Origin: Streptomyces sp. SID9727
GTDB lineage: Bacteria > Actinomycetota > Actinomycetes > Streptomycetales > Streptomycetaceae
Assembly (NCBI RefSeq): GCF_010550605.1
Contig: NZ_JAAGNI010000233.1
Span: 1-64,000 of the forward strand
Length of the DNA stretch: 64,000 nt
Direction of reading: 5' to 3'
Both the position numbers and the translations under genes were made by a program. Below, one piece after another: positions 1 to 64,000 of the stretch (position 1 is the first letter of the stretch; each line of letters starts with the position of its first letter). The notes beneath the pieces are model-generated. The model made no database searches, was not told where the DNA came from, and was given only the letters and a program-made list of their open reading frames with translations.

Positions 1-145
1 GGGACGGTCCCCCTCGGTCCCCGTCCCCGTTTCCGGGTGTGCGCGGTCCCCGTTGTCGTTGGGGACGGTGTGGGGACGGTCCCCTTCGGTCCCCGTCCCC
101 GTTTCCGGGTGTGCGCGGTCCCCGTTGTCGTCGGGGACGGCTGCC
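1..145. repeat. 72-bp tandem repeat, about two copies, within the coding tail
   Basis: The block from 1 recurs from 73 with a 72-bp period (24 codons) and only a few mismatches, for example ccctcggtc against ccttcggtc. Each copy carries several GTCCCC or GGGGAC hexamers, some forming GGGGACGGTCCCC. The array continues past the left edge, so the copy number is unknown. Confidence 0.85.
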
Positions 146-1365
146 GGGGACGGTCCCATGGCGCCCTGAGCAGCAGCTTCGCGAGCGTCCGTGGCGGAGC
201 CCTCGATGTCGACGTCGGCTGCTGCGTCCATGGCCGACACGTCGCCTCGGTCCCCTAGCGGCGTCCCCGTTCCCTCGATCGGCAGGCTCGAGACGGACTC
301 GGTGACGCCGTCCCCGTTGTCGTCGGGGACGGTGGGGGGACGGCCCCCTTCGGCTGCCGTCCCCGTCCCCGACTCCGCACGGTCCCCGTCCCCACCGCCT
401 CGGGGACCGTCACTGGGGATCGCACTCGCCCGTCGCCCCATTGGCTTCTCGGCAGCCGACAGCATCGACGGGGATGGGGCGAGCGGGTAGCCGTTCTGGA
501 GACGGGCGTCATTGGGATCCGGAGCCTTCACCCACGGAGAGGGCAGATCGATGGTCGCGAGAGTGGCCGCGTGCCGACGGGCGGCCAGCTCCTCCAAGAA
601 CGCCTGGCGCTGGCGAGAATCCGTGCCGACTTCGGCCCGAGTGAGCGCGGCCTGAAGTCGACGGGTAACCCGGGTGTCCTTCTCGCGATCCGCCACCGAC
701 ATGCCGGCCAGCTGGGAGGCGAGAGCGACCGCCCGCCGGGACGCACGGTCTTTGGTGATCTGTGCGGCATCGCGGTTGCGGGTGGCAATGCCGAGGCGGG
801 AGAGAAACCGCTCTCGTGCTTCGCGTCCGAGCGTGGCCAGAAGCCCCTGCGAGGCGGCGTCCGGCTTGTGCAGCCGAAGCTCGATGCCCATGGCCAGGTG
901 CCACAACACCGCGGCCATCACCGGTCCGACGAAGGCGCGTACGGTGCCGCCAACCGCGGCCGACTCGGCGTAGGCCGGGATGACCTGCACCCCGGTGATC
1001 ACCCAGACCAGGGCGCCGGGCAGTCCGGGCGCCCCCTGGGTCTTCAGGTTCTGCCGGGCCATCAGCGCGGTCGCGAACAGCGCGGCCTCGCCCGCGCTGA
1101 ACATCATGGCGCGCTCCACCGTCCCGGCCATGTCGAGGTAGTCGGCCGCGAACCGCCAGCTGGTGTCGGCGGAGTAGACGGTGCAGTTGAGGGCGGCGAG
1201 TGCTGAGACCCAGACCGCAGGGGTGCCGACGCGCCTGCCGTCCGCGCGGTTCCGGTATCGCAGGAACGACCAGCCGGCCAGCGCGAGGGCGAGCAGCCCG
1301 AGGGCCGCGACCATGTAGACGGGATCGATGCCGTAGGGCAAGGACATGGCGATGGGGTGAGTCAT
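1..1365 (-). CDS. Membrane protein with long repetitive acidic tail (3' end off window)
   Basis: Open for 455 codons from ATG at 1365 to the window edge without a stop, so it is 3'-partial. The first ~160 residues hold several hydrophobic stretches (about 13-35, 46-62, 86-98, 113-133 and 140-158), consistent with a multi-pass membrane protein. A charged helical region follows, and from about residue 320 a Gly/Asp/Thr/Pro-rich tail ending in a 24-residue repeat (units such as NGDRAHPETGTGTEGDRP). The start overlaps the upstream WhiB-like gene by ATGA. Position in the operon resembles the Spd-type spread proteins of Streptomyces plasmids and ICEs, but I do not recognise the family with certainty. 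The membrane part is visible; a transfer role is inference. Confidence 0.7.
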   Translation of the reverse strand, partial: MTHPIAMSLPYGIDPVYMVAALGLLALALAGWSFLRYRNRADGRRVGTPAVWVSALAALNCTVYSADTSWRFAADYLDMAGTVERAMMFSAGEAALFATALMARQNLKTQGAPGLPGALVWVITGVQVIPAYAESAAVGGTVRAFVGPVMAAVLWHLAMGIELRLHKPDAASQGLLATLGREARERFLSRLGIATRNRDAAQITKDRASRRAVALASQLAGMSVADREKDTRVTRRLQAALTRAEVGTDSRQRQAFLEELAARRHAATLATIDLPSPWVKAPDPNDARLQNGYPLAPSPSMLSAAEKPMGRRASAIPSDGPRGGGDGDRAESGTGTAAEGGRPPTVPDDNGDGVTESVSSLPIEGTGTPLGDRGDVSAMDAAADVDIEGSATDAREAAAQGAMGPSPAAVPDDNGDRAHPETGTGTEGDRPHTVPNDNGDRAHPETGTGTEGDRP

Positions 1366-1988
1366 GCGGCCTTTCGGAGGGCGGCGATCAGGGAGTCGGT
1401 CTGCACCTGGCGGGGCACCTGTACCGACGAGGCGTCGTCGTCGTCCTCGGCGGTCTCGTCGTCGGTCGACTCGGCGTCGTCGGCTTGGTCCCAGTAGCGG
1501 TCGCGGTCGGCGACGGCGTGGGCGGCGTTGCGCATTAGGTCGCGCGCCCAGTCGAGGTCGAGGCGCAGCGTGTACGCGAGGCGCTCGGGGCTCCAGCCCC
1601 GGACGTAGGCGTGGCGGGTGACGGCGTCTCGCTCGGCGTCGCTGAGGTGGACGTCGCGCCCTTCGAAGGCGGCCTTCACCCGGCTGTAGTCCAGGCGCTT
1701 GTTGACCTTGGCGTGCCAGGGGCGACGCTCGGCCTCGGTGAGCCCGCCCCACACGCCCTGGCGGATCTCGTTGTCCAAGGCGTAGTCGAAGCACGCCTTC
1801 TTCACCGGGCACCGGCCGCAGATCGACTTGGCCTCGTCGATGGCCGAGCGGGCGCGGGCGCCGGGGAAGAACAGCTCGTCGATGTCGTTGGGCGCCAGGC
1901 CGTTGCACAGGCCGCGGGCCTGCCAGCTGTGGTCGGCGATGCCCCGCAGGATTGGAGCCGGGGTGTCGTTGGTAGTGATGTGGCGCAA
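1362..1988 (-). CDS. WhiB-like iron-sulfur transcription factor
   Basis: A 208-aa protein of the Wbl family, actinobacterial [4Fe-4S] regulators that usually bind the primary sigma factor. The four cluster ligands are C28, C57, C60 and C66 (CGRCPVKKAC), followed by the Wbl GVWGG turn at 78-82 and a basic region. A TTG start at 1988 is chosen because GGAG sits about 6 nt upstream and the Wbl homology begins soon after; the open frame extends upstream but without Wbl sequence. The C-terminal ~110 residues (acidic DDETAEDDDD stretch) are longer than in typical chromosomal Wbl proteins and resemble plasmid or phage-borne members. It overlaps the next gene by ATGA. Confidence 0.85.
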   Translation of the reverse strand: MRHITTNDTPAPILRGIADHSWQARGLCNGLAPNDIDELFFPGARARSAIDEAKSICGRCPVKKACFDYALDNEIRQGVWGGLTEAERRPWHAKVNKRLDYSRVKAAFEGRDVHLSDAERDAVTRHAYVRGWSPERLAYTLRLDLDWARDLMRNAAHAVADRDRYWDQADDAESTDDETAEDDDDASSVQVPRQVQTDSLIAALRKAA

Positions 1989-2125
1989 GGCAGTCTCCGG
2001 AAGTCGCCTCGGTCGGCGAGGTCGCTCGGCACCTGGGTCGGCTGGGGTGCGGCGGCGCGGGCTCGGGGTACGGCGGCGTGCCATACCGCGTGGCGGAACG
2101 TTTCTGTGGAGCAGTGGCAGCCAGG

Positions 2126-2812
2126 TCAGGCAGGGAGGGCCTGAGCTTGAGCGGCCAGGGCGTCCTCGACGCGGACCGGATGCGGCTCGACGCGTGGTTT
2201 GGTGTTCCGGTTGCGGACACCTCCGCCGCTCCGTTCGCGGCAGGGCTCGCCCTGCGGGGCGCTGCACCGCCCGCACGGGACGCTGAAGATGTCGGGCCCG
2301 CCGGCGGCGATGGCGGCTTCGCGGGCGGCGCGGGCGGGCCGGAACGGTGCCAGTTCGGCTCGTACGGCGTCCGGGACGTAGGTGCCGACGGCCTTGAGCA
2401 TCTTCTTCAGGCCGGGCTGGGGTTCCCCGGCCGTCACCCCGCGGTGCGGTGTCGGCGCGATCCGCCCGGCCACAACGGCATCGCGGGTCGCGACGAGTTC
2501 TGCCCGCCAGGCGTGCGGGTCATCGGGGTCGGCCATCGGCGTCGGATCGGTGTGCCGGCCCAGGCGGTCCCGGTAGTGGGCGTTCCACTCGCGGGCCACG
2601 TCGGCGGGCAGGATCGGATAAGGGGAGGCGACGACGCGCTTGCGCACCACGTCGCGCACATCCCAGCCTTGGCCGGTGGTCATGGGCACGTCGGCGAGCA
2701 GCTCGTGCCACATGGCGAGCTGGTCGCGGGCTTCGCCCGCGTCGGTGCGGATAGTGCGGGGGTCCAAGCGGCCGACGTATGTGAGTACGGCAGCAACTTC
2801 GCGACGTTCCAT
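2126..2812 (-). CDS. Zinc-finger-containing accessory protein
   Basis: A 228-aa protein of unknown role. A C-terminal CGRC...C motif (PCGRCSAPQGEPCR) looks like a small zinc-binding finger of the kind seen in many actinophage and plasmid proteins. The N-terminal ~130 residues are helical and contain no catalytic motif I know. ATG 2812 is chosen because GGAG overlaps the TAA of the upstream gene just ahead of it, giving translational coupling across 5 nt; earlier in-frame starts would overlap that gene. Its place between the Rep-like and WhiB-like genes suggests an element-maintenance function, which is inference. Confidence 0.7.
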   Translation of the reverse strand: MERREVAAVLTYVGRLDPRTIRTDAGEARDQLAMWHELLADVPMTTGQGWDVRDVVRKRVVASPYPILPADVAREWNAHYRDRLGRHTDPTPMADPDDPHAWRAELVATRDAVVAGRIAPTPHRGVTAGEPQPGLKKMLKAVGTYVPDAVRAELAPFRPARAAREAAIAAGGPDIFSVPCGRCSAPQGEPCRERSGGGVRNRNTKPRVEPHPVRVEDALAAQAQALPA

Positions 2813-2817
2813 GGTAG

Positions 2818-3741
2818 TTACTCCGTTCCAGTCGGTTCGTCGACGGCGGCGAGCAGGGCGGCCATGTGCGCTTCGGAGCGGGTCATGCCGGCCTGCGGGG
2901 CGGGGGTGCCGCCGGGCAGGGCGTAGAGGTTCGGGCGCTGCGGTGTGGGCGTGTGCTCGCGGTCGATCCAGGACCGCCAGTCGGCAGCCCAGGCGGCGGC
3001 GGAGCGAGGGCTCCAGGCGGCGCGGTAGTGGCGCCACTTCGCGTCGGCGGCCTGCAGGCCCAGCTCACCGAGGCGTTCCAAGTGTCCCTGCTGCTGGGCC
3101 CAGGACAGGCTCGCGTCGTCGACCTGCCAGTCGATGGCCGTGGTGAGGTCGGCAGCACTGCTGCTGTACCTACGGTTCACCTTCGGTTCACTACTACAGT
3201 TCTGGGGGTCAGATTTTGACCCGGAGGGGGGTCGGTTTCTGACCTGGGGAGGGGTCAGATTCTGACGAGGGGGAGCAGATTTTGACCCGGCCAGATTCGG
3301 ACGACGGGGGCCGGTCTCTGACCCTGCGGTGAACCAGATGCGGTGCTTGCGCAGCAGCTCCTTGTCCAGGTCCTTCAGGTCAGGGGCGGGGTCGGCATCC
3401 GTCAGGGGTTCGATGTCCTCGACACGTAGGTCGGGGTTGGCCTCCTGCGTAGCCGCGACCTTCGCGAGCCAGGCGGCTGGGCGCGGCATGCGGTAGACCG
3501 TGCTGTGCTGCGGGCCCTCGTACCCCTTGAGGATCTCCAGCTCGCCGGCGTCCGACAGCAGGGCCAGGGAGGTGCGCACGGCGTTGCGACTCGCGTTTGT
3601 CCGCTCCATCAGCTCGGTCACGGAGGCGTACGCGACGCACTGGGCATCGGGGATCCGGTCGGCGATCGACAGCAGGACCAGGCGTGCGGTACCGCGGCTG
3701 GTGCTGCTCTCCCACACCCACTTGCGTGCCTGCCCGCTCAT
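2818..3741 (-). CDS. Winged-helix Rep-like protein carrying an internal repeat array
   Basis: A 307-aa protein. Residues ~15-95 look like a helix-turn-helix/winged-helix domain (start MSGQARKWVWESS, then VTELMERTNASRNAVRTSL as a recognition-helix candidate), similar to replication-organiser proteins of plasmids and ICEs. Residues ~140-190 are a low-complexity linker of repeated GSKS/NLTPP-type units, encoded by the DNA repeat array at 3204-3323. The C-terminal ~100 residues are Trp-rich and helical (WAADWRSWIDREH). The ATG overlaps the stop of a 40-aa gene by ATGA. A replication-initiator role is inferred from fold and context; it could also be a transcription factor. Confidence 0.65.
   Translation of the reverse strand: MSGQARKWVWESSTSRGTARLVLLSIADRIPDAQCVAYASVTELMERTNASRNAVRTSLALLSDAGELEILKGYEGPQHSTVYRMPRPAAWLAKVAATQEANPDLRVEDIEPLTDADPAPDLKDLDKELLRKHRIWFTAGSETGPRRPNLAGSKSAPPRQNLTPPQVRNRPPSGSKSDPQNCSSEPKVNRRYSSSAADLTTAIDWQVDDASLSWAQQQGHLERLGELGLQAADAKWRHYRAAWSPRSAAAWAADWRSWIDREHTPTPQRPNLYALPGGTPAPQAGMTRSEAHMAALLAAVDEPTGTE
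3204..3323. repeat. Iteron-like array of degenerate AGATTYTGACCCGG units
   Basis: Six related units begin near 3211, 3233, 3257, 3277, 3293 and 3312, spaced 16-24 bp. Best copies read AGATTTTGACCCGG. Several are palindromic: GGGTCA-5-TGACCC at 3206-3222 and GTCAGA-T-TCTGAC at 3254-3266. The octamer GACCCGGA occurs at 3218-3225. The array lies inside the Rep-like coding sequence, a common place for plasmid origin iterons. Confidence 0.6.
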
Positions 3742-3860
3742 CGGGACACCTCATGCATGAGGCGCGCGAGGATGGATGTCGACGAGCCGGGAGGCATGTG
3801 AGCGGGGGTGGCTGCCGCGCAGGCCAGGAGCGCCGGCCTTTTGCGCAGGGCAGGCGGCAT
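3738..3860 (-). CDS. 40-aa peptide coupled to the Rep-like gene
   Basis: A short gene starting ATG 3860 after a strong AAGGAGAG ribosome-binding site and ending in a TGA that overlaps the Rep-like ATG. The product begins MPPALRKRPALLACAAATP and ends LARLMHEVSR, with a weakly hydrophobic N-terminal part. The strong RBS and ATGA overlap argue that it is translated, perhaps mainly to couple translation of the next gene. I do not recognise the product. Confidence 0.5.
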   Translation of the reverse strand: MPPALRKRPALLACAAATPAHMPPGSSTSILARLMHEVSR

Positions 3861-4741
3861 GAAAGACTCTCCTTCGTAGTGAAAGCCGCGCCGGGGTGCC
3901 CGTAGGAAAGGTCCGGTGCGGTGAAGGTGGGTGATCTCCGCCCTTGCCGGGGCGGGGTGCCATCAAGGCGGTCGGCGTCCGGGAGTTAACGGCTCCGTGG
4001 GCGCCGCCGCTGTCTTCGGGGCTATGCGGCCCTGATCGATCGCGCGGTGTTCATGCGGCTCCTTATGGCGTCTGCCACTGGGCGGGGTGCCCGGCGGGGG
4101 ACGACGAACATATGCAGGCCGTGGCGCAAGATCCAGACCTTGCTAAAGGACTCTCTACAAGTCGCGTAGGAGCACGTCGGCACCTGTGCCTGTGGCGGAG
4201 GCAGCGGACCGAGACACGGACAGCGCCATGATCGCCCCAATGGAATCGAAGATGATCTTCACGGTGACCCCTTTCGCCCCAGGCGGACATGGATCGCTGA
4301 ACCAGCCGACTGCCGCGATTCAGGTGATTACAGAGGGTCACGAGGTTGGGCACCGCAGATGCGGGGCCTAGCCCAGAGCCCCCGACATTGAGGCGCACCG
4401 TTGCCGCGGTTGTCTCAAACGTCGGGAGCGTGCCAGAGTGTCTGAATTGGGGGCGGCTGTCTGGTATTGCCGCTGCGGAATCGCGACGCGGATGGGGTGT
4501 TTCCACGGTCGCCTCCGCTTTTCCCGCTCGAAGGTCAATATATGGCTTACCAGACGTGACGTATGTCGCGGAGCAAATGTGGCTTGCGCCACGTTGCCCG
4601 GCATGCCGCTGCCGGTAGAAACGGACAGGCCGACCTGAAACTGGCGGTGCGCGCCACATGGAAACGTGCTGGCGAGGAAGAACTTTCCATACGCGGGATC
4701 AAGCCGTCAACTGGTGTTTATGGCGGGGTAGGGTGGTTGAA
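3861..4741. other. Intergenic region between divergent operons
   Basis: About 880 bp with no convincing gene. It includes a minimal reading frame on the minus strand at 4022-4054 (ATG 4054 after AAGGAGCCGC, product MNTARSIRAA), which could be a leader peptide for the Rep-like operon. The stretch 4430-4600 is visibly less GC-rich than its surroundings. Promoters for both divergent operons should lie here. Confidence 0.4.
4729..4734 (+). promoter_or_regulatory. Putative -10 (TAGGGT) for a leaderless transcript
   Basis: TAGGGT lies 7 nt before GTG 4742, the spacing expected if transcription begins at the first base of the start codon. No convincing ribosome-binding site precedes either possible start. 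No clear -35 is seen. Confidence 0.45.
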
Positions 4742-5212
4742 GTGACGATGAAGCCCACCCAGAAAAGGATCATGCAAGAACCAGCCGAAGGTCATGTGGC
4801 CCCCAAAGGGCTCATGGATCGCCTCAACCGCTTGTTCGACACGGTGCACCCGCCTGACCGCGGCCCCTTCAGCAACGCTGAAGTGGCCGAACTCATGGAG
4901 AAGCGCGGGCTGGGCAAGCTGTCTGCGCAGTACCTGTGGTTGCTGCGGACGGGTCAGCGCGACAATCCGACGAAGCGTCACCTTGAAGCGCTCGCAGGGT
5001 TTTTCGGGGTGGATCCCGCGTATTGGTTCGATGACGCAGTCGCCGAAAAGACGGTGCAGGAGCTTGAGTTGCTCGTACTGCTTAGGGACGCGAAGATCAA
5101 AAACGTTCTTCTTCGCCTATCCGACGTCTCGGCGGACGGAAAGGATGCCGTCCTGGGGATCGTCGAAAGCGTAAGAAAATCAGAGGGGTTGCCGCCCTCA
5201 ACTGGCGCGTAA
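4742..5212 (+). CDS. XRE-family DNA-binding regulator
   Basis: A 156-aa protein. Residues ~25-100 form an XRE-type helix-turn-helix (SNAEVAELMEKRGLGKLSAQ, then LWLLRTGQRDNPTKRHLEALAGFFGV), the arrangement of regulators paired with ImmA/IrrE proteases. The start is GTG 4742 if leaderless, or ATG 4748 two codons later. The C-terminal ~50 residues are helical and could mediate contact with the downstream protease or oligomerisation. It leads a unit with the ImmA/IrrE gene 36 bp away. Likely function is repression of its own operon or neighbouring genes, relieved by proteolysis; this is inference from the family. Confidence 0.8.
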   Translation: MTMKPTQKRIMQEPAEGHVAPKGLMDRLNRLFDTVHPPDRGPFSNAEVAELMEKRGLGKLSAQYLWLLRTGQRDNPTKRHLEALAGFFGVDPAYWFDDAVAEKTVQELELLVLLRDAKIKNVLLRLSDVSADGKDAVLGIVESVRKSEGLPPSTGA

Positions 5213-5248
5213 AACGGCAGTAGTTCAGTTAATGATCAAGGAAACGCA

Positions 5249-5761
5249 ATGTGGTCTGCACGTAGGCTGCGTCGGCCTGACCTCTTGGCCGAGCTGAAGC
5301 TCCCGCACGTCACCAACATCCGCGATCTCAGCGACGAGATCTCACGTCGCATGGGGAGGCGGGTGATCCTAGAACCGCGCGAGTTGGCTCCCTCCATATG
5401 CGGAGCCTGTGCCGTCACAGAGAGTGCGTTTCACGTGGGCTACGACCCGCGGACCAGCATCCTGCACCAGGACCACACCATCGCCCACGAGTTCTGCCAT
5501 CTGCTGCTCGGCCACCACGAAAGCCGTCCAGCATCGGCGCTCTCTGAGACGATCTTCACCAACGTTGGCTCGGGCACCGTGCAGATGATGCTGGGCCGCA
5601 CCAAGTACGACGAGGACGAGGAACGGGACACCGAACAGCTCGCCTCGCTTCTCCAGCGCCAGATCATCGACCGGTGGCTGCGCAGCGACGAGTCTTCCGG
5701 GGACGACGTACAGGACCGCGTTACGCACACGCTGCTGCGCCGACGGGAGGCCCGGCCGTGA
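5249..5761 (+). CDS. ImmA/IrrE-type zinc metallopeptidase
   Basis: A 170-aa peptidase with the zinc motif H80-E81-F-C-H84 in HTIAHEFCHLLLGH, the hallmark of ImmA/IrrE (COG2856). Members cleave partner XRE repressors; in ICEBs1 ImmA cleaves ImmR, and in Deinococcus IrrE cleaves DdrO. The preceding XRE gene is the natural candidate substrate. The end overlaps the GTG of the next gene (GTGA), so the two are translationally coupled. Confidence 0.88.
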   Translation: MWSARRLRRPDLLAELKLPHVTNIRDLSDEISRRMGRRVILEPRELAPSICGACAVTESAFHVGYDPRTSILHQDHTIAHEFCHLLLGHHESRPASALSETIFTNVGSGTVQMMLGRTKYDEDEERDTEQLASLLQRQIIDRWLRSDESSGDDVQDRVTHTLLRRREARP

Positions 5762-6966
5762 AGGATCTGCTCCACCCGATCAGCCTCGTCGTCGCGACGC
5801 TCGGCTTCCTCTGCCTCCTGCGGGACGTGACCACACGACGCCGCGACCCCGCCTCGGCTGCGCTCGCCGCCGTCTTCCTGCTCTCAGGGCTGTCGTTCCT
5901 GTTCTCCATCACGCTGATATGGAACTACCTCGACCGGGCGCTGGGCACCGTCAATCTATCCGTGCCGCTTGCGCAAGGATGCGTGGTCGCACTCCTGGCC
6001 TGCCAGCAGGTGGTCCTCACCTACTGGGGTTCGCCGCCCGAGGTCGCCCGCCGCAGGAGTCGCCGATGGCTCGGCGCCGGCCTGTCGGTGATCGCTGCGC
6101 TGCTTGTGCTGTTCGCCCTGCTCACGCCCAGCGCCCCGCGTCCGATCGACTTCACGCTCTACTACGCGCACGACGGCTGGTACGCCGCGTACCTCACCCT
6201 GTACGTCACGGCCTACACCATCGGGGAGATCTTCCTCGCACGCGCCTGCTTGCGCCTGGCCCGCCGCAGCGCCCGCGGGTCGGTCAGTGTCGGCCTGCGC
6301 ATCGTTGCCCTCGGCGCGACCGTCACCCTCGGATACAGCGCTGTCCGCATCGGCAATGTCATCGCCGGAGTCTTCAACACCTCCCTCGCGGATTGGGAGG
6401 GCTTCGCCTGGAGCTGCGGCGATGTCGGCGCCATGCTAACGCTGATCGGCTGGCTCATACCCACGATCAGTGACCAGGCCCAGAGCGCCCTGTACCGGAT
6501 CAAGCAGTACCGCAGCTACTACGGCCTGCGCCCCCTGTGGCTCGCCTTCTACAGCCAGGCCCCGGAAATCGAGCTGCCAATCCACAGGGTCGATCCGGCC
6601 CAGCGACGTCGCTTCCGCCGCATCTCGATCCGGCTCTACCGCCGAGCCGTCGAGATCCGAGACGGCCGCTTCATGATCCGCCAGTACCTCGACGCCTCCA
6701 CCCGCGAGGCCAGCGAAGCCCGGCACAGGGCCCGGGGACTCCACGGACACGAACTGGCCGCAGCCGTCACGGCGGACCAGATCCTCGCCGGGATCGCCGC
6801 CCGAGCCGCCGGCACCCGCCCGAATCCCGACCAGCTCACTGAGTTCGCCGACGCCGGACGCCAGACCATCCGGCCCATGGAAGACATCGACGCCCTCCTC
6901 GACGTTGCCCGCAACCTGCCCCGTCAGCCCGCACGAGCCCCCCACCTTGAGCGAGTCTCCGCATGA
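5758..6966 (+). CDS. Multi-pass membrane protein, DUF6545/MAB_1171c-like
   Basis: A 402-aa protein with about seven hydrophobic segments in the first ~235 residues (for example LLHPISLVVATLGFLCLL and WLGAGLSVIAALLVLFALL) and a soluble charged C-terminal domain of ~165 residues containing YRIKQYRSYYGLRPLWLAF. This matches the layout of the MAB_1171c putative transporter family, commonly found after XRE and ImmA/IrrE genes in Streptomyces. GTG 5758 is chosen because it overlaps the upstream TGA. The substrate is unknown. The soluble part may be a sensor domain. Confidence 0.75.
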   Translation: MKDLLHPISLVVATLGFLCLLRDVTTRRRDPASAALAAVFLLSGLSFLFSITLIWNYLDRALGTVNLSVPLAQGCVVALLACQQVVLTYWGSPPEVARRRSRRWLGAGLSVIAALLVLFALLTPSAPRPIDFTLYYAHDGWYAAYLTLYVTAYTIGEIFLARACLRLARRSARGSVSVGLRIVALGATVTLGYSAVRIGNVIAGVFNTSLADWEGFAWSCGDVGAMLTLIGWLIPTISDQAQSALYRIKQYRSYYGLRPLWLAFYSQAPEIELPIHRVDPAQRRRFRRISIRLYRRAVEIRDGRFMIRQYLDASTREASEARHRARGLHGHELAAAVTADQILAGIAARAAGTRPNPDQLTEFADAGRQTIRPMEDIDALLDVARNLPRQPARAPHLERVSA

Positions 6967-8405
6967 CGAACGACCTCACCCACCAGCCCGCCCACGTGCA
7001 GCTCCAGGCCCTGGACCGAGGCGAAGTCTCCAGCCGCGAGCTGCTTGACCTCCACCTTGCCCAGATGGACGCCAGCCTGATCAACGCCGTCGTGACCCGC
7101 GACGACGGGGCAGCCCGTGCCGCCGCACACGCGGCCGACGAACGCCGCGCCCACAACGAGAGCACCGGCACCCTCGACGGCCTCCCCCTCACGATCAAGG
7201 ACAGCTTCGAGACCGCCGGCCTGCGTACCACGAGTGGTACCGAAGACCTCGCTGGTCATGTCCCCGCACGCGACGCTCACGCGGTCGCCCGGCTCCGTCA
7301 CCAAGGCGCCGTCATCATGGGCAAGACCAACCTTTCGGCGTACTGCCAGGACCTACACACCGACAACGCCCTGTTCGGAGCCACCCTCAACCCGTACAAC
7401 CCCAAACGCACCACCGGCGGCTCCTCCGGAGGCCCCGCCGCCGCGGTGGCTGCCCATCTGACTCCCGCCGATCTCGGCAGTGACCTCGCTGGCTCCCTGC
7501 GGCTCCCCGCTCACTACTGCGGCGTCTACGGCCTGCGCCCCACCCACGGGCTCGTCCCGGCTCGCGGCCACATTCCCCGGCCGCCGGGATGGATGACCAG
7601 CAGCGACATGGTGACCCCCGGACCCCTCGCCCGCCATCCCCGCGACCTCGACCTCCTCCTCGCCGCACTGACGACACCGTCGCCCGACGAGAACAATCCC
7701 TGGGGCGTCACGCTCCCCGTGGAGCAACGCCCGCTCGGCCAACTCCGCGTGGCGGTGTGGGCAGGAGATCCGAGCTGTCCCGTCGATCGGGAGACAGCTG
7801 GGGCTCTCGCCGCGCTGGAAGGGACACTTGCTTCTGCGGGCACCACTGTCCACCGCACCGAGGGGCCGGTTCTCTTCGGCGACTCCCTCCGCCTCTTCGA
7901 GCAGCTCCTCCACGCCACTGCGACGGCCACCACCGACGACCACGCAGGCGCGGCCGAACTCGCCGCCGCCCGCGATCTGGCCCCGGATGACACGAGCCCA
8001 CGAGCCGCCATCCTGCGCCACCGGACGCAGACCCACCGCTCCTGGCTCCGCGCCAACGAGGAGCGCCTCCGGCTGCGGCAGTCGTGGCATCGGTTCTTCA
8101 CCGACGGCCCATACGACGTCCTCGTCACGCCTGCTGCTCCCACTGCGGCGATCCCGGCCGGCAGCCGTTCCCTCACTGTCGACGGCGCCGATCGGAGCTT
8201 CTTCGACCAGACCGGCTGGGCCAACCTCACCAGCCATGTCGGGCTGCCCAGCCTGGTCGTGCCGATTGGCCGCAACGTCGATGGCCTCCCGATCGGTGCT
8301 CAGCTTGTGGGACCTGCCTACGCAGACCGGACCCTGCTCGTGATGGCCGAGCACCTTGTGTCCCTGCTCGGAGCCGAGGGCGTCACCCCGTCATGGAGCG
8401 GATGA
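6963..8405 (+). CDS. Amidase-signature family hydrolase
   Basis: A 480-aa enzyme of the amidase signature family. The Ser-cisSer-Lys triad is visible: K79 (LTIKDS), S155 (GGSSGG) and S178 (GSDLAGSLRLPA, where most members have GTDTGGS). The segment following the nucleophile (GVYGLRPTHG) is also typical. The ATG overlaps the upstream stop, making this the last gene of the XRE-ImmA-DUF6545 unit. The substrate cannot be told from sequence. GatA is unlikely because gatB and gatC are absent. Confidence 0.85.
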   Translation: MTNDLTHQPAHVQLQALDRGEVSSRELLDLHLAQMDASLINAVVTRDDGAARAAAHAADERRAHNESTGTLDGLPLTIKDSFETAGLRTTSGTEDLAGHVPARDAHAVARLRHQGAVIMGKTNLSAYCQDLHTDNALFGATLNPYNPKRTTGGSSGGPAAAVAAHLTPADLGSDLAGSLRLPAHYCGVYGLRPTHGLVPARGHIPRPPGWMTSSDMVTPGPLARHPRDLDLLLAALTTPSPDENNPWGVTLPVEQRPLGQLRVAVWAGDPSCPVDRETAGALAALEGTLASAGTTVHRTEGPVLFGDSLRLFEQLLHATATATTDDHAGAAELAAARDLAPDDTSPRAAILRHRTQTHRSWLRANEERLRLRQSWHRFFTDGPYDVLVTPAAPTAAIPAGSRSLTVDGADRSFFDQTGWANLTSHVGLPSLVVPIGRNVDGLPIGAQLVGPAYADRTLLVMAEHLVSLLGAEGVTPSWSG

Positions 8406-8536
8406 CCTCCACGTCAAGATGAGCATGGCCTGCACCACGGCCGAGGCCGTTCTGCGCTCCCCAGGATTGCCCTGCTCCTGTACGCGAGCCCGCTCAGGCC
8501 GAGAGAGCTTAAAATCCTGCGCGGTCTGCGAGTGAT

Positions 8537-9448
8537 TCAGAGTGCGCGGGCGCGCTGGAAGACGGTGTCGAGCCGTTCGCGCAGCCCAGGGTCGGGAATC
8601 AACTCCATGGCGCGGATGAAGTCGTCCTGGGCGGCGGCCAGCTGGGGCCGCTGTTGGTATTCGTGGTCGGCGAGGACGGAGGCTGCAGCCCCCGTGGCGC
8701 CGGGTCTGGCCCGTACGGCGTAGATCATCGTGAGGGAGAAGGCGAAACAGGCGTGGAGGAACCCGTACGCGGGCCGCTGGGTGCCGCGCCATGGGGAGAA
8801 GTACGTCTCGTTGTCGGGGAACGTGATGTGGAGCGCGGCGAGGGCGTCGTTGAGCCAGTTGTGGGCGGCTTCGTGGACGAGGTCGCGACCCAGCACGGCA
8901 GCGTTACCGGTGTGGTCGGTGAAGACGGTCGCCGGCAGACGGGTGATGGCGAAGCTGCGCAGGGTCTGGTCGGGACGGCGCCGGCCGGTCAGGCAGATCA
9001 CGGCGGCGTGCGCTGCGACGAGAGCGTCGAGGCGGGTGGCGGTGATGTGGCCGAAGGCATCGTCGGCCAGTACGGCCAGGGACTCGGCGGCGCAGGTCGT
9101 GTCGGGTCCGAGGACGTGGTACGGGGTGTCGGAGTGCGGGCCCCAAGTCATCTCGTCCTCGTTCGGGGCGATCACGATGCGCGGGCCGAGGCGGGAGGAG
9201 TGGGCCAGACGGGATAGAGCGGGCCCGGCGGTGTCGCGGTACCAGTCGAGTGTGGTCGTGTCGCGGCGGCGTGCGGCGTTCTCGGCGCCTTCGAGCCGGT
9301 GGTGCGCCAGGGCGTAGGCCAGGGGCAGCGCCTCGTCGTCCGGCGGCGAGTCGGAACCGGGGTGGAGCAGGGCCAGGGTGGCGGCGGTGCGTTCGCGGCG
9401 GTGGGTGGTGATGGCGTCCAGGTCGAGGGCGGCGTCGATGTCGTTCAT
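8537..9448 (-). CDS. HExxH-type putative peptide beta-hydroxylase
   Basis: A 303-aa protein whose C-terminal half contains H192-E-A-A-H196 (DLVHEAAHNW), the signature of the alpha-ketoglutarate HExxH family that hydroxylates beta-carbons in RiPP precursors. The usual companions are present: a radical SAM/SPASM gene and a small precursor gene directly upstream. AGGAG lies 9 nt before the ATG. It is the last gene of the operon. A plain zinc protease reading is less likely because the flanking sequence lacks known protease motifs and the context is RiPP-like. The assignment rests on motif, size and neighbours. Confidence 0.7.
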   Translation of the reverse strand: MNDIDAALDLDAITTHRRERTAATLALLHPGSDSPPDDEALPLAYALAHHRLEGAENAARRRDTTTLDWYRDTAGPALSRLAHSSRLGPRIVIAPNEDEMTWGPHSDTPYHVLGPDTTCAAESLAVLADDAFGHITATRLDALVAAHAAVICLTGRRRPDQTLRSFAITRLPATVFTDHTGNAAVLGRDLVHEAAHNWLNDALAALHITFPDNETYFSPWRGTQRPAYGFLHACFAFSLTMIYAVRARPGATGAAASVLADHEYQQRPQLAAAQDDFIRAMELIPDPGLRERLDTVFQRARAL

Positions 9449-9544
9449 GTCGGGAGGCTCCTAGGCGGCGGGCCCCGATGCCGGGCCCTGGGGGCGCCGG
9501 CACCGGGGTCTGAGAGGAGGGGCAGGCCGGTTGGCCCAGCCCGA

Positions 9545-9715
9545 TCAGTTGGCGCTGTCCGCCTCCGGGGTGGCCGGCGCCGATTCGGCGTCGGCGGGGG
9601 CGCTCCAGGCGTCAGCGGAGACGCTGGAGGTGTGGGCGGTCAGGCGCACGGTGCCGCCGTCGTCCCGCAGCTGGTCCACCGCGGCGAGAAACTCGCCGCA
9701 CACATCGGTCGTCAT
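9545..9715 (-). CDS. Candidate RiPP precursor peptide (56 aa)
   Basis: Starts ATG 9715 after a near-perfect GGAGGAAGAG ribosome-binding site and ends TGA 9547-9545. The product begins MTTDVCGEFLAAVDQLRDD, a plausible helical leader, continues GGTVRLTAHTSSVSADAWS, and ends in a low-complexity Ala/Pro/Asp/Ser tail (EADSAN). The only aromatic residue in the C-terminal half is W37, a possible site for radical SAM crosslinking or hydroxylation. It lies between the 2-oxoglutarate oxygenase and the HExxH hydroxylase, behind a 10-bp hairpin. It matches no precursor family I know. The strong RBS and position support expression. Confidence 0.6.
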   Translation of the reverse strand: MTTDVCGEFLAAVDQLRDDGGTVRLTAHTSSVSADAWSAPADAESAPATPEADSAN

Positions 9716-9750
9716 CTCTTCCTCCGTAGGTTGCAGGGTCTGGTCCGGGT

Positions 9751-9773
9751 GCAGCCCGCCAGGGGCGGGCTGC
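9751..9773. terminator. 10-bp hairpin ahead of the precursor gene
   Basis: GCAGCCCGCC-AGG-GGCGGGCTGC, perfect stem, 3-nt loop, between the oxygenase stop (9796) and the precursor start (9715). There is no T-run, so it may be a partial terminator or an mRNA-processing/stability element. Confidence 0.55.
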
Positions 9774-9795
9774 GTATGGGCGGGTGCATAGCCGG

Positions 9796-10509
9796 TCAGG
9801 CTTCGCTAATCAGCCAGCTGATGAACTTGCGTTCGCGCCCCGAGTGGACCGGCTCGGTGCCGTGGGTTACCTGGGATCCGTAGAGCAGCGCAGTGCCGGG
9901 GGCGGGGTGCACGCTCCAGCGGGTGCGCGGCATGGTGCGGAACCAGTCAGCGGAGTGGTCGGCGCCGTCGTGCGTGAACGCCATGGCGGGGTGGTAGCCG
10001 TCGTCGCCGTGCTGGTCGCTCCACAGGGCGGGGTGGGAGGTGGTTTCGACGAAGAACTCCCCGCCGTCGTCGGCGTGGTCGAGGACCACGCTGATCCCGG
10101 CGAGCTGACGGACGGGGTCGGTGGGGGCGGGGGCGATGCCGTCGACGTGCGGGGTGATGTGTTGTCCGGGCGCGTACTCGACGTACATCCATTCGCGGCA
10201 GGAGGTCAAGGCGGGCAGGGCTCGGCGCAGTGCGGGCATCGACCGTTCGACGGCGTGGGCGAGGATCTTGGCCGCGGTCTCGGGGGGCGGATGGATTTCG
10301 AGGCGGCCGGCGGGCTCGTAGACGGCCATGGCCTGCTCGCTGCTGTGTCCGGGGATGGAGTGCAGGGTGGTGGTGCGCTCGGTGTCGAATCGGCGCGGGC
10401 CGTCCTCGCCGAGGGCGTCATCCACGACGGTGATCAGGGTGGTGATCTCGTCGGGGGTGAGGAAGTTCTCGATGCTGGAGACCGTGAGTGTCTCCGCTAT
10501 GTGGATCAT
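9796..10509 (-). CDS. 2-oxoglutarate/Fe(II)-dependent oxygenase
   Basis: A 237-aa protein with the prolyl-4-hydroxylase-like facial triad H121-x-D123 (ITPHVDG) and H216 (VTHGTEPV), followed by a basic residue around R227 for 2-oxoglutarate binding. The family hydroxylates proteins, peptides or small molecules. ATG 10509 follows GGGAGGCACG and overlaps the radical SAM stop by ATGA. With the HExxH protein this gives two putative hydroxylases around one precursor gene. The peptide substrate is inferred from context. Confidence 0.8.
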   Translation of the reverse strand: MIHIAETLTVSSIENFLTPDEITTLITVVDDALGEDGPRRFDTERTTTLHSIPGHSSEQAMAVYEPAGRLEIHPPPETAAKILAHAVERSMPALRRALPALTSCREWMYVEYAPGQHITPHVDGIAPAPTDPVRQLAGISVVLDHADDGGEFFVETTSHPALWSDQHGDDGYHPAMAFTHDGADHSADWFRTMPRTRWSVHPAPGTALLYGSQVTHGTEPVHSGRERKFISWLISEA

Positions 10510-12386
10510 CGTGCCTCCCGGGTGGGTCGGGGCGGGCGGAGGGCGCAGGCGCATCCGGTGGCCGTCGGGGTGTGGCGGGCCACGTGCGTGAGCGTGTGCA
10601 CGGCCTGGTCGAGGCCGGTGAAGTAGTCGGCCCATGTGCTGCCGGGGGCCGGGGTGAGGGTCAGGTTGAGGACCGGGTGTCGGCGACCGGTCTCGGCGCT
10701 GGTGAGGTCGCTGCGGACGGCGTCCGCGGTGACGGTGGCGGGCAGGTAGCCATCGGCAGCGGCGAGGGTGTGGCACAGGCGGGCGGCGAGCGTGGCGTAC
10801 TCGGCGCGGGTACGCGGCAGCAGGCCGACGCGGAACGGGGACGGTGCCAGGCCGGTGCCGGTGTGGGCGTGCCCCTGGCAGGAGTCGTACGTGACGGCCT
10901 TCCAGCTGCGGGTGATCGTGTCGACCAGCGGCCACACCCGGTCCTCGACGCCCTCGCGCCACTGGGGGTGGCGCGGGTCGAGGTCGTCGGCCGCGTGCTC
11001 GCCGGGCAGGCCGGCCGTGTTGATGTTGCCGTGGTCGCTGGCCAGGAGCCGGGCCGGGGTACGAGGGGCTGCCGGGTCGTCCCAGCGAGCGAGGAAGGCG
11101 TCGACGTCGTCCATGACGTTCGGGTCGACGGGCCGCCAGTGGGCTCTGCGACAGTGGGCGCCGGCCGGGTGGTCGGGGGCGGCGAGCAGGTGAGCCATGC
11201 CGTCGGTGAGGCGGCCTCGGTGGTCGCAATACGCGTCATCGCTGCCGGTCGCCTTCAGCATGCGCCAGCGGGTCGCCGTGCATCCGCCGCCGCAGACCGT
11301 CCGGTACGGGCAGGAGACGCACTTGGTCATGAGCTCCCGGCCGGCGGTGAGCTGCGGGTTGGCGTGCTGGGCCTCGGTGATGTCCGCCTCGCTGCGGGCG
11401 GCGGCGAGCGGCAGCAGGTGAGCCTGGGGCCAGGGCAGTTCGTCGCAGGAGCCGAGGCGGCCGTCGGGGTAGGCGGTGAAGACGTGGGAGCACTTGTGGG
11501 CGGCGAAGTGGCAGTGGGCGGTGTCCAGGCCCTTGAGGCGGCGGATCGTGGCGACGGCCGGGTCGAGTTTGATCCGGCGGAAGTGGCCGGCGTCGATCCA
11601 GCGGGCCGTGGCGTCGAGGACGAAGGCGGCGTACTGCGCGGGAGTGATCGCCCAGGCCGGGCCGTCAGCCCCGACCGCACGGGCCTGGAGGCGGCGGCTG
11701 GGGCTGGTACGGCGGCCGGTGGCCTGGAGTCGCGTGGTGACGGTGGTGTCGAAGGCGGGCAGGAGGTGCACGGCGCGGACCGCGTCGAAGTCGGCGATGT
11801 GGTCGATGACTTCCGCAGCGCGGCCCAGGACGGCGGGGGTGACCACGGTGACGATGCCGCACGTGCGGTTGCGCTCGGCGAGCAGGTTCAGCGCGCTCAC
11901 GATGTGGGGGTAGATCGCGGTGCCGTCGTAGCCGACGCGCCAGGAGTTGCCCTGCTCGTCGCCGTCCATGGAGATGCCGATGTGCAGGCCCGGGTAGTGG
12001 GCGTCGAACAGGTCGAGCCACTCGCCGTCCAGCCGCACGCCGTTGGTCTGCAGGTGAACGCGGTGGACCGTGGGCTGGGCGGCGAGTTCGTCGAGGAGCG
12101 CGGCCATGGCGTCCTTGCCGACGGTCAGGGGCTCCCCGCCGTGCAGTTCGATCGCGAGAGGCCGCTCACCGAAGATCTGGCCCAGGCGGCGTATGTGTGC
12201 GGGCGTGATCTGGGCGCCGCCGGGGGCGAGCTTGCGTTTCTCGAAGCAGTACAGACAGTCGACGTCGCAGGTCTCGCCGCGCAGTTTGAGTACGACGGAG
12301 ACCGCCGCGGTGTGGTCGGTGTCCTCCAGGGGCCGCCACACGTCGGTGCCGACGGTCGTCGTGGGGGTGGTGAGCGTGCTGGGCAT
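10506..12386 (-). CDS. Radical SAM/SPASM peptide-modifying enzyme with C-terminal extension
   Basis: A 626-aa protein. Residues ~25-230 form a radical SAM core with C40-x3-C44-x2-C47 (CDVDCLYC) and the HGGEP motif at 82-86. A SPASM-type cysteine set follows (C299, C314, C356, C359, C365, C369, C387), binding auxiliary clusters. The architecture resembles FxsB-like enzymes that crosslink or otherwise modify RiPP precursors. Residues ~410-626 are an extra domain I do not recognise, containing VTYDSCQGHAHTG. ATG 12386 follows GGGGAGGA. It is coupled by ATGA to the oxygenase gene. The likely substrate is the 56-aa peptide. Confidence 0.85.
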   Translation of the reverse strand: MPSTLTTPTTTVGTDVWRPLEDTDHTAAVSVVLKLRGETCDVDCLYCFEKRKLAPGGAQITPAHIRRLGQIFGERPLAIELHGGEPLTVGKDAMAALLDELAAQPTVHRVHLQTNGVRLDGEWLDLFDAHYPGLHIGISMDGDEQGNSWRVGYDGTAIYPHIVSALNLLAERNRTCGIVTVVTPAVLGRAAEVIDHIADFDAVRAVHLLPAFDTTVTTRLQATGRRTSPSRRLQARAVGADGPAWAITPAQYAAFVLDATARWIDAGHFRRIKLDPAVATIRRLKGLDTAHCHFAAHKCSHVFTAYPDGRLGSCDELPWPQAHLLPLAAARSEADITEAQHANPQLTAGRELMTKCVSCPYRTVCGGGCTATRWRMLKATGSDDAYCDHRGRLTDGMAHLLAAPDHPAGAHCRRAHWRPVDPNVMDDVDAFLARWDDPAAPRTPARLLASDHGNINTAGLPGEHAADDLDPRHPQWREGVEDRVWPLVDTITRSWKAVTYDSCQGHAHTGTGLAPSPFRVGLLPRTRAEYATLAARLCHTLAAADGYLPATVTADAVRSDLTSAETGRRHPVLNLTLTPAPGSTWADYFTGLDQAVHTLTHVARHTPTATGCACALRPPRPTREAR

Positions 12387-12420
12387 CGGGTCCTCCCCTT
12401 TTGCGGGTGGAGTGAGTGGG

Positions 12421-13326
12421 TCAGCTGTGGGCACGGCGTGCGGCGGCCTGCTGCCAGGCGCGCATCCGGCCGTCGGAGAGCGGGACGCGGTCGTCGCCGC
12501 GGCGTAGGAACCAGCCGTCGCTGTAGCGCTGCGGCAGCCAGCCGAAGCCGTTGAGCCCCGCCTCGTCGACCGGTTCGGGCGCGGCGTCGGTGGGCCAGAG
12601 CTCCAGCAGGGCGTCGGCGAGTCGAGCCTGGACGGAGGCGAAGAAGGGACTGTGCGCGGCGGCGCTCACCCAGCGAGGCTCAGGCAGCGCCGGCACCGGC
12701 GTGAACGGGGCTTCGTTGCTGCTGAGCAGGCTGGGCAGCCACTTCTCTCCGAGCAGTGCGGCGTCGGCGGCGACGGTCTCGGCCTGCGCGACAACGCGGG
12801 CGAGCTGGTCCCAGACCAGGTCGGCGTGCGGATACAGGCCCGCCTGCGCCAGACCGAGCAGGTCCTCGGCCAGGCTCGCCGCCGCCTCGCACCGGTCCGC
12901 GAGCGCCCACCGCTGGTAGGCGGCCCGCTGCTCGGGCTCCAAGACTGCGGCTCGGTCCGGTGCTTGGGCGAGCGGACGGGCCGTACGCAGCAGCGTGAGG
13001 TCGCTCAGCCGGGACCGGACCGCGCGGAACATCTGGATGTCGTCGCGGGTGACGGTGAACTCGTCAAGGAGGGTGCGCCAGTCGTGCACGGTGCTCCTGC
13101 TCACCGCCCGTACGTCGACGCGGATGCCGTGGATGAGGCGGGAGCCCGGCTCGGCGACGGGTTCCGGGGTGATCAGGAGCAGGTCCACATCGCTGCGCTG
13201 GTGGACCAGGCCCTCGGCGAGCGCGCCCACCAGCCACACGTCGGCGTCGGCGTACTCGTCGGCCAGGCATGTGGAAGCCTGTTCGGCGACCTCGAGTCGA
13301 GTCTTCAGCCACGGCGTGTCCGTCAT
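12421..13326 (-). CDS. Nucleotidyltransferase-fold protein
   Basis: A 301-aa protein with an N-terminal polymerase-beta-like nucleotidyltransferase motif, GALAEGLVHQRSDVDLLLI at ~33-51, where the DxD pair would bind metal. The rest is helical and resembles the C-terminal substrate domain of aminoglycoside-type or streptomycin-type nucleotidyltransferases. The first G of the usual GS motif is followed by A rather than S, so activity is not certain. The ATG overlaps the upstream dehydrogenase stop (ATGA). In this operon it could adenylylate a small molecule made by the neighbouring enzymes. Confidence 0.65.
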   Translation of the reverse strand: MTDTPWLKTRLEVAEQASTCLADEYADADVWLVGALAEGLVHQRSDVDLLLITPEPVAEPGSRLIHGIRVDVRAVSRSTVHDWRTLLDEFTVTRDDIQMFRAVRSRLSDLTLLRTARPLAQAPDRAAVLEPEQRAAYQRWALADRCEAAASLAEDLLGLAQAGLYPHADLVWDQLARVVAQAETVAADAALLGEKWLPSLLSSNEAPFTPVPALPEPRWVSAAAHSPFFASVQARLADALLELWPTDAAPEPVDEAGLNGFGWLPQRYSDGWFLRRGDDRVPLSDGRMRAWQQAAARRAHS

Positions 13327-14267
13327 GAGGCGCTCCTTGCTGCACCGGCCAGGACACCGGCGGCGGTGGTGGCGACCCAGCGGTCGAGGAGGTCTCGGAC
13401 ATCGTGCCGCTGGGCACCGATGTGCGGGGTGGCGATCAGGTTCAGCGGACCGGGCATGTTCTCCCCGGGCCACAACGGCAGATCGGCTTCCTCCACGGGG
13501 TCGAGGGCGAGGCCACCAAGGCCGCCGTCGGCGAGCGCGCGCAGGCAGGCGGGGAGGTCGAGCGTGCCGAGGCGACCGACACAGAGCAGCAGCGGATGCC
13601 GCTCTCGTGCCGCGTCGAGGAACGCGGCCCCGAACGCACCCCTGTTCTCTTCGGTGAGCGGGAGCGCCACGACGTGGACGTCTGCCCACGCGGGCAGTTC
13701 GCTGGCGGGCCGTGAGGGCAGGGTGTCCGGTAAGCCGCGGCGGGCCGCGAAGGCGATCTCGGCGACGTGTGGGGCGAGGGCCTTCGCGCCGGCCCGGCCG
13801 ACCGGGCCGGCGCCCCAAATCGCCGCCCTCGTCCGGGAGAGAGGCGGAGCGAGGCAGTGCTGCTTCGCGTGCTGGCCCTGGAGCAGGGCGGCGTGCCCGT
13901 ACGGGATCCGGCGGGCGAGTGCGAGGAGAGCGGCCAGGGCCCATTCGGCGACGGCGTCGGCAGCCGGCTCCGGGTTGCGGTGCACGGTGACGCCGCGTGC
14001 GGCCAGGGCGGCAACGTCGATGCCGTCCAGGCCCGACCCGGCCCGGATCACATGCCGAAGCCTCGGCCACTCGGCCAGCCGTGTGGCGTCCAGCTGGTGC
14101 CCCGACCGCAGAACCAGCACCTCGGCTCGGGAGGCGAGTTCCGGGTCCGCCGGGGCGAGTGCGGTGATCTCCCTGATCAGGCAGCCGGGCAGATGCCGCT
14201 GCAGCAGGACGGTGTCGGCCGCGCCGCGCACGCTCACGAGCAGCGGGGCCTCGCGCACCGCGCTCAC
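13323..14267 (-). CDS. D-2-hydroxyacid dehydrogenase family protein
   Basis: A 314-aa NAD(P)-dependent dehydrogenase. The Rossmann motif GAGPVG lies at ~150-155 (AAIWGAGPVGRAG). The catalytic set appears as R in CVGRLG, E in PVEEADLP and H in ATPHIG. The family reduces 2-oxoacids to D-2-hydroxyacids. GTG 14267 overlaps the upstream TGA (GTGA). With a PEP-mutase-like enzyme in the same operon, its substrate could be a 2-oxoacid derived from phosphoenolpyruvate or oxaloacetate; that is a hypothesis only. Confidence 0.8.
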   Translation of the reverse strand: MSAVREAPLLVSVRGAADTVLLQRHLPGCLIREITALAPADPELASRAEVLVLRSGHQLDATRLAEWPRLRHVIRAGSGLDGIDVAALAARGVTVHRNPEPAADAVAEWALAALLALARRIPYGHAALLQGQHAKQHCLAPPLSRTRAAIWGAGPVGRAGAKALAPHVAEIAFAARRGLPDTLPSRPASELPAWADVHVVALPLTEENRGAFGAAFLDAARERHPLLLCVGRLGTLDLPACLRALADGGLGGLALDPVEEADLPLWPGENMPGPLNLIATPHIGAQRHDVRDLLDRWVATTAAGVLAGAARSAS

Positions 14268-14959
14268 TGATCCGCCCCCGCGGCAGGAGCGGTGTAGCGG
14301 CCGAAGGCCAGGTCGCCGGCACCGGTGATGACTTCCAGCGGGGCAGGAGCGCGGAAGTAGTCCTCGCAGGCTGCCTTGACGCCGGGCAGCCCGTTCCATG
14401 CCGCCGGGTTCGCCTCCAGGTCGGCGTAGTCGTCGACGATCAGCGTGCCGCCGGGGGCCATGCGCGGCACGCACGCGGTCAGGCAGGTGTGGATGGAGTC
14501 GTAGTAGTCGCCGTCCAGGTAGGCGAAGGCGATCTGGGCGGGGAGCTGGTCGGGGAGGGTATCGGCGAACCAGCCGGGGTGGATCACGGGCGGGGTGCGG
14601 CCCCAGCGGTCGTGGAGGGCGAGAACCTGGTCCGGCTCGGCGTGCAGGTAGCCGGCCTCGAACAGGTCGGGGTCCTGCGCTCCGCGTTCGGGCAGGCCCT
14701 GGAAGGAGTCGTAGACGTGGACCGGGCGCCGGCGCTGTCCGGTGGCGTCCAGCACGGCGCGCATCCACAACGCCATGGCGCCCCTGTAGCAGCCGAGTTC
14801 GATCACGGCGCCGGGCACGTCGCGGGCGCCGATCTGTTCGAGTTCGGTGCGGATGGCGGGCAGGCGGTCGGCATCCACGGTGTCGTCGTGGTGTTCGAGG
14901 AGCCAGTCGTGCAGTTCGGCGAGGCTCAGCAGGGCGGGAGGACGGGGGCCCATGGTCAC
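14264..14959 (-). CDS. TylF/MycF-like class I methyltransferase
   Basis: About 231 aa. The SAM-binding motif VIELGCYRGAMALWMRAVLD, the segment VYDSFQGLP and the acidic metal-site region AYLDGDYYDS and IVDDYA match the TylF/MycF family of Mg-dependent O-methyltransferases acting on sugars and related natural-product intermediates. GTG 14959 overlaps the NUDIX stop (GTGA); ATG 14953 is an alternative two codons later. The substrate is unknown. It shares the operon with the RiPP enzymes. Confidence 0.75.
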   Translation of the reverse strand: MTMGPRPPALLSLAELHDWLLEHHDDTVDADRLPAIRTELEQIGARDVPGAVIELGCYRGAMALWMRAVLDATGQRRRPVHVYDSFQGLPERGAQDPDLFEAGYLHAEPDQVLALHDRWGRTPPVIHPGWFADTLPDQLPAQIAFAYLDGDYYDSIHTCLTACVPRMAPGGTLIVDDYADLEANPAAWNGLPGVKAACEDYFRAPAPLEVITGAGDLAFGRYTAPAAGADQ

Positions 14960-15426
14960 CACCGGTCCACGAGGACGTCGCGGTCGGCCGGGGCCCCGGC
15001 GAGCGCGTCGAGCACTTGCTGGTTGACCCGCGGCAACAGGTACTTGTCGCTCAGCTCCTCCAACGGCACCCACTCGAAGCCGACCTGGATCGGGTCGGGC
15101 GGGTCGGACTTGCGCGGGGTGGTGTCCTCGTCGAGGAGCTCGGCGAGGAAGTTGTGCTGGGTCTTGTGGACGGTGCCGAACTCGTCGTTGTACTGCTCGG
15201 GGACGTACTCGACGACGAACAGCAGCCGCGAGGCGCGGACCCGCAGACCGGTCTCCTCCTTGACCTTGCGTACAACCGCGTCGCGCAGCGGCTCGCCTTC
15301 TATCGCCTTGCCGCCGGGCAGGTTGTAGTGGAATCCGGAGTGGTCGTCGTACGACATGAGCAGAATGCGGCCCTGGTGGACGATCGCAGCCTTGACCGAC
15401 ACGCTGATGCGGGGCAGAGATGTCAT
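14956..15426 (-). CDS. NUDIX hydrolase
   Basis: A 156-aa single-domain NUDIX protein. The NUDIX box reads PGGKAIEGEPLRDAVVRKVK followed by EETG, with K in place of the first E of REUxEE but with the metal-binding EE intact. Such proteins hydrolyse nucleoside diphosphate derivatives. ATG 15426 lies 95 bp after the PEP-mutase-like gene and is coupled to the methyltransferase downstream. It is one of ten NUDIX domains in the window. Confidence 0.85.
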   Translation of the reverse strand: MTSLPRISVSVKAAIVHQGRILLMSYDDHSGFHYNLPGGKAIEGEPLRDAVVRKVKEETGLRVRASRLLFVVEYVPEQYNDEFGTVHKTQHNFLAELLDEDTTPRKSDPPDPIQVGFEWVPLEELSDKYLLPRVNQQVLDALAGAPADRDVLVDRW

Positions 15427-15521
15427 GGCTCGGAGTGTTCCTTCCCTCGTCGAGCCCGCCGCGGCCGACTGCCCGGCGGATGCTGGTGGAGCGGGGTTGG
15501 AGCAGCGGAGTCGAGCGTGTT

Positions 15522-16397
15522 CTACAGGCAGGCGCGGGCGGTCGGGTCGGCGATCTGGAGGAGGTCGGCTACGTCGGACAGTGGCGTCCCGCCGGCGGTG
15601 AAGGAGCCGGTGGTCTGGAAGGAGGCTGCGACGCTGCGCATCGCGGCGAGCGCGGCGCGCGAGAGCTGGTTGGCGTAGATGGCCAGGGCGAATCCGGCGG
15701 TGCCGAGTTCGCCCGGAGACAGGTGCGCGAACGCGGTGGGTACGGTCACCAGCGGCACCGCGCCCGGCCAGGCGGCGGCCGTGGCCAGGGCCTGCTGCCC
15801 GGTGGGGTCCTTGGAGTGGATGAGCACCGCGTCCGCGCCACACGCCGCGTACGCTTCGGCCCGCCGCACTGCCTCGGTCACGCTTGCTCCGCAGATCAGG
15901 GCCTCGGTCCGCGCGATCAGGGCGACCCCGGTTCCGACGGCGTCGCGCATCGCGGCGATCTGTTCGGTGACCGTCTCGATGTCAGCGAGCGCCTGGCTGC
16001 GGTGCAGAGCAAAGGAGTTGACCTTGGGGTAGGCGCTGTCCTCCAGGCAGAGGGCCGCGGCCCCGGCGCTGGTGAGGTCGCCGGCGAACCGGCGGGCCGC
16101 GGCCGGGGTGCCGCCGGCGTTGTCGATGTCGACGATCACCGGCAGCGCCGCTGTCCGAGTGAGGGCGAGGACGGTGTCGGCCAGGTCGCGCGGCCCCAGC
16201 ACGTTCTCGTCCGGCAGCCCAAGGGCCGTGGAGACCTCCAGGCCGGACACCCACAGGGCGTCGAAGCCGGTCTCCACGGCGACCTTGGCGGCCACCGCGT
16301 TCGCGGCGCCGATCGCCCGCAGCGGGCGGCGGGCGCCCACTGCGGTAGCCAGCCGCGTCACGAGCGAGGCTATGCCGGCCTCGGTGGAAGTGGTCAC
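15522..16397 (-). CDS. PEP mutase/isocitrate lyase superfamily protein with altered EDK motif
   Basis: A 291-aa protein. It aligns with PEP mutase across the substrate loop (FDALWVSGLEVSTALGLPDE) and the metal site VDIDNAGG at ~89-96. The diagnostic EDKx5NS motif appears as E119-D120-S121-AYPKV-N127-S128 (LEDSAYPKVNSFA): everything is kept except the catalytic-loop Lys, replaced by Ser. True PEP mutases make phosphonopyruvate; the change suggests another reaction in the superfamily, such as a lyase or hydrolase of 2-oxoacids. It overlaps its upstream neighbour by 4 nt. Confidence 0.75.
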   Translation of the reverse strand: MTTSTEAGIASLVTRLATAVGARRPLRAIGAANAVAAKVAVETGFDALWVSGLEVSTALGLPDENVLGPRDLADTVLALTRTAALPVIVDIDNAGGTPAAARRFAGDLTSAGAAALCLEDSAYPKVNSFALHRSQALADIETVTEQIAAMRDAVGTGVALIARTEALICGASVTEAVRRAEAYAACGADAVLIHSKDPTGQQALATAAAWPGAVPLVTVPTAFAHLSPGELGTAGFALAIYANQLSRAALAAMRSVAASFQTTGSFTAGGTPLSDVADLLQIADPTARACL

Positions 16398-17059
16398 GAC
16401 GCGGCTCCTTCACGGTCGGGCAGCAGGCCGTACTGGGCCAGGGCCTGCCAGGCGGTGTGCAGAACGGTGGCGCGGTCCTGCGCGGCGTCGATCCGGACGA
16501 CCTTTCCCAGAGCGGGAAACGCAGCCGGCACACCGGCCACGGACTGGTAGACCTCCCGGACCCTGGACTGGATATCCATGACATCCCAGTCGGGCCGAGT
16601 GGCGTCCCCGGATCGGTGGGCAGCACGTTCCATCGCGGTCTCAGGCGTGATGTCCAGGACGAACGTGAGATCGGGGACCAGGTGGAGCCGCTCGGTGAGT
16701 TGCGCGTACGTCTCCTTCGGGGCGCGGTCGTGCTTGACCATGAAGAAGGCCAGCTCGGACAGCAGCCACCGGTCGGCGATGACCGGGCGGGCCGGCAGGC
16801 TGGGGGCGATCAGCCGGTCGGCGGTGGCTTGCTTGTCCGCGGCGAGCGCGGCCAGGTAGCAGTCCCGATTCTCCCCAGTGGGCTGGTACTTGCCCTCCAC
16901 CAGGTCCAGCGCGACGTCCGGGTCGAGGAAGTTGGTGGTCAGCACGGCGAGCGGAGTGACGCGGAACAGGCCCTCGAAGAGGCGGAACAGGCCCTTGCGC
17001 AGCGTTGTCTTGCCCGTGCCGTCCAGGCCCTCGACGACGATGAACGGATAGCGGTCCAC
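16394..17059 (-). CDS. dTMP-kinase-like P-loop kinase
   Basis: A 221-aa protein with Walker A G11-LDGTGKTT-19 (VVEGLDGTGKTT), a DRW motif near 94 (VIADRWLLSEL) and a LID-like Arg segment (TAMERAAHRSGDATR), matching the thymidylate-kinase superfamily. A housekeeping Tmk would normally sit elsewhere, so this copy may phosphorylate a nucleotide-like pathway intermediate. GTG 17059 is chosen for its GGAG spacing and because the P-loop follows at once. It is 2 bp from the upstream gene. Confidence 0.75.
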   Translation of the reverse strand: MDRYPFIVVEGLDGTGKTTLRKGLFRLFEGLFRVTPLAVLTTNFLDPDVALDLVEGKYQPTGENRDCYLAALAADKQATADRLIAPSLPARPVIADRWLLSELAFFMVKHDRAPKETYAQLTERLHLVPDLTFVLDITPETAMERAAHRSGDATRPDWDVMDIQSRVREVYQSVAGVPAAFPALGKVVRIDAAQDRATVLHTAWQALAQYGLLPDREGAAS

Positions 17060-17061
17060 GC

Positions 17062-17799
17062 CTACTCCACCTGCCCGGCGCCGGTGCCCCCGGCGTACTT
17101 CGTGAACCGGCCACGCCACGGGATCGACGTCGACACGAGGTCGACCAGCCGCAGCTCGCCCAGCTCCTCCAGCAGCTCGGGAAGCCGGCTCTCGATGACG
17201 ATGCTCTCGGTGATCGCACGGCAATAGGCCATGCGCACGGCTTCGTCGGCCGCCGCGGTGCGCAGCTGCTCGGCGAGAATCCGCTGGGCAGTGCCGAGCG
17301 CCACGATGCTCGTCGCGCTCTGCAGCGTCTCCAGGGCGATCTCGGAATCGACGGGCTGGAGGGTGGTGTGGTGGACGCCGAGGTGGCGGATGACAGCGAA
17401 CGCGCCCACCCACCAGGCCGACGCAGCGCACACAGCGGCCACCGCAGCACGGACTGCCGGATCGGTGACGCCCTCGAGCAGGGTGTCCGCGATTTCGTCA
17501 GCGCTCGCGGCCAAGGGGTTCGTTCCGGCGTTGGCCGTGCCGTGTGCGGCCGGCAGGCGCAGCCAGTGCTGAAGGCCGGCCTGGTCGACCACGGCCTCGG
17601 CCGCCGGTTCGGCGAGCGCGGCGGGACGCGCGGTCAGCACGCTCGGCTGGGTCTGCGCGAACAAGGTGACGTCAGGGGGCGGGGTGAGAAGCTGTTCGCG
17701 CAGCTGCGGCAGGTGCAGGGCCAGGCGCTGGACCTGTAGTCCGTCGGCGAGGGCTTCCCAGGACCCGTACAGGTTCGGGCTGGGTGGGGAGAGGGGCAC
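17062..17799 (-). CDS. Unknown protein heading the first biosynthetic operon
   Basis: A 245-aa protein without recognised motifs. It begins VPLSPPSPNLYGSWEALADG, then is mostly Ala/Leu-rich helix, with a conserved-looking segment SAWWVGAFAVIRHLGVHHTT near 150 and a basic C-terminal region IPWRGRFTKYAGG. GTG 17799 is preferred because GAAGGAG lies 5 nt upstream; an ATG at 17856 would add 19 Pro-rich residues. It is followed after 2 bp by the kinase gene, so it belongs to the operon. Possibly a regulatory or scaffold protein; no function assigned. Confidence 0.65.
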   Translation of the reverse strand: MPLSPPSPNLYGSWEALADGLQVQRLALHLPQLREQLLTPPPDVTLFAQTQPSVLTARPAALAEPAAEAVVDQAGLQHWLRLPAAHGTANAGTNPLAASADEIADTLLEGVTDPAVRAAVAAVCAASAWWVGAFAVIRHLGVHHTTLQPVDSEIALETLQSATSIVALGTAQRILAEQLRTAAADEAVRMAYCRAITESIVIESRLPELLEELGELRLVDLVSTSIPWRGRFTKYAGGTGAGQVE

Positions 17800-17871
17800 A
17801 CGGGCTCCTTCGTCGGGCGGGGGCGGAAGGTCACCGAGAGATGGTGCGGGCGGCATGCTGACTGCCCGTGA

Positions 17872-18030
17872 TCACGGCGCACGGACGCGTGCAGCCCGGG
17901 CGGCTGGCCGTCGAAACCGAACAAACGCCCCTGGGGTGAGTTCTCGCAGGAGACCGCCTCCGAGGCACGAAGGCGCTCGAACTGCTGTGTTGAACAGCGG
18001 AGATGGGCTGGTCGCGTCGGCGGTCGTCAT
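17872..18030 (-). CDS. Possible 52-aa peptide gene
   Basis: ATG 18030 overlaps the TGA of the ATP-binding gene (ATGA) and follows GGGAGGAGG. The product starts MTTADATSPSPLFNTAVRAP, then CLGGGLLRELTPGAF, and ends Arg/Ala-rich. The start signals are good, but the sequence could be chance coding in GC-rich DNA. It lies just upstream of the biosynthetic operon, so it may be a regulatory or precursor peptide. I recognise no family. Confidence 0.35.
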   Translation of the reverse strand: MTTADATSPSPLFNTAVRAPSCLGGGLLRELTPGAFVRFRRPAARAARVRAP

Positions 18031-18437
18031 CGCACCTCCTCCCGGTCGGCAGCATGGCTGGTCCGGAACCAGACCTGCTTCCCGTGCAGCAGGGGTTGAG
18101 TCTGCAGCTCGTCGGCTAGGCAGGACAGGAGGAACAGGCCCCGGCCGCCCTCGGCATCCGCGTCGGATTCCTTCACCGTCGGCAGTGCGTCCTCGAAGTC
18201 GGTGACGCTGACCAGGATGCCGTCCGGCGTCTCGCGAACCACCAGCTCGCAGTCGCCCGGAGTGTGCTTCAAGACGTTCGTCAGCAGCTCGGTGACGCCG
18301 AGCTGGGTGACGAACTCCAGGTCACTCTTGCGCCACATCCGCAGGAGGGTCCGCACGATCTCCCGGACACACTCCATGCTCTCGGGGCCGATCGCGGGCA
18401 GCACCATGTGGTGCTGTCGTACGGGGCTGACCGCCAT
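18027..18437 (-). CDS. HATPase-type ATP-binding regulator (anti-sigma-factor-like)
   Basis: A 136-aa protein with a GHKL ATPase fold: N-box ELLTNVLKHTPG at ~50-61 and G-box GGRGLFLLSCLAD at ~97-109. It resembles the single-domain serine-kinase/anti-sigma-like proteins that accompany XRE/DUF5753 and DUF397 genes in Streptomyces (as in the abaA and whiJ loci). It is divergent from that pair here. GGAGGG lies 12 nt ahead of ATG 18437; GTG 18440 is an equal alternative. Confidence 0.8.
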   Translation of the reverse strand: MAVSPVRQHHMVLPAIGPESMECVREIVRTLLRMWRKSDLEFVTQLGVTELLTNVLKHTPGDCELVVRETPDGILVSVTDFEDALPTVKESDADAEGGRGLFLLSCLADELQTQPLLHGKQVWFRTSHAADREEVR

Positions 18438-18655
18438 CACAGGCACTAACCCTCCAGGTGGCACGCGAGCGTCCACGGCAGGGGTGACGTACCGCAACCG
18501 GGGCGCCACCGTCCGCTGGGTGAGCTTCGATAATGACGGCCAACTACCCTTTCGACAAGCAGTCCTTGAGGAAAGTCATTCCTCTCGGGGACTTGGCATA
18601 TTCACGAACTGGCCCAGGCGCTACTCTGGCGTCGATATTGACGAGGAGGTGGGGT

Positions 18656-19513
18656 ATGCCGGTCGAGCCGACGCCGCGGCGCCGGCGCCTGGGCGCTGAG
18701 CTCCGGCGCATCCGTGAAGCCCTGGGCTGGACGCAGGAGGAGGCGGCTGCCCGTCTCGGTTACCGGTCCTTCTCCACGGTAAGCAAGATCGAGAAGGGGG
18801 TGCAGGGCCTCAAGATTCAGCAACTCCCGCACTTTTTCGAGGTATACGAGATCACCGACCCCGCACTGCGCGAGGAACTACGCGACCTGGCCCGCCGGGC
18901 CGGCGAAGCCGACTGGACTCAGCGCTACCAGGGAGTTGTCGACGACCCGCTCGCCGACTACCTCTCCTTGGTGGAGACGGCCAGCAGCCTGTTCGTCTTC
19001 AACCCCGCCGCCATCCACGGACTCCTTCAGACCCCGGAGTACGCCAGAGCCGTGACCGAGGGCAGCCGGGCTTGGAAGACTCCGGAGGACATCGATGGCT
19101 TCGTGTCCATGCGCCAGGAGCACCAGGACAACATGCTGGAGCGCGACCCGCCGCTGAAGATCTGGGCAGTCCTTCCCGAAGGGCTCCTGCGTCAGGAGGT
19201 CGGTGGCCGACCGGTCATGCGCGCACAGATAGAGCATCTGATTAACCTCGCCCGCACGGACCCCAACATCACCATCCAGGTCCTGCCGCACAAGGTCGGG
19301 GCGCACGCCGGGATGGACGGACCGTTCATGCTCATGTCCTTCCCCACCGGGCGGGACTCGGTGTGCATCGAGTCCATGCGGGCCTCGCTCCACCTCAACC
19401 AGCCGGAGACGGTGGACGTGTACCGGACCACCAGCGACCTACTCAAATCTGACGCTCTCTCCCAGAAGGCGTCGCTGCCACTTCTCACCACCATCGCCAA
19501 GGACCTTGCATGA
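18656..19513 (+). CDS. XRE regulator with DUF5753 domain (WhiJ-like)
   Basis: A 285-aa protein. The N-terminal helix-turn-helix spans ~10-70 (LGAELRRIREALGWTQEEAA, then STVSKIEKGVQG), followed by the DUF5753 domain (~100-280; SSLFVFNPAAIHGLLQTPEY and LPEGLLRQEVGG). This is the WhiJ-like architecture of Streptomyces developmental and antibiotic regulators. GAGGAGGTGGGGT precedes ATG 18656. It is coupled by ATGA to a DUF397 gene, its usual partner, and is probably repressed or de-repressed through that small protein. Confidence 0.9.
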   Translation: MPVEPTPRRRRLGAELRRIREALGWTQEEAAARLGYRSFSTVSKIEKGVQGLKIQQLPHFFEVYEITDPALREELRDLARRAGEADWTQRYQGVVDDPLADYLSLVETASSLFVFNPAAIHGLLQTPEYARAVTEGSRAWKTPEDIDGFVSMRQEHQDNMLERDPPLKIWAVLPEGLLRQEVGGRPVMRAQIEHLINLARTDPNITIQVLPHKVGAHAGMDGPFMLMSFPTGRDSVCIESMRASLHLNQPETVDVYRTTSDLLKSDALSQKASLPLLTTIAKDLA

Positions 19514-19746
19514 ACAAGACCGAACTCAACCCGGCCTGGGTCGAGTCCCAGCTGCGTGACGCCGAGTGGCAGACCAGCAGCGCCAGCAGCGGCGGTACCA
19601 ACTGCGTCCAGATCGCCTTCCTCGACCAAGGCATCGTGGCCCTGCGCGATTCCAAGGACATCAACAAGGCCCCGCACCTGTTCACCGACTCTGAGTACGA
19701 CGCCTTCGTCAGCGGGATCCAGAACGGCGAACTCCGCCGCCGCTGA
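19510..19746 (+). CDS. DUF397 small partner protein
   Basis: A 78-aa protein with the DUF397 signature: AEWQTSSASSGGTNCVQIAF, then VALRDSKDINKAPHLFTDSE, and a final FVSGIQNGEL. DUF397 proteins pair with DUF5753 XRE regulators and modulate their DNA binding. It overlaps the regulator stop by ATGA, and a strong terminator follows 46 bp later. Confidence 0.92.
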   Translation: MNKTELNPAWVESQLRDAEWQTSSASSGGTNCVQIAFLDQGIVALRDSKDINKAPHLFTDSEYDAFVSGIQNGELRRR

Positions 19747-19792
19747 CCCCGGGCGTACCAGCGGAAGCCGCCTCCGGTCCCTCAGCCGTTGC

Positions 19793-19819
19793 GGGGGCAC
19801 GGCTCGTAGCCGTGCTCCC
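19793..19819 (+). terminator. 12-bp hairpin terminator after DUF397
   Basis: GGGGGCACGGCT-CGT-AGCCGTGCTCCC (19793-19804 with 19808-19819, one G-T pair), 3-nt loop. It ends the XRE-DUF397 unit before the convergent NUDIX operon. Confidence 0.75.
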
Positions 19820-19967
19820 GATGGACTCGTCTCCGCCGTCATGCGCGCCGCAGCATGCCCCAGCAGCCACCGGAGGAGCGTGTCGCTCTCCCAGTCGACC
19901 ATCTTGTCTCGGAGAGCCACGTAGCCGTATCGGGAGGGCATCGGTAGAGCTGACATGCCGGCGACAC

Positions 19968-21146
19968 TTACTGGGCCGGGGCGAAGGCGGTGAAGTGCGT
20001 CGGCGGATGGTCGATGGGCAGATCGGGGTCCCAGGCCGTGAGGATCTGGGCGCTGCACACGAACAGGCCGTCGGGGAGCTGATCGAGCGGGTACCACGCC
20101 CAGTCGCCGACGCTCTCCTCCGGCTGTGTGGCCGGCTGCCCTTGCCAGGCGTGGACGAGCGCCCCGACGGTGACTCGGAGAACGCCTTCGACATGGTCGA
20201 CGAGCGTCCCGAGCAGTTCCACGTCGCCCGTCTGAGCGAGCAGGCCGGTCTCCTCAGCGAGTTCACGGACGACCGCGTCCTCGAAGGATTCCCCGGTGGC
20301 TTCCACGCTGCCGCCGGGCAGTTCGAGGGTGCCGCGGCGGTGGCGGCCCAGCAGGATGCCCTGCTCGCTGAGCAGGATCGCACCGACGCCGACGGCTGCG
20401 TGGGCGGCCGGGGCTCGGGTGCTGCGAGCGCGGCTGGAGACGCGAGCAGGCCGGTCGGGAAGGCGTCGGGCGCGGATGAGCTGCTGAACGACCGAGGCGT
20501 CGTCGTCCGGGTGCGGGAAGAGGTCGAGGGCTTCGACGCGGAATCCGTACTCGGTGAGTAGGTCCTCCCACAGCTGCGGTGCCAGGACCCACATCTGTGT
20601 CGGTAGCGGTGGGTCGTCGCGCAGCAGGATCATCTGCTCGCGCGGTGCCACTGCCGTCGACGGTCCGCGGCCGTGCAGGTCGGTGTGCAGGAGCGAGAGG
20701 ATCAGCGGAGCGCCGGGACGCAGGCCGGCGCGCAGCGCAGGCAGCGAGCGGTGTGGGTCGATGAAGGCGAGCGTCCCGATCGCGTACGCAGCGTCGAACG
20801 GCTCAGTTGTAGTGAGGTACTCGGCCACGTCAGCCTGTACGAACTCCACACCGTCCACGCCTGCATGGGTGCTGAAGGCGCGTTCATGCTGGGTCGGGGA
20901 CAGCTCAAGGCCGGTGACGCGCGCCCCGTGTGCCTGAGCGAGGTGGACGGCGTGGTGGCCGGCTCCGGAGCCGATGTCCAGGACGCGGCGGCCCGAGACG
21001 TCCCCGAGGACCTCTGCTCCGGGTCCGATTCCTTCCCAGGGCGTCCAGTTCAGCCGCTCGGGGACGGGCGGGGTGTAAGCACGGGCGAGTTGGCGCTGGC
21101 CGTAGATCTGCCAGGCCCGGGTGTTGGTGGACTCCTCAGTGGGCAC
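19968..21146 (-). CDS. Methyltransferase-NUDIX fusion protein
   Basis: A 392-aa fusion. Residues 1-~235 form a class I SAM methyltransferase (VLDIGSGAGHHAVHLA, then VEFVQADVAEYL). Residues ~250-390 form a NUDIX domain whose box reads GGSVEATGESFEDAVVRELA followed by EETG. GTG 21146 follows CAGGAGGCAAAC. It is the last gene of the long minus-strand run that begins at the lanthipeptide cluster. The pairing of methylation with pyrophosphohydrolysis in one chain is unusual; the substrate is unknown. Confidence 0.82.
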   Translation of the reverse strand: MPTEESTNTRAWQIYGQRQLARAYTPPVPERLNWTPWEGIGPGAEVLGDVSGRRVLDIGSGAGHHAVHLAQAHGARVTGLELSPTQHERAFSTHAGVDGVEFVQADVAEYLTTTEPFDAAYAIGTLAFIDPHRSLPALRAGLRPGAPLILSLLHTDLHGRGPSTAVAPREQMILLRDDPPLPTQMWVLAPQLWEDLLTEYGFRVEALDLFPHPDDDASVVQQLIRARRLPDRPARVSSRARSTRAPAAHAAVGVGAILLSEQGILLGRHRRGTLELPGGSVEATGESFEDAVVRELAEETGLLAQTGDVELLGTLVDHVEGVLRVTVGALVHAWQGQPATQPEESVGDWAWYPLDQLPDGLFVCSAQILTAWDPDLPIDHPPTHFTAFAPAQ

Positions 21147-21175
21147 GTTTGCCTCCTGGTGGGGGTGTTCCGGGT

Positions 21176-22072
21176 TCAGGTGTGGGTGACCAGGTAGGCG
21201 GGGCCCTCGCCGCGCCGTGCTCGCTCGATGGCGTCGAGGCGGGCGAAGGCGCGTGGCGCCATCAGTTCCTGCCAGGTCGCGAGGTCATGGACGGCCCACA
21301 GGTCGTGTTCGGCCGGATCGAGCCGGATCCGGCCGAGTTGCTCGGAGGTCAGCTGTCCGCCGTCGAAGATGAGCCCGACCTTGTTGAGCGGCATCCGGGG
21401 TCCGGCGTGCAGGAAGTGCGTCAGCAGGAGGGGCGGCGTGTCGGGAGCGAGTTCGAGTCCGGTCTCCTCGACCGCCTCACGCCGGGCGGTCTGCAGGGGG
21501 TCCTCACCCGAGGCGTCCAGGTTGCCGCCGGGGAACTGCCAGAGTCTTGAGCCGTAGACCGAGCGGAGCTGTACCGGCCGGTCGTGCTTGTCGCGGATGT
21601 AGAGGCAGCCGTACACCGTGTGGTGGGGGACGGTCTGCGCGTACTGCTCGGCCGTCATCGGCATGGGGCGGCCGGGCCGGGCAGGGCGGTGATCGAAGGC
21701 GATGGCGAGTACACCGAGGGCTTCCTTGCTCGGTGGGTAGATCGAGCGGAGGTTGGTGATCAGCTCGCTGGTCGGCCCGTCCGGGTCGATGCGCGCGGTG
21801 TCCTCCGAGCGGAGGAGGTCCTCGAAGGAGGCGTACGGGGTGATCCGCTGCACGATGACGTCGAGTTCCCGCCCGGTGTCCCGGTCGTGGAAGACGACCG
21901 TGTCGCCGACGGCGATGTCGCGCTTGCTCGGGGATGCCACCCTTACTTCGATCGTCTTACGCCCCGCTTCCACTTGGCGGTAGTACCGCCCGAGCAGGTG
22001 CATGTGGTGCTCCGGTGCTGCGTCCCGGGCCGCCGGGACGGCTGGGATCGCCTGCTGGGTGTCGTCAGGCAC
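21176..22072 (-). CDS. ASCH domain-NUDIX fusion protein
   Basis: A 298-aa protein. Residues ~24-125 match the ASCH/PUA-like fold (LLGRYYRQVEAGRKTIEVRV, then VGDTVVFHDRDTGREL), which binds RNA or modified nucleosides. Residues ~145-290 carry a NUDIX domain with box GGNLDASGEDPLQTARREAV followed by EETG. GTG 22072 is chosen because ACGGAGG lies 6 nt upstream; the longer ATG start at 22093 includes that RBS. A combined ASCH and NUDIX protein suggests action on a nucleotide or RNA-derived ligand, which is inference. Confidence 0.82.
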   Translation of the reverse strand: MPDDTQQAIPAVPAARDAAPEHHMHLLGRYYRQVEAGRKTIEVRVASPSKRDIAVGDTVVFHDRDTGRELDVIVQRITPYASFEDLLRSEDTARIDPDGPTSELITNLRSIYPPSKEALGVLAIAFDHRPARPGRPMPMTAEQYAQTVPHHTVYGCLYIRDKHDRPVQLRSVYGSRLWQFPGGNLDASGEDPLQTARREAVEETGLELAPDTPPLLLTHFLHAGPRMPLNKVGLIFDGGQLTSEQLGRIRLDPAEHDLWAVHDLATWQELMAPRAFARLDAIERARRGEGPAYLVTHT

Positions 22073-22199
22073 AGGTGCCTCCGTTCGATGCATTTCGTCC
22101 GTCCGGTCGTAGTCCGCGGCCGGACAGGGGCGTTGGCCGCGCTACTGCGAGTGCGGATCGGGCGTGATGGGAGAGGAAGTGGACGAGTCCGCCGGCGGG

Positions 22200-23465
22200 T
22201 CAGGGCAGTTCGATCGGTCCGTAGCGCGCGTGCGGCTCCTGCCGCATCAGCGCGTCGTACCGGTCTCCCGCCGAGAAGTGCCAGAACTCGGTTCCGTAGT
22301 TCGTAAAGCCCCCTCCTTCCATGGCGTTGAGCAGCACCGTGCGGTGGTGGCGTGCCTGGTCGCTGAGGTTCGGGGCGTGGGTGAAGCAGGCCCCGTCGCT
22401 CTCCTCCGGGGAGGCGTTGACGCGGGTGCCGAGGTCGAGTTCGTGGCCGTCCTGGTCGACGAGGGTCACGTCCACGGCGGCGCCGGCGGAGTGCGGCGCG
22501 ATGTCCGGCGGCGAGACGTACCGGCTGGTGGCCTCGTGCAGCTGCTCGGGTGTCCAGTTGTGGTGGCCGGCAGCCAGTTGGTCGCGGTATTCGGTGAAGT
22601 AGCGCTGCTGGAGCGACAGCGGCCGGTAGCCCTCGACGAACAGCAGGTCGGTGCCGGCGGGTAGGAGGGAGCGGGCGTGCTTCAGCCGGGCGAGGACGCC
22701 TTCTCGGACGTGGGCGAACGCGCCCTGCGGGTCCTGCTTGCGGGGGTCGACGCGGAAGTCGTGGTCGCGTACGTCGACGAGTGGTTCTCGGCAGTCGCGC
22801 ACCGGGATCGCCGCGACGTGCGGATCGGACATCAGCACCAGGTGCATGGAGTCTCCCTGCGATGGCTTGGGCTGCGGCGGCGGGGCGGGGGTGGCGGCGG
22901 TCAGATCGGCTTCGCGCACGATTCTGGCAACGGTGTCCTGCAGGGCGCTGTCGGCCGGGATCACGGTCTCCAGGCCGCCGGGCAGAAGGTCCAACTTGCG
23001 GTACCAGGCGGTGAGGTGGGTGTCGGTGACCTGTTCCAGGTACGCGGCGTCGGCCTTCGAGGCGTGCCGGGCCAGCGTCGCCTCCAGGGGCACGTCCAGG
23101 TAGTAGCAGGCCGAGATGCCGCGGTGGTTGCGCACCAGGGACGTGATCATGTGGCTGTAGCGGTCGGCGTACAGGATCCCTTCGAGTACGACGTGGAAGC
23201 CGGCGTCCAGGGCATGACGGGCGATCCTGCCGAGCAGGGTGATGTTGGCGCCGCCGGTGGTGTCGTGCTCGCGCAGGACGTTCCGGCGGATCACGTCCTG
23301 GCCGACGATGGCGACGCCGCGGCCGTAGTGATCGCGTAGGCTCTGCGCGACGCTCGACTTGCCCGAGGCCGAGTTCCCGCGGATCACTACGAGGCGGGTG
23401 TCGGAACGTCCGGCCGCCGCCGCGGCGGGCACGTGACGGGGCGCGCTGGTCGGGTTGCCGGTCAT
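22200..23465 (-). CDS. P-loop kinase fused to VanX-type D-Ala-D-Ala dipeptidase
   Basis: A 421-aa fusion. Residues ~20-190 are an AAA_33/zeta-toxin-like kinase with Walker A GNSASGKSS. Residues ~205-421 resemble M15D dipeptidases: SAGAAVDVTLVD corresponds to the SxHxxGxAxD zinc region and GTEFWHF to the ExWWH region. There is no stop or frameshift between the parts. An internal ATG (aa ~207, before HLVLMSDP) has GGGAGA upstream and could allow separate translation of the peptidase. The ATG at 23465 overlaps its upstream neighbour (ATGA). A role in self-protection of the producer is possible but unproven. Confidence 0.78.
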   Translation of the reverse strand: MTGNPTSAPRHVPAAAAAGRSDTRLVVIRGNSASGKSSVAQSLRDHYGRGVAIVGQDVIRRNVLREHDTTGGANITLLGRIARHALDAGFHVVLEGILYADRYSHMITSLVRNHRGISACYYLDVPLEATLARHASKADAAYLEQVTDTHLTAWYRKLDLLPGGLETVIPADSALQDTVARIVREADLTAATPAPPPQPKPSQGDSMHLVLMSDPHVAAIPVRDCREPLVDVRDHDFRVDPRKQDPQGAFAHVREGVLARLKHARSLLPAGTDLLFVEGYRPLSLQQRYFTEYRDQLAAGHHNWTPEQLHEATSRYVSPPDIAPHSAGAAVDVTLVDQDGHELDLGTRVNASPEESDGACFTHAPNLSDQARHHRTVLLNAMEGGGFTNYGTEFWHFSAGDRYDALMRQEPHARYGPIELP

Positions 23466-24937
23466 GCGGGCCAGCCGGTCTCGCTGTACAGCTCGCTGTT
23501 CTGGATGCCTTCGATCGCCGTCCGGGTGTAGGGGACGAGGTCGTCGGGAAGGGCGGTGGGGTCCCAGAACTTCCACTGGGTGCATTTGTCCGGCTCGCGC
23601 AGCTCCGGCTCGCCACGCCAGGTGCGGGCGCGGAAGAACAGGCCCATGCGGGGCCGGTCCCCGGCATGGTCAATGTGGTGGACGACGTGGACGAGTTCGA
23701 CGTCTTGGCGCTCGATGTGCAGGCCGGCTTCCTCCCGTGCCTCCCTGATCAGGCAGGAGATTGCGTTCTCCTGCTCGCAGTGTCCGGCCAGGGCATGCCA
23801 TGTGGACGGTGCGAAGGCGCTGCTGGGGTGGCGCAGCCCGAGCAGCACGGTCCCGTCGGGCCGCTCCAGGTAGAGGTGGACGCCGATGATGTTGGGGACC
23901 GTGCCGTGCGGCGAGGCCCGGCGTACCTCCTCGGATGCGGGTTCGCTGCGCGCCGTCGGGAGGCCGGCGGCGTGGCGGCGTACGAGGTCGCTGGTGGTGT
24001 CCGCGATGCGCAGGCGGTGGAGGTCGGCGGGTGCGAACCAGGCGAGCATCACGCCCTCGGTCAGGTGGAGTTCGCGGGGGTCGCCGTTCCAGCGGCCGGC
24101 GTAGATGGCGATGGGTACGGTCGCGCCGGCGTCGTCGGTGGCGTATTCGGTGGCGAACGGGGTCAGGTCGGCCAGGTCGAGGCCGGCTTCCTCGGCCAGT
24201 TCGCGCCGGACGGTGTGTTGCAGGGTGGTGTCCTGGGGCTCTCGGCCGCCGCCCAGTAGGGACCACATGCCCGGCTCCCAGATCTGGCCGGGGAAGTAGT
24301 CGCGCAGGTGGAGCAGGTACTCGCCGCGGTCGTTGTAGATCAGGGCCGAGGCATTGGCTGTCTCCGGTTCGATGTGGAGCGGGAGCTTGAGCAGTTTCTC
24401 GCGCAGGGGCGGTTGGGTTACTCGGTCCAGGGGACGCCACTCGATGCCGCCGACCTCTTCCTCCTGCAGAACGAGTGGCACATCGGTTGTGGCGTGCAGG
24501 CGGAAGAGGAACCGGAGGTCGAAGTGCTGGTGGCCGGGTTCGCCTTTGCCCGGGTGGGCGTCGATGTCGTGGATGTCGATGTCGAGCGGCACAGTCTCGT
24601 AGCCGGGCCACGGCGCGACGGCGTGCGGTGGGATCCCGGTCTCCTCGTGCAGCTCCCGCAGCGCCGTGGCTGCCAAGGACTCGTCGGCGGGCTCGGCGTG
24701 GCCGCCGGGGACGAGGTACTTCCCGCTTGCCAGGTGCAGCACGTGCAGGACGCGGCCGAGGTCGTCGACGACGATCGCGCCGCAGGTGACGTGTCCGGTG
24801 AAGGTGGAGCGGCTGGCGATCTCGTCGCCGGTCCGGTCGAGGGCGGCCAGGAAAGCGCCGAGCTGCTCGCGCTCGTGAGGGTGGCGCGCGAGGTACGAAT
24901 TGACGGTGGTGCGGATGTGATCGTGCGACAACGGCAT
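23462..24937 (-). CDS. Triple-NUDIX protein
   Basis: A 491-aa protein with three NUDIX domains in tandem. The boxes lie at 78-101 (GGHAEPADESLAATALRELH), 229-253 (GGGREPQDTTLQHTVRRELA) and 384-405 (GHCEQENAISCLIREAREEA). All keep the metal-binding EE; the second lacks the upstream E. Three catalytic-looking NUDIX domains in one chain are rare. Coupled by ATGA to the kinase-dipeptidase gene. The substrates are unknown. Confidence 0.88.
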   Translation of the reverse strand: MPLSHDHIRTTVNSYLARHPHEREQLGAFLAALDRTGDEIASRSTFTGHVTCGAIVVDDLGRVLHVLHLASGKYLVPGGHAEPADESLAATALRELHEETGIPPHAVAPWPGYETVPLDIDIHDIDAHPGKGEPGHQHFDLRFLFRLHATTDVPLVLQEEEVGGIEWRPLDRVTQPPLREKLLKLPLHIEPETANASALIYNDRGEYLLHLRDYFPGQIWEPGMWSLLGGGREPQDTTLQHTVRRELAEEAGLDLADLTPFATEYATDDAGATVPIAIYAGRWNGDPRELHLTEGVMLAWFAPADLHRLRIADTTSDLVRRHAAGLPTARSEPASEEVRRASPHGTVPNIIGVHLYLERPDGTVLLGLRHPSSAFAPSTWHALAGHCEQENAISCLIREAREEAGLHIERQDVELVHVVHHIDHAGDRPRMGLFFRARTWRGEPELREPDKCTQWKFWDPTALPDDLVPYTRTAIEGIQNSELYSETGWPA

Positions 24938-24994
24938 GGGGCTACCTCAGAAGGAAGGACCGTGGGAGGAGTCGAGGCGGTGCGGGTCGTCGGA

Positions 24995-26131
24995 TCAGCT
25001 CAGCTGCATCCCCTCCGCTGGGATCTCCTCGACGGCGGCAGCGTGTGCGATAGGCAGCCCCCATCGCTCGCGTGCCGTGTCCACCGCGAGCTGGGCTTGC
25101 CGTGCACCGGGCGGGCCCCAGCCCAGGAGGGCGGCTGCCTGGGCGGGGCTGGCGAGGAGGCGGGCGAAGGGGCGTCCGGTGGCGGGGTCGACGGCTGCCG
25201 GCCCGATGGCGGTGACGCGAGCGGCCAGGCGAAGGCGGGCGTTGGGTCCCACGCCGCCGTAGACCTCGCCGGTTTCGTCCAGCACCCAGCCCAGTCGCAC
25301 CGGATCGGCCAGGGTGAGCTGCCCTTCTTCGGCGGCTTCGCGGTGCAGGGTGTTCTCGGCCGTCGCGTCGGTGGCCTCCACGGTGCCGCCGGGCAGCATC
25401 GGGAGTGCGCCTTGTGGGCCGGGATCGGCCACGACGACCACTCGGCCGTCGGGGACGAAGCACCACGCCCAGGCTTGCTGCACGGGCAGGTGCTCGGGAA
25501 CGGGTTCGTGATGGAGCGGGCTGTCCCATAAGGGGCGGTAGCGGACGTGGACGTCGTGCCGGTCCAGCGCCGGGGCACCAATGATGTGCCGGCCATCGGC
25601 CAGGTGCGCGGTGGCGGTGTTCCCGAGCCGGGCGCGGTAGGCGGCGAGCATGATCTGCCCGTCCACCGGGCGCAGCCGCCGTACCGCGTCCCGGGTCTCC
25701 AGGAAGGCGTACTCGGACAACTCTTCGCGCGGCAGACGGATCGTCTCGACCTGGTCGGGGGCGAGGGTTCCCCCGTCGAAGACGAACCGAACCTCGCCGG
25801 GGCAGTGTGTGCCGGACTGAAGGTCGGGGTGGTGCGGGGAGAGGGAGTGAACGGCGAGCACGGCCGACAGCTGTAGATCCAGGCCCAGTTCTTCGGTGAT
25901 CTCGCGTCGGCAGGTGACGTGCGGGTGCTCGCCGGGTTCGACGACGCCTCCGGGTAGCAGCCACGAGCTGTCCGTGCGGTAGGTGGGGTGTACCAGGAGG
26001 ACCCGGCCGACCTCGTCGGTGATGATCGCGGCGGCGCCGAGCCACGCCGCGTGCCGGGATGCTGCGGACTGAGCTTCGGACGGGCCGATACGCGGCGTGG
26101 CGTGACCCGGCGGGGGGATGCGGGAGGGCAC
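24995..26131 (-). CDS. Double-NUDIX protein
   Basis: A 378-aa protein with two NUDIX domains. The first box (61-84, GGVVEPGEHPHVTCRREITE followed by ELG) is intact. The second, near 260, is degenerate: GGTVEATDATAENTLHREAA then EEGQ, lacking the normal xG after EE. The second domain may be structural or regulatory. GTG 26131 follows AGGCAGAGC. It is separated from the triple-NUDIX gene by 57 bp. Confidence 0.85.
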   Translation of the reverse strand: MPSRIPPPGHATPRIGPSEAQSAASRHAAWLGAAAIITDEVGRVLLVHPTYRTDSSWLLPGGVVEPGEHPHVTCRREITEELGLDLQLSAVLAVHSLSPHHPDLQSGTHCPGEVRFVFDGGTLAPDQVETIRLPREELSEYAFLETRDAVRRLRPVDGQIMLAAYRARLGNTATAHLADGRHIIGAPALDRHDVHVRYRPLWDSPLHHEPVPEHLPVQQAWAWCFVPDGRVVVVADPGPQGALPMLPGGTVEATDATAENTLHREAAEEGQLTLADPVRLGWVLDETGEVYGGVGPNARLRLAARVTAIGPAAVDPATGRPFARLLASPAQAAALLGWGPPGARQAQLAVDTARERWGLPIAHAAAVEEIPAEGMQLS

Positions 26132-26186
26132 GTTGCTCTGCCTTTCTCGACGGTGGGCGGGCGGGTGTGCAAGCGCACGGCATTGA

Positions 26187-27482
26187 TCAGGAGGGAACGC
26201 AGCTTTTAGGGCCGGTGGGCAGAACGGCGCTTGCGGGCACGCTCGGCCAGCTCACGGTGATGCGGGTGTGCTTCTTGGTGAATACGTGCGGTTCGTGGTC
26301 CGTGTCCGCCGGGGCACACTCGGCTGCTTTGCGGGCGGTGATCAGGGGGAATCGGGCACGGCGGTGGTTGCGCTGCCATTGCTCGACCTGCGCGGCCATC
26401 TCGCGTGCAGGGAGGTGCCCTTGGGCGCCGTAGCCGTGGACGACGAACTCGTACAGGCCCGTGCCGTCGTCCCCGTCGCCGACGCGCTCGTGGGCAAGCC
26501 GGGCGAGGGAGGTCCCGCGGACGATAGCGGCGGCGGGCCAGTGCGGGGGCGGTGGGTTGAGGATCTGGTGGCCGCTGTCGGGGTCAACTTCCAGGCGGCA
26601 GAAGCCGGGCAGGGCGCCGGCGAGGTAGAGCTGGAGGAGGTCGAAGGGTTCCTGGCCCCCGACGGTGACGCCGGTGCGGGTGACGGTCGGCTCGCGGGTA
26701 AGGGCGGGGGTGAGTTGGTCCACGGGCAGCGGCGTGCCGTCTTCCCAGGAAAGGTGGACTCCGGTGCCGGGCACGGTGCGGCTGTTGCGGTTCCAGGCGC
26801 CGTCCCCCTGCATGGCGACGAAGCCGCAGACGACGAGCGGCTCGTCACTGTGCAGGGCCCCTTTTGCCTTGGTGAAGCCGATGGCCCAGTGGTAGCCGTG
26901 CAGGCGCAGCGGCGCGATGAGACGGCCGCCTTCTGCCAGCGCGCCGATCCAGGGCAGGTCCCAGGCGTCGACGGTGACCACGATGGCGTCGAATCCGCCC
27001 TCGGGCACCACACCGGTCGGCAGGTGCTCGGCGTCCGCGGTAACCACGCTGACCCGGTCGTATCCGGCCTCGGGCAGGAAGCTGGTGGCTCTCTCGGTGA
27101 CGGCCGGGTCGATGTCGAGGGTGGTGACGTGACCGGTGGGACCGACGAGTTCGGCGAGGAGGGCGGCGTTGTAGCCGCCGGATCCGATCTCCAGTACGCG
27201 GTGGCCCGGCTGGATGCGGGCGGCTTCGAGCATGTCGGCCTGCAGCCAGGGCGCGGAAATGGAGCTGGTGACGGCGCCGTCGCCATTGTGGCGGGTGGCG
27301 ACGATGTCGTTGGCGTACGCCGCTTGCACGGAGACGCCGGGAGCGAAGGTGTGCCGGGGCACGGTGCGGAAGGCGTGCTCGACAGCGGCGGAGCGGATGT
27401 GGTTGCCGTCGAGGAGCTGCTCGACGAGCTGGTGGCGCAGCTCGCTCGCGTCGCTGATCTCGGTGGCCGGCGAAGTGGTCAC
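26187..27482 (-). CDS. FxLD-system O-methyltransferase (stand-alone copy)
   Basis: A 431-aa protein of the protein-isoaspartate-methyltransferase-like family that accompanies FxLD lanthipeptides (LanS-type). Motif I is VLEIGSGGYNAALLAELVG, preceded by TSSISAPWLQADMLEAARIQ, the usual PCMT entry. In characterised class I systems such enzymes methylate an Asp of the core peptide, leading to isoaspartate. GTG 27482 follows GGAAGGAATTCC. It is a second copy, since a related domain is fused to the LanB elimination domain at 30880-32922. Confidence 0.85.
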   Translation of the reverse strand: MTTSPATEISDASELRHQLVEQLLDGNHIRSAAVEHAFRTVPRHTFAPGVSVQAAYANDIVATRHNGDGAVTSSISAPWLQADMLEAARIQPGHRVLEIGSGGYNAALLAELVGPTGHVTTLDIDPAVTERATSFLPEAGYDRVSVVTADAEHLPTGVVPEGGFDAIVVTVDAWDLPWIGALAEGGRLIAPLRLHGYHWAIGFTKAKGALHSDEPLVVCGFVAMQGDGAWNRNSRTVPGTGVHLSWEDGTPLPVDQLTPALTREPTVTRTGVTVGGQEPFDLLQLYLAGALPGFCRLEVDPDSGHQILNPPPPHWPAAAIVRGTSLARLAHERVGDGDDGTGLYEFVVHGYGAQGHLPAREMAAQVEQWQRNHRRARFPLITARKAAECAPADTDHEPHVFTKKHTRITVSWPSVPASAVLPTGPKSCVPS

Positions 27483-27588
27483 GGAATTCCTTCCGGTGCT
27501 GGTGGGGCGGAGTCGGACGTGCAGAGAGGTGTCGAGGGCGGCCTTGCGTCTCTGCCTGGCGGACCGGGGCCTCGCGTGCTCGGGGTGA

Positions 27589-29529
27589 TCAGGAGGTGTC
27601 GCCGCTCATCCGGCGCTGCAGTACCCACAGGGTTCGGAACAGGCCGGGCTGCTGAGTGAGCTGGGCATAGGTGCCTTCCTGGACGATCCGCCCTTCGTCC
27701 AGGACCACGATCCGGTCGGCTACGGCGACGTTGGTGAGACGGTGGGTGATCAGCAGGATGGCGCGGTCCTTGGCCAGCTCCCGCAGGCCGGCGAAGATCC
27801 GGTGCTCGGCTCGGGCGTCGAGGGCGGCCGTGGGTTCGTCCATCACCAGCAGTGCCGCCTGCCGGTGGAACGCGCGGGTGAGGACCAGGCGTTGCCACTG
27901 TCCGCCGGAGAGCTGCTGGCCGCCGAACCACTCGCTGGTCAGTAGGGTGTTCAGCCCGGAGCGCAGGCCCGGCAGCATCTCTGCGGCGCCGGATGCCTCG
28001 CAGGCGGCGAGCAGGGCCGCGTCGCTGGTGTCACCCTGTCCGAAGGTGATGTTGTCGCGCATGGTCAGCGGCAGGTACGTGAACTTCTGCGGCACCAGAG
28101 CGACGTGTTCCCACGATGCCCACGGGTCGAGTTCCGCGGTGGAGGCGTGGTCCCAGGCCACGGCGCCTTCGGTGGGAAGCAGCAGTCCGCACAACAAGCG
28201 CGAGAGGGTCGTCTTCCCGGAGCCGTTCTCCCCGACCAGCGCCACGATCTCCCCGCGCCTTACGTGCAGGGAGACGTTGCTCAGGCTGTCCTTGGGTGCG
28301 CCGTCGTAGCGGTAGGAGACGTCGCGGACCTCGAAGCGCTCCGGTGCGGTGAGGACGGGCGCGGTGCCACGGGAGTCAGACATGGCCTGGCCGTGGGCGT
28401 TGTCGAGGAAGTTCTGCCAGTCCTGGACGTACCAGCCAGTGCGCACCAGGCGGGCACCGCCGTTGATGATGCCGCGTACCGAGCCGGTTGCGGTCTGGAG
28501 AGCGAAGACGGCGCCGCCTCCGGCGGCGAGGCTCATCCTTCCGGAGGCCAGGAGCCACAGCAGCGCCGCCCACACTGCAGTGGAGGCGATCCCGCCGGCC
28601 ACTGAACCGGCCAGTCCCATCCAGGCGCCGGTGTTCGCGGCCGTGCGTTCGGCGGCGTTGACCGAGGCGGCCAGCCGCCTGTAGCGGGCGATCAGGAAGG
28701 GGCCGGCCAGGCAGGCGCGCATCTCCTCGCTGGACTCCTGGTATGCCATGTGCCAGCGCAGTTTGCCCAGCATCCGGCGTCGGCCGGAGGTCTCAAGCCC
28801 GGCGAGGTAGATCACGCGGGCCGAGCGGACATAGGCGGCGGCCTGCGGCAGGCAGGCGAGGAAGAGAAGGGGCAGAAGCAGGGGGTCCAGGACGGTCAGG
28901 ACGGTGGCGCCGGCGGCGAGCGTGGCGGTCGCCGCAAGGACGTCCTGGGCCTCCTCGACGAGGTCGGGGGTGACCTGGGCACCGCGGTCGGCGATGTCGT
29001 AGGCGTCGTTGTAGCCAGGCTTGTTGTTCGCGGCCAGCTCGGCTCCGAGCGCGGCCTCGATCATCGTCAACTCGGCGGCCCGTCCGAGGACCGGGCGCAG
29101 CCGGCCGGTCAGCCAGACCACGGTGATGCCCAGGAGCGCACGCAGACCGGCGGCTCCGGCGATCACGGCCAGCTGCGGGGCGGCGTCCCACAGCCGCTCG
29201 GTGATGTCGCCGGACGAGATCAGCGCGTTGATGGTGCCCGTGACGGCCAGGAGGCCGAGGGCTGCGAGGACCCCCGTGGCGGTCTGGCACACCAGCAGCC
29301 CGATGGTCGCCCCGCGATCCACGTGCCAGGCCATCTGAACCGAGCGCCGCACGAGCGAGGGCAGACGTCGAGCCATGGTGCGGGAGGTCAGCAGGGAGCC
29401 GGCCTGGAGCCGGGATGCGTCGCGGTAGAGGTACTCCTCCTCTCGAACACCGGCCCCTGGGGCTTCGTCGTCCGGCGCGGTTCCCTTTTCCGGTCGCGGC
29501 GGCTGGTCCTGCGTGATGGCCGAGGTCAT
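27589..29529 (-). CDS. ABC transporter, fused permease-ATPase
   Basis: A 646-aa half-transporter. Residues ~60-370 contain six predicted membrane segments (for example ATIGLLVCQTATGVLAALGL). The ATPase has Walker A GENGSGKTT, signature LSGGQ and Walker B LLVMDEPTA. AGGGGG precedes ATG 29529. Position in the lanthipeptide operon suggests export of the product or immunity. It lacks an N-terminal C39 peptidase, so leader removal must be done by another protease. Confidence 0.88.
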   Translation of the reverse strand: MTSAITQDQPPRPEKGTAPDDEAPGAGVREEEYLYRDASRLQAGSLLTSRTMARRLPSLVRRSVQMAWHVDRGATIGLLVCQTATGVLAALGLLAVTGTINALISSGDITERLWDAAPQLAVIAGAAGLRALLGITVVWLTGRLRPVLGRAAELTMIEAALGAELAANNKPGYNDAYDIADRGAQVTPDLVEEAQDVLAATATLAAGATVLTVLDPLLLPLLFLACLPQAAAYVRSARVIYLAGLETSGRRRMLGKLRWHMAYQESSEEMRACLAGPFLIARYRRLAASVNAAERTAANTGAWMGLAGSVAGGIASTAVWAALLWLLASGRMSLAAGGGAVFALQTATGSVRGIINGGARLVRTGWYVQDWQNFLDNAHGQAMSDSRGTAPVLTAPERFEVRDVSYRYDGAPKDSLSNVSLHVRRGEIVALVGENGSGKTTLSRLLCGLLLPTEGAVAWDHASTAELDPWASWEHVALVPQKFTYLPLTMRDNITFGQGDTSDAALLAACEASGAAEMLPGLRSGLNTLLTSEWFGGQQLSGGQWQRLVLTRAFHRQAALLVMDEPTAALDARAEHRIFAGLRELAKDRAILLITHRLTNVAVADRIVVLDEGRIVQEGTYAQLTQQPGLFRTLWVLQRRMSGDTS

Positions 29530-29762
29530 CGTTCCCCCTAGGACGTTCGCGTCGGCAGAGTCGTGAGGTCTAACGACGCGGCTGCGATATCGAACACACG
29601 TCATTCGGTCGTGCTGCGGAGCCCGCTATCTCCTGCATCCGGCGACCCCGTGGACGCGAGATCCCTGGTCTGGCTTGGAGCGGCTGCGGGCAGGAAATGG
29701 CCGAAACGCCGATGCCCACCGCATTACCGGTGTCGGTCGGTGAGCCGGCCGGGTCCACGCCC

Positions 29763-30875
29763 CTATCCGGGTGCCGGTTCGGCCTGCAGCAGCTGTTCCA
29801 GCTGGTTCTCGGCGTGATCGACTGCGCACGTCAGAGCCTCGTGGTGGTCGGCGGACAGGGCGCCGGATCCCAGTCCGGCTGCGGCGGTCACCGCGTTCAG
29901 TACGTCTTTCGCTTTGTCGTCCAAAGCGGTGGCGGCGACGGGGTGGCGCAGGACCTCTCGGGCGGAGTAGGCGTCGAGGCGTGCCGCGGCGGCAAGAGCG
30001 CAGGCGAGTGAGCCGGCATGCGGCCCGCTGCCGTCGACATCGAGAGCGGCCAGGCCCGCCCGGGTCTGGAATGCCGCGTACGAGGGTTCGGGGTCGGCGA
30101 GGAGCGCGGCGGCTGAACGCTGAACTTGGTCGGGGTCGGCGGGCGGAAGGTGTGCCGGGTCGGGGCGGCAGTGGGCGCGCAGGAGGTCGGCGACGTGGTT
30201 CTCCCACGGCTCGGTGGGCTGGGTGGTGTCGATCAGGTCGCGGGCCTGCTGGTCCAGGTCTTGCTCCATGAGGGCCATGATCTTGATCTGGCGGCCGTCG
30301 AGGAGGCGGTTGCCGATGCCGCGATGCTGGGCCATGGCGTCGGCGGCCTCGGTCCAGCGCCCGATCTGGGCGAGGGCGCGGGCGCCGTCGACGAGGACGC
30401 TGATGTACAGCTCGTGGCACACCGTGCGGTGGTCCTCTTCCGTGGCGGTGAGGGCCGAGAGGTCGACGATGTGGCCGTCGATGTCGGTCTTGTTTCGGTG
30501 TCGGGCCGCGTCGTTGAGGCAGTGCAGCAAGCTGTAGGCGAGTTCGCCGTGGCCGGCGCGGGTCTCCAGCCGGGAGAGGTTGACCAGTGGCATCAGCGAC
30601 ATGATGGCGATCCGGCCGCTGAGGCGTCCGGCGTCGGCGAAGACCTGGTGCTGGCGCCAGCACAGCTCCTGGGCCAGATCGGGCAGGTCGACGTCGGAGG
30701 CGATCAGTGCGGCGTAGTTGAGGACCCCGCAGGCGCGGGCCACCAGGTCGTAGTGGCTCGCACCTGCGGGCGCGACGGTCAGCCCGGTGAGGTGGTGGAT
30801 GCGCTCCTCCAGGGGGAGCGCGGGCGCCTTGGTGCGGCGGACCAGGGGGATGCGGCTGGCTATCGCGGGGATCAT
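29763..30875 (-). CDS. Unknown helical protein in the lanthipeptide operon
   Basis: A 370-aa, mostly helical protein (segments such as YAALIASDVDLPDLAQELCW and LYISVLVDGARALAQIGRWT) that looks like a TPR-type repeat fold. No catalytic motif is seen. It starts 5 bp after the fusion gene stop and so belongs to the operon. Proteins of this type in Streptomyces RiPP clusters may act as regulators or binding partners; I assign no function. Confidence 0.65.
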   Translation of the reverse strand: MIPAIASRIPLVRRTKAPALPLEERIHHLTGLTVAPAGASHYDLVARACGVLNYAALIASDVDLPDLAQELCWRQHQVFADAGRLSGRIAIMSLMPLVNLSRLETRAGHGELAYSLLHCLNDAARHRNKTDIDGHIVDLSALTATEEDHRTVCHELYISVLVDGARALAQIGRWTEAADAMAQHRGIGNRLLDGRQIKIMALMEQDLDQQARDLIDTTQPTEPWENHVADLLRAHCRPDPAHLPPADPDQVQRSAAALLADPEPSYAAFQTRAGLAALDVDGSGPHAGSLACALAAAARLDAYSAREVLRHPVAATALDDKAKDVLNAVTAAAGLGSGALSADHHEALTCAVDHAENQLEQLLQAEPAPG

Positions 30876-30879
30876 CGGC

Positions 30880-32922
30880 TCAGCCCTTGCGCGCCCAGTC
30901 GACGACGAGTCGGCTGTAGGGCTTGTCGATGACGAAGCGCGGGTCGTTGGCCGTCAGCCGGTCGCGTGACTCGGCGGTGGCCATCCGGAATCCCGGTGCG
31001 GGGGCGTCGTTGCCGCCGCTGGCGTCCCAGGCGCGGATCTCGTCCACGACGCGCTCGGCGAGGCCGCGGCCCGCTTCGCCGTGGCCGATCACGCCGACCT
31101 CCCAGTACCTGCCGTTCTCGTCTTCGCCCTCGCGGATGGTCAGGTACGCGAGTGATGCGCCGTCGAGGGCGGCCATGGAGCCCCAGCCGAAGTGCGGGGT
31201 GAACCCGAGGCGCTGGCCCGGCAGGCGGGACAGGCCGTTGGGCAGCACGCAGGCCAGGTACAGGTACAGCCACTCCCACGCGGATCCCTGCCGGAACTTC
31301 ACCCCGGTGTACAGCTTGGTCTGCTGCTCGTCGAGGACGGTCCGCAGGGCGTCGCGGTCGACGTCCTGCTCGCTGAACGTCTCCAGGCGCACGTTGCCCT
31401 CACCGGCCATCGGGACGAGGGTGTACACGTCGTCGCAGACGCCCTTGCGCAGCGGGACGAAGGTGGCCATCTCGCAGGAGACGGTCTTCCATGTGTCCCC
31501 GTCGCGTTCGAAGGCGAAGGAGCGGGAGATGCTGCCGCGGATCCGCATCGGCAGGACCAGGCGCCCGCCGGGGGCGAGTTGTTCGAGGATCTTGGCCGGG
31601 ACGTCGCCCGCGCCGACCGTGAACTGGATGCGGTCGTAGGGGGCGTGTTCGGGCAGCCCGGCCGCGCCGTCCGCCATCACCGCGGTGGCGTTGTCGATGC
31701 CGGCCTCGGCGAGGTGCTTGCTCGCGCCGGCGACGAGGTCCTTGTCGACGTCCAGGGTCCACACCTGCCCGCCGGGGGAGACGATCTTGCCGAGGAGGGC
31801 GGCGTTGTAGCCGGTGGCCGCTCCGGCTTCCAGGACCTTGTGGCCGGGCAGGGCCCCGAGCTGTTCGAGCTGGGTGGCGACGACGGACGGCGCGGAGATG
31901 CAGGAGATCATCTCTCCGTGCTCGTCGTGCTTGATCGGTACCGCGTCCTCCTTGTACGCGCGCTCCAGGTCGACGCCGGGCAGGAAGGCATGCCGGTCGG
32001 TGGTGCGGAATGCGTCGATGGCCTCCTGGCTGCGCAGGTGGCCGCTGTCGACGAGCCGTTGGGCGAGGGCTTCGCGCAGCTGGGCGGGGTCGGTTACTGG
32101 TGTCACGGTGGTCTCCATTCGAGGGAGGTTAGGGTCCGCCGGGGCGGACTTGCGGTGGGACACGTCGCCTTCTGAGGTGGAGAAGGCGACGTGACGGCCG
32201 AGCCACGCGGTCGCGGCCTGCGCTTCGACAGGCACGCCCGCGCGGTTGAACGCGAAGATCGCGTGGTGGGCGAGGACGCCCCGGATCCCGCGTATCAGCC
32301 GGCCGTCGGCGGCGAGTCGGCGCAGCTGGGAGCCGGCGTCCTCGAACGCGGCGACGCGCTCGGCCCAGCCCGCTTCCGGATCGGGGCGCAGAGTGGCGTC
32401 CGCGTTCATGAGCCGACGCATCGCGGAGACGGCCTTGTCCAGGGCGGGCCCTCGGGGAGGGGTGACGGGGTGGCGCAGGGCGGCCCACTGGTCGTAGACG
32501 TCTCCGGCTTCGAACGGGTCCAGCCCCGCCGCGCGGATCATGGTGGACAGCAGCATCACCGCGCGCTCGCGGGCGCCAGGGGCACCGGTCTCGGCGAGCG
32601 CGGCCGGGCTGTCGGCGCAGAACACGCCGTGCGCGACCTTCATGCCCTCGGGGCCGCCGAACGCATGGGTCTCCGGCTCGTAGATCCCGCCCGTCCAGCC
32701 AGTGAGCACACCGTCGGAAACGAGTTGGTTCAGCAGGTTGGTGGCGGGCTGCTCGGTGCGCAGGCGCACACCGGCGTCCTTGCGCAGGAAGTGGAAACGG
32801 CGGCCGGACAGTGCGGTGGCCAAGACCCGCGCGGCGTCCTTGTGTGGCTGGGGGAAGGCCACGGAGGCGTGCCACCAACCGGTGTCCGGGGAAAGGGGCA
32901 GGTGCTCGTCGTCGAAGGCCAT
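30880..32922 (-). CDS. LanB elimination domain fused to FxLD-system methyltransferase
   Basis: A 680-aa fusion. Residues 1-~260 match the thiopeptide-type bacteriocin biosynthesis/SpaB-C family (WWHASVAFPQPHKDAARVLA, then GWTGGIYEPETHAFGG), which removes glutamate from glutamylated Ser/Thr. Residues ~275-680 are a PCMT-like methyltransferase (MISCISAPSVVATQLEQLG, VLEAGAATGYNAALLGKIV). AAGGAG lies about 10 nt before ATG 32922. The linker contains METTVTPVTDPAQLREAL with no RBS, so one chain is likely. It completes the split LanB of the cluster. Confidence 0.85.
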   Translation of the reverse strand: MAFDDEHLPLSPDTGWWHASVAFPQPHKDAARVLATALSGRRFHFLRKDAGVRLRTEQPATNLLNQLVSDGVLTGWTGGIYEPETHAFGGPEGMKVAHGVFCADSPAALAETGAPGARERAVMLLSTMIRAAGLDPFEAGDVYDQWAALRHPVTPPRGPALDKAVSAMRRLMNADATLRPDPEAGWAERVAAFEDAGSQLRRLAADGRLIRGIRGVLAHHAIFAFNRAGVPVEAQAATAWLGRHVAFSTSEGDVSHRKSAPADPNLPRMETTVTPVTDPAQLREALAQRLVDSGHLRSQEAIDAFRTTDRHAFLPGVDLERAYKEDAVPIKHDEHGEMISCISAPSVVATQLEQLGALPGHKVLEAGAATGYNAALLGKIVSPGGQVWTLDVDKDLVAGASKHLAEAGIDNATAVMADGAAGLPEHAPYDRIQFTVGAGDVPAKILEQLAPGGRLVLPMRIRGSISRSFAFERDGDTWKTVSCEMATFVPLRKGVCDDVYTLVPMAGEGNVRLETFSEQDVDRDALRTVLDEQQTKLYTGVKFRQGSAWEWLYLYLACVLPNGLSRLPGQRLGFTPHFGWGSMAALDGASLAYLTIREGEDENGRYWEVGVIGHGEAGRGLAERVVDEIRAWDASGGNDAPAPGFRMATAESRDRLTANDPRFVIDKPYSRLVVDWARKG

Positions 32923-32950
32923 GGTCGGGGAACTCCTTGAAGGGGCGGGG

Positions 32951-34021
32951 TCAGGTGAGCAGCAGGGCGCGGGCCCAGCCGGAGGTGGCGGCGTGATGCA
33001 GGGCGAGTTGGGCACCGGCCCGGCCTTCCAGGAAGCCTGGTTTGTGCAGGTGCTCCCAGTCGGTGGCCAGCCGCCGGCGCAAGTCGCGGACGATGGGGGC
33101 GAAGCGTGCGGGGTCGGGGCTGTCTGCGGCGACCGCGCGGGTCAGGGTCAGCAGGCCGGCCCAGCCGTGGCAGAGCGTCGAGTCGGTGATCCGGGCGAGC
33201 TGTTGCGGGTCGGTCAGGATGGTCGTGACCGTGTCCTCGGCTGCTCGGCGGCGTTCGGTGTCTTCGAGGGCGAGCGCGGCGAGCTGCTGCGCGCGGGCGA
33301 TGCCGGGCTGGCCGTAGCACCAGGACTGGCGGGCCGGCCCCGCCTGCGGCGGCTGGTCGTCGCCCAGGTGGGCCGCGGCGGACCAGTAGTGGGTGCCGTG
33401 TCGGTCGAGCCAGGTCGCGAACGTGCTGATGGCTTCCTCCTGGCCGGGGACGCTGACGCCTTCGCGTAGGGCGAGGGAGAGTACGGACAGGGGCCCGGCG
33501 ATGCCGTGGGCCATGCCGTTGTTGCCGTGCCCGCCGGCCATCTCCTTGCCGTCAGGGCCGAGCGCCGACCACCACCCCGGAATCATCCGGCTACCGCCGC
33601 GCGCGGGGCGGGCGAGACTGACGAGGCAGCAGAGCACATCGGGGAGCCGGGGTGCGACGGGGCGGCGGGACAGCAGCAGCGCCGCGAGCCCGGTCAGACC
33701 TCGGATGAGATCCCATTCGGCGAGATGAGGTAGCGCGCCGGTTGCGTGGCGGTGGTGGGCGGCGGCGAGCCGGGCGTCCACGACGTGGTCGACGGCCGCT
33801 CGGACGTCGTCGCCGGCACCGTGGGTGCGAGCCAGGACGAACTCCAAGGCGGGGGCGCCGTGGAAGAGGCTGGCGTTGCTGCCGGTGCTCACGCCCTGGG
33901 CGGTGGCCCGGGTGAGGTGGCGACGCGCCGTGGACAGGTCTCGGCGCTCGATGTGGAGCAGGGCCATGCCGAGGGCGCCCTCGGACAGGTCCTGTGTGCG
34001 GGGGACGGTCGTGGTGGTCAT
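32951..34021 (-). CDS. LanC-type lanthionine cyclase
   Basis: A 356-aa cyclase with the LanC zinc ligands C235 (WCYGQPGIA) and C284-H285 (LCHGWAG), plus GGHGNNGMAHGIAGPLSVLS, the central GxxHG-like turn. LanC adds Cys thiols to dehydro residues to form lanthionine rings. The ATG at 34021 overlaps the LanB stop (ATGA). The gene order B-C-elimination domain is as expected for FxLD systems. Confidence 0.9.
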   Translation of the reverse strand: MTTTTVPRTQDLSEGALGMALLHIERRDLSTARRHLTRATAQGVSTGSNASLFHGAPALEFVLARTHGAGDDVRAAVDHVVDARLAAAHHRHATGALPHLAEWDLIRGLTGLAALLLSRRPVAPRLPDVLCCLVSLARPARGGSRMIPGWWSALGPDGKEMAGGHGNNGMAHGIAGPLSVLSLALREGVSVPGQEEAISTFATWLDRHGTHYWSAAAHLGDDQPPQAGPARQSWCYGQPGIARAQQLAALALEDTERRRAAEDTVTTILTDPQQLARITDSTLCHGWAGLLTLTRAVAADSPDPARFAPIVRDLRRRLATDWEHLHKPGFLEGRAGAQLALHHAATSGWARALLLT

Positions 34022-36057
34022 GAGCGCCTGGCCAGGGGGATCACGATGCTGTGGGCTCGGCCGCCGATCCACCCGTCGGCATCGGGCGGCGGCGCGTCGT
34101 GCAGGGTGGCGATACCGATGGGGCTGGCGTCCAGGTGCGCCCGGAGCAGGTCCAGGTCGACGTCGCGGGTGAGATCGAGCGGAAGCTGCTGGTCGTCCTC
34201 TGCCAGCAGAACCTGTTGCGGCACCCGGAATCGTGCCCGCCAGGCGTGGAGTTGCTCTGTCCACTGGTGCAGTGGCGCGGTGCGGGCAGGCAGTGCGCGA
34301 CTGCGGATCTTCCACCGGGCGGTGGTGAGGATGGTTCGCCGGTAGGTGAGGGCCGGCGTGAAGGGCAGGGCCCAGGCTGCGCCCCAGTCGAACCAGGTCA
34401 CCTGCGGCGATGCCGCGCGGCTGATCTCGCCGAGGAAGCGCGCCATCGGCGGGGTGTAGTTGTTCCACAGGAAGTTGACGGCGGTGGGCGCCAGCAGCTC
34501 CAGCGGCTTGCCTGTGGCGGTCTCCACCAGCTGGGGTCGGCCGTCGGCGGCGGTGACCGACAGGTCGCGGGGGAAGAGAACGGTCGGGGCGGGGTGCCGG
34601 AATTCGCCGACGCTGACGACGCGGGGCAGGGCCTGCGGCGCGCGGGTGAGCAGGTCGGCCGGTACCCGCCCGGCGTGGAAGGAGAGCTGCGCGAGTTCCG
34701 CCGTCGGATCGACGGTGGGCAGGGTCGCGTACGCCGTCTCGGTGCCGGGGAACAGGTGCCAGAACCGGCCGGTCATCGATCCGGCCGAGCGGGAGACGGT
34801 CAGCACTCGCAGCCGGAAGTCCCCGCGGTCCAGGGCAGGTACGGAGGAGGCATGGAGCTCGGCGGCAAGTTCGAGGTGGGGCGCCAAGCCGTGGGGCTTG
34901 TCGCCGGCCGCTGCTTCCAGTTCCTCGATCATCGTCCCGGTCAGTGCGACGGTGCGGCTGCCTTCGACGGCGGCGGTGCCGGCCAGCTCCAGCAGCCGCC
35001 GGTCGCGCCGGGACATCGGCCGGGGCGGCTCACTCGCCGTGAGGAACCCGTCTGGGAAGCCCACACCCCGGTCCGGATCCGTGGCCACGTCCACCGGCAC
35101 CATGTGGTGCTCGCCGTAGCGCTCGCTGAAGCGCTCGATCCATCGCTGCCACGTCGGGGTGCCGGTCGGGTGGTTGGCCAGGCGCGCGAGGACGGTCGCC
35201 GCGGTCTCCACTTCCGTGAGCACGGGCGCGGGCAGCCGCACGTCGGCATCGAGCCGCAGGTCGCGCGCGGTCGGCAACCTGGCCGCCCGAACACGCGCCG
35301 CAGGCGGCAAGACCTCGGTGGGGTCGGCGACGGTGGCCGGTGCGCGAAGCGACGAGCGCAGCAGCCGTACCCGGAGCAGTTCACCGAGCAGCCGGTCGCG
35401 TGCGGTGGCGCTTACGTCGGGGAATTCCGCGGCTAGCTTGTCGGACAACTGGCGGTACCCGATCGGTGATCGGGCCAGGTCGAGGACGAGACGCAGTGCG
35501 GGGTTCATAGTGAGGCGGAACGAGGCGTCGCCCTCGGAGGGCACGTGGATGTGCTGGTCGCGCTGTCGGATCAGGTTGTTGACGCAGACCTCCACGTCGG
35601 CCATGCGCGCGGCGTCGCTCTCCCAGGCGGTGAGCATTTCCTCGAGCCCGGTCGGCTCGGGGCGGCCCACAGCCTTGTGCTCGTCACCGATGTGGACGGA
35701 CGTGGTCTGGGCGAAGCCGAGCGGGGCGACGCCGGCGAAGAGACCGTAGGGGGTGGAGCGGCGGGCGTAACGGATCGCGTAGCGGGCGGTGGACAGCGCC
35801 GCCCGGCGCATCCGGCGTGCCTTCGGCGTGCGGCCGTCGATGATGGCCTGCACCTGGTCCGCCAGGTGAGGGCTTGCCTGCGACACGGCGCGCTGGAAGG
35901 CGGTGTCGGACCACACCGTGCGCAGCCACGCGCGCCACTCGCCAGTGGGCGCCGCGGTGTTCGGCCAGGGCGGCATGGCGGGCGCGGCCGTGTGGACCGC
36001 AGCGCGCAGCATGGCTTGTCCTGCGGCCTCGTACAGGCTGGGCCGGTGCCGTGTCAT
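34018..36057 (-). CDS. Lantibiotic dehydratase, LanB glutamylation domain
   Basis: A 679-aa protein of the lantibiotic dehydratase N-terminal family, which transfers glutamate from Glu-tRNA to Ser/Thr of the precursor. Matches include SASTARYAIRYARRSTPYGLF-like sequence (visible as TARYAIRYARRSTPYGLFAG near 95) and LGEISRAASPQVTWFDWGAA near 575. The elimination domain is absent and is supplied by the separate fusion protein. ATG 36057 is chosen because GAGGAAA sits 9 nt upstream. A 15-bp hairpin lies between it and the precursor gene. Confidence 0.88.
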   Translation of the reverse strand: MTRHRPSLYEAAGQAMLRAAVHTAAPAMPPWPNTAAPTGEWRAWLRTVWSDTAFQRAVSQASPHLADQVQAIIDGRTPKARRMRRAALSTARYAIRYARRSTPYGLFAGVAPLGFAQTTSVHIGDEHKAVGRPEPTGLEEMLTAWESDAARMADVEVCVNNLIRQRDQHIHVPSEGDASFRLTMNPALRLVLDLARSPIGYRQLSDKLAAEFPDVSATARDRLLGELLRVRLLRSSLRAPATVADPTEVLPPAARVRAARLPTARDLRLDADVRLPAPVLTEVETAATVLARLANHPTGTPTWQRWIERFSERYGEHHMVPVDVATDPDRGVGFPDGFLTASEPPRPMSRRDRRLLELAGTAAVEGSRTVALTGTMIEELEAAAGDKPHGLAPHLELAAELHASSVPALDRGDFRLRVLTVSRSAGSMTGRFWHLFPGTETAYATLPTVDPTAELAQLSFHAGRVPADLLTRAPQALPRVVSVGEFRHPAPTVLFPRDLSVTAADGRPQLVETATGKPLELLAPTAVNFLWNNYTPPMARFLGEISRAASPQVTWFDWGAAWALPFTPALTYRRTILTTARWKIRSRALPARTAPLHQWTEQLHAWRARFRVPQQVLLAEDDQQLPLDLTRDVDLDLLRAHLDASPIGIATLHDAPPPDADGWIGGRAHSIVIPLARRS

Positions 36058-36094
36058 CAGTGCTTTCCTCACCTTCTGGGTGTGACGGGCGGGG

Positions 36095-36128
36095 GCGGGC
36101 CGGACGGGGAGAGCCCCGTCCGGCCCGC
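36095..36128. terminator. 15-bp hairpin between lanthipeptide precursor and LanB
   Basis: GCGGGCCGGACGGGG-AGAG-CCCCGTCCGGCCCGC, perfect 15-bp stem, tetraloop AGAG, 19 nt after the precursor stop. Typical of the leaky terminator that lets precursor mRNA exceed enzyme mRNA. Confidence 0.75.
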
Positions 36129-36147
36129 GCTGCCGGGGTGTCCCCGC

Positions 36148-36333
36148 TTACGAGGTGGTGCAGGCGCTGGGGCAGGAGCTGCCGCAGTTGTCGCCCGTGC
36201 CGCACATCAGGGCCGTCTCGGTCGCCGGCGTGCCCTCGATGAAGGTGATGTCGAGCCCGAACGGGTCGTCGTCGTTCTTCACGAGGTCGGCCTGCGCGGG
36301 AGCGGTCGGCCTCTCGGTCTGGATGGCGGTCAT
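36148..36333 (-). CDS. FxLD-family lanthipeptide precursor
   Basis: A 61-aa precursor. The leader holds the family motif F25-G-L-D28 (DPFGLDITFIEG). The core is rich in Cys and Ser/Thr: C44, C50, C54 and C58, with T46, S52, S53, S56, T59, T60 and S61 as dehydration candidates (LMCGTGDNCGSSCPSACTTS). D48 in GTGDNC is a plausible substrate for the LanS-type methyltransferases. AGGAGG precedes the ATG. All class I enzymes needed follow downstream. Confidence 0.9.
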   Translation of the reverse strand: MTAIQTERPTAPAQADLVKNDDDPFGLDITFIEGTPATETALMCGTGDNCGSSCPSACTTS

Positions 36334-36369
36334 GTCTGCCTCCTAGGGAGTGGTGGATGGTGCGGGATA

Positions 36370-36391
36370 CCGGGGCCCGGTCAGGCCCCGG
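36370..36391. terminator. 8-bp hairpin upstream of the precursor
   Basis: CCGGGGCC-CGGTCA-GGCCCCGG between the DUF6082-like stop and the precursor start. It could attenuate read-through from the regulator genes into the precursor. Confidence 0.4.
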
Positions 36392-36484
36392 GGTCTGTTG
36401 CCGGACGGCGGCTGGCGGCGGAGCCGCTCGGCGCTCACGCGTCCGGAGTCGGTGGTGTTGCCGTCAGGCCGGGGCGGGCTGGGC

Positions 36485-36931
36485 CTACGGGTGTCTCTTG
36501 GCGGCCTCGTCCATTGCCCGGGTGAAGTGCTGAGCCTGCTCATCGCCCTCGGCCTCCTGGGCGCGGAGGTCTCCGAAGCGCTGCCAGTAGCGCCGGCAGA
36601 CTTCGAAGTCCATGACCATGGCGGCGTAGAACGGCAGCTGTCCGTCCCGGATGCGGCCGAGGCAGTGGCGCAGGCTGAGGGCGCAGATGAGTCGGTTGGC
36701 CGACATGAGCTCCATGTACTCCTCGGCCTTCATGTCCTCGGGCTTCCACAGCTCGGCGAGGTCAGCGTCGGTGGACACCCGGCTCAGCCAGTCGAGCTGG
36801 TTGCGCGCGAGGAGCGCCTCGTTCCGCTCGGCCTGGTGTCGCGCGTCCTGCCTGAGCCGAGCGGCTCCGACCAGGGCGGTGGTGAGGGAGAGGGCAGCAC
36901 CGGCAGCGACGACGGCGGCGGTGAGCTTCAT
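36485..36931 (-). CDS. DUF6082-like membrane-anchored protein
   Basis: A 148-aa protein with one N-terminal membrane segment (AAVVAAGAALSLTTALVGAA) and a helical soluble part (LMSANRLICALSLRHCLGRI, MVMDFEVCRRYWQRFGDLRA). It resembles the DUF6082 family often found near Streptomyces RiPP clusters. Function unknown. It lies 150 bp upstream of the precursor in the same direction. Confidence 0.6.
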   Translation of the reverse strand: MKLTAAVVAAGAALSLTTALVGAARLRQDARHQAERNEALLARNQLDWLSRVSTDADLAELWKPEDMKAEEYMELMSANRLICALSLRHCLGRIRDGQLPFYAAMVMDFEVCRRYWQRFGDLRAQEAEGDEQAQHFTRAMDEAAKRHP

Positions 36932-37005
36932 CGGTCAACAGTCCTTTCTCAAAGCCAAGCCGCGGCCAGCAGGCCGCCTGGTGGAGAGCCCGGGGGTCCG
37001 GGTGT

Positions 37006-37581
37006 TCACGCGACCCCCGCGAGGACGACGGTCGGGGTTTCGTCGGCGCAACTGTCTGCCGCGTAGCGGCGGCGCACCGCCTTGAGAGCGAGAGCGATGG
37101 GAGGCAGGCCCACGGTGGCCCTGCGTGCGTCGACCGACGCCGGCGCGGTCAGCGGGCACAGCTCGATCCCGTCGGCGCTCAGCAGGAGCTGGGTCCCGTA
37201 CTCCTGGTCGCGTCCGCTGGTGACGAGCGCGCGGTCGTGCAGGTGGGCCCAGTGCACAACCAGGGCGTCGCCGGCTCGGACCGCGCGACCGAGCAGGGTG
37301 GTGGCGGCGCGCTGGAAGGCGGGATCGTCGTCGCTGTGCAGGGCGATGCTCCAGGCGGCGCGGGCTCCGTCGGGGCCGACGAGACGATGGCCGGGCCAGT
37401 CGTGATCGGCCAGGATGCGGCCAAGGATCTTGGCGTTGGCGTGGTCGGTATGACGGCCCTGGCCCACCTGGACGGCGTCGAGCTGGTTGCGTACTCGTTT
37501 CGCCCGGTGGGCGGCCGACTGGGCTGCGCGGGCGATCAGTTCGCGGGTGAGGTCGGGGCGCTGGGGGACGGAGGTCGTCAT
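37006..37581 (-). CDS. DUF6624-like protein
   Basis: A 191-aa protein resembling the DUF6624 family (ILADHDWPGHRLVGPDGARA, ALVVHWAHLHDRALVTSG, YGTQLLLSADGIELCPLTAP). Family members are of unknown function and occur beside Streptomyces biosynthetic genes. It overlaps the preceding GNAT-like gene by 4 nt. Confidence 0.55.
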   Translation of the reverse strand: MTTSVPQRPDLTRELIARAAQSAAHRAKRVRNQLDAVQVGQGRHTDHANAKILGRILADHDWPGHRLVGPDGARAAWSIALHSDDDPAFQRAATTLLGRAVRAGDALVVHWAHLHDRALVTSGRDQEYGTQLLLSADGIELCPLTAPASVDARRATVGLPPIALALKAVRRRYAADSCADETPTVVLAGVA

Positions 37582-38228
37582 GCGCTGCCCCGATCGTCCG
37601 GGGCCGTCTCCGGTGCGTGGACGCGGCAGGCGATGAGGGTGCTCAGTCCGGGCCGGTGCTCGGCGGCCAGTTCGAGGCGGGCGACTCGCTCACCCTCGCG
37701 TCCTGTCCCGGAACCCCGGATGACCCAGCCCATGTCGGTGAGCCGACGCAGAAGGGCGGCGATGGGGTCGGCATCCAGTGAGTGCCGAGCCAGGGCCTCG
37801 GCACGTACGGCGGGCAGGCCCTGCGAGGCGGCGAAGTCGGAGGCCCACAGGGTGACCAACCGCATGATGTCGTCGGGATGGTCAGGCAGGGTGTGGACGC
37901 AGCCGAGGAAGAGGCAAGGACCCTCGCCCCAGCCGAGGCCGGGGTCGCGCTCGGGGATCAGGCAGGCCAGCAGCTTCCCGTCCTCGAACAGCCCGGCCGG
38001 CTTCGCCTGCGGGTAACGGAAGAGGGCCGGGACGTCGGCTTGCGCGGGCACGGAAAGCCTGCGCATGGCGAGCCAGCGCTGGCGGTCCTGAACGAGGGCG
38101 GCGGCCTCCTCGCGCTCGGCGTCCGTGCGTAACGTGCGCATCTCGTACACAGCGGCCAAGGGCGGCGTGGTGAAGGGTGGCGCGGTTGGCCGGCCCTGGT
38201 GGGTCGTGGAGGCCGGGTGCCCGTTCAC
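37578..38228 (-). CDS. GNAT-like acetyltransferase candidate
   Basis: A 216-aa protein. After an N-terminal Pro/Thr linker, the sequence YEMRTLRTDAEREEAAALVQ, GLFEDGKLLACLIPE and the final LTDMGWVIRGSG fit a degraded GNAT fold, though no clear acetyl-CoA loop is seen. GTG 38228 overlaps the LuxR-type gene (GTGA). Acetyltransferase activity is inferred weakly. Confidence 0.55.
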   Translation of the reverse strand: MNGHPASTTHQGRPTAPPFTTPPLAAVYEMRTLRTDAEREEAAALVQDRQRWLAMRRLSVPAQADVPALFRYPQAKPAGLFEDGKLLACLIPERDPGLGWGEGPCLFLGCVHTLPDHPDDIMRLVTLWASDFAASQGLPAVRAEALARHSLDADPIAALLRRLTDMGWVIRGSGTGREGERVARLELAAEHRPGLSTLIACRVHAPETAPDDRGSA

Positions 38229-38707
38229 TGGCTCGCTCCGACGCGCGCCGGTTCGGCCGTCAGCAGGTTCCATCCGTGCGCCAGGATGACCAGCTGGGTG
38301 GTGTCCTTGGCGCCCGCATCGGCGAGCAGCTGGTCGAGCGCGGCGCGCAGGTCGGCGGGGGCGAGCTTGGCGGCGAGGGCGACGTCGCGGGGGTCGCTGT
38401 GCTCGGCGACGGCTCGCACAAGCAGCAGATCCTCGGGGCTGAACTGCGGCGCCGGCCGGTCGGCCGTGGGAACGGCCGCCTGCTGGGTGGCGAACAGGCG
38501 GTGCACGATCACCGGGGGCTTGCAGCGCGGCGGGCAGTGAAGGCTCTCGCGGATGTCGCGCATGTACTGGCGGACGGTTTCGGCCGACAGCCCGGTCTGT
38601 GCGCCGATCTCCTTCGGCGCGAGGCCGCGTGTCAGGTGCTGGGCGACGCGCAGCAGGGTCGGCGTCAGCGGGGTGATGGGTGCGCTGGTTGTTTTGGACG
38701 GGGTCAC
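38225..38707 (-). CDS. LuxR-type helix-turn-helix regulator
   Basis: A 160-aa regulator. Residues ~15-60 form a LuxR-type helix-turn-helix (VAQHLTRGLAPKEIGAQTGL, then SAETVRQYMRDIRESL). No receiver domain is present, so it is an orphan. It starts the transcription unit that runs through the GNAT-like, DUF6624-like and DUF6082-like genes into the lanthipeptide cluster, and is the best candidate for its cluster-situated regulator. A weak GAAAGAG lies before GTG 38707. Confidence 0.75.
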   Translation of the reverse strand: MTPSKTTSAPITPLTPTLLRVAQHLTRGLAPKEIGAQTGLSAETVRQYMRDIRESLHCPPRCKPPVIVHRLFATQQAAVPTADRPAPQFSPEDLLLVRAVAEHSDPRDVALAAKLAPADLRAALDQLLADAGAKDTTQLVILAHGWNLLTAEPARVGASQ

Positions 38708-38748
38708 GATGGCTCTTTCTCGGCTTGGTTGCGCGGTCACCGGGGGAG

Positions 38749-38787
38749 GTGCCGCCGGTCCCCGCGGGGGACGGGGGCCGGCGGCAC
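38749..38787. terminator. Nested hairpin upstream of the LuxR-type gene
   Basis: GTGCCGCCGG (38749-38758) pairs with CCGGCGGCAC (38778-38787), with an inner TCCCC-GCG-GGGGA. Together with the hairpin at 38791-38832 it separates the acyl-CoA dehydrogenase unit from the LuxR unit. Confidence 0.6.
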
Positions 38788-38790
38788 GGG

Positions 38791-38832
38791 CCCGTGCGCG
38801 GCGGTGCGGATTCACGGGGTGCCGCGCACGGG
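38791..38832 (-). terminator. 12-bp hairpin after the acyl-CoA dehydrogenase gene
   Basis: CCCGTGCGCGGC (38791-38802) and GCCGCGCACGGG (38821-38832), perfect, 18-nt loop, 4 bp beyond the stop at 38836. It should end the conservon transcription unit. Confidence 0.65.
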
Positions 38833-38835
38833 GGT

Positions 38836-40089
38836 CTAGGCGGCGGTCGGATCGGGGCGGGCCCAAGCGGCCTCGGCTGCCAGGCGTTCGGACCACTGGA
38901 CGTGGTCCTCGTCGAAGGCGGCGTCCGCCAGGCGTATTCGCTGTACTTCGCCGGTGCCAGCCGGTGGGTAGGTGTGCTGGATGTCGCGCCAGAAGCGCTG
39001 GAGGACGTACGCGCCGTCGAGGGCGTGGGCGCCGTGCAGTTCCATGGCGTCCTGGGCGGACTGCGCGGCCCACTGGTGGCCGAGGTACTTGGAGTTGATC
39101 AGGTCGGCGTCGCAGGGCAGGCCCTGGTCGAGAAGGTGCACCGCCTGGTAGGCGAGTATCCGGCCGGCACGCAGGCGGGCCTCCATGGCGCCGATGCGGT
39201 CCCGCAGAACGGGCAGGTCGGACAGGGTGCCCCGGTAGCGGGGGCGGGTCTTGAGCCGCGTGGTGGTGGTGTCCACGACGGCCTCGTGGATGCCGAGGCT
39301 GACGGCGGCCAGGTTGGATCGGCCGTACAGGATGCTGCTGCTCTGGGCCACGGCCAGGCCCTGGCCGACTTCGCCGACCATGGCGTCCTCGGGAACGCGA
39401 ACGTGGTCGAGGTCGAGGCGGCCGGCGGAGAAGCCGTGCAGGCCGAGAGCGGCCTGGTGGCCGGGGACGGACAGGCCGGGGCGGTCGGCTTCGACCATGA
39501 ACGCGGTCAGCGCCTGGGAGGTGCTCATGCCGGGCCCGGCGGTGCGGGCGACGACGAGGTGGGCGCCGGCGAGGTGGCTGTTGCCGATGTGGATCTTGCT
39601 GCCGGTGATCACCCACTCGTGGCCGGCGCGTTCGGCGGTGGTCGCCATGCCGCCGATGTGTCCGCCGGCGAGCGGTTCCGTCACGGCGATCGACAGCAGC
39701 AGGGAACCGTCCGCGAGCCGGGGCAGCCAGCGGCCCTTCTGCTCGTAGGTGGCGAAGTGGAGGAGGGCGCCGACGGGGATCAGGGTCGCCTGCAGGATGG
39801 CCGCGGCAGCCGCTGAGACCCGCGCGATGCGGTGGATCAGGATGGTCCTGGCCACGTGGCCGGCGTCCAGCCCGCCGAAGGCGGCCGGGACGGTGACGGC
39901 GAACCAGCCCCGCGCGGCCATCAGGTCGGCGGCCTTGCGCTCCACTTTGCCCGGGGCGGCCTCCATCCGTGCAGCGCGCGGCGCGATGTGTTCGGCCGCG
40001 AAGGCGTCCGCTTCCTGCCACAGCAGGTCGTGGCGGGCGGTGAGGTAGGGACGCAGCGAAGGCGGCGGTGCGGTGGGTGTGGCGGACAT
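38836..40089 (-). CDS. Acyl-CoA dehydrogenase family protein
   Basis: A 417-aa flavoprotein of the acyl-CoA dehydrogenase superfamily: VTEPLAGGHIGGMATTAERA (FAD/substrate loop), WVITGSKIHIGNSHLAGAHL, and a C-terminal DAMELHGAHALDGAYVLQRF. The usual catalytic Glu position is not clear, and related proteins include oxidases in natural-product pathways. It is the last gene of the conservon unit; a link between the two is not known to me. Confidence 0.8.
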   Translation of the reverse strand: MSATPTAPPPSLRPYLTARHDLLWQEADAFAAEHIAPRAARMEAAPGKVERKAADLMAARGWFAVTVPAAFGGLDAGHVARTILIHRIARVSAAAAAILQATLIPVGALLHFATYEQKGRWLPRLADGSLLLSIAVTEPLAGGHIGGMATTAERAGHEWVITGSKIHIGNSHLAGAHLVVARTAGPGMSTSQALTAFMVEADRPGLSVPGHQAALGLHGFSAGRLDLDHVRVPEDAMVGEVGQGLAVAQSSSILYGRSNLAAVSLGIHEAVVDTTTTRLKTRPRYRGTLSDLPVLRDRIGAMEARLRAGRILAYQAVHLLDQGLPCDADLINSKYLGHQWAAQSAQDAMELHGAHALDGAYVLQRFWRDIQHTYPPAGTGEVQRIRLADAAFDEDHVQWSERLAAEAAWARPDPTAA

Positions 40090-40143
40090 GGTCTCCCTCT
40101 CCCTGGGTGAAGGTCGCAACGCGGAGCGGGTGGGGGGAACGGG

Positions 40144-40776
40144 TCAGCGGGCGGGGGCGCGGGCGATGTGGTCCATCACCTGCGCACTGGCGTTGATGAC
40201 GATGTCCCGCAGCCGGCGGGCTTCGGCCAGGGGCCGCTTCTCGGGGTCGATGACGCACACCGTGCCCAGCACGGTGCCGCTGGCGTGGATGAGCGGGGCG
40301 CCGAAGTAGGAGCGGATCCCGACGGCGTCGACCACCGCGTTGCCGCTGAAGCGCGGGGACGCGTGCACGTCGTGCAGCGGCAGTGCCTTCCGGCGCGCCA
40401 TGACCTCCGGGCACCAGCCGTGATCGCGGCTCATGGTGCGGCCGACGATGACGAACCCGCTGTCCGCGGGCGGCTGGTGCAGCCCGACGAAGGTCTGCTC
40501 CTCCAGGAACAGGTTGACGAACCCGTACAGGAACCCGGCCTGTGTGGCCATGTTCTGGGCCAGGTCGTCGAAGTCCTCGTCGGCCGTGGTGGGAACGCCC
40601 AGGCGGTGCAGCAGTTCGTAGCGCTGCGCCAGCTCTGGCGCCTGCTGGGCTGACTGGCTGGGGAGGGCGGTGTCCGGCGGGGTGAAGGGGCCGCGTGCGG
40701 CCTCCCGCATGTCGCGTCGCGGAAGAGACTGCGCGGGCGGTGCGGCCTGCGGCGTGCGGTAGGGGTGCTGGGACAT
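40144..40776 (-). CDS. GAF-domain protein
   Basis: A 210-aa protein with one GAF domain at ~55-195 (LAQNMATQAGFLYGFVNLFL, GIRSYFGAPLIHASGTVLGT, VCVIDPEKRPLAEA). GAF domains bind small ligands or sense redox state. The ATG shares a base with the CvnD stop (TGATG), so it is translated with the conservon and may be its sensor or effector partner. Confidence 0.8.
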   Translation of the reverse strand: MSQHPYRTPQAAPPAQSLPRRDMREAARGPFTPPDTALPSQSAQQAPELAQRYELLHRLGVPTTADEDFDDLAQNMATQAGFLYGFVNLFLEEQTFVGLHQPPADSGFVIVGRTMSRDHGWCPEVMARRKALPLHDVHASPRFSGNAVVDAVGIRSYFGAPLIHASGTVLGTVCVIDPEKRPLAEARRLRDIVINASAQVMDHIARAPAR

Positions 40777-41444
40777 CAGGCTTCCTGGAGGGTGGTGGGT
40801 GCGGGGTAACCGCGCCCGGCGGAGGTGCGGGTCTCGGCGTGGCCGACGAGGGTGAGAAGGACGCCGGCGACGTGGTTGTGGTCGCGGGCGTCGCAGGCGA
40901 CCACCGGTACCGATGCGGGGAGTTCGAGGGCGGTGCGCACCTGTTCGGAGTGGTAGCGGTGGGCGCCGTCGAAGTGGTTGACGGCGACGACGAAGGGCAG
41001 ACCGATGTCCTCGAAGAAGCTGACGGGGGTGAAGCTGCTCTCCAGACGGCGGGTGTCGACCAGGACGACCGCTCCGACGGCGCCGCGGGCCAGTTCGTAC
41101 CAGAGGTCGACGAACCGGTCCTGGCCCGGCGTGCCGAACAAGAACAGCTCTAGGGGCATGGGCGCGTCGGGCAGGCTCAGGCGGCCGAAGTCGAAGGCGA
41201 CCGTGGTGGTCCGCTTGGTTTCCAGGCCGGCCAGGCTGTCCACGTCTGCGCTGGCCTCGGTCAGGTACTCCTCGGTGCTCAGCGGCGTGATCTCGCTGAC
41301 GGCGCCCACGGCGGTGGTCTTGCCCGCGCCGAAGCCCCCGGCGATCAGGATTTTCAGCACGATCGGCGCGGTGCCGGCGGGCGGGGGCGGTGAAGGACGC
41401 AGGAGCACGCGGGAGTCATCCGGCCTGGGGGTAGCGGGTGGCAT
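40776..41444 (-). CDS. cvnD: Conservon GTPase, CvnD
   Basis: A 222-aa small Ras-like GTPase with Walker A GGFGAGKTT, the switch region TKRTTTVAFDFGR, the G3-like GTPGQDR and an NHFD segment as G4. This matches CvnD of Streptomyces conservons, which form a membrane-linked signalling complex with CvnA, B and C. GAGGAAG precedes ATG 41444, which overlaps the cvnC end by 29 nt. Confidence 0.92.
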   Translation of the reverse strand: MPPATPRPDDSRVLLRPSPPPPAGTAPIVLKILIAGGFGAGKTTAVGAVSEITPLSTEEYLTEASADVDSLAGLETKRTTTVAFDFGRLSLPDAPMPLELFLFGTPGQDRFVDLWYELARGAVGAVVLVDTRRLESSFTPVSFFEDIGLPFVVAVNHFDGAHRYHSEQVRTALELPASVPVVACDARDHNHVAGVLLTLVGHAETRTSAGRGYPAPTTLQEA

Positions 41445-41832
41445 GGGGGAACTTCCTCTTCAGGCCGGCGGAAACGGCCGCCAGCAGCTGGGTGGAGGGG
41501 CGACCCGTATCCGAGTCCGAGTCGGATGCGGCATAGGGGGCGGTGACGGGGACGACCAGGGCTTCGGCGTCCAGCAGGTCGGAGACGAGGACCTTGACGG
41601 CGGTGACCGGTCGGCCGAGGCGGCCCGCCAGTTCGGTCACCGACCGTCGGTGTGCCCGGCACAGTGCGAGGATCTCCGCGCACTCCTCGGCCTGTGCCGG
41701 GCCGGGCCGGCCCGACCCCGCTTCCAGCACCGTGTCCAGACCGAGCAGATGCCTGGGCTTGGTGCGCCCGCGCGTCAGGGTGTAGGTCCGCACGAACGTC
41801 GATTCCTCGGCCGCGCGGTCGTCCCAGGTCAC
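41416..41832 (-). CDS. cvnC: Conservon DUF742 protein, CvnC
   Basis: A 138-aa DUF742 protein (VRTYTLTRGRTKPRHLLGLD, LCRAHRRSVTELAGRLGRPV, VLVSDLLDAEALVV), the winged-helix-like CvnC component. It overlaps cvnB by 4 nt and cvnD by 29 nt, consistent with tight coupling of conservon genes. Confidence 0.92.
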   Translation of the reverse strand: MTWDDRAAEESTFVRTYTLTRGRTKPRHLLGLDTVLEAGSGRPGPAQAEECAEILALCRAHRRSVTELAGRLGRPVTAVKVLVSDLLDAEALVVPVTAPYAASDSDSDTGRPSTQLLAAVSAGLKRKFPHATRYPQAG

Positions 41833-42341
41833 CGGACGTCGCCGCTCGTGCCGACCCGGACGGGAATCGCCATGTACGGGGCGAACTTCGACACGAGGCG
41901 ACCCATCTCGAAGCCCACGGAGCCCACGTCGGCGTCCGTGGTGGCGACGACGGCGAGGATCGTCTCCACCTCACCGCGCTCGGCGCCGGGGGTCTTGTCG
42001 AAGGCGGCGCTGCGTCCAGCGCTCTGGACGAAGTAGAGGCAGTCGTCCCGCTCGATGATGACCTGCCGGGCCGGCCGCTTCTGGTGGCTGGGGCCGGTGA
42101 TGTTCGAGGCGAGAGAGGCGACGCCGCTGATGGCGGCCGACAGCTCGTCCGCCCAGTCCTTGTCCACGTCGCTGTCCAGCAGACGCAGCCCGTCCCGCGA
42201 CAGCAGGACGGCGTGCGTGACGCCCGGGGTGTCGTCGGCGAACTGACGCAGCAACCAGGCCATGTTGTCCCGCTGGCCGCTCGGGCTGCTCTCGGACGCG
42301 GACACGCCGGTCACGGTGCCGGTCTCGTGGTGGGTGCTCAT
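41829..42341 (-). CDS. cvnB: Conservon roadblock/LC7 protein, CvnB
   Basis: A 170-aa roadblock/LC7-domain protein (MAWLLRQFADDTPGVTHAVL, LLSRDGLRLLDSD, GEVETILAVVATTDADVG). CvnB acts with CvnD like a GTPase-activating or regulatory partner. It lies 73 bp after cvnA. Confidence 0.92.
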   Translation of the reverse strand: MSTHHETGTVTGVSASESSPSGQRDNMAWLLRQFADDTPGVTHAVLLSRDGLRLLDSDVDKDWADELSAAISGVASLASNITGPSHQKRPARQVIIERDDCLYFVQSAGRSAAFDKTPGAERGEVETILAVVATTDADVGSVGFEMGRLVSKFAPYMAIPVRVGTSGDVR

Positions 42342-42414
42342 AGGGATCGCTCCAGAAGGGGGGAAGGGCCCGACGCGTGGGAGTGGGCCTGCAGGAAGGG
42401 GGGCCGTGCATGGT

Positions 42415-43950
42415 TCAGGGGTTGGGGTGCTCGTCCGGAGCAGGGCGAGAGGGGGTGGTGCCGCCGGCCTGGATGCCGGAACGGAAGGCGGCGGCCAGCC
42501 CCGGCGTTGGCGCGGCCACGGGCGCTTGCTCGCGGGGTGGTCGGAACGCGCCGGCCTGACGGGTGCGGGTTGGCAGGGCGGGCGCGCTCCCCGGATGACC
42601 TGCCGCCGCGAGGTTTGGTGTGCCGGGGGGACCGGGGCGGGCGGCCTGGCCTGGAGAAGGGGCTGCGGTGGTCTGCCGCACCGGCGGAAGGGCGGACCGA
42701 GGCTGCTCCGCGGGCATGCCGGCGTCCTCGACGGGGGGAATCGCGACGAGGAGTCGCCCGGGGATGACGACGAGGGCGGTGGTGCCTCCGGTTGCGTTCT
42801 CCTGCAGCACGACGGAGAAACCGTGCGATTCGGCGATCTTCGCCGCGACCAGCAGCCCGAGCTGCCCGGCCCGCACCTGGCCGCTCACGTCGACCTCGCT
42901 CGGCGCCTTCAGGAGGTGGTTCATCTGTGCCCGCGTCTGCGGTTGCATGGGCATGGCCCGGTCCTCGACCTCGACCGCCAGTCCGTTCGCCACCCGCTGC
43001 GCACGCACCATCACCTTCGTCGCCGGGTCAGAGCTCTCACAGGCGTTCTCGATCAGCTCTGCCAGCAGGTGAGTGAGGTCCGGACCCACATGGCCGGGAA
43101 GGCCGAGCTCGGCGCCTACCGACCCGGCGGCGACGGCCACGCGCGGATACTGCACGACCTCGGAGACCGCACCGCGCAGCGTGGTGGTGACGGGCACGGG
43201 CTGACGTGTGCTGCGCAGGGACTGCCCGCCCAGCACCGCCGTGCTCTCCACCTGACGCCGCATCCGCGTCACGAGGTGATCGATCTCGAAGATCTTGGCC
43301 AGCAGCTCCGGGTCGTCGGTCAGCATCTCCAGCCGACTCAGCGCCTGGAGTGCCTTGCCGACCAGGGCGTGCTCGCGCATGGCCAGGCGGCGCAGCACTT
43401 CCAGCAGGACGACGGACTGAGACTCGTCGTGAACGCGTATCAGGGAGGCGATGGCCTGCACCTGCAGTGCACCCAGCGCGTTGTTGATGCCGTCGTTCGC
43501 GCCGGCCGGTGGCGGCGTCTGGGGGGCCTGCAGCGTGGGGCGCCCGCCGCGGCACAGCTCGTCCGCCGACCACTGCACCGACTTCTCGACGGCCGCCGCC
43601 GCCTCCGCCACCCTCGCCAGCGCCGCTGCCCGAGCCCCCTCCACGGCCGTCTGCGCTGCTGCCTGGGCTTCCTCTGCTGCCGTCTGCACAGCTTGGGCGA
43701 AGGCGCGTGCCTGGCGAGCCGCGATGGCGGCGACCCCACCCAGCCCGCAGACCAGACCGGTCAGGAGCCAGCCGGGGCCCACCGCGGAGAGCGACCGGAG
43801 GGCGAAGGCTGCTACCAGCAACGTGCCGAGGAGTACCAGGGGCACGGCCACGGCGCGGCGGGCACGGTGCAGCGTGATCGCGTCGACCGGAGGCCGCCGT
43901 CTGCGGTGGTCGGTGGCGGCCGGCCGTGCCGGGAAGGCGCTGTCAGGCAT
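42415..43950 (-). CDS. cvnA: Conservon sensor-kinase-like protein, CvnA
   Basis: A 511-aa membrane protein. Two N-terminal hydrophobic segments (VPLVLLGTLLVAAFALRSLS, WLLTGLVCGLGGVAAIAARQ), an Ala-rich coiled stretch, and a HATPase-like domain (LAELIENACESSDPATKVMV, GLGLLVAAKIAESHGFSV-like GQLGLLVAAKIAESHG). The C-terminal ~110 residues are Pro/Ala-rich. A short extracellular loop replaces the larger sensor domain seen in many CvnA proteins. GAGGATC precedes ATG 43950. Confidence 0.9.
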   Translation of the reverse strand: MPDSAFPARPAATDHRRRRPPVDAITLHRARRAVAVPLVLLGTLLVAAFALRSLSAVGPGWLLTGLVCGLGGVAAIAARQARAFAQAVQTAAEEAQAAAQTAVEGARAAALARVAEAAAAVEKSVQWSADELCRGGRPTLQAPQTPPPAGANDGINNALGALQVQAIASLIRVHDESQSVVLLEVLRRLAMREHALVGKALQALSRLEMLTDDPELLAKIFEIDHLVTRMRRQVESTAVLGGQSLRSTRQPVPVTTTLRGAVSEVVQYPRVAVAAGSVGAELGLPGHVGPDLTHLLAELIENACESSDPATKVMVRAQRVANGLAVEVEDRAMPMQPQTRAQMNHLLKAPSEVDVSGQVRAGQLGLLVAAKIAESHGFSVVLQENATGGTTALVVIPGRLLVAIPPVEDAGMPAEQPRSALPPVRQTTAAPSPGQAARPGPPGTPNLAAAGHPGSAPALPTRTRQAGAFRPPREQAPVAAPTPGLAAAFRSGIQAGGTTPSRPAPDEHPNP

Positions 43951-43961
43951 GAGGATCCTCG

Positions 43962-45872
43962 TCAGGCGTGGGTGGCGTGCTGCGGCATCAGGTCGGGGCT
44001 GGTCGTGCGCGTGCTGGATGCGGCCGAGCGCGGCGCTGGCACCGAGACCGAGCCGTGGCGGTGGGAGGGTCCCGCCGTCAGGACCTGAAGGAGCCGGGCG
44101 CTCTCGATCAGTCCCATGTGGCTGAACGCCTGCGGGAAGTTCCCGAGCTGGCGCCGCTGGACGGGGTCGTACTCCTCCGCCAGGAGCCCGAGGTCGTTGC
44201 GCAGTTCCAAGAGGCCCTCGAACAGGGCACGGGCCTCGTCGATGCGGCCGGTCAGGGCCAGGCCGTCGACGAGCCAGAAGGAGCACAGCAGGAAGGCGCC
44301 CTCATCACCCTTCAACCCGTCCACCCCGGTGCGCTCGCCGCGAGTCGGGTATCGGCGCACGAGACCGTCAGGGGTGGAGAGTTCGCGGCATACGGCGTCC
44401 ACGGTGCCGACGACGCGCGGGTCGTCGGGCGGCAGAAAGCCGACGCGGGGGATCAGCAGCGTGGCGGCGTCCAGTTCCTGGGAGCCGTAGGACTGCGTGA
44501 AGGTGTTGCGTACCGGGTCGAAGCCCTCGGTGCAGACCTCGTGGTGGATCGCTGCTCGCAGTTCGACCAAGGGAGCCGGGTCCATGTCGAGGGCGCCGGC
44601 TTCAGCCAGACGGATGGTGCGGTCGACGGCCACCCAGGCCATCACCTTGGAGTGCACGAAGTGCCGACGCGCTCCTCGGATCTCCCAGATCCCCTCGTCC
44701 GGCTCCCTCCAGCGCCGGGACAGGTGCTCCACGAGCCGCCGGTGCAGCACGGCGGTGTCGGCGCAGTGGGCCACACCGCTCTGGTGCGCGAGGTAAAGGG
44801 TCTCGATCACCTCGCCGTACACATCCAGCTGGAGCTGGTCGGCCGCGCCGTTGCCGATCCGCACGGGAGTCGAGCCCTCGTACCCGGGCAGCCAGGGCAG
44901 TTCCCGCTCGCGCAGGTCACGCTCTCCCGTGAGCCCGTACATGATCTGCAGGTTCTCCGGGTCGCCGGCCACCGCACGCAGCAGCCAGCGCCGCCACGCC
45001 TGTGCCTCCTGCCGGTATCCGGTGCCCAGCAGTGCGGCCAGCGTCGTGGAGGCGTCGCGCAGCCAGGTGAAGCGGTAGTCCCAGTTCCGGTCGCCGCCGA
45101 TCAGCTCGGGCAGGGAGGTGGTCGGCGCCGCGACGATGCCGCCGCTCGGCCCGTACGTCATCGCCTTGAGCGCGATCAAGGACCGGACCACGGCCTCGCG
45201 GTAGGGACCCTCGTAGGTGCATTCCGTCGTCCAGTCCTGCCAGAAGGCGAGCGTCTGCGTGAGCGCGGCCTCCGGGTCGGGGACGTCCGGGGCGGCGGCG
45301 TGGGACGGGCACCAGCTGAGCACGAAGGCCACGCTCTGCCCGGCGGCGACGGCGAAGGCGCTGACGACGACGCCATCCTTCTCCACCTGCGGGACGCAGG
45401 TGTCGAGCCACAGTGCGTCCGCGCCGGCCTCGGCGACCATGCGCCCGCCGACCTCGTGGATCCACGGGCTGACGCTGCCGTACCCCGGCTTGGGACGCAT
45501 GGCCGAGACCATCTCCACTACGCCGGACACGCCTTCGACGATGCGGATCACCTGCGGGGTACCGTCGCGCGGCGGCATGAAGTCCAGGACGCGGACCGAC
45601 CCTGTCGGGGTGCGCCACAGCGATTCGAGGACGAGGGAGTCACCGCGGTACCGGCGCTCATCCACCGTCCCGGAACCGTCCCGGCTTACGGACGAGGCCG
45701 GTGCGATCTGCCAGGTGCCGTGCTTCTGCGTGCCGAGCAGGCCGGCGAAGACGGCCGGCGAGTCGAAGCGGGGCAGGCACAGCCAGTCGATCGAACCGTC
45801 GTCACGGACGTGGGCGCTGGTCTGCGTGTCGCCGATCAGGCCGTACTGCTCGATCCGTGGAAGCTGTTTCAT
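43962..45872 (-). CDS. Glycoside hydrolase family 15 enzyme
   Basis: A 636-aa GH15 protein (glucoamylase, glucodextranase or trehalase type): start IEQYGLIGDTQTSAHVRDDG, then SIDWLCLPRFDSPAVFAGLL, the (alpha/alpha)6 barrel motifs RNWDYRFTWLRDAS and a C-terminal LAEEYDP Glu region. No signal peptide, so it is cytoplasmic, which fits GH15 trehalases. It overlaps the small membrane gene by 4 nt and lies 12 bp before cvnA, so they are likely co-transcribed. Confidence 0.88.
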   Translation of the reverse strand: MKQLPRIEQYGLIGDTQTSAHVRDDGSIDWLCLPRFDSPAVFAGLLGTQKHGTWQIAPASSVSRDGSGTVDERRYRGDSLVLESLWRTPTGSVRVLDFMPPRDGTPQVIRIVEGVSGVVEMVSAMRPKPGYGSVSPWIHEVGGRMVAEAGADALWLDTCVPQVEKDGVVVSAFAVAAGQSVAFVLSWCPSHAAAPDVPDPEAALTQTLAFWQDWTTECTYEGPYREAVVRSLIALKAMTYGPSGGIVAAPTTSLPELIGGDRNWDYRFTWLRDASTTLAALLGTGYRQEAQAWRRWLLRAVAGDPENLQIMYGLTGERDLRERELPWLPGYEGSTPVRIGNGAADQLQLDVYGEVIETLYLAHQSGVAHCADTAVLHRRLVEHLSRRWREPDEGIWEIRGARRHFVHSKVMAWVAVDRTIRLAEAGALDMDPAPLVELRAAIHHEVCTEGFDPVRNTFTQSYGSQELDAATLLIPRVGFLPPDDPRVVGTVDAVCRELSTPDGLVRRYPTRGERTGVDGLKGDEGAFLLCSFWLVDGLALTGRIDEARALFEGLLELRNDLGLLAEEYDPVQRRQLGNFPQAFSHMGLIESARLLQVLTAGPSHRHGSVSVPAPRSAASSTRTTSPDLMPQHATHA

Positions 45873-46105
45873 CGTGTGGATCTCCGTGAGCCCTGCGGGT
45901 GCAGGGTGATATCGGGGGCCGCGGCAGCGGCCGGGGACGGTAGGCAGGAGGCTGGCCGGTCCTCACCGTGGTGAGGGGGAGCGCTGCCGGGCGGGGGCAG
46001 GTTCTCGACGGCCCGAGCCCGTCTGGCGGCCCGATCGCCGCGCAGCACCAGCCAGGCCATCGCCCCGAGGACCAGAGCAATGACGACGGCACCGGTCACC
46101 GTCAT
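45869..46105 (-). CDS. Small single-pass membrane protein
   Basis: A 78-aa protein with one N-terminal membrane segment (VTGAVVIALVLGAMAWLVLR) and a Pro/Ala-rich cytoplasmic tail. The ATG overlaps the upstream stop and the end overlaps the GH15 start, so it is embedded in the operon. No family recognised. Confidence 0.6.
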   Translation of the reverse strand: MTVTGAVVIALVLGAMAWLVLRGDRAARRARAVENLPPPGSAPPHHGEDRPASCLPSPAAAAAPDITLHPQGSRRSTR

Positions 46106-46599
46106 GTCCGCGGCACCGAAGCAGCCAGGGCGAGGCAGGCCAGGGCGAGGGCGAAGACGGCCCCACGCAGTACGTTGACCGGGGGCTTTCGCCAGTGCCA
46201 CCGACCCTTCACCCTGCCTGCGCCGGCAGCGCCGCTCGCTACGTGGGCCGTCAGCTCGCGCGTGGCCTCGGCGAGTCTGACCAGGTACACCCTGCTCGGC
46301 ATGTAGCCCTCGGGGATGCTCTCGGAGCAAAGCTGCTGCGCCCGCAGCAACGCGGAAGTCCCCTGAACGGTGCGTGCGCCCAGCTGGGCCACGTGGCCAC
46401 GCAGCAGGCGTACGAGGTCCTCCACATCGGCAGGGCTTTCGGGCAGTGGCGAGTCCTCGCCCAGCACCAGCGTCACCGTCTCTGTCGCGGCCACCACGTG
46501 ATCACGCTCCGCCGCCGGCGCTTCAGCAGCAGGCGCCTGTCGCCCGGCCCCGCCCGTGAACTGGCCGCTGGCTCGGCGAGGGGCCAACGAAAGGCGCAT
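46102..46599 (-). CDS. DUF6415-like tail-anchored protein
   Basis: A 165-aa protein. A helical middle (ADVEDLVRLLRGHVAQLGAR, VYLVRLAEATRELTAHVASG) resembles DUF6415, and a C-terminal hydrophobic stretch (VLRGAVFALALACLALAASV) suggests a membrane anchor. ATG 46599 is chosen for AGGAG at proper distance; the same frame stays open for ~2.7 kb upstream but only as a GC-rich shadow of plus-strand genes. It starts the conservon transcription unit. Confidence 0.6.
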   Translation of the reverse strand: MRLSLAPRRASGQFTGGAGRQAPAAEAPAAERDHVVAATETVTLVLGEDSPLPESPADVEDLVRLLRGHVAQLGARTVQGTSALLRAQQLCSESIPEGYMPSRVYLVRLAEATRELTAHVASGAAGAGRVKGRWHWRKPPVNVLRGAVFALALACLALAASVPRT

Positions 46600-46863
46600 G
46601 GCGCTACTCCTCTTCACATCAGGCCAACCAGGGCTGGCCGCGACTCGTGCAGGGCTCATCGGGGTCCTCGGAGGTGGGCTGTGCAGCTGTGGGCGGCACA
46701 CGGCGCTGTTGTGGCACGCGGCACCGACCTCGCCGTCGATCACTCGAAGTGACTGCGCGGTGACTAGCGAACACCTCGCCGTGAAGGCTTGGGAATGACT
46801 CCCAGATGACGTTGACCCGTCAGTAACCTGAATCGGGGTGCCGTTCGACCGGGCGGTCCTGCC

Positions 46864-47658
46864 ATGCTGGGCGCCATGGCGACTCTCGATGGCAAGCCCG
46901 TATCCGCAGACGACCTGCTCTCCCTGGCGCTGACCAACGTCGGGCACTTCACGTCCATGCGCGTCGACACCGACGGGAGCATCCGTGGCCTGACGCTGCA
47001 CATGGAACGCCTCGTACGGGATTGCGAGATCGTGTGGAACGCAGCCCTGAATACCGACCGTGTGCGCGACTACGTCCGCCAGGCGCTGGAGGGGCAGACC
47101 CTGCCGTGCGTCGTGCGCGTTTCGATCTATGACCCCAAGGTCGAGATGGGGCACCCGGCCGACGCCAACGAGCCGCACGTTCTCGTGTCCGTACGCGGTG
47201 CCGGCGCACTGCCTCCTGCGCCGCTGCGCGCGCAGAGCCTGGTGTACGAGCGCGATCTCCCCCAGGTGAAGCACGTCGGCCTGTTCGGAGCTCTTCACAC
47301 TCGAGGCGCAGCCCAGCGCGCAGGCTTCGACGACGCCCTCTTCGTCGGCCGCGACGGCTTTGTCTCCGAGGGCGGAACCTGGAACGTGGCCTTCGTCGAC
47401 CAGGAGGGCACCGTGGTGTGGCCCGATGCTCCTGTGCTGCCCGGCGTCACCATGGCCCTGCTCCAGCAGCAGGCCGAACACCGCGCGGCCACGGTCACCT
47501 TGGACCAGGCGAAGGGCATGGTCGCTGCCTTCGCCACGAACACCTCGATCGGTGTTCGGCCGCTCGCCGCGATCGACGACACCGAGTTCCCTGTGGACCA
47601 TCCCGTCCTGCGGCAGTTGCAGGAGGCGTATATGTCGATCCCCGGCGAGACCCTGTAA
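46864..47658 (+). CDS. Class IV aminotransferase family protein
   Basis: A 264-aa PLP enzyme of the branched-chain aminotransferase/aminodeoxychorismate lyase family. The PLP lysine is in LPQVKHVGLFG and the class IV motif EGGTWNVAFVD is present. ATG 46864 or 46876 both lack a ribosome-binding site, so it may be leaderless. The substrate is unknown. It lies 9 bp before the FGE-like gene. Confidence 0.82.
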   Translation: MLGAMATLDGKPVSADDLLSLALTNVGHFTSMRVDTDGSIRGLTLHMERLVRDCEIVWNAALNTDRVRDYVRQALEGQTLPCVVRVSIYDPKVEMGHPADANEPHVLVSVRGAGALPPAPLRAQSLVYERDLPQVKHVGLFGALHTRGAAQRAGFDDALFVGRDGFVSEGGTWNVAFVDQEGTVVWPDAPVLPGVTMALLQQQAEHRAATVTLDQAKGMVAAFATNTSIGVRPLAAIDDTEFPVDHPVLRQLQEAYMSIPGETL

Positions 47659-47667
47659 GGCGACATC

Positions 47668-48585
47668 GTGGCGGGGGTGACCAGGTGGACCGGCCGAGAG
47701 GCCGAGTTGCTGCGCATGGCCATGCGCAAGAAGCAGAAGGACTTCGCCGACCTGGTTGGTGTGAACCCGCGCCAGGTCCCACGGTGGAAGCGACGCGGGG
47801 AGACCATCGAACTCGGACTCGACAACCAGGCAGCTCTTGACACGCTCCTGGCCCAAGCCCCACCTGACGTCCAGCAGCGGTTCGCTGCGCTGCTGACCGA
47901 ACGTGCCGCTGCCGAGCACGACGAACGAGCCGAGGAACTGCTGCGCAGGGAGCCGAGTACCCGTCGGCACCCGGTCGACGGAAAGGTCATGGCCCTCGTT
48001 GAAGAGGGCATTTACCTCTCGGGGCCCGACAACCGCTCGGTGTGGCTGGAGCCGTTCCTCATCGACGTCTACCCGACGACCAACGAGGACTACGGAAGGT
48101 TCGTGCTTGCCACGAATCACCGACCACCACTGCACTGGCCAGATGGCCACTGTCCCGTCACTCTGGCCACCCATCCGGTGGTATGGGTCACCTGGCACGA
48201 CGCCACCGCGTACGCCCGTTGGGCCGGCAAGTCGCTGCCCACTGCGCGGCAATGGGAGAAGGCGGCTCGCGGACCACGGGGGCGCATCTACCCCTGGGGC
48301 AACGAGCCGACCGCCGCGAAGGCGAACACGGCCGAGGCCGGCATCGACGCGACGACCCCCGTCTCCCGCTACCAGTCCGGCGTTAGCCCGTTCGGCATCT
48401 TCGACCTCTGCGGCAACGTCTGGGAGTGGTGCTCCACCGAGGAGGAGCCTGACAACGGCCGCTACCACCTGAAGGGTTCGGCCTTCACCTCTCCGTTCGA
48501 ACGCGCGGCTCCGTCCCTGCAGAACACGGCCGCCGCGTCGATGAAGGACAACGACACCGGATTCCGCTGTGCCACGCTCGCTTAG
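47668..48585 (+). CDS. HTH-formylglycine-generating-enzyme-like protein
   Basis: A 305-aa protein. Residues ~10-80 look like an XRE-type helix-turn-helix (KKQKDFADLVGVNPRQVPRW). Residues ~105-300 match the FGE-sulfatase/SUMF1 fold (FLIDVYPTTNEDYGRFVLAT, VVWVTWHDATAYARWAGKSL, DLCGNVWEWCS). The catalytic Cys pair of true FGE is not evident, so it may be a lectin-like or EgtB-like non-FGE member. A DNA-binding and FGE-fold combination is unusual. Confidence 0.75.
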   Translation: MAGVTRWTGREAELLRMAMRKKQKDFADLVGVNPRQVPRWKRRGETIELGLDNQAALDTLLAQAPPDVQQRFAALLTERAAAEHDERAEELLRREPSTRRHPVDGKVMALVEEGIYLSGPDNRSVWLEPFLIDVYPTTNEDYGRFVLATNHRPPLHWPDGHCPVTLATHPVVWVTWHDATAYARWAGKSLPTARQWEKAARGPRGRIYPWGNEPTAAKANTAEAGIDATTPVSRYQSGVSPFGIFDLCGNVWEWCSTEEEPDNGRYHLKGSAFTSPFERAAPSLQNTAAASMKDNDTGFRCATLA

Positions 48586-48795
48586 CTCGGAGGCGTCGAC
48601 GCTGATGCCTAACGTTCCGTGCAGCTCAGTTGCCGTCTGGACTAGCGGAATCCGCATCGTTGGTAGCCCAAGAAGGGCCCCGGGAGAGGGGTATGCGCCT
48701 TGCCTGTAGCCGTAGGTTGAGCGCGTCGCGGTCGTTCGATGCCCTACGGCCGCCTGCGGACCGACACCGCCCGAGGAGAGGATGTTGAACCGGTG

Positions 48796-49281
48796 ATGAC
48801 GTACGAGGTCGGAGCAGTCGCAACAGTCGTCGGCGGCCACACCCGCATTCAGGACGACTACCAGGGCGGGGTTGAGTCGGTGATCCGACTTAATGAGGCG
48901 TATCCCCTCGAAACGCTCCAGGGTATCGAGGAGTTCTCCCATCTGACGGTGACCTGGCATTTTCACCAGGCGCGGCCCGAGGACGTCCAGTTGCACGCGC
49001 GCAGCCCCCGAGGAAATGCGAGCTGGCCGGCCACAGGGACCTTCGTCCACCGCAACCACCGACGACCCAATCAACTGGCGGTCAGCTACCCGCGGCTGCT
49101 CAGAGTCGATGGCCGAGACCTGATCGTCACGGACCTCGACGCTGTCGACGGGACTCCCGTCCTCGACGTCGCGCCGTACTTCGAGCAGATGGGCCCGCGA
49201 GGCCCCATCCGTCAGCCAGCCTGGCCGGGAGAAATGCTCGCGTCCTACTGGGAAGACGCGATCGGATGTCCTCGGTCCTAA
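48796..49281 (+). CDS. TsaA/TrmO-like domain protein
   Basis: A 161-aa protein of the UPF0066/TsaA family, which includes TrmO, the methyltransferase for tRNA N6-threonylcarbamoyladenosine. Visible motifs are FSHLTVTWHFHQ, GTFVHRNHRRPNQLAVSYPR and DLDAVDGTPVLDVAPYF. The canonical RPNPIG appears as RPNQLA, so the enzyme may have a different target. GTG 48793 is an alternative start. GAGGAGAGG lies upstream. Confidence 0.78.
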   Translation: MTYEVGAVATVVGGHTRIQDDYQGGVESVIRLNEAYPLETLQGIEEFSHLTVTWHFHQARPEDVQLHARSPRGNASWPATGTFVHRNHRRPNQLAVSYPRLLRVDGRDLIVTDLDAVDGTPVLDVAPYFEQMGPRGPIRQPAWPGEMLASYWEDAIGCPRS

Positions 49282-49355
49282 GCCGATGTCAACACGTGCA
49301 AGGAGAAGGCTAGCTGTGGTGGCACGGACCATGTCTGGCTGCCCGTCCTGGATGC

Positions 49356-49811
49356 TCATCGCGGCGTCTCAACGGGAGTTCCGCATGCCGCCCATGTGGT
49401 GAGTCCGTCGTCGCTCACGCCCCATTGCATGGCGAGCTGGTCGACCATGTGCAGGCCACGCCCGCGGGTGTCCTCGTCGTGTACGGGCCGCATCCGAGCA
49501 GGGGCGGAGTTCTGGTCGCTGACCTCACCCAGCAGGCGGTCCACGCTGCACTGCACCCGCAACTTGATGTCGCCGCAGCCGTGCTGGATCGCGTTGGTGA
49601 CCAGTTCGGAGACGATTACGACGACATCAGCGGTCAACGATTCGGGTACCCGCCACAAGCGCAGCTGGGATGTGGTCATTCTGCGGGCGCTGGCGACACG
49701 GCAGCGTTCGGGGGCGAAGGCGGCGTCGAATCCCAACGCCGATGGCCGGGTGCGCCGGCTCTCGGAGTCCTGCCCGACAAGTGGGGCAGGGGTGCTCGTC
49801 GTCGAGTTCAT
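49356..49811 (-). CDS. HATPase-type ATP-binding regulator
   Basis: A 151-aa single-domain GHKL ATPase: N-box ELVTNAIQHG at ~75-84, central SDQNSAPAR and G-box GRGLHMVDQLAMQWG. Anti-sigma-factor-like proteins of this type are numerous in Streptomyces. GGAGG sits 6 nt before ATG 49811. Its stop faces the TsaA-like gene. Confidence 0.82.
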   Translation of the reverse strand: MNSTTSTPAPLVGQDSESRRTRPSALGFDAAFAPERCRVASARRMTTSQLRLWRVPESLTADVVVIVSELVTNAIQHGCGDIKLRVQCSVDRLLGEVSDQNSAPARMRPVHDEDTRGRGLHMVDQLAMQWGVSDDGLTTWAACGTPVETPR

Positions 49812-49962
49812 CTCTGGCCTCCAGGTCATGCGCAGACTCCGTGATCACTTCGGCACTCTGCGCGATCACTGCAATGAGCGTGGCCAAGGTCGCGTACCGA
49901 AACCACCCACGAACTTCCCTCGGCTTGGCCTGGGCTTTGCCGAGGTAGCTGCGATATCCCAT
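49627..49962 (-). CDS. Possible small protein overlapping the ATP-binding gene
   Basis: ATG 49962 follows GAGGGAAG. The product (111 aa) starts MGYRSYLGKAQAKPREVRGW, has a hydrophobic stretch (YATLATLIAVIAQSAEVITE) and a CPTC pair. It overlaps 185 nt of the ATP-binding gene in another frame, so only the N-terminal ~50 codons lie outside it. The frame may be chance coding. Confidence 0.3.
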   Translation of the reverse strand: MGYRSYLGKAQAKPREVRGWFRYATLATLIAVIAQSAEVITESAHDLEARDELDDEHPCPTCRAGLREPAHPAIGVGIRRRLRPRTLPCRQRPQNDHIPAALVAGTRIVDR

Positions 49963-50066
49963 CGGGCTTCCCTCGACCTTGCTGAAAGGGCCTCCGGCCG
50001 GGCAGCTTGGGGTGGAAGTCGGTCTAGCGTCAGCCGAGTTGACGTGCTGGCGCACGAGGAGGGCAA

Positions 50067-51413
50067 ATGCCGGTGCAACCCACCTTGTTCCGCGTCGAGA
50101 TCGACCGGCGCGCGTGGAAGGACCACGTCGTCTTCCTGCGGCACTTCAGGAAGTCCGCTGTGGAGGTTGCCAAGCTCGATGGGATGCCGCACCTGGCAAC
50201 GCTGGAGCCGGCGGCAGCCACCTTCGAGGCTTGGTACTACACCGCTCGGAAGCCGCAGAAGGACTTCCAGCGGGTCCTGACCCACATGCTCGGTCACAGC
50301 ATCGACCAGCTCTGGGGGCCGGCCGCACAAGCGACTCCCGGCGCGGCGCCCGGCACGCCACACATTGACGTCCCTGCCTACCTCGGCACGGACCTGCGCG
50401 AGATGAGAAAGGTGGGCGCGATGGCTGCGCGACGCGCGATGCAGTTCACTCTGGGGGCCGAGAACAACCAGGTGGGAGAGGAGACACTGGGCTTCCTCCG
50501 CGATGAGGTGACCCGCATCGCCCAGGAGTACCCGCGGGTCCCCCTCCCCGAGCTGTGGGAGGATTTGGCCCAGGCGCAGGACGACGCCTTCCGACTCATC
50601 GAGGGTGGGCGGGCCCGGCCCACACAGGCCCGTGAGCTGCTGCGGATGGCCGCCATCCTCTCCTTCATGATGGCCAAGGGCAGCCACGACATGGGGGACC
50701 CGGCGACCGCCCGGATGCAGGCCCGCACCGCCGGCTTCTGTGCCCGCGAGGCCGAGGAACCGGCACTCGTGGCCTTGGTCGACGGGCTGAAGAGCCTCAT
50801 CGCCTACTGGGCGGGGCAGCCCGAGGACGCCCTCCACTTTGCCCGTCAGGGCGCAGCCGCCGGGCATCAAGGCGGGAGCGTGTCCGTGTGGCTGCCCGGC
50901 CTCGAAGCCCGCGCCGCCGCGGTGCTCGGCGACGCCGAGGCCGTCCAGGAAGCCACCGTCCGCGCCGAACGCCTCCGCGAGGCGATCAGCCCCGATGCGC
51001 TGGACGAGCTGGGCGGTCTGCTGACCTACTCCCTGCCCAAGCAGCGGTACTACCACGTGGAGGCGGCTGTCCTCTTGGGCCAAGGCGACGACCGGCTGGG
51101 AAGGCTCGCCGAGGAGGCGGTGAAGGGCCTGAGCGACAAGGACGACCCGAACTGGGCTTTCGGCGACCTCGCCGGCTCCCAGTGCAACTTGGCCCTGGTC
51201 CGGCTCAACGGCGGTGACCTCGAAGGCGCGGCGGACGCCGTTCGCCCCGTGCTGGACCTGCCCCCCAGCTACCGCAACGCCGGCATCGTCACCTCCGTCC
51301 ACCGCGTGCGCAACGCCTTGTCCACCGGCCCCTTGCGGGAGGCGGCCACCGGCCGGGAGCTGCACGAGGAGATCGGGCTCTACAAGCCCAACCGCCCCGC
51401 CCTGCCCCGGTAG
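50067..51413 (+). CDS. TPR-containing regulator-like protein
   Basis: A 448-aa protein. The N-terminal ~80 residues are a divergent helix-turn-helix-like region (DHVVFLRHFRKSAVEVAKLD), and the rest consists of TPR-like helical pairs (LLRMAAILSFMMAKGSHDMG, LALVRLNGGDLEGAADAVRP). It resembles the large Streptomyces XRE-TPR regulators. GAGGAGGGCAA precedes the ATG. The ligand is unknown. Confidence 0.7.
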   Translation: MPVQPTLFRVEIDRRAWKDHVVFLRHFRKSAVEVAKLDGMPHLATLEPAAATFEAWYYTARKPQKDFQRVLTHMLGHSIDQLWGPAAQATPGAAPGTPHIDVPAYLGTDLREMRKVGAMAARRAMQFTLGAENNQVGEETLGFLRDEVTRIAQEYPRVPLPELWEDLAQAQDDAFRLIEGGRARPTQARELLRMAAILSFMMAKGSHDMGDPATARMQARTAGFCAREAEEPALVALVDGLKSLIAYWAGQPEDALHFARQGAAAGHQGGSVSVWLPGLEARAAAVLGDAEAVQEATVRAERLREAISPDALDELGGLLTYSLPKQRYYHVEAAVLLGQGDDRLGRLAEEAVKGLSDKDDPNWAFGDLAGSQCNLALVRLNGGDLEGAADAVRPVLDLPPSYRNAGIVTSVHRVRNALSTGPLREAATGRELHEEIGLYKPNRPALPR

Positions 51414-51425
51414 GCGGCACGCCGG

Positions 51426-51431
51426 TACAGT
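51426..51431 (+). promoter_or_regulatory. Putative -10 (TACAGT) for leaderless GNAT transcript
   Basis: TACAGT lies 7 nt before ATG 51439, directly after the upstream stop; no ribosome-binding site is present. Confidence 0.4.
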
Positions 51432-51438
51432 CGCCGGC

Positions 51439-51990
51439 ATGCACCCTGTCGCCCGTTCCAGCGCCCGCCTCGCCCTGCGGGAGACCGAATTCGGCGATGT
51501 GGACGGCGTGCACGCGGTCTACGGCAACGCGGAGGCCACGCGGCACCTCTCGTTCGAGCCGCGCACCCGCACCGAGGTGAGCCAGATCGTGGCCCGCTCG
51601 GTCGCCTTCGCCGCGGCGGAGCCCCGCACGGAGTACGGCCTGGCCGTCTTGGAGCGGGACACGCAGGACTTGGTGGGAGTCGGTCGCCTGGCGGTCGACC
51701 CCCACCAACAGCGTGCGGCTACGATGGGCTTCGCGCTGCGCCCGGACGTCTGGGGCGTCGGGTACGGTCTGGAGACCGTTCACCTGCTCCTCACCGTAGC
51801 TTTCCTTGACCTGGGCCTGCACCGTGTCTGGGGCGCCCGATCGCCGCTTAACAACGCATCTGCCCGCACCATGGCCGCTGCCGGGATGGTCGAAGAGGGC
51901 GTCATCCGTGGCCACATTCTGCGCAGCGGTCAGTGGAGGGACTCCGTCGTCCACGGCATCTTGGCGGAGGAGTGGAAGCCCTCTGCCTGA
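51439..51990 (+). CDS. GNAT N-acetyltransferase (RimJ-like)
   Basis: A 183-aa acetyltransferase: N-terminal ARLALRETEFGDVDGVHAVY, middle LAVLERDTQDLVGVGRLAV, and the acetyl-CoA segment ALRPDVWGVGYGLETVHLLL with NNASARTMAAAGMVEEGVI, as in ribosomal-protein-alanine-acetyltransferase-like GNATs. The substrate is unknown. A 15-bp hairpin follows 28 bp after the stop. Confidence 0.85.
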   Translation: MHPVARSSARLALRETEFGDVDGVHAVYGNAEATRHLSFEPRTRTEVSQIVARSVAFAAAEPRTEYGLAVLERDTQDLVGVGRLAVDPHQQRAATMGFALRPDVWGVGYGLETVHLLLTVAFLDLGLHRVWGARSPLNNASARTMAAAGMVEEGVIRGHILRSGQWRDSVVHGILAEEWKPSA

Positions 51991-52018
51991 CCCGCCCGAT
52001 ACTGCCCGTTGCGGTGTC

Positions 52019-52070
52019 GATAGCCCCTGCGTGCCCGGTCCAATACAGGGCCGCACACGCAGGGGCTATC
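52019..52070. terminator. 15-bp inverted repeat, probable bidirectional terminator
   Basis: GATAGCCCCTGCGTG (52019-52033) pairs perfectly with CACGCAGGGGCTATC (52056-52070) around a 22-nt loop, between the convergent GNAT and NUDIX genes. Confidence 0.75.
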
Positions 52071-52160
52071 GCTTAGAAGACCGCACGGGCCACACAGTGA
52101 GGCGTGCACCGTCGAGCGGCTGATAGCCATGTCGGGCCGGAGCCGTTGAGCCCTCTGGTA

Positions 52161-52186
52161 GCGGCTCCGGCGGGAGCCGGAGCCGC
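52161..52186 (-). terminator. 11-bp hairpin directly after the NUDIX stop
   Basis: GCGGCTCCGGC-GGGA-GCCGGAGCCGC, perfect stem, 4-nt loop, abutting the stop codon at 52187. Confidence 0.75.
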
Positions 52187-52600
52187 TTACGCGGACAAGG
52201 TCCCGTCGAGGTAGTCCTGTACCGGCTCGAACAGCCCGTACGGCACATACTCCGGGATGTCGCTGTGGGCGACCCAGGCGAGCTCGGCCAGCTCCTCGGT
52301 ATCGGCGACGTGAGCTGTGCCGCCCACAATCTGGCAGGCGGTGTACGACATGAGGCGGCCCGTCTTGGGGTGGACGCGCTCGCCGAGCAGCTTGACCGCC
52401 TCCACGATCAGCCCTGTCTCCTCCTGGGTCTCTCGTACGGCGGCGGCCTCGCGCTCCTCGCCGGGCTCGACCTCGCCTGCGGGGAACTGCCAGGAGAGTT
52501 GACCCTCGCTCACCCGGCGGCGGACCATGAGCACACGGCCTTCCTGAACGACGATGGCGGCGGCGATGCCCGGCCGCTCGTCCGTGGTCTGCTGCGTCAC
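52187..52600 (-). CDS. NUDIX hydrolase
   Basis: A 137-aa NUDIX protein with an intact box AGEVEPGEEREAAAVRETQE followed by ETG. The sequence RPGIAAAIVVQEGRVLMVRR is typical of MutT-like enzymes. GTG 52600 follows GGAGGAGC and overlaps the upstream NUDIX stop (GTGA). Confidence 0.88.
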   Translation of the reverse strand: MTQQTTDERPGIAAAIVVQEGRVLMVRRRVSEGQLSWQFPAGEVEPGEEREAAAVRETQEETGLIVEAVKLLGERVHPKTGRLMSYTACQIVGGTAHVADTEELAELAWVAHSDIPEYVPYGLFEPVQDYLDGTLSA

Positions 52601-53256
52601 GTCTGCTCCTCCAAGGCGGCCAGGATGGGTGGGAAGATCGTATCGACGGAGATGAAGCGGGGCACCGCGTTTCTGGGCACCCACATCACGTCGATGTTCT
52701 CCGCGGTGTCGCTGTTGGTGGCTTCGCCTGCCAGGTACTCGCAGAGGAAGTACTCGCACAGGACGCCGGTCGCTGGGTGCAGCCGGTTCCCGAGATGCTT
52801 GCGTACCGCGCAGTGGACCCCTGTCTCATCCAACGTCTCGCGAACCGTGGTGGTCTCTGCCTTACCGCCGGGCTTGATGACACCAGCCGGGAACTGCCAG
52901 GTGATCCCGGCGGCGTCGCTGTCCCGACGGCAGACCAGGAGGACATCGCTGTCGCGGACGACCACCGCGATGGCCACACGCAGTGCCTGCGCACCGGGTG
53001 GAACCGAGTCTGACGGTGCCTGCTCCTTCGCCAGCAGAAGCGCGAAGCGCTGACGCGCGGCGGGCGGGGCCTGCTCATGCGCCGTGTCGAGCAGCTGCTG
53101 CATCTCCCGGCGAGGCATGACAGACGCATCGGCATGCCAGGCCGCTACCGTCCTGACGGCGATGCCCAGGTGAGCGGCGAACTGTTCGTTCCCGAGCCGC
53201 AGAGCGGACTGCAGCAGGCACGCGTACCGGCCGCTCCAGCGCTCGACCACGTCCAC
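52597..53256 (-). CDS. HTH-NUDIX fusion protein
   Basis: A 219-aa protein. The first ~75 residues look like an XRE-type DNA-binding segment (LRLGNEQFAAHLGIAVRTVA, AWHADASVMPRREMQQLL). Residues ~90-215 form a NUDIX domain with a degenerate box (AGVIKPGGKAETTTVRETLD then ETG). The arrangement recalls NrtR-type NUDIX regulators, with the domain order reversed. It overlaps the second NUDIX gene by 4 nt. Three phased ACTGCA repeats lie 50-80 bp upstream of its start. Confidence 0.78.
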   Translation of the reverse strand: MDVVERWSGRYACLLQSALRLGNEQFAAHLGIAVRTVAAWHADASVMPRREMQQLLDTAHEQAPPAARQRFALLLAKEQAPSDSVPPGAQALRVAIAVVVRDSDVLLVCRRDSDAAGITWQFPAGVIKPGGKAETTTVRETLDETGVHCAVRKHLGNRLHPATGVLCEYFLCEYLAGEATNSDTAENIDVMWVPRNAVPRFISVDTIFPPILAALEEQT

Positions 53257-53662
53257 GAGGATTGCCCCCTCTTCGCTGTCTTAGTGCAGGAACCCCGTCC
53301 GCCCAGACTGCACTCCCACTGCACCGGCACTGCATGGCCTCGCGCGAAGAGCTTCGGAAGAATCGAAGTCACCGGAAGCCGAGGAGCCACTGCCGGCAAC
53401 TCAGCTCCTGAGAGACGTAACAAGAGGCGCGAGAGCATCGGACGACCACAGGGAGATTCTAGGTGCGCACGCTCAGCGGATAGCAGGTAATGGCAAGTTG
53501 GCCAGATCGGGACGCTGGCGAACCGGTCGTCGCTTCCTCACGGATGATCGCCCTCCCGGGGCCTTGCCCACACGTCTGAACCACCCGGTCAGCGCCGGTA
53601 ACCTCAACGGACGACGGCTGATAGCACGTCACGTTCGTTTCAGGCACGGCGAAAGGAAGTTA
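53257..53662. other. Divergent intergenic region with operator-like repeats
   Basis: 406 bp without a gene. It separates the minus-strand NUDIX pair from the plus-strand NDK operon and must hold promoters for both. ACTGCA repeats cluster at 53283-53334. Confidence 0.5.
53307..53334. repeat. Three ACTGCA repeats with 11-bp period
   Basis: ACTGCA at 53307, 53318 and 53329, one helical turn apart, with an inverted AGTGCAG at 53283. They lie upstream of the HTH-NUDIX start and could be its operator. Confidence 0.5.
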
Positions 53663-54172
53663 ATGGCCGAGGTTCAGGCACACACTGTCGAGCGCACGCT
53701 CGTCCTGCTCAAGCCCGATGCGCTGGCGCGTGGCCTGGCGGGCAGGATCATCTCGCGGTTCGAGGACGCCGCACTGAAGATCGTCGGCACGAAAATGAAG
53801 TGGATGGACGAGGAGTTCACCCGCAAGCACTACTTCGACCTGGAGGAGCGGCTGGGGGCCGAGGTCTACAACGTCACCTCGACGTTCATGCAGCAGGGGC
53901 CGGTCATCGCCCTAGTGCTGGAAGGCTTCGACGCGATTGCAACGGTCCGCAAGATCGTCGGTAGCACGTACCCGAACCAGGCTCCGGCCGGCACGGTGCG
54001 GGGAGACCTCTCCCACTACAGCTCGGCGGCCAGCATCGCCTCGGGCAAGGCGGTCGCGAACCTCGTACACGCCTCCGGAAACGCGGAGGAGGCCCAGCAG
54101 GAGGTGGAGCTGTGGTTCGACAAGGGCGAACTGCAGGACTACAAGACGCTGGCCGAGATCTACACCTACTAG
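53663..54172 (+). CDS. Nucleoside diphosphate kinase, long form
   Basis: A 169-aa NDK. LLKPDALARGLAGRIISRFE contains K17, TVRKIVGSTYPNQAPAGTVRGD carries the nucleotide-binding Args, and H136 in NLVHASGNAEEA is the phosphorylated His (canonical NxxHGSD). About ten residues are inserted between GTVRGD and the active site. GAAAGGAAG precedes ATG 53663. It is likely a second, pathway-linked copy and starts the plus-strand operon. Confidence 0.88.
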   Translation: MAEVQAHTVERTLVLLKPDALARGLAGRIISRFEDAALKIVGTKMKWMDEEFTRKHYFDLEERLGAEVYNVTSTFMQQGPVIALVLEGFDAIATVRKIVGSTYPNQAPAGTVRGDLSHYSSAASIASGKAVANLVHASGNAEEAQQEVELWFDKGELQDYKTLAEIYTY

Positions 54173-54252
54173 CAGCGGGTCACGGCGTCACCGCAGGGAT
54201 ACCTGGGCGTTGATCACCACTGGGGCACGACCGTTTGAACCGAGAGGGCACC

Positions 54253-54552
54253 ATGACCAACCAGACCCGCCTTGCCTCCACCGACGAGCTGGAGTCGATC
54301 TTCCAGCGCGAGCTGGCGACCGACCGCTGGGCAGCCACCGAGACCGCCTACGCCCTGGCCGTACGCCATCGCGACCTGGGTGACTGGCCCGCGTCGCGTG
54401 AGTGGGTCGAGCAGTGCCTGCGTCTGCTGGAGGGCTTCCCCGGCGAGACGGAGGAGCAGGTCGCCACCGCCCGTACGTCGGTGGGAGGCGTCTCCCTGCC
54501 GACTTACCTGCACGCGGGTGTCGTCGAGGCGCGCTTCGGCGACCTCGGCTGA
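54253..54552 (+). CDS. Unknown 99-aa protein
   Basis: A small helical protein (ELESIFQRELATDRWAATET, YALAVRHRDLGDWPASREWV, EQCLRLLEGFPGETEEQVAT) resembling one TPR-like helical hairpin. GAGAGGG precedes ATG 54253. No family recognised. A long hairpin follows its stop. Confidence 0.6.
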   Translation: MTNQTRLASTDELESIFQRELATDRWAATETAYALAVRHRDLGDWPASREWVEQCLRLLEGFPGETEEQVATARTSVGGVSLPTYLHAGVVEARFGDLG

Positions 54553-54567
54553 GACCTACCGATTCAC

Positions 54568-54609
54568 CTGGGGGATGCGGCCGGCCCCCGTATCGGCCGC
54601 ATCCCCCAG
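54568..54609 (+). terminator. 16-bp hairpin inside the NDK operon
   Basis: CTGGGGGATGCGGCCG (54568-54583) and CGGCCGCATCCCCCAG (54594-54609), perfect, 10-nt loop, just after the 99-aa gene. Downstream genes must be transcribed through it or from a new promoter. Confidence 0.8.
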
Positions 54610-54704
54610 ATTGACCACCAACCTCATAGCGGCGCCCGACCGGACAGCCCCCGCACGACAGGGCCCGGCTGGCCTCGCCATGCCCGAAACGAGGAGATAG
54701 GCCC

Positions 54705-55289
54705 GTGGCCGTCGAGATCGAGATGCGTGCCCGCTTCACCAAGGAGATCCACGACCAGCTCGTCACCCGCCTGAAGGCGGACGGGGAGGACCTGGGCCCC
54801 GACGACAAACACATCTACTTCTACGTGCTCCCCGACCAGCTGCTGAAGGTCACCGACAACACCGCCGGCGGCACCGCCAAGATCACCCTGAAGGGCAGCA
54901 AGATCGGTCAGGGGGCGGCCTTCGCCGAGACCGAGTTCGCCATCGCCCCCGCCGACGTCCCCGCCGCAGTGAAGGTGTTCAACGCCCTCGGTTTCGAGAC
55001 GACGATGCACGAGGCGTTCAATTTCCGTCACAATTTCCGCTTCGACGACGTCGAGATCGCGGTCAAGTGGAGTGAGGCGTGGGGCTACCACGCCGAGTTC
55101 GAGGTTCTGCTGGAAGACGGCGCCTCGGACGCCGCCCGAGCCGAGGCCGAGGCCAGGATCACGGACGTCGCTACGGCGCTCGGCGTGACCCTGATGACGG
55201 AGCAGGAGCTGGCTGACTTCACCGCCGCCTTCGAGGCGGCTGAGAAGGAACGCAAGGAGCGCGAACAGCAGGCCGCGCCGATCCGGTAG
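54705..55289 (+). CDS. CYTH-like (triphosphate tunnel) domain protein
   Basis: A 194-aa protein whose start VAVEIEMRARF carries the ExExR pattern of CYTH/thiamine-triphosphatase-like proteins, and whose further sequence (HIYFYVLPDQLLKVTD, AKITLKGSKIGQG, RHNFRFDDVEIAVKWSEAWG) fits the tunnel fold. These enzymes act on organic or inorganic triphosphates. GTG 54705 follows GAGGAGATAG. Confidence 0.65.
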   Translation: MAVEIEMRARFTKEIHDQLVTRLKADGEDLGPDDKHIYFYVLPDQLLKVTDNTAGGTAKITLKGSKIGQGAAFAETEFAIAPADVPAAVKVFNALGFETTMHEAFNFRHNFRFDDVEIAVKWSEAWGYHAEFEVLLEDGASDAARAEAEARITDVATALGVTLMTEQELADFTAAFEAAEKERKEREQQAAPIR

Positions 55290-55328
55290 GGAGCATCACC
55301 GCGGAGACCACCAAGGGGGTGGGCACGA

Positions 55329-56093
55329 GTGAGCACGACCCCGTTGACCGCAAGTCTGATCAACCTGGCTGCCCGAGGGCAGCTCCCGCTCCACCAGCAC
55401 ATGGACCACGCGACCATCACGTGGATCAGCGACCACAGGCCCGACCTTCCGCCGACGCCGACACCGGCCCTGCGCCCACAGTCGAAGGAACTGCTCGCAC
55501 ACGGCGGAATGCCGACGCGGTGGTGGGCAGACCCCCGGCTGTACACGTCGCTCCACGGCGTGCGGCACGCCATGAGGACGGCGGCGCTCGCCGCCGTCCT
55601 CGCCGAGGCGAACGGCCTCGACGACGCCGACACCACCACAGCGATCCTCGCCGCCGCCGTACACGACTGCCAGCGACGCCATGACCAGGACGACCGCGGG
55701 CATGGCGCCCGCGCGGCCGTCTGGCTCGCGGCGAACGCCGACACCGTCTGGGGCCACTTCGGCCTCACCGCCATGCCTCGGCGGATCGTGCAGGCGGCCA
55801 CGGCCGTACGGCTGCACGACATCCCCTACGAGGAGTTCGCGGCCGCTAACAAGGCCGACCACGCCCGCGCCGAGCGCATCACCGACCTGGTCAAGGCCGC
55901 CGACGCCCTGGACCGCTACCGCTTGCCCAAGCTCAAGTGGTGGCCCGACTCCCGGTACGTCCGCGAACCCGCCTTCGACCAACTGGGTGGGCTGGCCTTC
56001 GACCTGGTCCTGGTCTCGGAGCAGGCTTACCTCGCCGGGGCCAGCGGTCCCGCGGCCGTCCGCTACGCACTCGCCGAGAAGGGCCTGGTCTGA
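55329..56093 (+). CDS. HD-domain phosphohydrolase-like protein
   Basis: A 254-aa protein with the HD metal pattern: H80 (LHGVRHAMRT), H112-D113 (AAVHDCQRRHD) and a distal D in KAADALDRYR. The family includes nucleotide phosphohydrolases. It lies two bases ahead of the 463-aa gene and next to the NDK and CYTH-like genes, consistent with a nucleotide-related pathway. Confidence 0.78.
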   Translation: MSTTPLTASLINLAARGQLPLHQHMDHATITWISDHRPDLPPTPTPALRPQSKELLAHGGMPTRWWADPRLYTSLHGVRHAMRTAALAAVLAEANGLDDADTTTAILAAAVHDCQRRHDQDDRGHGARAAVWLAANADTVWGHFGLTAMPRRIVQAATAVRLHDIPYEEFAAANKADHARAERITDLVKAADALDRYRLPKLKWWPDSRYVREPAFDQLGGLAFDLVLVSEQAYLAGASGPAAVRYALAEKGLV

Positions 56094-56095
56094 CC

Positions 56096-57487
56096 ATGGA
56101 CTTCCTCGACACCTACCACCTGTGGGCCGACGCCCACGCCTTCTACGACTCCACCCTCATCAGCCCCTCCGACCACACCGGTCCGCTCGCCACCCAGACC
56201 GCCACCTGGGACCGACGTCTCGCCGAGGAGACACCGAACGGGCACCTGCTGCGGCAGAACGCCCTCTTCGATTCCCTGAGCGGTAACGGCAAGCTGCACC
56301 TGCTGCACGTCACCCACGCCCTGGAGGAGATCGGCCAGCAGGGGGTCCTCTACCCGTCGGGCGGATGCCTCGTCGGCAGCATCTACTGCGCGCCACTGAC
56401 CGCGACCGACCAGGGGCTTCGGATGCACAATCTCGGCTCCTACGTCCTGACGAAGGAGGCGCCGGCCTTCCTGGCCAAGCTCGGCGTCACCGATCGCGTC
56501 CCCACCCCACTGATCTTCGAGATCGACACCCCGCCGCAGGCGTACCGCGGACTCGCCGGAGTGGACTACCTGCGCCTGGGCCTCATCCACTTACAGATCT
56601 ACAGCCACCTCGAATACCTGCTGAGCAAGAACGAACGGCACCAGCTGCGCGAGACCGTCGTCAGCCGCGTCAAGAACTCATCCGCGTTCCTCGCCACCGC
56701 TGCCGGCGTCGCCTACCGGGGCACTCGGGTCGACGCCGAGCCGTTCCTCAAGCTGCTCGACGAGACGATCCCCCGGCTGCCGATTCTCGGCTACCTGTAC
56801 TTCGAAGCGGTCGCCGAGTACCTGATGCTCCACTCGGCCTCCCGGCACACCCGGCGCCTGGCCGAGCTCGGCGAGCTGAACAACTGGCTGTACAAGGAGA
56901 TGCTGTTTGCCTCCTTCCCAGCGATGGCAGGCAAGTTCGACCTGGCCAAGTTCCGTCCCCGCCCGAAGCAGCTGGCCGCGCTCATCCACCGAGTCGACCC
57001 GACCATCGACACCAACCACGCGAGCGCGTACCTGGTCGAACGGATCAGCTACCTCGTCGCCGCCCGCCTCTTCGCAGCCGACGAGGTCCCCGAAGCCTGG
57101 CACCACACGCGCTGGGAGTTCGACTCGCTGGCCACCCCGCTGGGACCGCTTCTCGGCCACCTCATCCACCGGGAACTGCGCACCTTCGGTCGCTATCCGG
57201 ACTTCTACTTCTACTTCGACCAGCACAAGGCGCTGCAAGCCTGGAACTACTGGAACCACATGGACATCGTGGCTCCGTTTAACGGCACGATGCCCAAAGG
57301 CGAGATCGGCATCAACCCGGCCTACCCCGACCTCGACTACCGCGTCTGGCGCGCCGAACAGGACGACGCCGACCACCTTCACCCCGCCGAAGAGCTCGCG
57401 CTGACCATCGCCCCGCGGCTGGTGGACATCAAGTACACCCTCATGCGCAACAACCAGTGGACCGCCCCCGCGCCCAGCGCCGCCTGA
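56096..57487 (+). CDS. Unknown 463-aa protein
   Basis: No recognised family. It is soluble, rich in aromatics, with notable segments LYPSGGCLVGSIYCAPLT, YLRLGLIHLQIYSHLEYLL and YPDFYFYFDQHKALQAWNYW. ATG 56096 follows the HD stop by 2 nt, so translation is coupled. Neighbours suggest that it acts on a nucleotide- or phosphate-containing metabolite, which is inference. Confidence 0.65.
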   Translation: MDFLDTYHLWADAHAFYDSTLISPSDHTGPLATQTATWDRRLAEETPNGHLLRQNALFDSLSGNGKLHLLHVTHALEEIGQQGVLYPSGGCLVGSIYCAPLTATDQGLRMHNLGSYVLTKEAPAFLAKLGVTDRVPTPLIFEIDTPPQAYRGLAGVDYLRLGLIHLQIYSHLEYLLSKNERHQLRETVVSRVKNSSAFLATAAGVAYRGTRVDAEPFLKLLDETIPRLPILGYLYFEAVAEYLMLHSASRHTRRLAELGELNNWLYKEMLFASFPAMAGKFDLAKFRPRPKQLAALIHRVDPTIDTNHASAYLVERISYLVAARLFAADEVPEAWHHTRWEFDSLATPLGPLLGHLIHRELRTFGRYPDFYFYFDQHKALQAWNYWNHMDIVAPFNGTMPKGEIGINPAYPDLDYRVWRAEQDDADHLHPAEELALTIAPRLVDIKYTLMRNNQWTAPAPSAA

Positions 57488-57550
57488 TCACCACCGCCGC
57501 CACACGCGGCCCACCCCACCCCGAGCAACCTCACACGCAGGAGATCCGTG

Positions 57551-58288
57551 ATGAGTCCCTCCAGCATGCCCTCCGTCGACCTCCTTGGCGAGCAGATCGC
57601 CTCCGTCCTCGCCGACCCCGCCACCACCCACGGCCTCGCCCGCACCCTCCGGACCGCCGCCAAGGAGATCGCCCTCCACCGCTACCACCACGCCAGTCGC
57701 CGCGCCTGGCCCAACGGCCGCATCGACGACAAGCCCGACCGGGTCCAGATCGGCGGGGGAGGCCACCGCATCGATGGCTTCTTCAACATCGACCTCGTCC
57801 CGCCGGCCGACCTCCTGTGGGACATCCGCGAAGGCATCCCCCTCCAGGACGACAGCACCGTCGAGATCTTCTCCGAACACTTCCTGGAACACATCGACTA
57901 CCCGCGCTCCGCGAAGCACTACGTCCGCGAGGCCCACCGCGTCCTCATGCCGGGCGGCCAGATCATCACCGGCGTCCCCGACGCCGCCTTCGCCCTCAAC
58001 CAGTACCCCGGCCCCCTCGACGCCTCCGACGAGACAATCGAGCGCTGGTACGCCAAGCGCGACTGCCGCACCGACATCAACACCCGTCTCGACCTCGTCA
58101 ACCTCGTCTTCCGAGACCAGGACGACGATCCCACGTACACCCCACACCTATGGGCCTACGACCACGAGAAGCTCGTCCAGTTCTTCACCGAGGCCGGCTT
58201 CACCACCGTGGAGCCCTGGACCTTCGACCCCAGCATGGCCAGCCCGAAGCGCCGCTGGGGCAGCGTCTACGTCATCGCCACGAAGTAG
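57551..58288 (+). CDS. Class I SAM-dependent methyltransferase-like protein
   Basis: A 245-aa protein resembling UbiE-type methyltransferases (VQIGGGGHRIDGFFNIDLV, VEIFSEHFLEHIDYPRSAKH, YVREAHRVLMPGGQIITGVP). Motif I is poor in Gly-x-Gly order and may be altered. AGGAGA lies before ATG 57551. Last gene of the NDK operon; a 12-bp terminator follows. Confidence 0.78.
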   Translation: MSPSSMPSVDLLGEQIASVLADPATTHGLARTLRTAAKEIALHRYHHASRRAWPNGRIDDKPDRVQIGGGGHRIDGFFNIDLVPPADLLWDIREGIPLQDDSTVEIFSEHFLEHIDYPRSAKHYVREAHRVLMPGGQIITGVPDAAFALNQYPGPLDASDETIERWYAKRDCRTDINTRLDLVNLVFRDQDDDPTYTPHLWAYDHEKLVQFFTEAGFTTVEPWTFDPSMASPKRRWGSVYVIATK

Positions 58289-58297
58289 CCCACAGGC

Positions 58298-58324
58298 TCT
58301 CTCCGGGCCCGGGGCCCGGAGAGA
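58298..58324. terminator. 12-bp bidirectional terminator
   Basis: TCTCTCCGGGCC-CGG-GGCCCGGAGAGA, perfect stem, 3-nt loop, between the convergent methyltransferase and hsdR genes. Confidence 0.8.
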
Positions 58325-58372
58325 CTGCTGCAGGGCTGGATGACATCTTGGCCTGGCTCGCTGCGAGGCGGT

Positions 58373-61300
58373 TCAGTAGTTCTCCCGCACGTACTCATAC
58401 GTTCGATCGAACAACTGCCCCTTGATCGGCAAGCTGTATTCCTTCAAGACAGAACGCAGCTCGCGACGAACGCGTTTGTCGCCCGCATCGCTCGCGCTCC
58501 AACCGGCATAGGCGACCTCGACGACGATCGAGTCGATCCGCGCGGCTATGTCAGGGACGATCTTGTGCAGCCCGGGCGGCGTGTTCTCAGCGACGATCTG
58601 AGTGAGCGCCCCACGCTTCGGATCGGCTAGCCGGTCGAGCGCCGCCTGGTCGCCCTGTTCCGCTGCTCGATCTGCGGCGACCACATCCTGAGCGATCTTC
58701 AGCGCCGCCTCGAGGAACGCCAGAGAATCCTCGACGGTTTCGATCGCCTTGGCACGGAGCTTCTCGATCCGCTCCGCCAGCGACTGGTACGCGGGGCTCT
58801 CGGTATCGGCGAGCCGACGCCTGAGGCGCGCCTCGATCGAGTCGAGGACCTCCTTGTACACGTCCTCGGCCTTCGACTCCGGCCTCTGCTGCTCGGAGAG
58901 TTTCAGCTGCTCGGCGATCTTCTTGACCAGCTCCAGGCCAGCAGCGTCGAGCGTGACTGTCTTCGACGGCATCGATTTCACGCCCACCTCGCTCATGTGG
59001 CCGTGAATCAGGTCTGTGGTCTTCGCGCCGAGACGGGCCCAGAGAAAAGTCTTGGAGACGTCCTTGGGCCGGATCGACTCGTAGACCTTCGCGAGCCAGA
59101 AGTACTGCCCTTTGAATGGCTGGAGCATCGGGTGCGGGTCGAGGAACTCCCACACCGTCTGCAGCGCTACGTAGGTCTCGATGAACTCGGTGCGCTGCGC
59201 GCCGCCCTCGGGAATCCGCTCATGGGCCTCGGCGAGCGACTCGAACGACGAGTCGCTGGTGTCAATGCCGCTGAACAGATGGAGCAGACGCGTGAGGTCG
59301 GCGACAAACTTACCCGCTAGCTTGGAGGCGTCAGTGACGTTGAGCTCGTCCTCTTCACCGTCCTTCACCTTCGGGTCAACGACAGCCCTGCCAATGGCCC
59401 TCGCGAGACCGATGTAGTCGACGACCCGCCCGAAGTCCTTGCGCTGACCGGTGACAGGGTTCTTCCACGGGCGGTTGGGCCGCGTGATCGTCTGGAACAG
59501 GTTCGTGTCCTTGGCAGGCTTGTCGAGATACAGCACGCCCTCAATAGGCGCGTTGAAGCCGGTCATCCACTTCGCGGTGACGACGATGAACGACATCGGG
59601 TCATCGACCTTCTTGAAGCGGCGCTTGAGCGCTTCCTCCTGCTCCGGTGTGAGCAGGTGCTTCTTGTGTTCCTTGGGGGTCTCCTTGCTGTCGGCGACGT
59701 GCATCACCACACCGACCTCACGGAGTCGTCCATCCGGCATGACCGCAGCACGGCGCTTCAGCTCGGTCTCGATTGCCTTGGCGTAGGCGATCACCAGGCG
59801 CTGGTTGTAGGCCACGACCTGAGCCTTCTGCCCCAGAGGCGCGACATAGGTAAGGAAGTGGTCGACGATGTCTCTGCACACGGCAGCCACGCGCTCGGGG
59901 TTGGAGAGGATCGTCTCGATGTGAGAAGCTTTTCCTGACAGAAAGACCTTCTCCTCCTCGTCCAGGCCCTCCTCCGTGGCCAGCTCGTCGAATGCCTCGT
60001 CCAGGGCTTCTTTGTCGAGGTTGAATCCGACAGACCGGCCCTCCACGATCACTGGCTTGGTGAACCCATCGGCGATCGATTGTTCCGGCGTGTACCGCGA
60101 CATGACAAAGTCCGGGTCGTCCGGGTCGCCGAACAGCTTGAATGTCGAACGGTCCTTGTCCTGGATCGCGGTACCCGTCGCACCGAAGAACTTCGCGTTC
60201 GGCACTGCTGCGCGCCATGCGTCGCCGAACTTCCCCTCCTGTGAGCGGTGCGCCTCGTCGACGAGGACCACGATGTTTGACCGGTTGTTCAGGTGGCCGG
60301 CCTCAGCGAACTTGTGCACCGTCGTGATGATCACACCGGGTTCACCGCTGCGCAGCAGAGCGTGCAGCTCGCGCCGGTTGCGGGGCACCGTCATCCGCGG
60401 CATGCCGGCGGTCTCGAACATCTCCGCCGTCTGCCGGACCAGATCCTTGCGGTCGGCGATCACGATGACCGTCGGCGCGCTCCCGAACTTCCCCGTCACC
60501 GCGTCGTCCCGCAGTAAACGGGCGGCGGCGAACGCCATGAGTTCGGTCTTGCCCGATCCCTGGTGATGCCAGATCAGTCCGCCTGGACGGCCTGCGAGAA
60601 CCTTGGCGTGGATCGCCAGCGCCGCCTCGAACTGCGGGTAACGAGGCAGGAACTTGATGTCGACCTCGGAGGCGTCCCGAGCGTGACGGAACATCACCAG
60701 GTCCTTGAGGATCGGCAGGATCGTCTCCGGCCGCAGCAGCAAGCGCGCGGCCCGCTCGACTCGAGCCGGACCCGTGACGGTTTTTGGGTCGTCCTCAGTG
60801 GATCCCCACGGGGCCCAGATCTCGGAGTCGGGGTCCGGGACCGCACGGATCGGGGCCATGCGGAACTCCAGGCCCTCGGTGGCGACGTTGAAGACGTTCG
60901 TCGCGAAGAAGTTCGGGTACTCCTCCTCGTACACGTCGTGAAGGTCCTTCGCGGCGTTGACCCATGAGACCTGATGCTTCACCGGTGTCTTGGTCTCGGC
61001 AACGACCAGCGGGAACCCGTTGACGTAGTAGACGACGTCGAACCGGCGCGGTTTGGTCGCACCGTTGATGGTGACCTCGTCGGCGACAGTGAAGCGGTTG
61101 TTGTCGAGGTTCTTGAAGTCGATCAGCCGACGAGGCACATGCCTGCCGTCGATCGTCGTGAACGAGTGGTCGCCACGAAGCATGACGGTCAGCCGCTCGT
61201 TGGCCGCGACGAGACCGTTATGCGCATCGAGGACAGCCTGATTAAGTTCATGCAGGACGAGGTCCGCCGACTCGGGGTCGTCGACCAGCTCCGGGTTCAG

Positions 61301-61447
61301 CGCGAGCAATGCTTCGCGTGCCCAGTCCTCAATGATGACGTCATGCTCATCGCGCGGTAGCTCGTCCCCTTGGAGACGCTCCCAACCGGCCTCCTCCGCC
61401 CACTCGAGCAGTGAACGCTGGATCGTGCTCGCTTCTGTCCAACCCAT
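58373..61447 (-). CDS. hsdR: Type I restriction endonuclease, HsdR
   Basis: A 1024-aa restriction subunit. The PD-ExK nuclease is visible as D137 and E151-T-K153 (FDVVYYVNGFPLVVAETK). The translocase has Walker A HHQGSGKTE near 293-302 and DEAH in VLVDEAHRSQEGKF near 395. A C-terminal helical domain binds HsdM. ATG 61447 is 1 bp from the hsdS stop. It cleaves DNA lacking the modification made by HsdMS. Confidence 0.93.
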   Translation of the reverse strand: MGWTEASTIQRSLLEWAEEAGWERLQGDELPRDEHDVIIEDWAREALLALNPELVDDPESADLVLHELNQAVLDAHNGLVAANERLTVMLRGDHSFTTIDGRHVPRRLIDFKNLDNNRFTVADEVTINGATKPRRFDVVYYVNGFPLVVAETKTPVKHQVSWVNAAKDLHDVYEEEYPNFFATNVFNVATEGLEFRMAPIRAVPDPDSEIWAPWGSTEDDPKTVTGPARVERAARLLLRPETILPILKDLVMFRHARDASEVDIKFLPRYPQFEAALAIHAKVLAGRPGGLIWHHQGSGKTELMAFAAARLLRDDAVTGKFGSAPTVIVIADRKDLVRQTAEMFETAGMPRMTVPRNRRELHALLRSGEPGVIITTVHKFAEAGHLNNRSNIVVLVDEAHRSQEGKFGDAWRAAVPNAKFFGATGTAIQDKDRSTFKLFGDPDDPDFVMSRYTPEQSIADGFTKPVIVEGRSVGFNLDKEALDEAFDELATEEGLDEEEKVFLSGKASHIETILSNPERVAAVCRDIVDHFLTYVAPLGQKAQVVAYNQRLVIAYAKAIETELKRRAAVMPDGRLREVGVVMHVADSKETPKEHKKHLLTPEQEEALKRRFKKVDDPMSFIVVTAKWMTGFNAPIEGVLYLDKPAKDTNLFQTITRPNRPWKNPVTGQRKDFGRVVDYIGLARAIGRAVVDPKVKDGEEDELNVTDASKLAGKFVADLTRLLHLFSGIDTSDSSFESLAEAHERIPEGGAQRTEFIETYVALQTVWEFLDPHPMLQPFKGQYFWLAKVYESIRPKDVSKTFLWARLGAKTTDLIHGHMSEVGVKSMPSKTVTLDAAGLELVKKIAEQLKLSEQQRPESKAEDVYKEVLDSIEARLRRRLADTESPAYQSLAERIEKLRAKAIETVEDSLAFLEAALKIAQDVVAADRAAEQGDQAALDRLADPKRGALTQIVAENTPPGLHKIVPDIAARIDSIVVEVAYAGWSASDAGDKRVRRELRSVLKEYSLPIKGQLFDRTYEYVRENY

Positions 61448-61448
61448 G

Positions 61449-62657
61449 TCAGGACATCCTCTCGAGCAGAGCGTCATAAGACTCGGGAATCTCGATCTCC
61501 TGGTTCAGGAGGGAGGTCAGAAGGGTCGAGCGGAGCGCTCTGAGTTGAGCGAGTTCTGTCTGGGCGGCAGCGCTCTCGGAAAGGAAGCTGTCCAAGACTT
61601 TTGCAACCACCCGCTGCTCGTCGACCGGCGGGGAAGGGATACTGAACGTCTCCAACTGAGCCTTCGTAAGAGCTTGCCGAGTGCTGCCGGAACCGGACAT
61701 CACATCAAGGGCAGCCTTCAGATCCGAACGTCTGAGCACGTGAGCGAGGTACGACGGCTCGAGGACATCTCGGTTGCATCGCAAGATTGCGACGTGCTGG
61801 TTCACCCGTGCAGGTAGTGCTTCGTCCGGCACCATTGCGACCCGGTTTACTGAGGCCCCCGTGATGTTGATGAGGACATCGCTCGGTTCCACGGCTACGT
61901 TGTCGAGCAAGCGAGCTTGGTCGTCAAGGATCCTCGCCAAGCCATTCCACTCGAACCGACCGTCGTACACGTTCTGGGAGCGGATCAGCGAAACGCCCTC
62001 CATCACGTACGCGGCTTCACCTCCACGTGGGGTAGCTCCGCTACCGATTTTGGTCGTCAACATCTTCAACGGAACTTCAGGGCTATCCATTGCCCTCAGT
62101 AGCGAATCACGAGTTGCGTTGAGGACCCGCTCCGCCGCCACCTTCTCAATCGACAGACTTTGGACCAGCGCATCAACCGCGACCACGACGTCAACAATGC
62201 GGTACTGCTCCGGCAAGGAGGGGAGAGCAACTTCCATCGTCAAGAAGTCAGCAGGCTTGACTCGTTCACGCCTGCCGCCCATGCCGGTCGACAGCGCCTT
62301 CAGTTGCTCCCACAGTCGTTTTGTGGTGGTAAGGAGCCGGAAGTATTCGGGAAGCATTCGCTCACCGCACGTGAACGTCGGAAACTCTTGCGATGCGTAA
62401 ACCTCGCCCAGATCGTTCGGCGCAACGGTGATCGCTCCTTCGAACGCCTTCAATCGGCTGTAGACGATCTGGTTTGGACGAATGCGATTCAGCGTCTTGT
62501 ACGAGGTCTCATCGCCAGCGATCGGTTCCCGGAACAACAGACCCCGACCGCGGTTCAAGACACCGACGATGCCATAGGAGGTCGTCGCCGTGACCGGGAC
62601 CGCGTCGACGTCCAGCGCGATGACCTCGTCGAGCCGGACCCGCTCCCACTCACTCAC
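61449..62657 (-). CDS. hsdS: Type I specificity subunit, HsdS
   Basis: A 402-aa subunit with two target-recognition domains separated by helical spacers (VDALVQSLSIEKVAAERVLN, FLSESAAAQTELAQLRALRS), each ending a TRD (SLPEQYRIVDVVV and SPPVDEQRVVAKVLDSF). The sequence has noticeably lower GC than its neighbours, as often seen in exchanged TRDs. It overlaps hsdM by 8 nt. Confidence 0.92.
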   Translation of the reverse strand: MSEWERVRLDEVIALDVDAVPVTATTSYGIVGVLNRGRGLLFREPIAGDETSYKTLNRIRPNQIVYSRLKAFEGAITVAPNDLGEVYASQEFPTFTCGERMLPEYFRLLTTTKRLWEQLKALSTGMGGRRERVKPADFLTMEVALPSLPEQYRIVDVVVAVDALVQSLSIEKVAAERVLNATRDSLLRAMDSPEVPLKMLTTKIGSGATPRGGEAAYVMEGVSLIRSQNVYDGRFEWNGLARILDDQARLLDNVAVEPSDVLINITGASVNRVAMVPDEALPARVNQHVAILRCNRDVLEPSYLAHVLRRSDLKAALDVMSGSGSTRQALTKAQLETFSIPSPPVDEQRVVAKVLDSFLSESAAAQTELAQLRALRSTLLTSLLNQEIEIPESYDALLERMS

Positions 62658-64000
62658 TGGGCACCCCGAACACGCTCAGGTCGACGCCTGCCGCTGCGAG
62701 CCGCTCGAACATGGCAGCCTCGGTATCCATCCGGTGTTGGCGAGCATCGGCATACGCGACGAGCGCTGCACCCAGATCGGCAGTTTCCTCGGCGGCAACC
62801 TTGATGTAGCGGCCGATGTTCAGGTCGAAGCCGTTCTGCTCGATTTCCTCGAACGGCACCAGCCGGACGTTCGCACCACCCTCACCGTCTGGGTCATTAC
62901 CTGTCTGGTACGCCTCGATGAGAGCCCTGACGTCATCCTCGGACATACGGTTCTGCTTTTTGCCCTTGACGAACCGGGCCGAGCCGTCGATGAAGAGGAC
63001 GTGCTCCTTGCGTTCGACAGGCTTCTGATCACGGAAGATCAGCAGGCACGCCGGGATCGAGGTCGAGTAGAAGAGGTTGGGCGGCAGCCCGACGACGGCT
63101 TCCAGAAGGTCCTTCTCGATGAGGCCCTGGCGGATACTTGCCTCTGCGCCTCCGCGGAACAGCACGCCGTGGGGCATCACCACGCCGACACGGCCTGATC
63201 CAGGCTTCATCGATGAGACCATGTGCTGGACGAAGGCGTAGTCGCCGTTCTTCGCCGGCGGAACGCCGCAGATGGCTCGCGGGTCCGAAGACCAGCGGTC
63301 CGCTCCCCAATTCGCCAGCGAGAAGGGCGGGTTGGCGATCACGGTGTCGAACTGGCGGACGGCACCGCTGGGGGCCTTGAACGCTGGAGCGCGGAGGGTG
63401 TCTCCGCGCTTGATGTCGAAGTCCTCGATCTCGTGCAGGAACAAGTTCATCCGGGCGATCGAGGCCGTCGTCAGGTTGATCTCCTGGCCGTACGCCCTGA
63501 GGGTGCGGTGATCCTTGCCGGATTCGCGCAGCTGGTTGATCGTTGCGACAAGCATCCCGCCGGAGCCGCAGGACGGGTCGTAGACGGACTCGCCCGGCTC
63601 GGGCTGAAGGATCCCGACGAGCAAGTTCACGACCTCACGGGGCGTGAAGAACTCGCCGGCCTTCTTGCCCGACTCGTCGGCGAAGTTCTTCAGCAAGTAC
63701 TCGTAGCCCGCGCCGAGCAGGTCGTGCGAGACCGTCGACGGATCGAGCCTGATCTTGTTGAACGCTCGGATGAGCCCCAGCAGGGCCGACTCCGGGATGC
63801 GCTCCTGGTTGCCCCACGAGGCGTCGCCGAAGACGCCGGCGAGCGAGCGGGGGTTGGCCATTTCGATTCGCTGGAAGGTCTTCGCGATCTCCGCACCGAG
63901 GTTGGTGACCTTCTCGGTGACCTCGCTCCATAGCGTGCCTTCGGGCAGCTCGAACCGGTGAAAGTCGGCCTCGATCTCGTCGTCGAGGTCGTCGCCGTAC
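62650..64000 (-). CDS. hsdM: Type I DNA methyltransferase, HsdM (5' end off window)
   Basis: At least 449 residues, continuing past the right edge without a start in view. The N6-adenine methyltransferase motifs are visible: FFTPREVVNLLV, DPSCGSGGMLVATINQL (SAM-binding) and NPPF (catalytic). An internal ATG at 63861 is not the start, since the frame remains open and matches HsdM upstream (TLWSEVTEKVTNLGAEIAKT). With HsdS it modifies the recognition site. Confidence 0.93.
   Translation of the reverse strand, partial: YGDDLDDEIEADFHRFELPEGTLWSEVTEKVTNLGAEIAKTFQRIEMANPRSLAGVFGDASWGNQERIPESALLGLIRAFNKIRLDPSTVSHDLLGAGYEYLLKNFADESGKKAGEFFTPREVVNLLVGILQPEPGESVYDPSCGSGGMLVATINQLRESGKDHRTLRAYGQEINLTTASIARMNLFLHEIEDFDIKRGDTLRAPAFKAPSGAVRQFDTVIANPPFSLANWGADRWSSDPRAICGVPPAKNGDYAFVQHMVSSMKPGSGRVGVVMPHGVLFRGGAEASIRQGLIEKDLLEAVVGLPPNLFYSTSIPACLLIFRDQKPVERKEHVLFIDGSARFVKGKKQNRMSEDDVRALIEAYQTGNDPDGEGGANVRLVPFEEIEQNGFDLNIGRYIKVAAEETADLGAALVAYADARQHRMDTEAAMFERLAAAGVDLSVFGVPSE

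Follow-up and report, generated by a model that had tools for sequence, protein, structure and literature searches.

A predicted Streptomyces RiPP operon with a conserved His/Thr core, candidate oxidative enzymes and a divergent PEP-mutase-like gene

The window, a stretch of 64,000 nucleotides of contig NZ_JAAGNI010000233.1 from Streptomyces sp. SID9727 (GCF_010550605.1), carries on its minus strand an operon of eleven conserved genes that includes a small precursor-peptide gene, and a divergent regulator gene lies upstream. A preliminary description gave coordinates and motifs for four genes between 8537 and 12386, all of which check out, but these are only the last four of the eleven: the operon runs on upstream of the radical SAM gene with seven more conserved genes that had been missed, including one for a PEP-mutase-like enzyme. 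The features are:

8537..9448, minus strand: alpha-KG/Fe HExxH-type peptide beta-hydroxylase (TIGR04267, ligand conservation)
9545..9715, minus strand: RiPP precursor peptide, 56 aa (conserved family, HExxH adjacency, Shine–Dalgarno sequence directly upstream)
9796..10509, minus strand: 2-oxoglutarate/Fe(II) oxygenase, probable Thr29 oxygenase (PF13640, ligands, Thr29 covariation)
10506..12386, minus strand: radical SAM/SPASM enzyme (aa 27-405) with C-terminal domain (aa 408-626) (PF04055, TIGR04085)
12421..13326, minus strand: nucleotidyltransferase, NTP_transf_2 (PF01909, 26.8 bits, above 21; 26/26 type A loci; start inferred)
13323..14267, minus strand: D-isomer 2-hydroxyacid dehydrogenase (PF02826/PF00389 above cutoff; 26/26 type A loci; start inferred)
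14264..14953, minus strand: TylF-type O-methyltransferase (PF05711, 108.1 bits; 25/26 type A loci; start inferred)
14956..15426, minus strand: NUDIX protein (PF00293, 52.9 bits; 26/26 type A loci; start inferred)
15522..16397, minus strand: PEP-mutase-like enzyme with an EDSxYPKxNSF gate (PF13714, 138.6 bits)
16394..17059, minus strand: thymidylate-kinase-like (TMK-like) P-loop kinase (PF02223, 49.6 bits; start inferred)
17062..17856, minus strand: conserved protein whose gene opens the type A block (26/26 type A loci)
18533..19513, plus strand: XRE/DUF5753 regulator, divergent (PF19054, PF13560)

The 56-codon gene is a conserved precursor gene. Directly before its ATG (9715-9545, minus strand) lies the Shine–Dalgarno sequence CGGAGGAAGAG. 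The encoded peptide consists of a leader-like segment F9-L-x-A-V-x-x-L-R, a core T26-A-H28-T29-S30-x6-W37 and a variable tail. Using a profile without any required residue, a peptide of this family was found in 54 of 56 sequences, the other two being truncated loci, and a peptide-only profile search gave matches in 24 of 392 same-genus genomes, with a homologue of the HExxH protein adjoining the match at 24/24 places, which argues against a chance ORF. Lack of conservation of this frame in related loci had been named beforehand as grounds for rejecting the proposal; the frame is clearly conserved. Among the 55 peptides of the family, 53 have the HExxH gene within 400 bases. Trp37, previously put forward as the obvious target, is kept in 54 of them and replaced by Met in the distant L089 peptide, but Thr26 and His28 are invariant (55/55) and Thr29 tracks the 2-oxoglutarate (2OG) oxygenase. 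As in a RiPP cluster, tailoring enzymes are encoded next to a small conserved ORF that has both a leader-like and a core part; on this conservation, their substrate is very probably the 56-residue peptide. The initial view of a RiPP precursor with three tailoring enzymes is supported, and the initial interpretation as a whole partly so.

The HExxH protein scores 55.5 bits against TIGR04267 (NCBIfam aKG-HExxH-type peptide beta-hydroxylase; cutoff 40). Its motif, H192-E193-x-x-H196, is kept together with R225 and H232 in 49/49 aligned proteins, and the pattern HExxH...SPWR..RP..G.LHA aligns with ChlH (8s5f), a match that is weak taken alone (E 0.013); by analogy, R225 and H232 would serve as the conserved Arg and the third His. 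The 2OG oxygenase scores 30.0 bits against PF13640 (cutoff 27) and retains H121 and D123 of the H121-x-D123 motif, as well as H216, in 50/50 aligned sequences. Position 29 of the core is Thr in all 52 clusters that contain both peptide and oxygenase, and Ser in both clusters that lack the oxygenase (naive Fisher p 7e-4, with loci that are not independent). The covariation hinges on these two clusters only, and in one of them, L013, the core also differs elsewhere and the search covered its plasmid only. Since the residue follows the presence of the enzyme, Thr29 is a likely target, and we consider that the oxygenase probably acts there, a sharp site prediction obtained from sequence only.

The PEP-mutase-like, dehydrogenase and nucleotidyltransferase genes recur together in 26 of 53 loci, which we term type A, and in these the block adjoins the radical SAM gene in Streptomyces, Kitasatospora, Actinomadura and one MAG. 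The dehydrogenase has PDB matches of the reductase/dehydrogenase type, and enzymes of the 2-hydroxyacid dehydrogenase kind are described, in the excerpted text of one study, as driving phosphonopyruvate to phosphonolactate (PMC12871164). The nucleotidyltransferase belongs to PF01909 and to neither PF12804 nor PF01467, the families reported in excerpts of a genomic survey to dominate phosphonate clusters (PMC6697681). The TylF-type gene was seen only in clusters that also carry the 2OG oxygenase. NUDIX and TMK-like genes occur also in loci without the EDS mutase, the latter in 52/53 loci of all types, and are therefore not phosphonate-specific. Neither Pfam nor NCBIfam gives a match for the protein encoded at 17062..17856, of which the L053 cluster has a homologue by visual judgement. 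The type A neighbours that were annotated include no recognised protease or transporter, and the window block no recognised decarboxylase. The divergent regulator possibly controls the operon. In L017 an HTH_31 gene is likewise divergent.

The nearest solved structures to the PEP-mutase-like enzyme are phosphonopyruvate hydrolase (PPH; 1.8e-45) and PEP mutase (PEPM; 1e-43), with the following group of PDB matches at 1.1e-23, and in a tree PEPM, PPH and the window clade split from the methylisocitrate-lyase-like rows with support of 100/100. By ranking and tree, the enzyme groups with PEPM and PPH rather than with the C-C lyases, and the tree does not decide which of the two is nearer to the window clade. 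The marker motif EDKX5NS is absent from the window clade, which reads EDSX5NS in 27/27 homologues, and the window enzyme falls below the PepM cutoff (TIGR02320, 202.4 versus 319.55 bits) and the PPH cutoff. Published PepM mining, according to excerpts of two reports, demands EDKX5NS (PMC12723261; PMC6697681), a requirement by which all 27 EDS mutases would be dropped. Because of the EDS sequence, the sub-cutoff score and a tree that does not separate PEPM from PPH, the enzyme could have another activity, as PPH, a C-C lyase or otherwise. The product would then lack a C-P bond and be an oxidised, methylated peptide, perhaps also phosphorylated or nucleotidylated, with the protein kinase acting as phosphorylating enzyme in type B, and the kinase-like genes across the family (Pkinase in type B clusters, APH-like in L090, CPT-like in L032, TMK-like nearly throughout) are consistent with such a product. 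Against this, the gate YPKxNS, the WVSGLEVS segment and the Arg of (A/S)RTE are each kept in 27/27 homologues and the paired dehydrogenase fits phosphonolactate. In addition, an aepX-annotated protein has EDTAFPKMNS, so that annotated PEP mutases do not all retain the Lys of EDK. We regard a changed activity as a sizeable minority possibility, and C-P chemistry in the window's cluster as reasonably likely.

Whether such chemistry would meet the peptide is a separate matter. The EDS-mutase gene is absent near the peptide in 27/53 loci, including types B and C, where the peptide family and core enzymes are the same. Moreover, annotation of the window block revealed no ligase that would obviously couple phosphonate and peptide. 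The RiPP could accordingly be as described here and the upstream genes serve another pathway, to a small molecule of its own that may or may not be a phosphonate, the two having only an operon or regulator in common. We consider this less likely than not, given that the block adjoins the radical SAM gene across three genera and a MAG, and that another PEP mutase accompanies the same peptide family in L053 (Streptomyces sp. NRRL F-6676). This differently built cluster encodes two TAHT peptides and, about 12 kb upstream of its radical SAM gene and in the same direction, a mutase with EDKVFPKRNS, which conforms to the canonical EDKX5NS motif. The occurrence of kinase, PEP mutase, CPT-like and glycosyltransferase types on one core suggests a scaffold that has repeatedly been given phosphorus-handling or other tailoring genes.

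The radical SAM protein is above cutoff for PF04055 and TIGR04085 (34.5 versus 27 for the latter), and together with its C40xxxC44xxC47 motif this identifies it as a SPASM-domain radical SAM enzyme. The motif cysteines are kept in 51-52 of 53 aligned proteins, and eight SPASM-region cysteines (292, 299, 314, 356, 359, 365, 369 and 387), rather than the seven auxiliary cysteines first counted, in 52-53 of 53. The C-terminal domain carries a TYDSCQGH motif; family and structure comparison of this domain gave no confident match. ChlB is the sole PDB sequence match at 0.001, and the protein lies below the cutoffs of the named cyclophane maturases FxsB (75.1/370 bits), YhhB (87/445), AmcB (74.8/425), XyeB (56.8/450) and GrrM/OscB (51.9/310). 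Its top NCBIfam score is to sulfatase_rSAM (105.7 bits, under the cutoff of 349.45), and the predicted model gives Z 31.8 to anSMEcpe, tied with 31.2 to ChlB, as would suit oxidation of a Ser side chain, the reaction of anaerobic sulfatase maturases, in place of a crosslink. That role is rather improbable, as no core Ser is invariant in the 55 peptides: position 30 is Ala in one (one of the two L053 peptides), position 31 Asn in 20 and position 33 Ala in 19. A crosslink at His28 is, in our estimate from sequence and fold, about an even prospect. Least likely is that the core is feedstock for a small molecule cut from the peptide, the remainder being degraded, as PQQ and mycofactocin are excised from precursor peptides; the short conserved stretch, variable tail and lack of a recognised transporter among annotated type A neighbours would suit this, but retention of the Trp nine residues past His in 54/55 peptides points to selection on more than a tripeptide.

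The best reading is a new family of RiPPs whose His/Thr core is oxidised and which in type A is joined to phosphonate chemistry; we give the whole of it, with the genes at 8537-12386 as the oxidising end of the operon, a probability of roughly 0.5. What the sequence itself shows is a conserved precursor, the families of the enzymes, the order of the genes, the Thr29 covariation and, in L053, a second architecture whose PEP mutase has the canonical motif; we infer every chemical step, the order of steps and the presence of peptide and C-P unit in one molecule. The radical SAM/SPASM enzyme would probably crosslink at His28, most likely as a three-residue cyclophane-type His28-Thr-Ser/Ala30, after which the HExxH enzyme may beta-hydroxylate His28 or a neighbour. 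Thr29 would be oxidised by the 2OG oxygenase, probably on the methyl group that Ser lacks, and the new hydroxyl methylated by the TylF-type enzyme. In type A, the PEP-mutase-like enzyme would form phosphonopyruvate from PEP and the dehydrogenase pull it onward to phosphonolactate, which the nucleotidyltransferase, NUDIX and TMK-like proteins may activate and help couple to the oxidised peptide, whole or in part. That both halves end up in one product is plausible rather than probable, and only tentatively do we propose a new natural-product class, a ribosomal peptide crosslinked and hydroxylated at TAHTS...W and carrying a phosphonate from a divergent EDS PEP mutase that motif searches would exclude. 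If true, two large natural-product logics, RiPPs and phosphonates, would be linked, and their union in one product would be new; the literature matches listed, from open-licence papers, include no joint example. The set for testing is compact: one peptide, three oxidative enzymes and one mutase–dehydrogenase pair.

Several known systems share parts with this operon. Prokaryotic viperins have in common with it a weak radical SAM match (pVip, 33.1 bits) and a nucleotide-kinase-like neighbour, but the window enzyme differs by its SPASM cluster cysteines and precursor peptide. FxsB systems combine an actinobacterial SPASM radical SAM enzyme with a small precursor whose FxSxx motif is C-terminal (FxSxx-COOH), whereas the window core (TAHTS...W) is internal and its enzyme is far below TIGR04269 (75.1 bits, cutoff 370). 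The triceptide system ChlA-ChlB-ChlH is similar in that the SPASM radical SAM model has a fold near ChlB and the aKG-HExxH protein aligns with ChlH, an enzyme type that, in the excerpts of its description, adds hydroxyl groups to Asp and His once the cyclophane is in place (PMC12636437). Here, in contrast, the genes are separate rather than fused, the radical SAM enzyme is under the listed cyclophane-maturase cutoffs, and a further 2OG oxygenase, another precursor and phosphonate-type genes are present. Two hydroxylase classes on one peptide, initially thought unusual, have a precedent in the biphenomycin (bpm) cluster, for which excerpts report that a JmjC-type hydroxylase, BpmG, and an aKG-HExxH hydroxylase, BpmH, are predicted beside a B12-radical SAM enzyme (PMC12257519). 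What the two clusters have in common is a RiPP with a radical SAM enzyme and alpha-KG hydroxylases of two kinds, including an aKG-HExxH member; the window enzyme is of the SPASM type and not B12-dependent, the core differs, and the family searches on the window operon gave no match to an MNIO or arginase. Argolaphos/valinophos-type clusters share PEP mutase, 2-hydroxyacid-type dehydrogenase, nucleotidyltransferase and NUDIX (PMC8976061; PMC12871164, both from excerpts), the argolaphos parts being listed as NUDIX, NDK-like, PEP mutase, cd05299 dehydrogenase and cd05403 nucleotidyltransferase (PMC8976061). Argolaphos also has a decarboxylase, and its dehydrogenase AlpK is reported to use hydroxymethylphosphonate rather than phosphonopyruvate (PMC8976061), so the likeness is one of parts and not of pathway; the window operon is set apart by EDS in place of EDK, by having no recognised decarboxylase, and by its ribosomal precursor, radical SAM enzyme and hydroxylases.

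The candidate precursor gene in the window belongs to a core of four genes on the minus strand, which, together with the C-terminal domain of the radical SAM protein, are laid out as follows:

12386-10506, minus strand: radical SAM/SPASM protein, 626 aa
10509-11165, within the preceding gene: C-terminal domain of the radical SAM protein, aa 408-626, bearing a TYDSCQGH-type motif as well as other conserved cysteines
10509-9796, minus strand: 2OG/Fe(II) oxygenase, 237 aa
9715-9545, minus strand: small ORF, 56 aa
9448-8537, minus strand: HExxH protein, 303 aa

The radical SAM and 2OG oxygenase genes overlap by four bases, and a Shine-Dalgarno-like CGGAGGAAGAG stands ahead of the ATG of the small ORF. 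The enzyme motifs assigned in the preliminary description (radical SAM, 2OG oxygenase and HExxH) are borne out, except that seven auxiliary cysteines had been claimed for the SPASM region, where eight are conserved in the aligned homologues.

Homologous loci were collected with the radical SAM protein as query, giving 51 genome loci and two plasmid loci; the window itself and the distant clusters L089 and L090 bring the total to 56 sequences. A profile without any required residue places 55 peptides in 54 of these, Streptomyces sp. NRRL F-6676 (L053) carrying two, and the two sequences where it misses the peptide, L019 and L060, both stop short of the peptide site. Conservation of the small frame in related loci, the check that the preliminary description had named, is thereby established. 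The residue-free recount was made because a separate pattern search itself demands T26, H28 and W37, so that its 52/52 for these residues holds by construction; that search also passed over L031, which has Leu in the leader and contains a peptide by the other searches. All but two of the peptides (53/55) end no more than 400 bases from where the HExxH gene is projected to start; in L089 the peptide lies 4.1 kb ahead of it and in L090 8.7 kb. The L090 peptide, at first a weak profile match (0.007), was accepted because it combines an ATG, a Shine-Dalgarno-like sequence and a TAHSS...W core. In the two plasmid records the peptide gene is annotated, as 'hypothetical protein'.

With no enzyme as starting point, a 24-peptide profile matches 24 of 392 whole genomes of the same genus, at one place each, and a HExxH homologue adjoins the peptide in all 24 places, several of these genomes being common to the locus set. 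Conservation across the loci and the genome matches beside HExxH genes rule out a chance or non-coding ORF. The family is sparse outside its group, since a phylum-wide profile search of 396 genomes matched only the window's own. A wider profile run on 394 genomes of the class gave three strong matches (the window's own genome, G1035 and G115) and eight weak ones with E values of 0.001-0.009 (11 in all at 0.01). Among the open-licence PMC papers searched for TAHTS, no title indicated work on such peptides, an absence that carries little weight. The RiPP reading, with the peptide as substrate, is very probable (0.93).

Among 24 different peptides, F9, T26, H28 and W37 never vary and L10, V13, L16, R17, R24, A27, T29 and S30 hardly do, while the tail beyond Trp37 is variable. 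With the residue-free profile, T26 and H28 are constant in all 55 peptides, and position 29, which the profile does not restrict to Thr or Ser, is Thr in 53 and Ser in two. A27 is replaced once by Arg (in L063) and once by Met, and the use of four synonymous codons for Ala27 suggests that selection acts on the protein. L089, from another family of the class, has TAHTSAVQAEVM, and L090, from genome G024 of the same genus, has TAHSSAVSVKPW. Trp37, put forward earlier as an obvious target of modification, is weakened in that role, as Met takes its place once among the 55 peptides, in L089. We note that L053 holds two adjacent precursor copies (11913-12322), one of which bears the only Ala found at Ser30 in the 55 peptides.

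The arrangement of the window, which we call type A, recurs in 26 of the 53 loci. Before the radical SAM gene, type A loci carry a gene of no known function, a TMK-like kinase, a PEP-mutase-like protein, a NUDIX protein, TylF, a 2-hydroxyacid dehydrogenase and an NTP_transf_2 nucleotidyltransferase, TylF being missing from L013, a Kitasatospora cathayae plasmid. For the genes upstream of the radical SAM gene, start sites are inferred, and the dehydrogenase was assigned on the fragment 13389-14309, which carries 14 residues too many and is 21 short at the C-terminus, with no effect on its family assignment. Of the conserved genes that precede the type A block, four are annotated, in L017. The type B unknown-protein and protein kinase families occur in 23 of the 27 other loci. 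In this arrangement, as annotated on L012, NUDIX stands upstream (24 loci), the peptide is preceded by an unknown protein (209 aa in L012), the 2OG oxygenase, a TMK-like kinase and a protein kinase, and in 22 loci HExxH is followed by an AlbA-type ATPase family. In L032 and L055 the TylF, oxygenase and TMK-like genes are divergently oriented, with a CPT-like gene besides in L032. The TMK-like family is present in 52/53 loci and in 54/56 sequences of the wider set (absent from L046 and L060).

Elsewhere in the window we observe the following features:

26187-36072, minus strand: second RiPP cluster, with the N-terminal part of LanB (Lant_dehydr_N), a LanC-like protein, a Lant_dehydr_C plus PCMT ORF, a further PCMT and the ATPase of an ABC transporter
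19968-26131, minus strand: NUDIX proteins in unusual succession, comprising a methyltransferase-NUDIX, an ASCH-NUDIX, a protein with three NUDIX stretches and one more NUDIX, together with a protein of the AAA_33/peptidase M15 kind
58373-61477: gene resembling the R subunit of type I restriction enzymes (HSDR_N, SWI2/SNF2)

The first of these looks like a class I lanthipeptide cluster with isoaspartate methyltransferases, and the NUDIX block is conserved in L015 as well, on the downstream side of its peptide cluster.

Position 29 of the precursor covaries with the 2OG oxygenase. Thr29 is found in all 52 clusters that have both a peptide and an oxygenase homologue, and Ser29 in both oxygenase-less clusters, L013 and L090 (naive Fisher p 7e-4, relatedness ignored). 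A search at 1e-3 returned no 2OG oxygenase homologue in the whole G024 genome or the whole L013 plasmid, and TylF is absent from L090 as it is from L013. Other positions do not track the oxygenase, as seen from Arg27 in L063 and from Asn31 and Ala33 in many oxygenase clusters. The simplest model for the covariation and the absence of TylF is one in which the 2OG enzyme would oxidise Thr29 and TylF, where present, would methylate the oxidised residue.

The predicted radical SAM structure resembles anSMEcpe, a sulfatase maturase (Z 31.8, 344 residues, 3.0 Å), and ChlB, the radical SAM enzyme of a known RiPP system (Z 31.2, 339 residues, 3.0 Å), the two being tied. We prefer a reading in which the enzyme would install a crosslink within His28-Thr-Ser/Ala30 over a less likely rival in which it oxidises Ser, because no core Ser is invariant; formylglycine on Ser30 is further weakened by the Ala30 peptide of L053. 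Assignment to FxsB or another named maturase was rejected, as the protein falls below every such cutoff among the families listed (25 of 51), and a viperin-like defence role fails on a pVip score of only 33.1 bits and the presence of SPASM cysteines and a precursor. The C-terminal domain, predicted alone with a pLDDT of 81.8, had no Foldseek match in the PDB at E <= 0.001, its profile gave 0 matches against the PDB, and the best VIA match (TYW3-like 2qg3; Z 6.9, 130 residues, 4.2 Å) is below the reliable level. We treat this predicted domain as a lead, a new fold not following from the lack of matches. In L089 and L090 the radical SAM match spans only the part before this domain, and both (3134-4021 and 9644-10609) encode a protein for which Pfam gives no match, the two proteins sharing 37% identity. 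The HExxH protein scores above the cutoff of the aKG-HExxH peptide beta-hydroxylase family model, and its HExxH...SPWR..RP..G.LHA stretch aligns with the hydroxylase ChlH (E 0.013 alone). As described in PMC12636437, enzymes of this family hydroxylate Gln, or Asp and His where a cyclophane is already in place, and they can also cleave the backbone.

Against the PDB, the PEP-mutase-like protein (15522-16397) matches phosphonopyruvate hydrolase at 1.8e-45 and PEP mutases at 1e-43 and 2.5e-38, compared with 1.1e-23 and worse for other family members. In a tree with the lyase-like L104-L106 (EDQVNPKRCG) as outgroup, PEPM, PPH and the window clade stand apart from the methylisocitrate-lyase-like rows (100/100), with no preference for either PEPM or PPH as the nearer relative of the window clade. 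The gate YPKxNS is kept in 27/27, and the window enzyme has EDS in place of EDK and scores below the PEP mutase family cutoff. An aepX-annotated plasmid gene has EDT, so annotated mutases do not always keep the Lys of EDK, bearing in mind that annotation is not activity. Near the peptide, the PEP-mutase-like gene is absent from 27 of 53 loci; of nine such genomes searched at 1e-15, only that of L053 has a PEPM-like protein, three have lyase-like ones (L104-L106) and five gave no PEPM-family match. The L053 mutase (EDKVFPKRNS) lies ~12 kb upstream of the radical SAM gene in the same direction, 2.2 kb outside the start of the collected locus, and its placement in the tree is unsure because of a long branch. 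The interval holds an aminotransferase, a TMK-like protein, PIG-L, an oxygenase, NUDIX, a methyltransferase, a second TMK-like protein, a second NUDIX, a nucleotidyltransferase, a dehydrogenase and genes of no known function, and after the radical SAM gene come the two TAHT peptides and then HExxH.

On balance, the type A subtype would seem to make a C-P compound, with the odds modestly in favour, and that the modified peptide and a C-P unit end in one molecule is a tentative proposal at slightly under even odds. The residue-free recount left all probabilities unchanged. We class it as a RiPP cluster of a new family, which would become categorically new if a peptide-phosphonate hybrid were shown. 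The phosphonate-NRPS cluster reported for Streptomyces sp. I6 (PMC6346202) and L021 are probably separate loci, told apart by gene number against position only. Dehydrogenases of the 2-hydroxyacid type are one usual route that pulls phosphonopyruvate forward, according to PMC12871164, and the argolaphos cluster, as described in PMC8976061, contains parts of the same kinds, although its dehydrogenase acts at another step.
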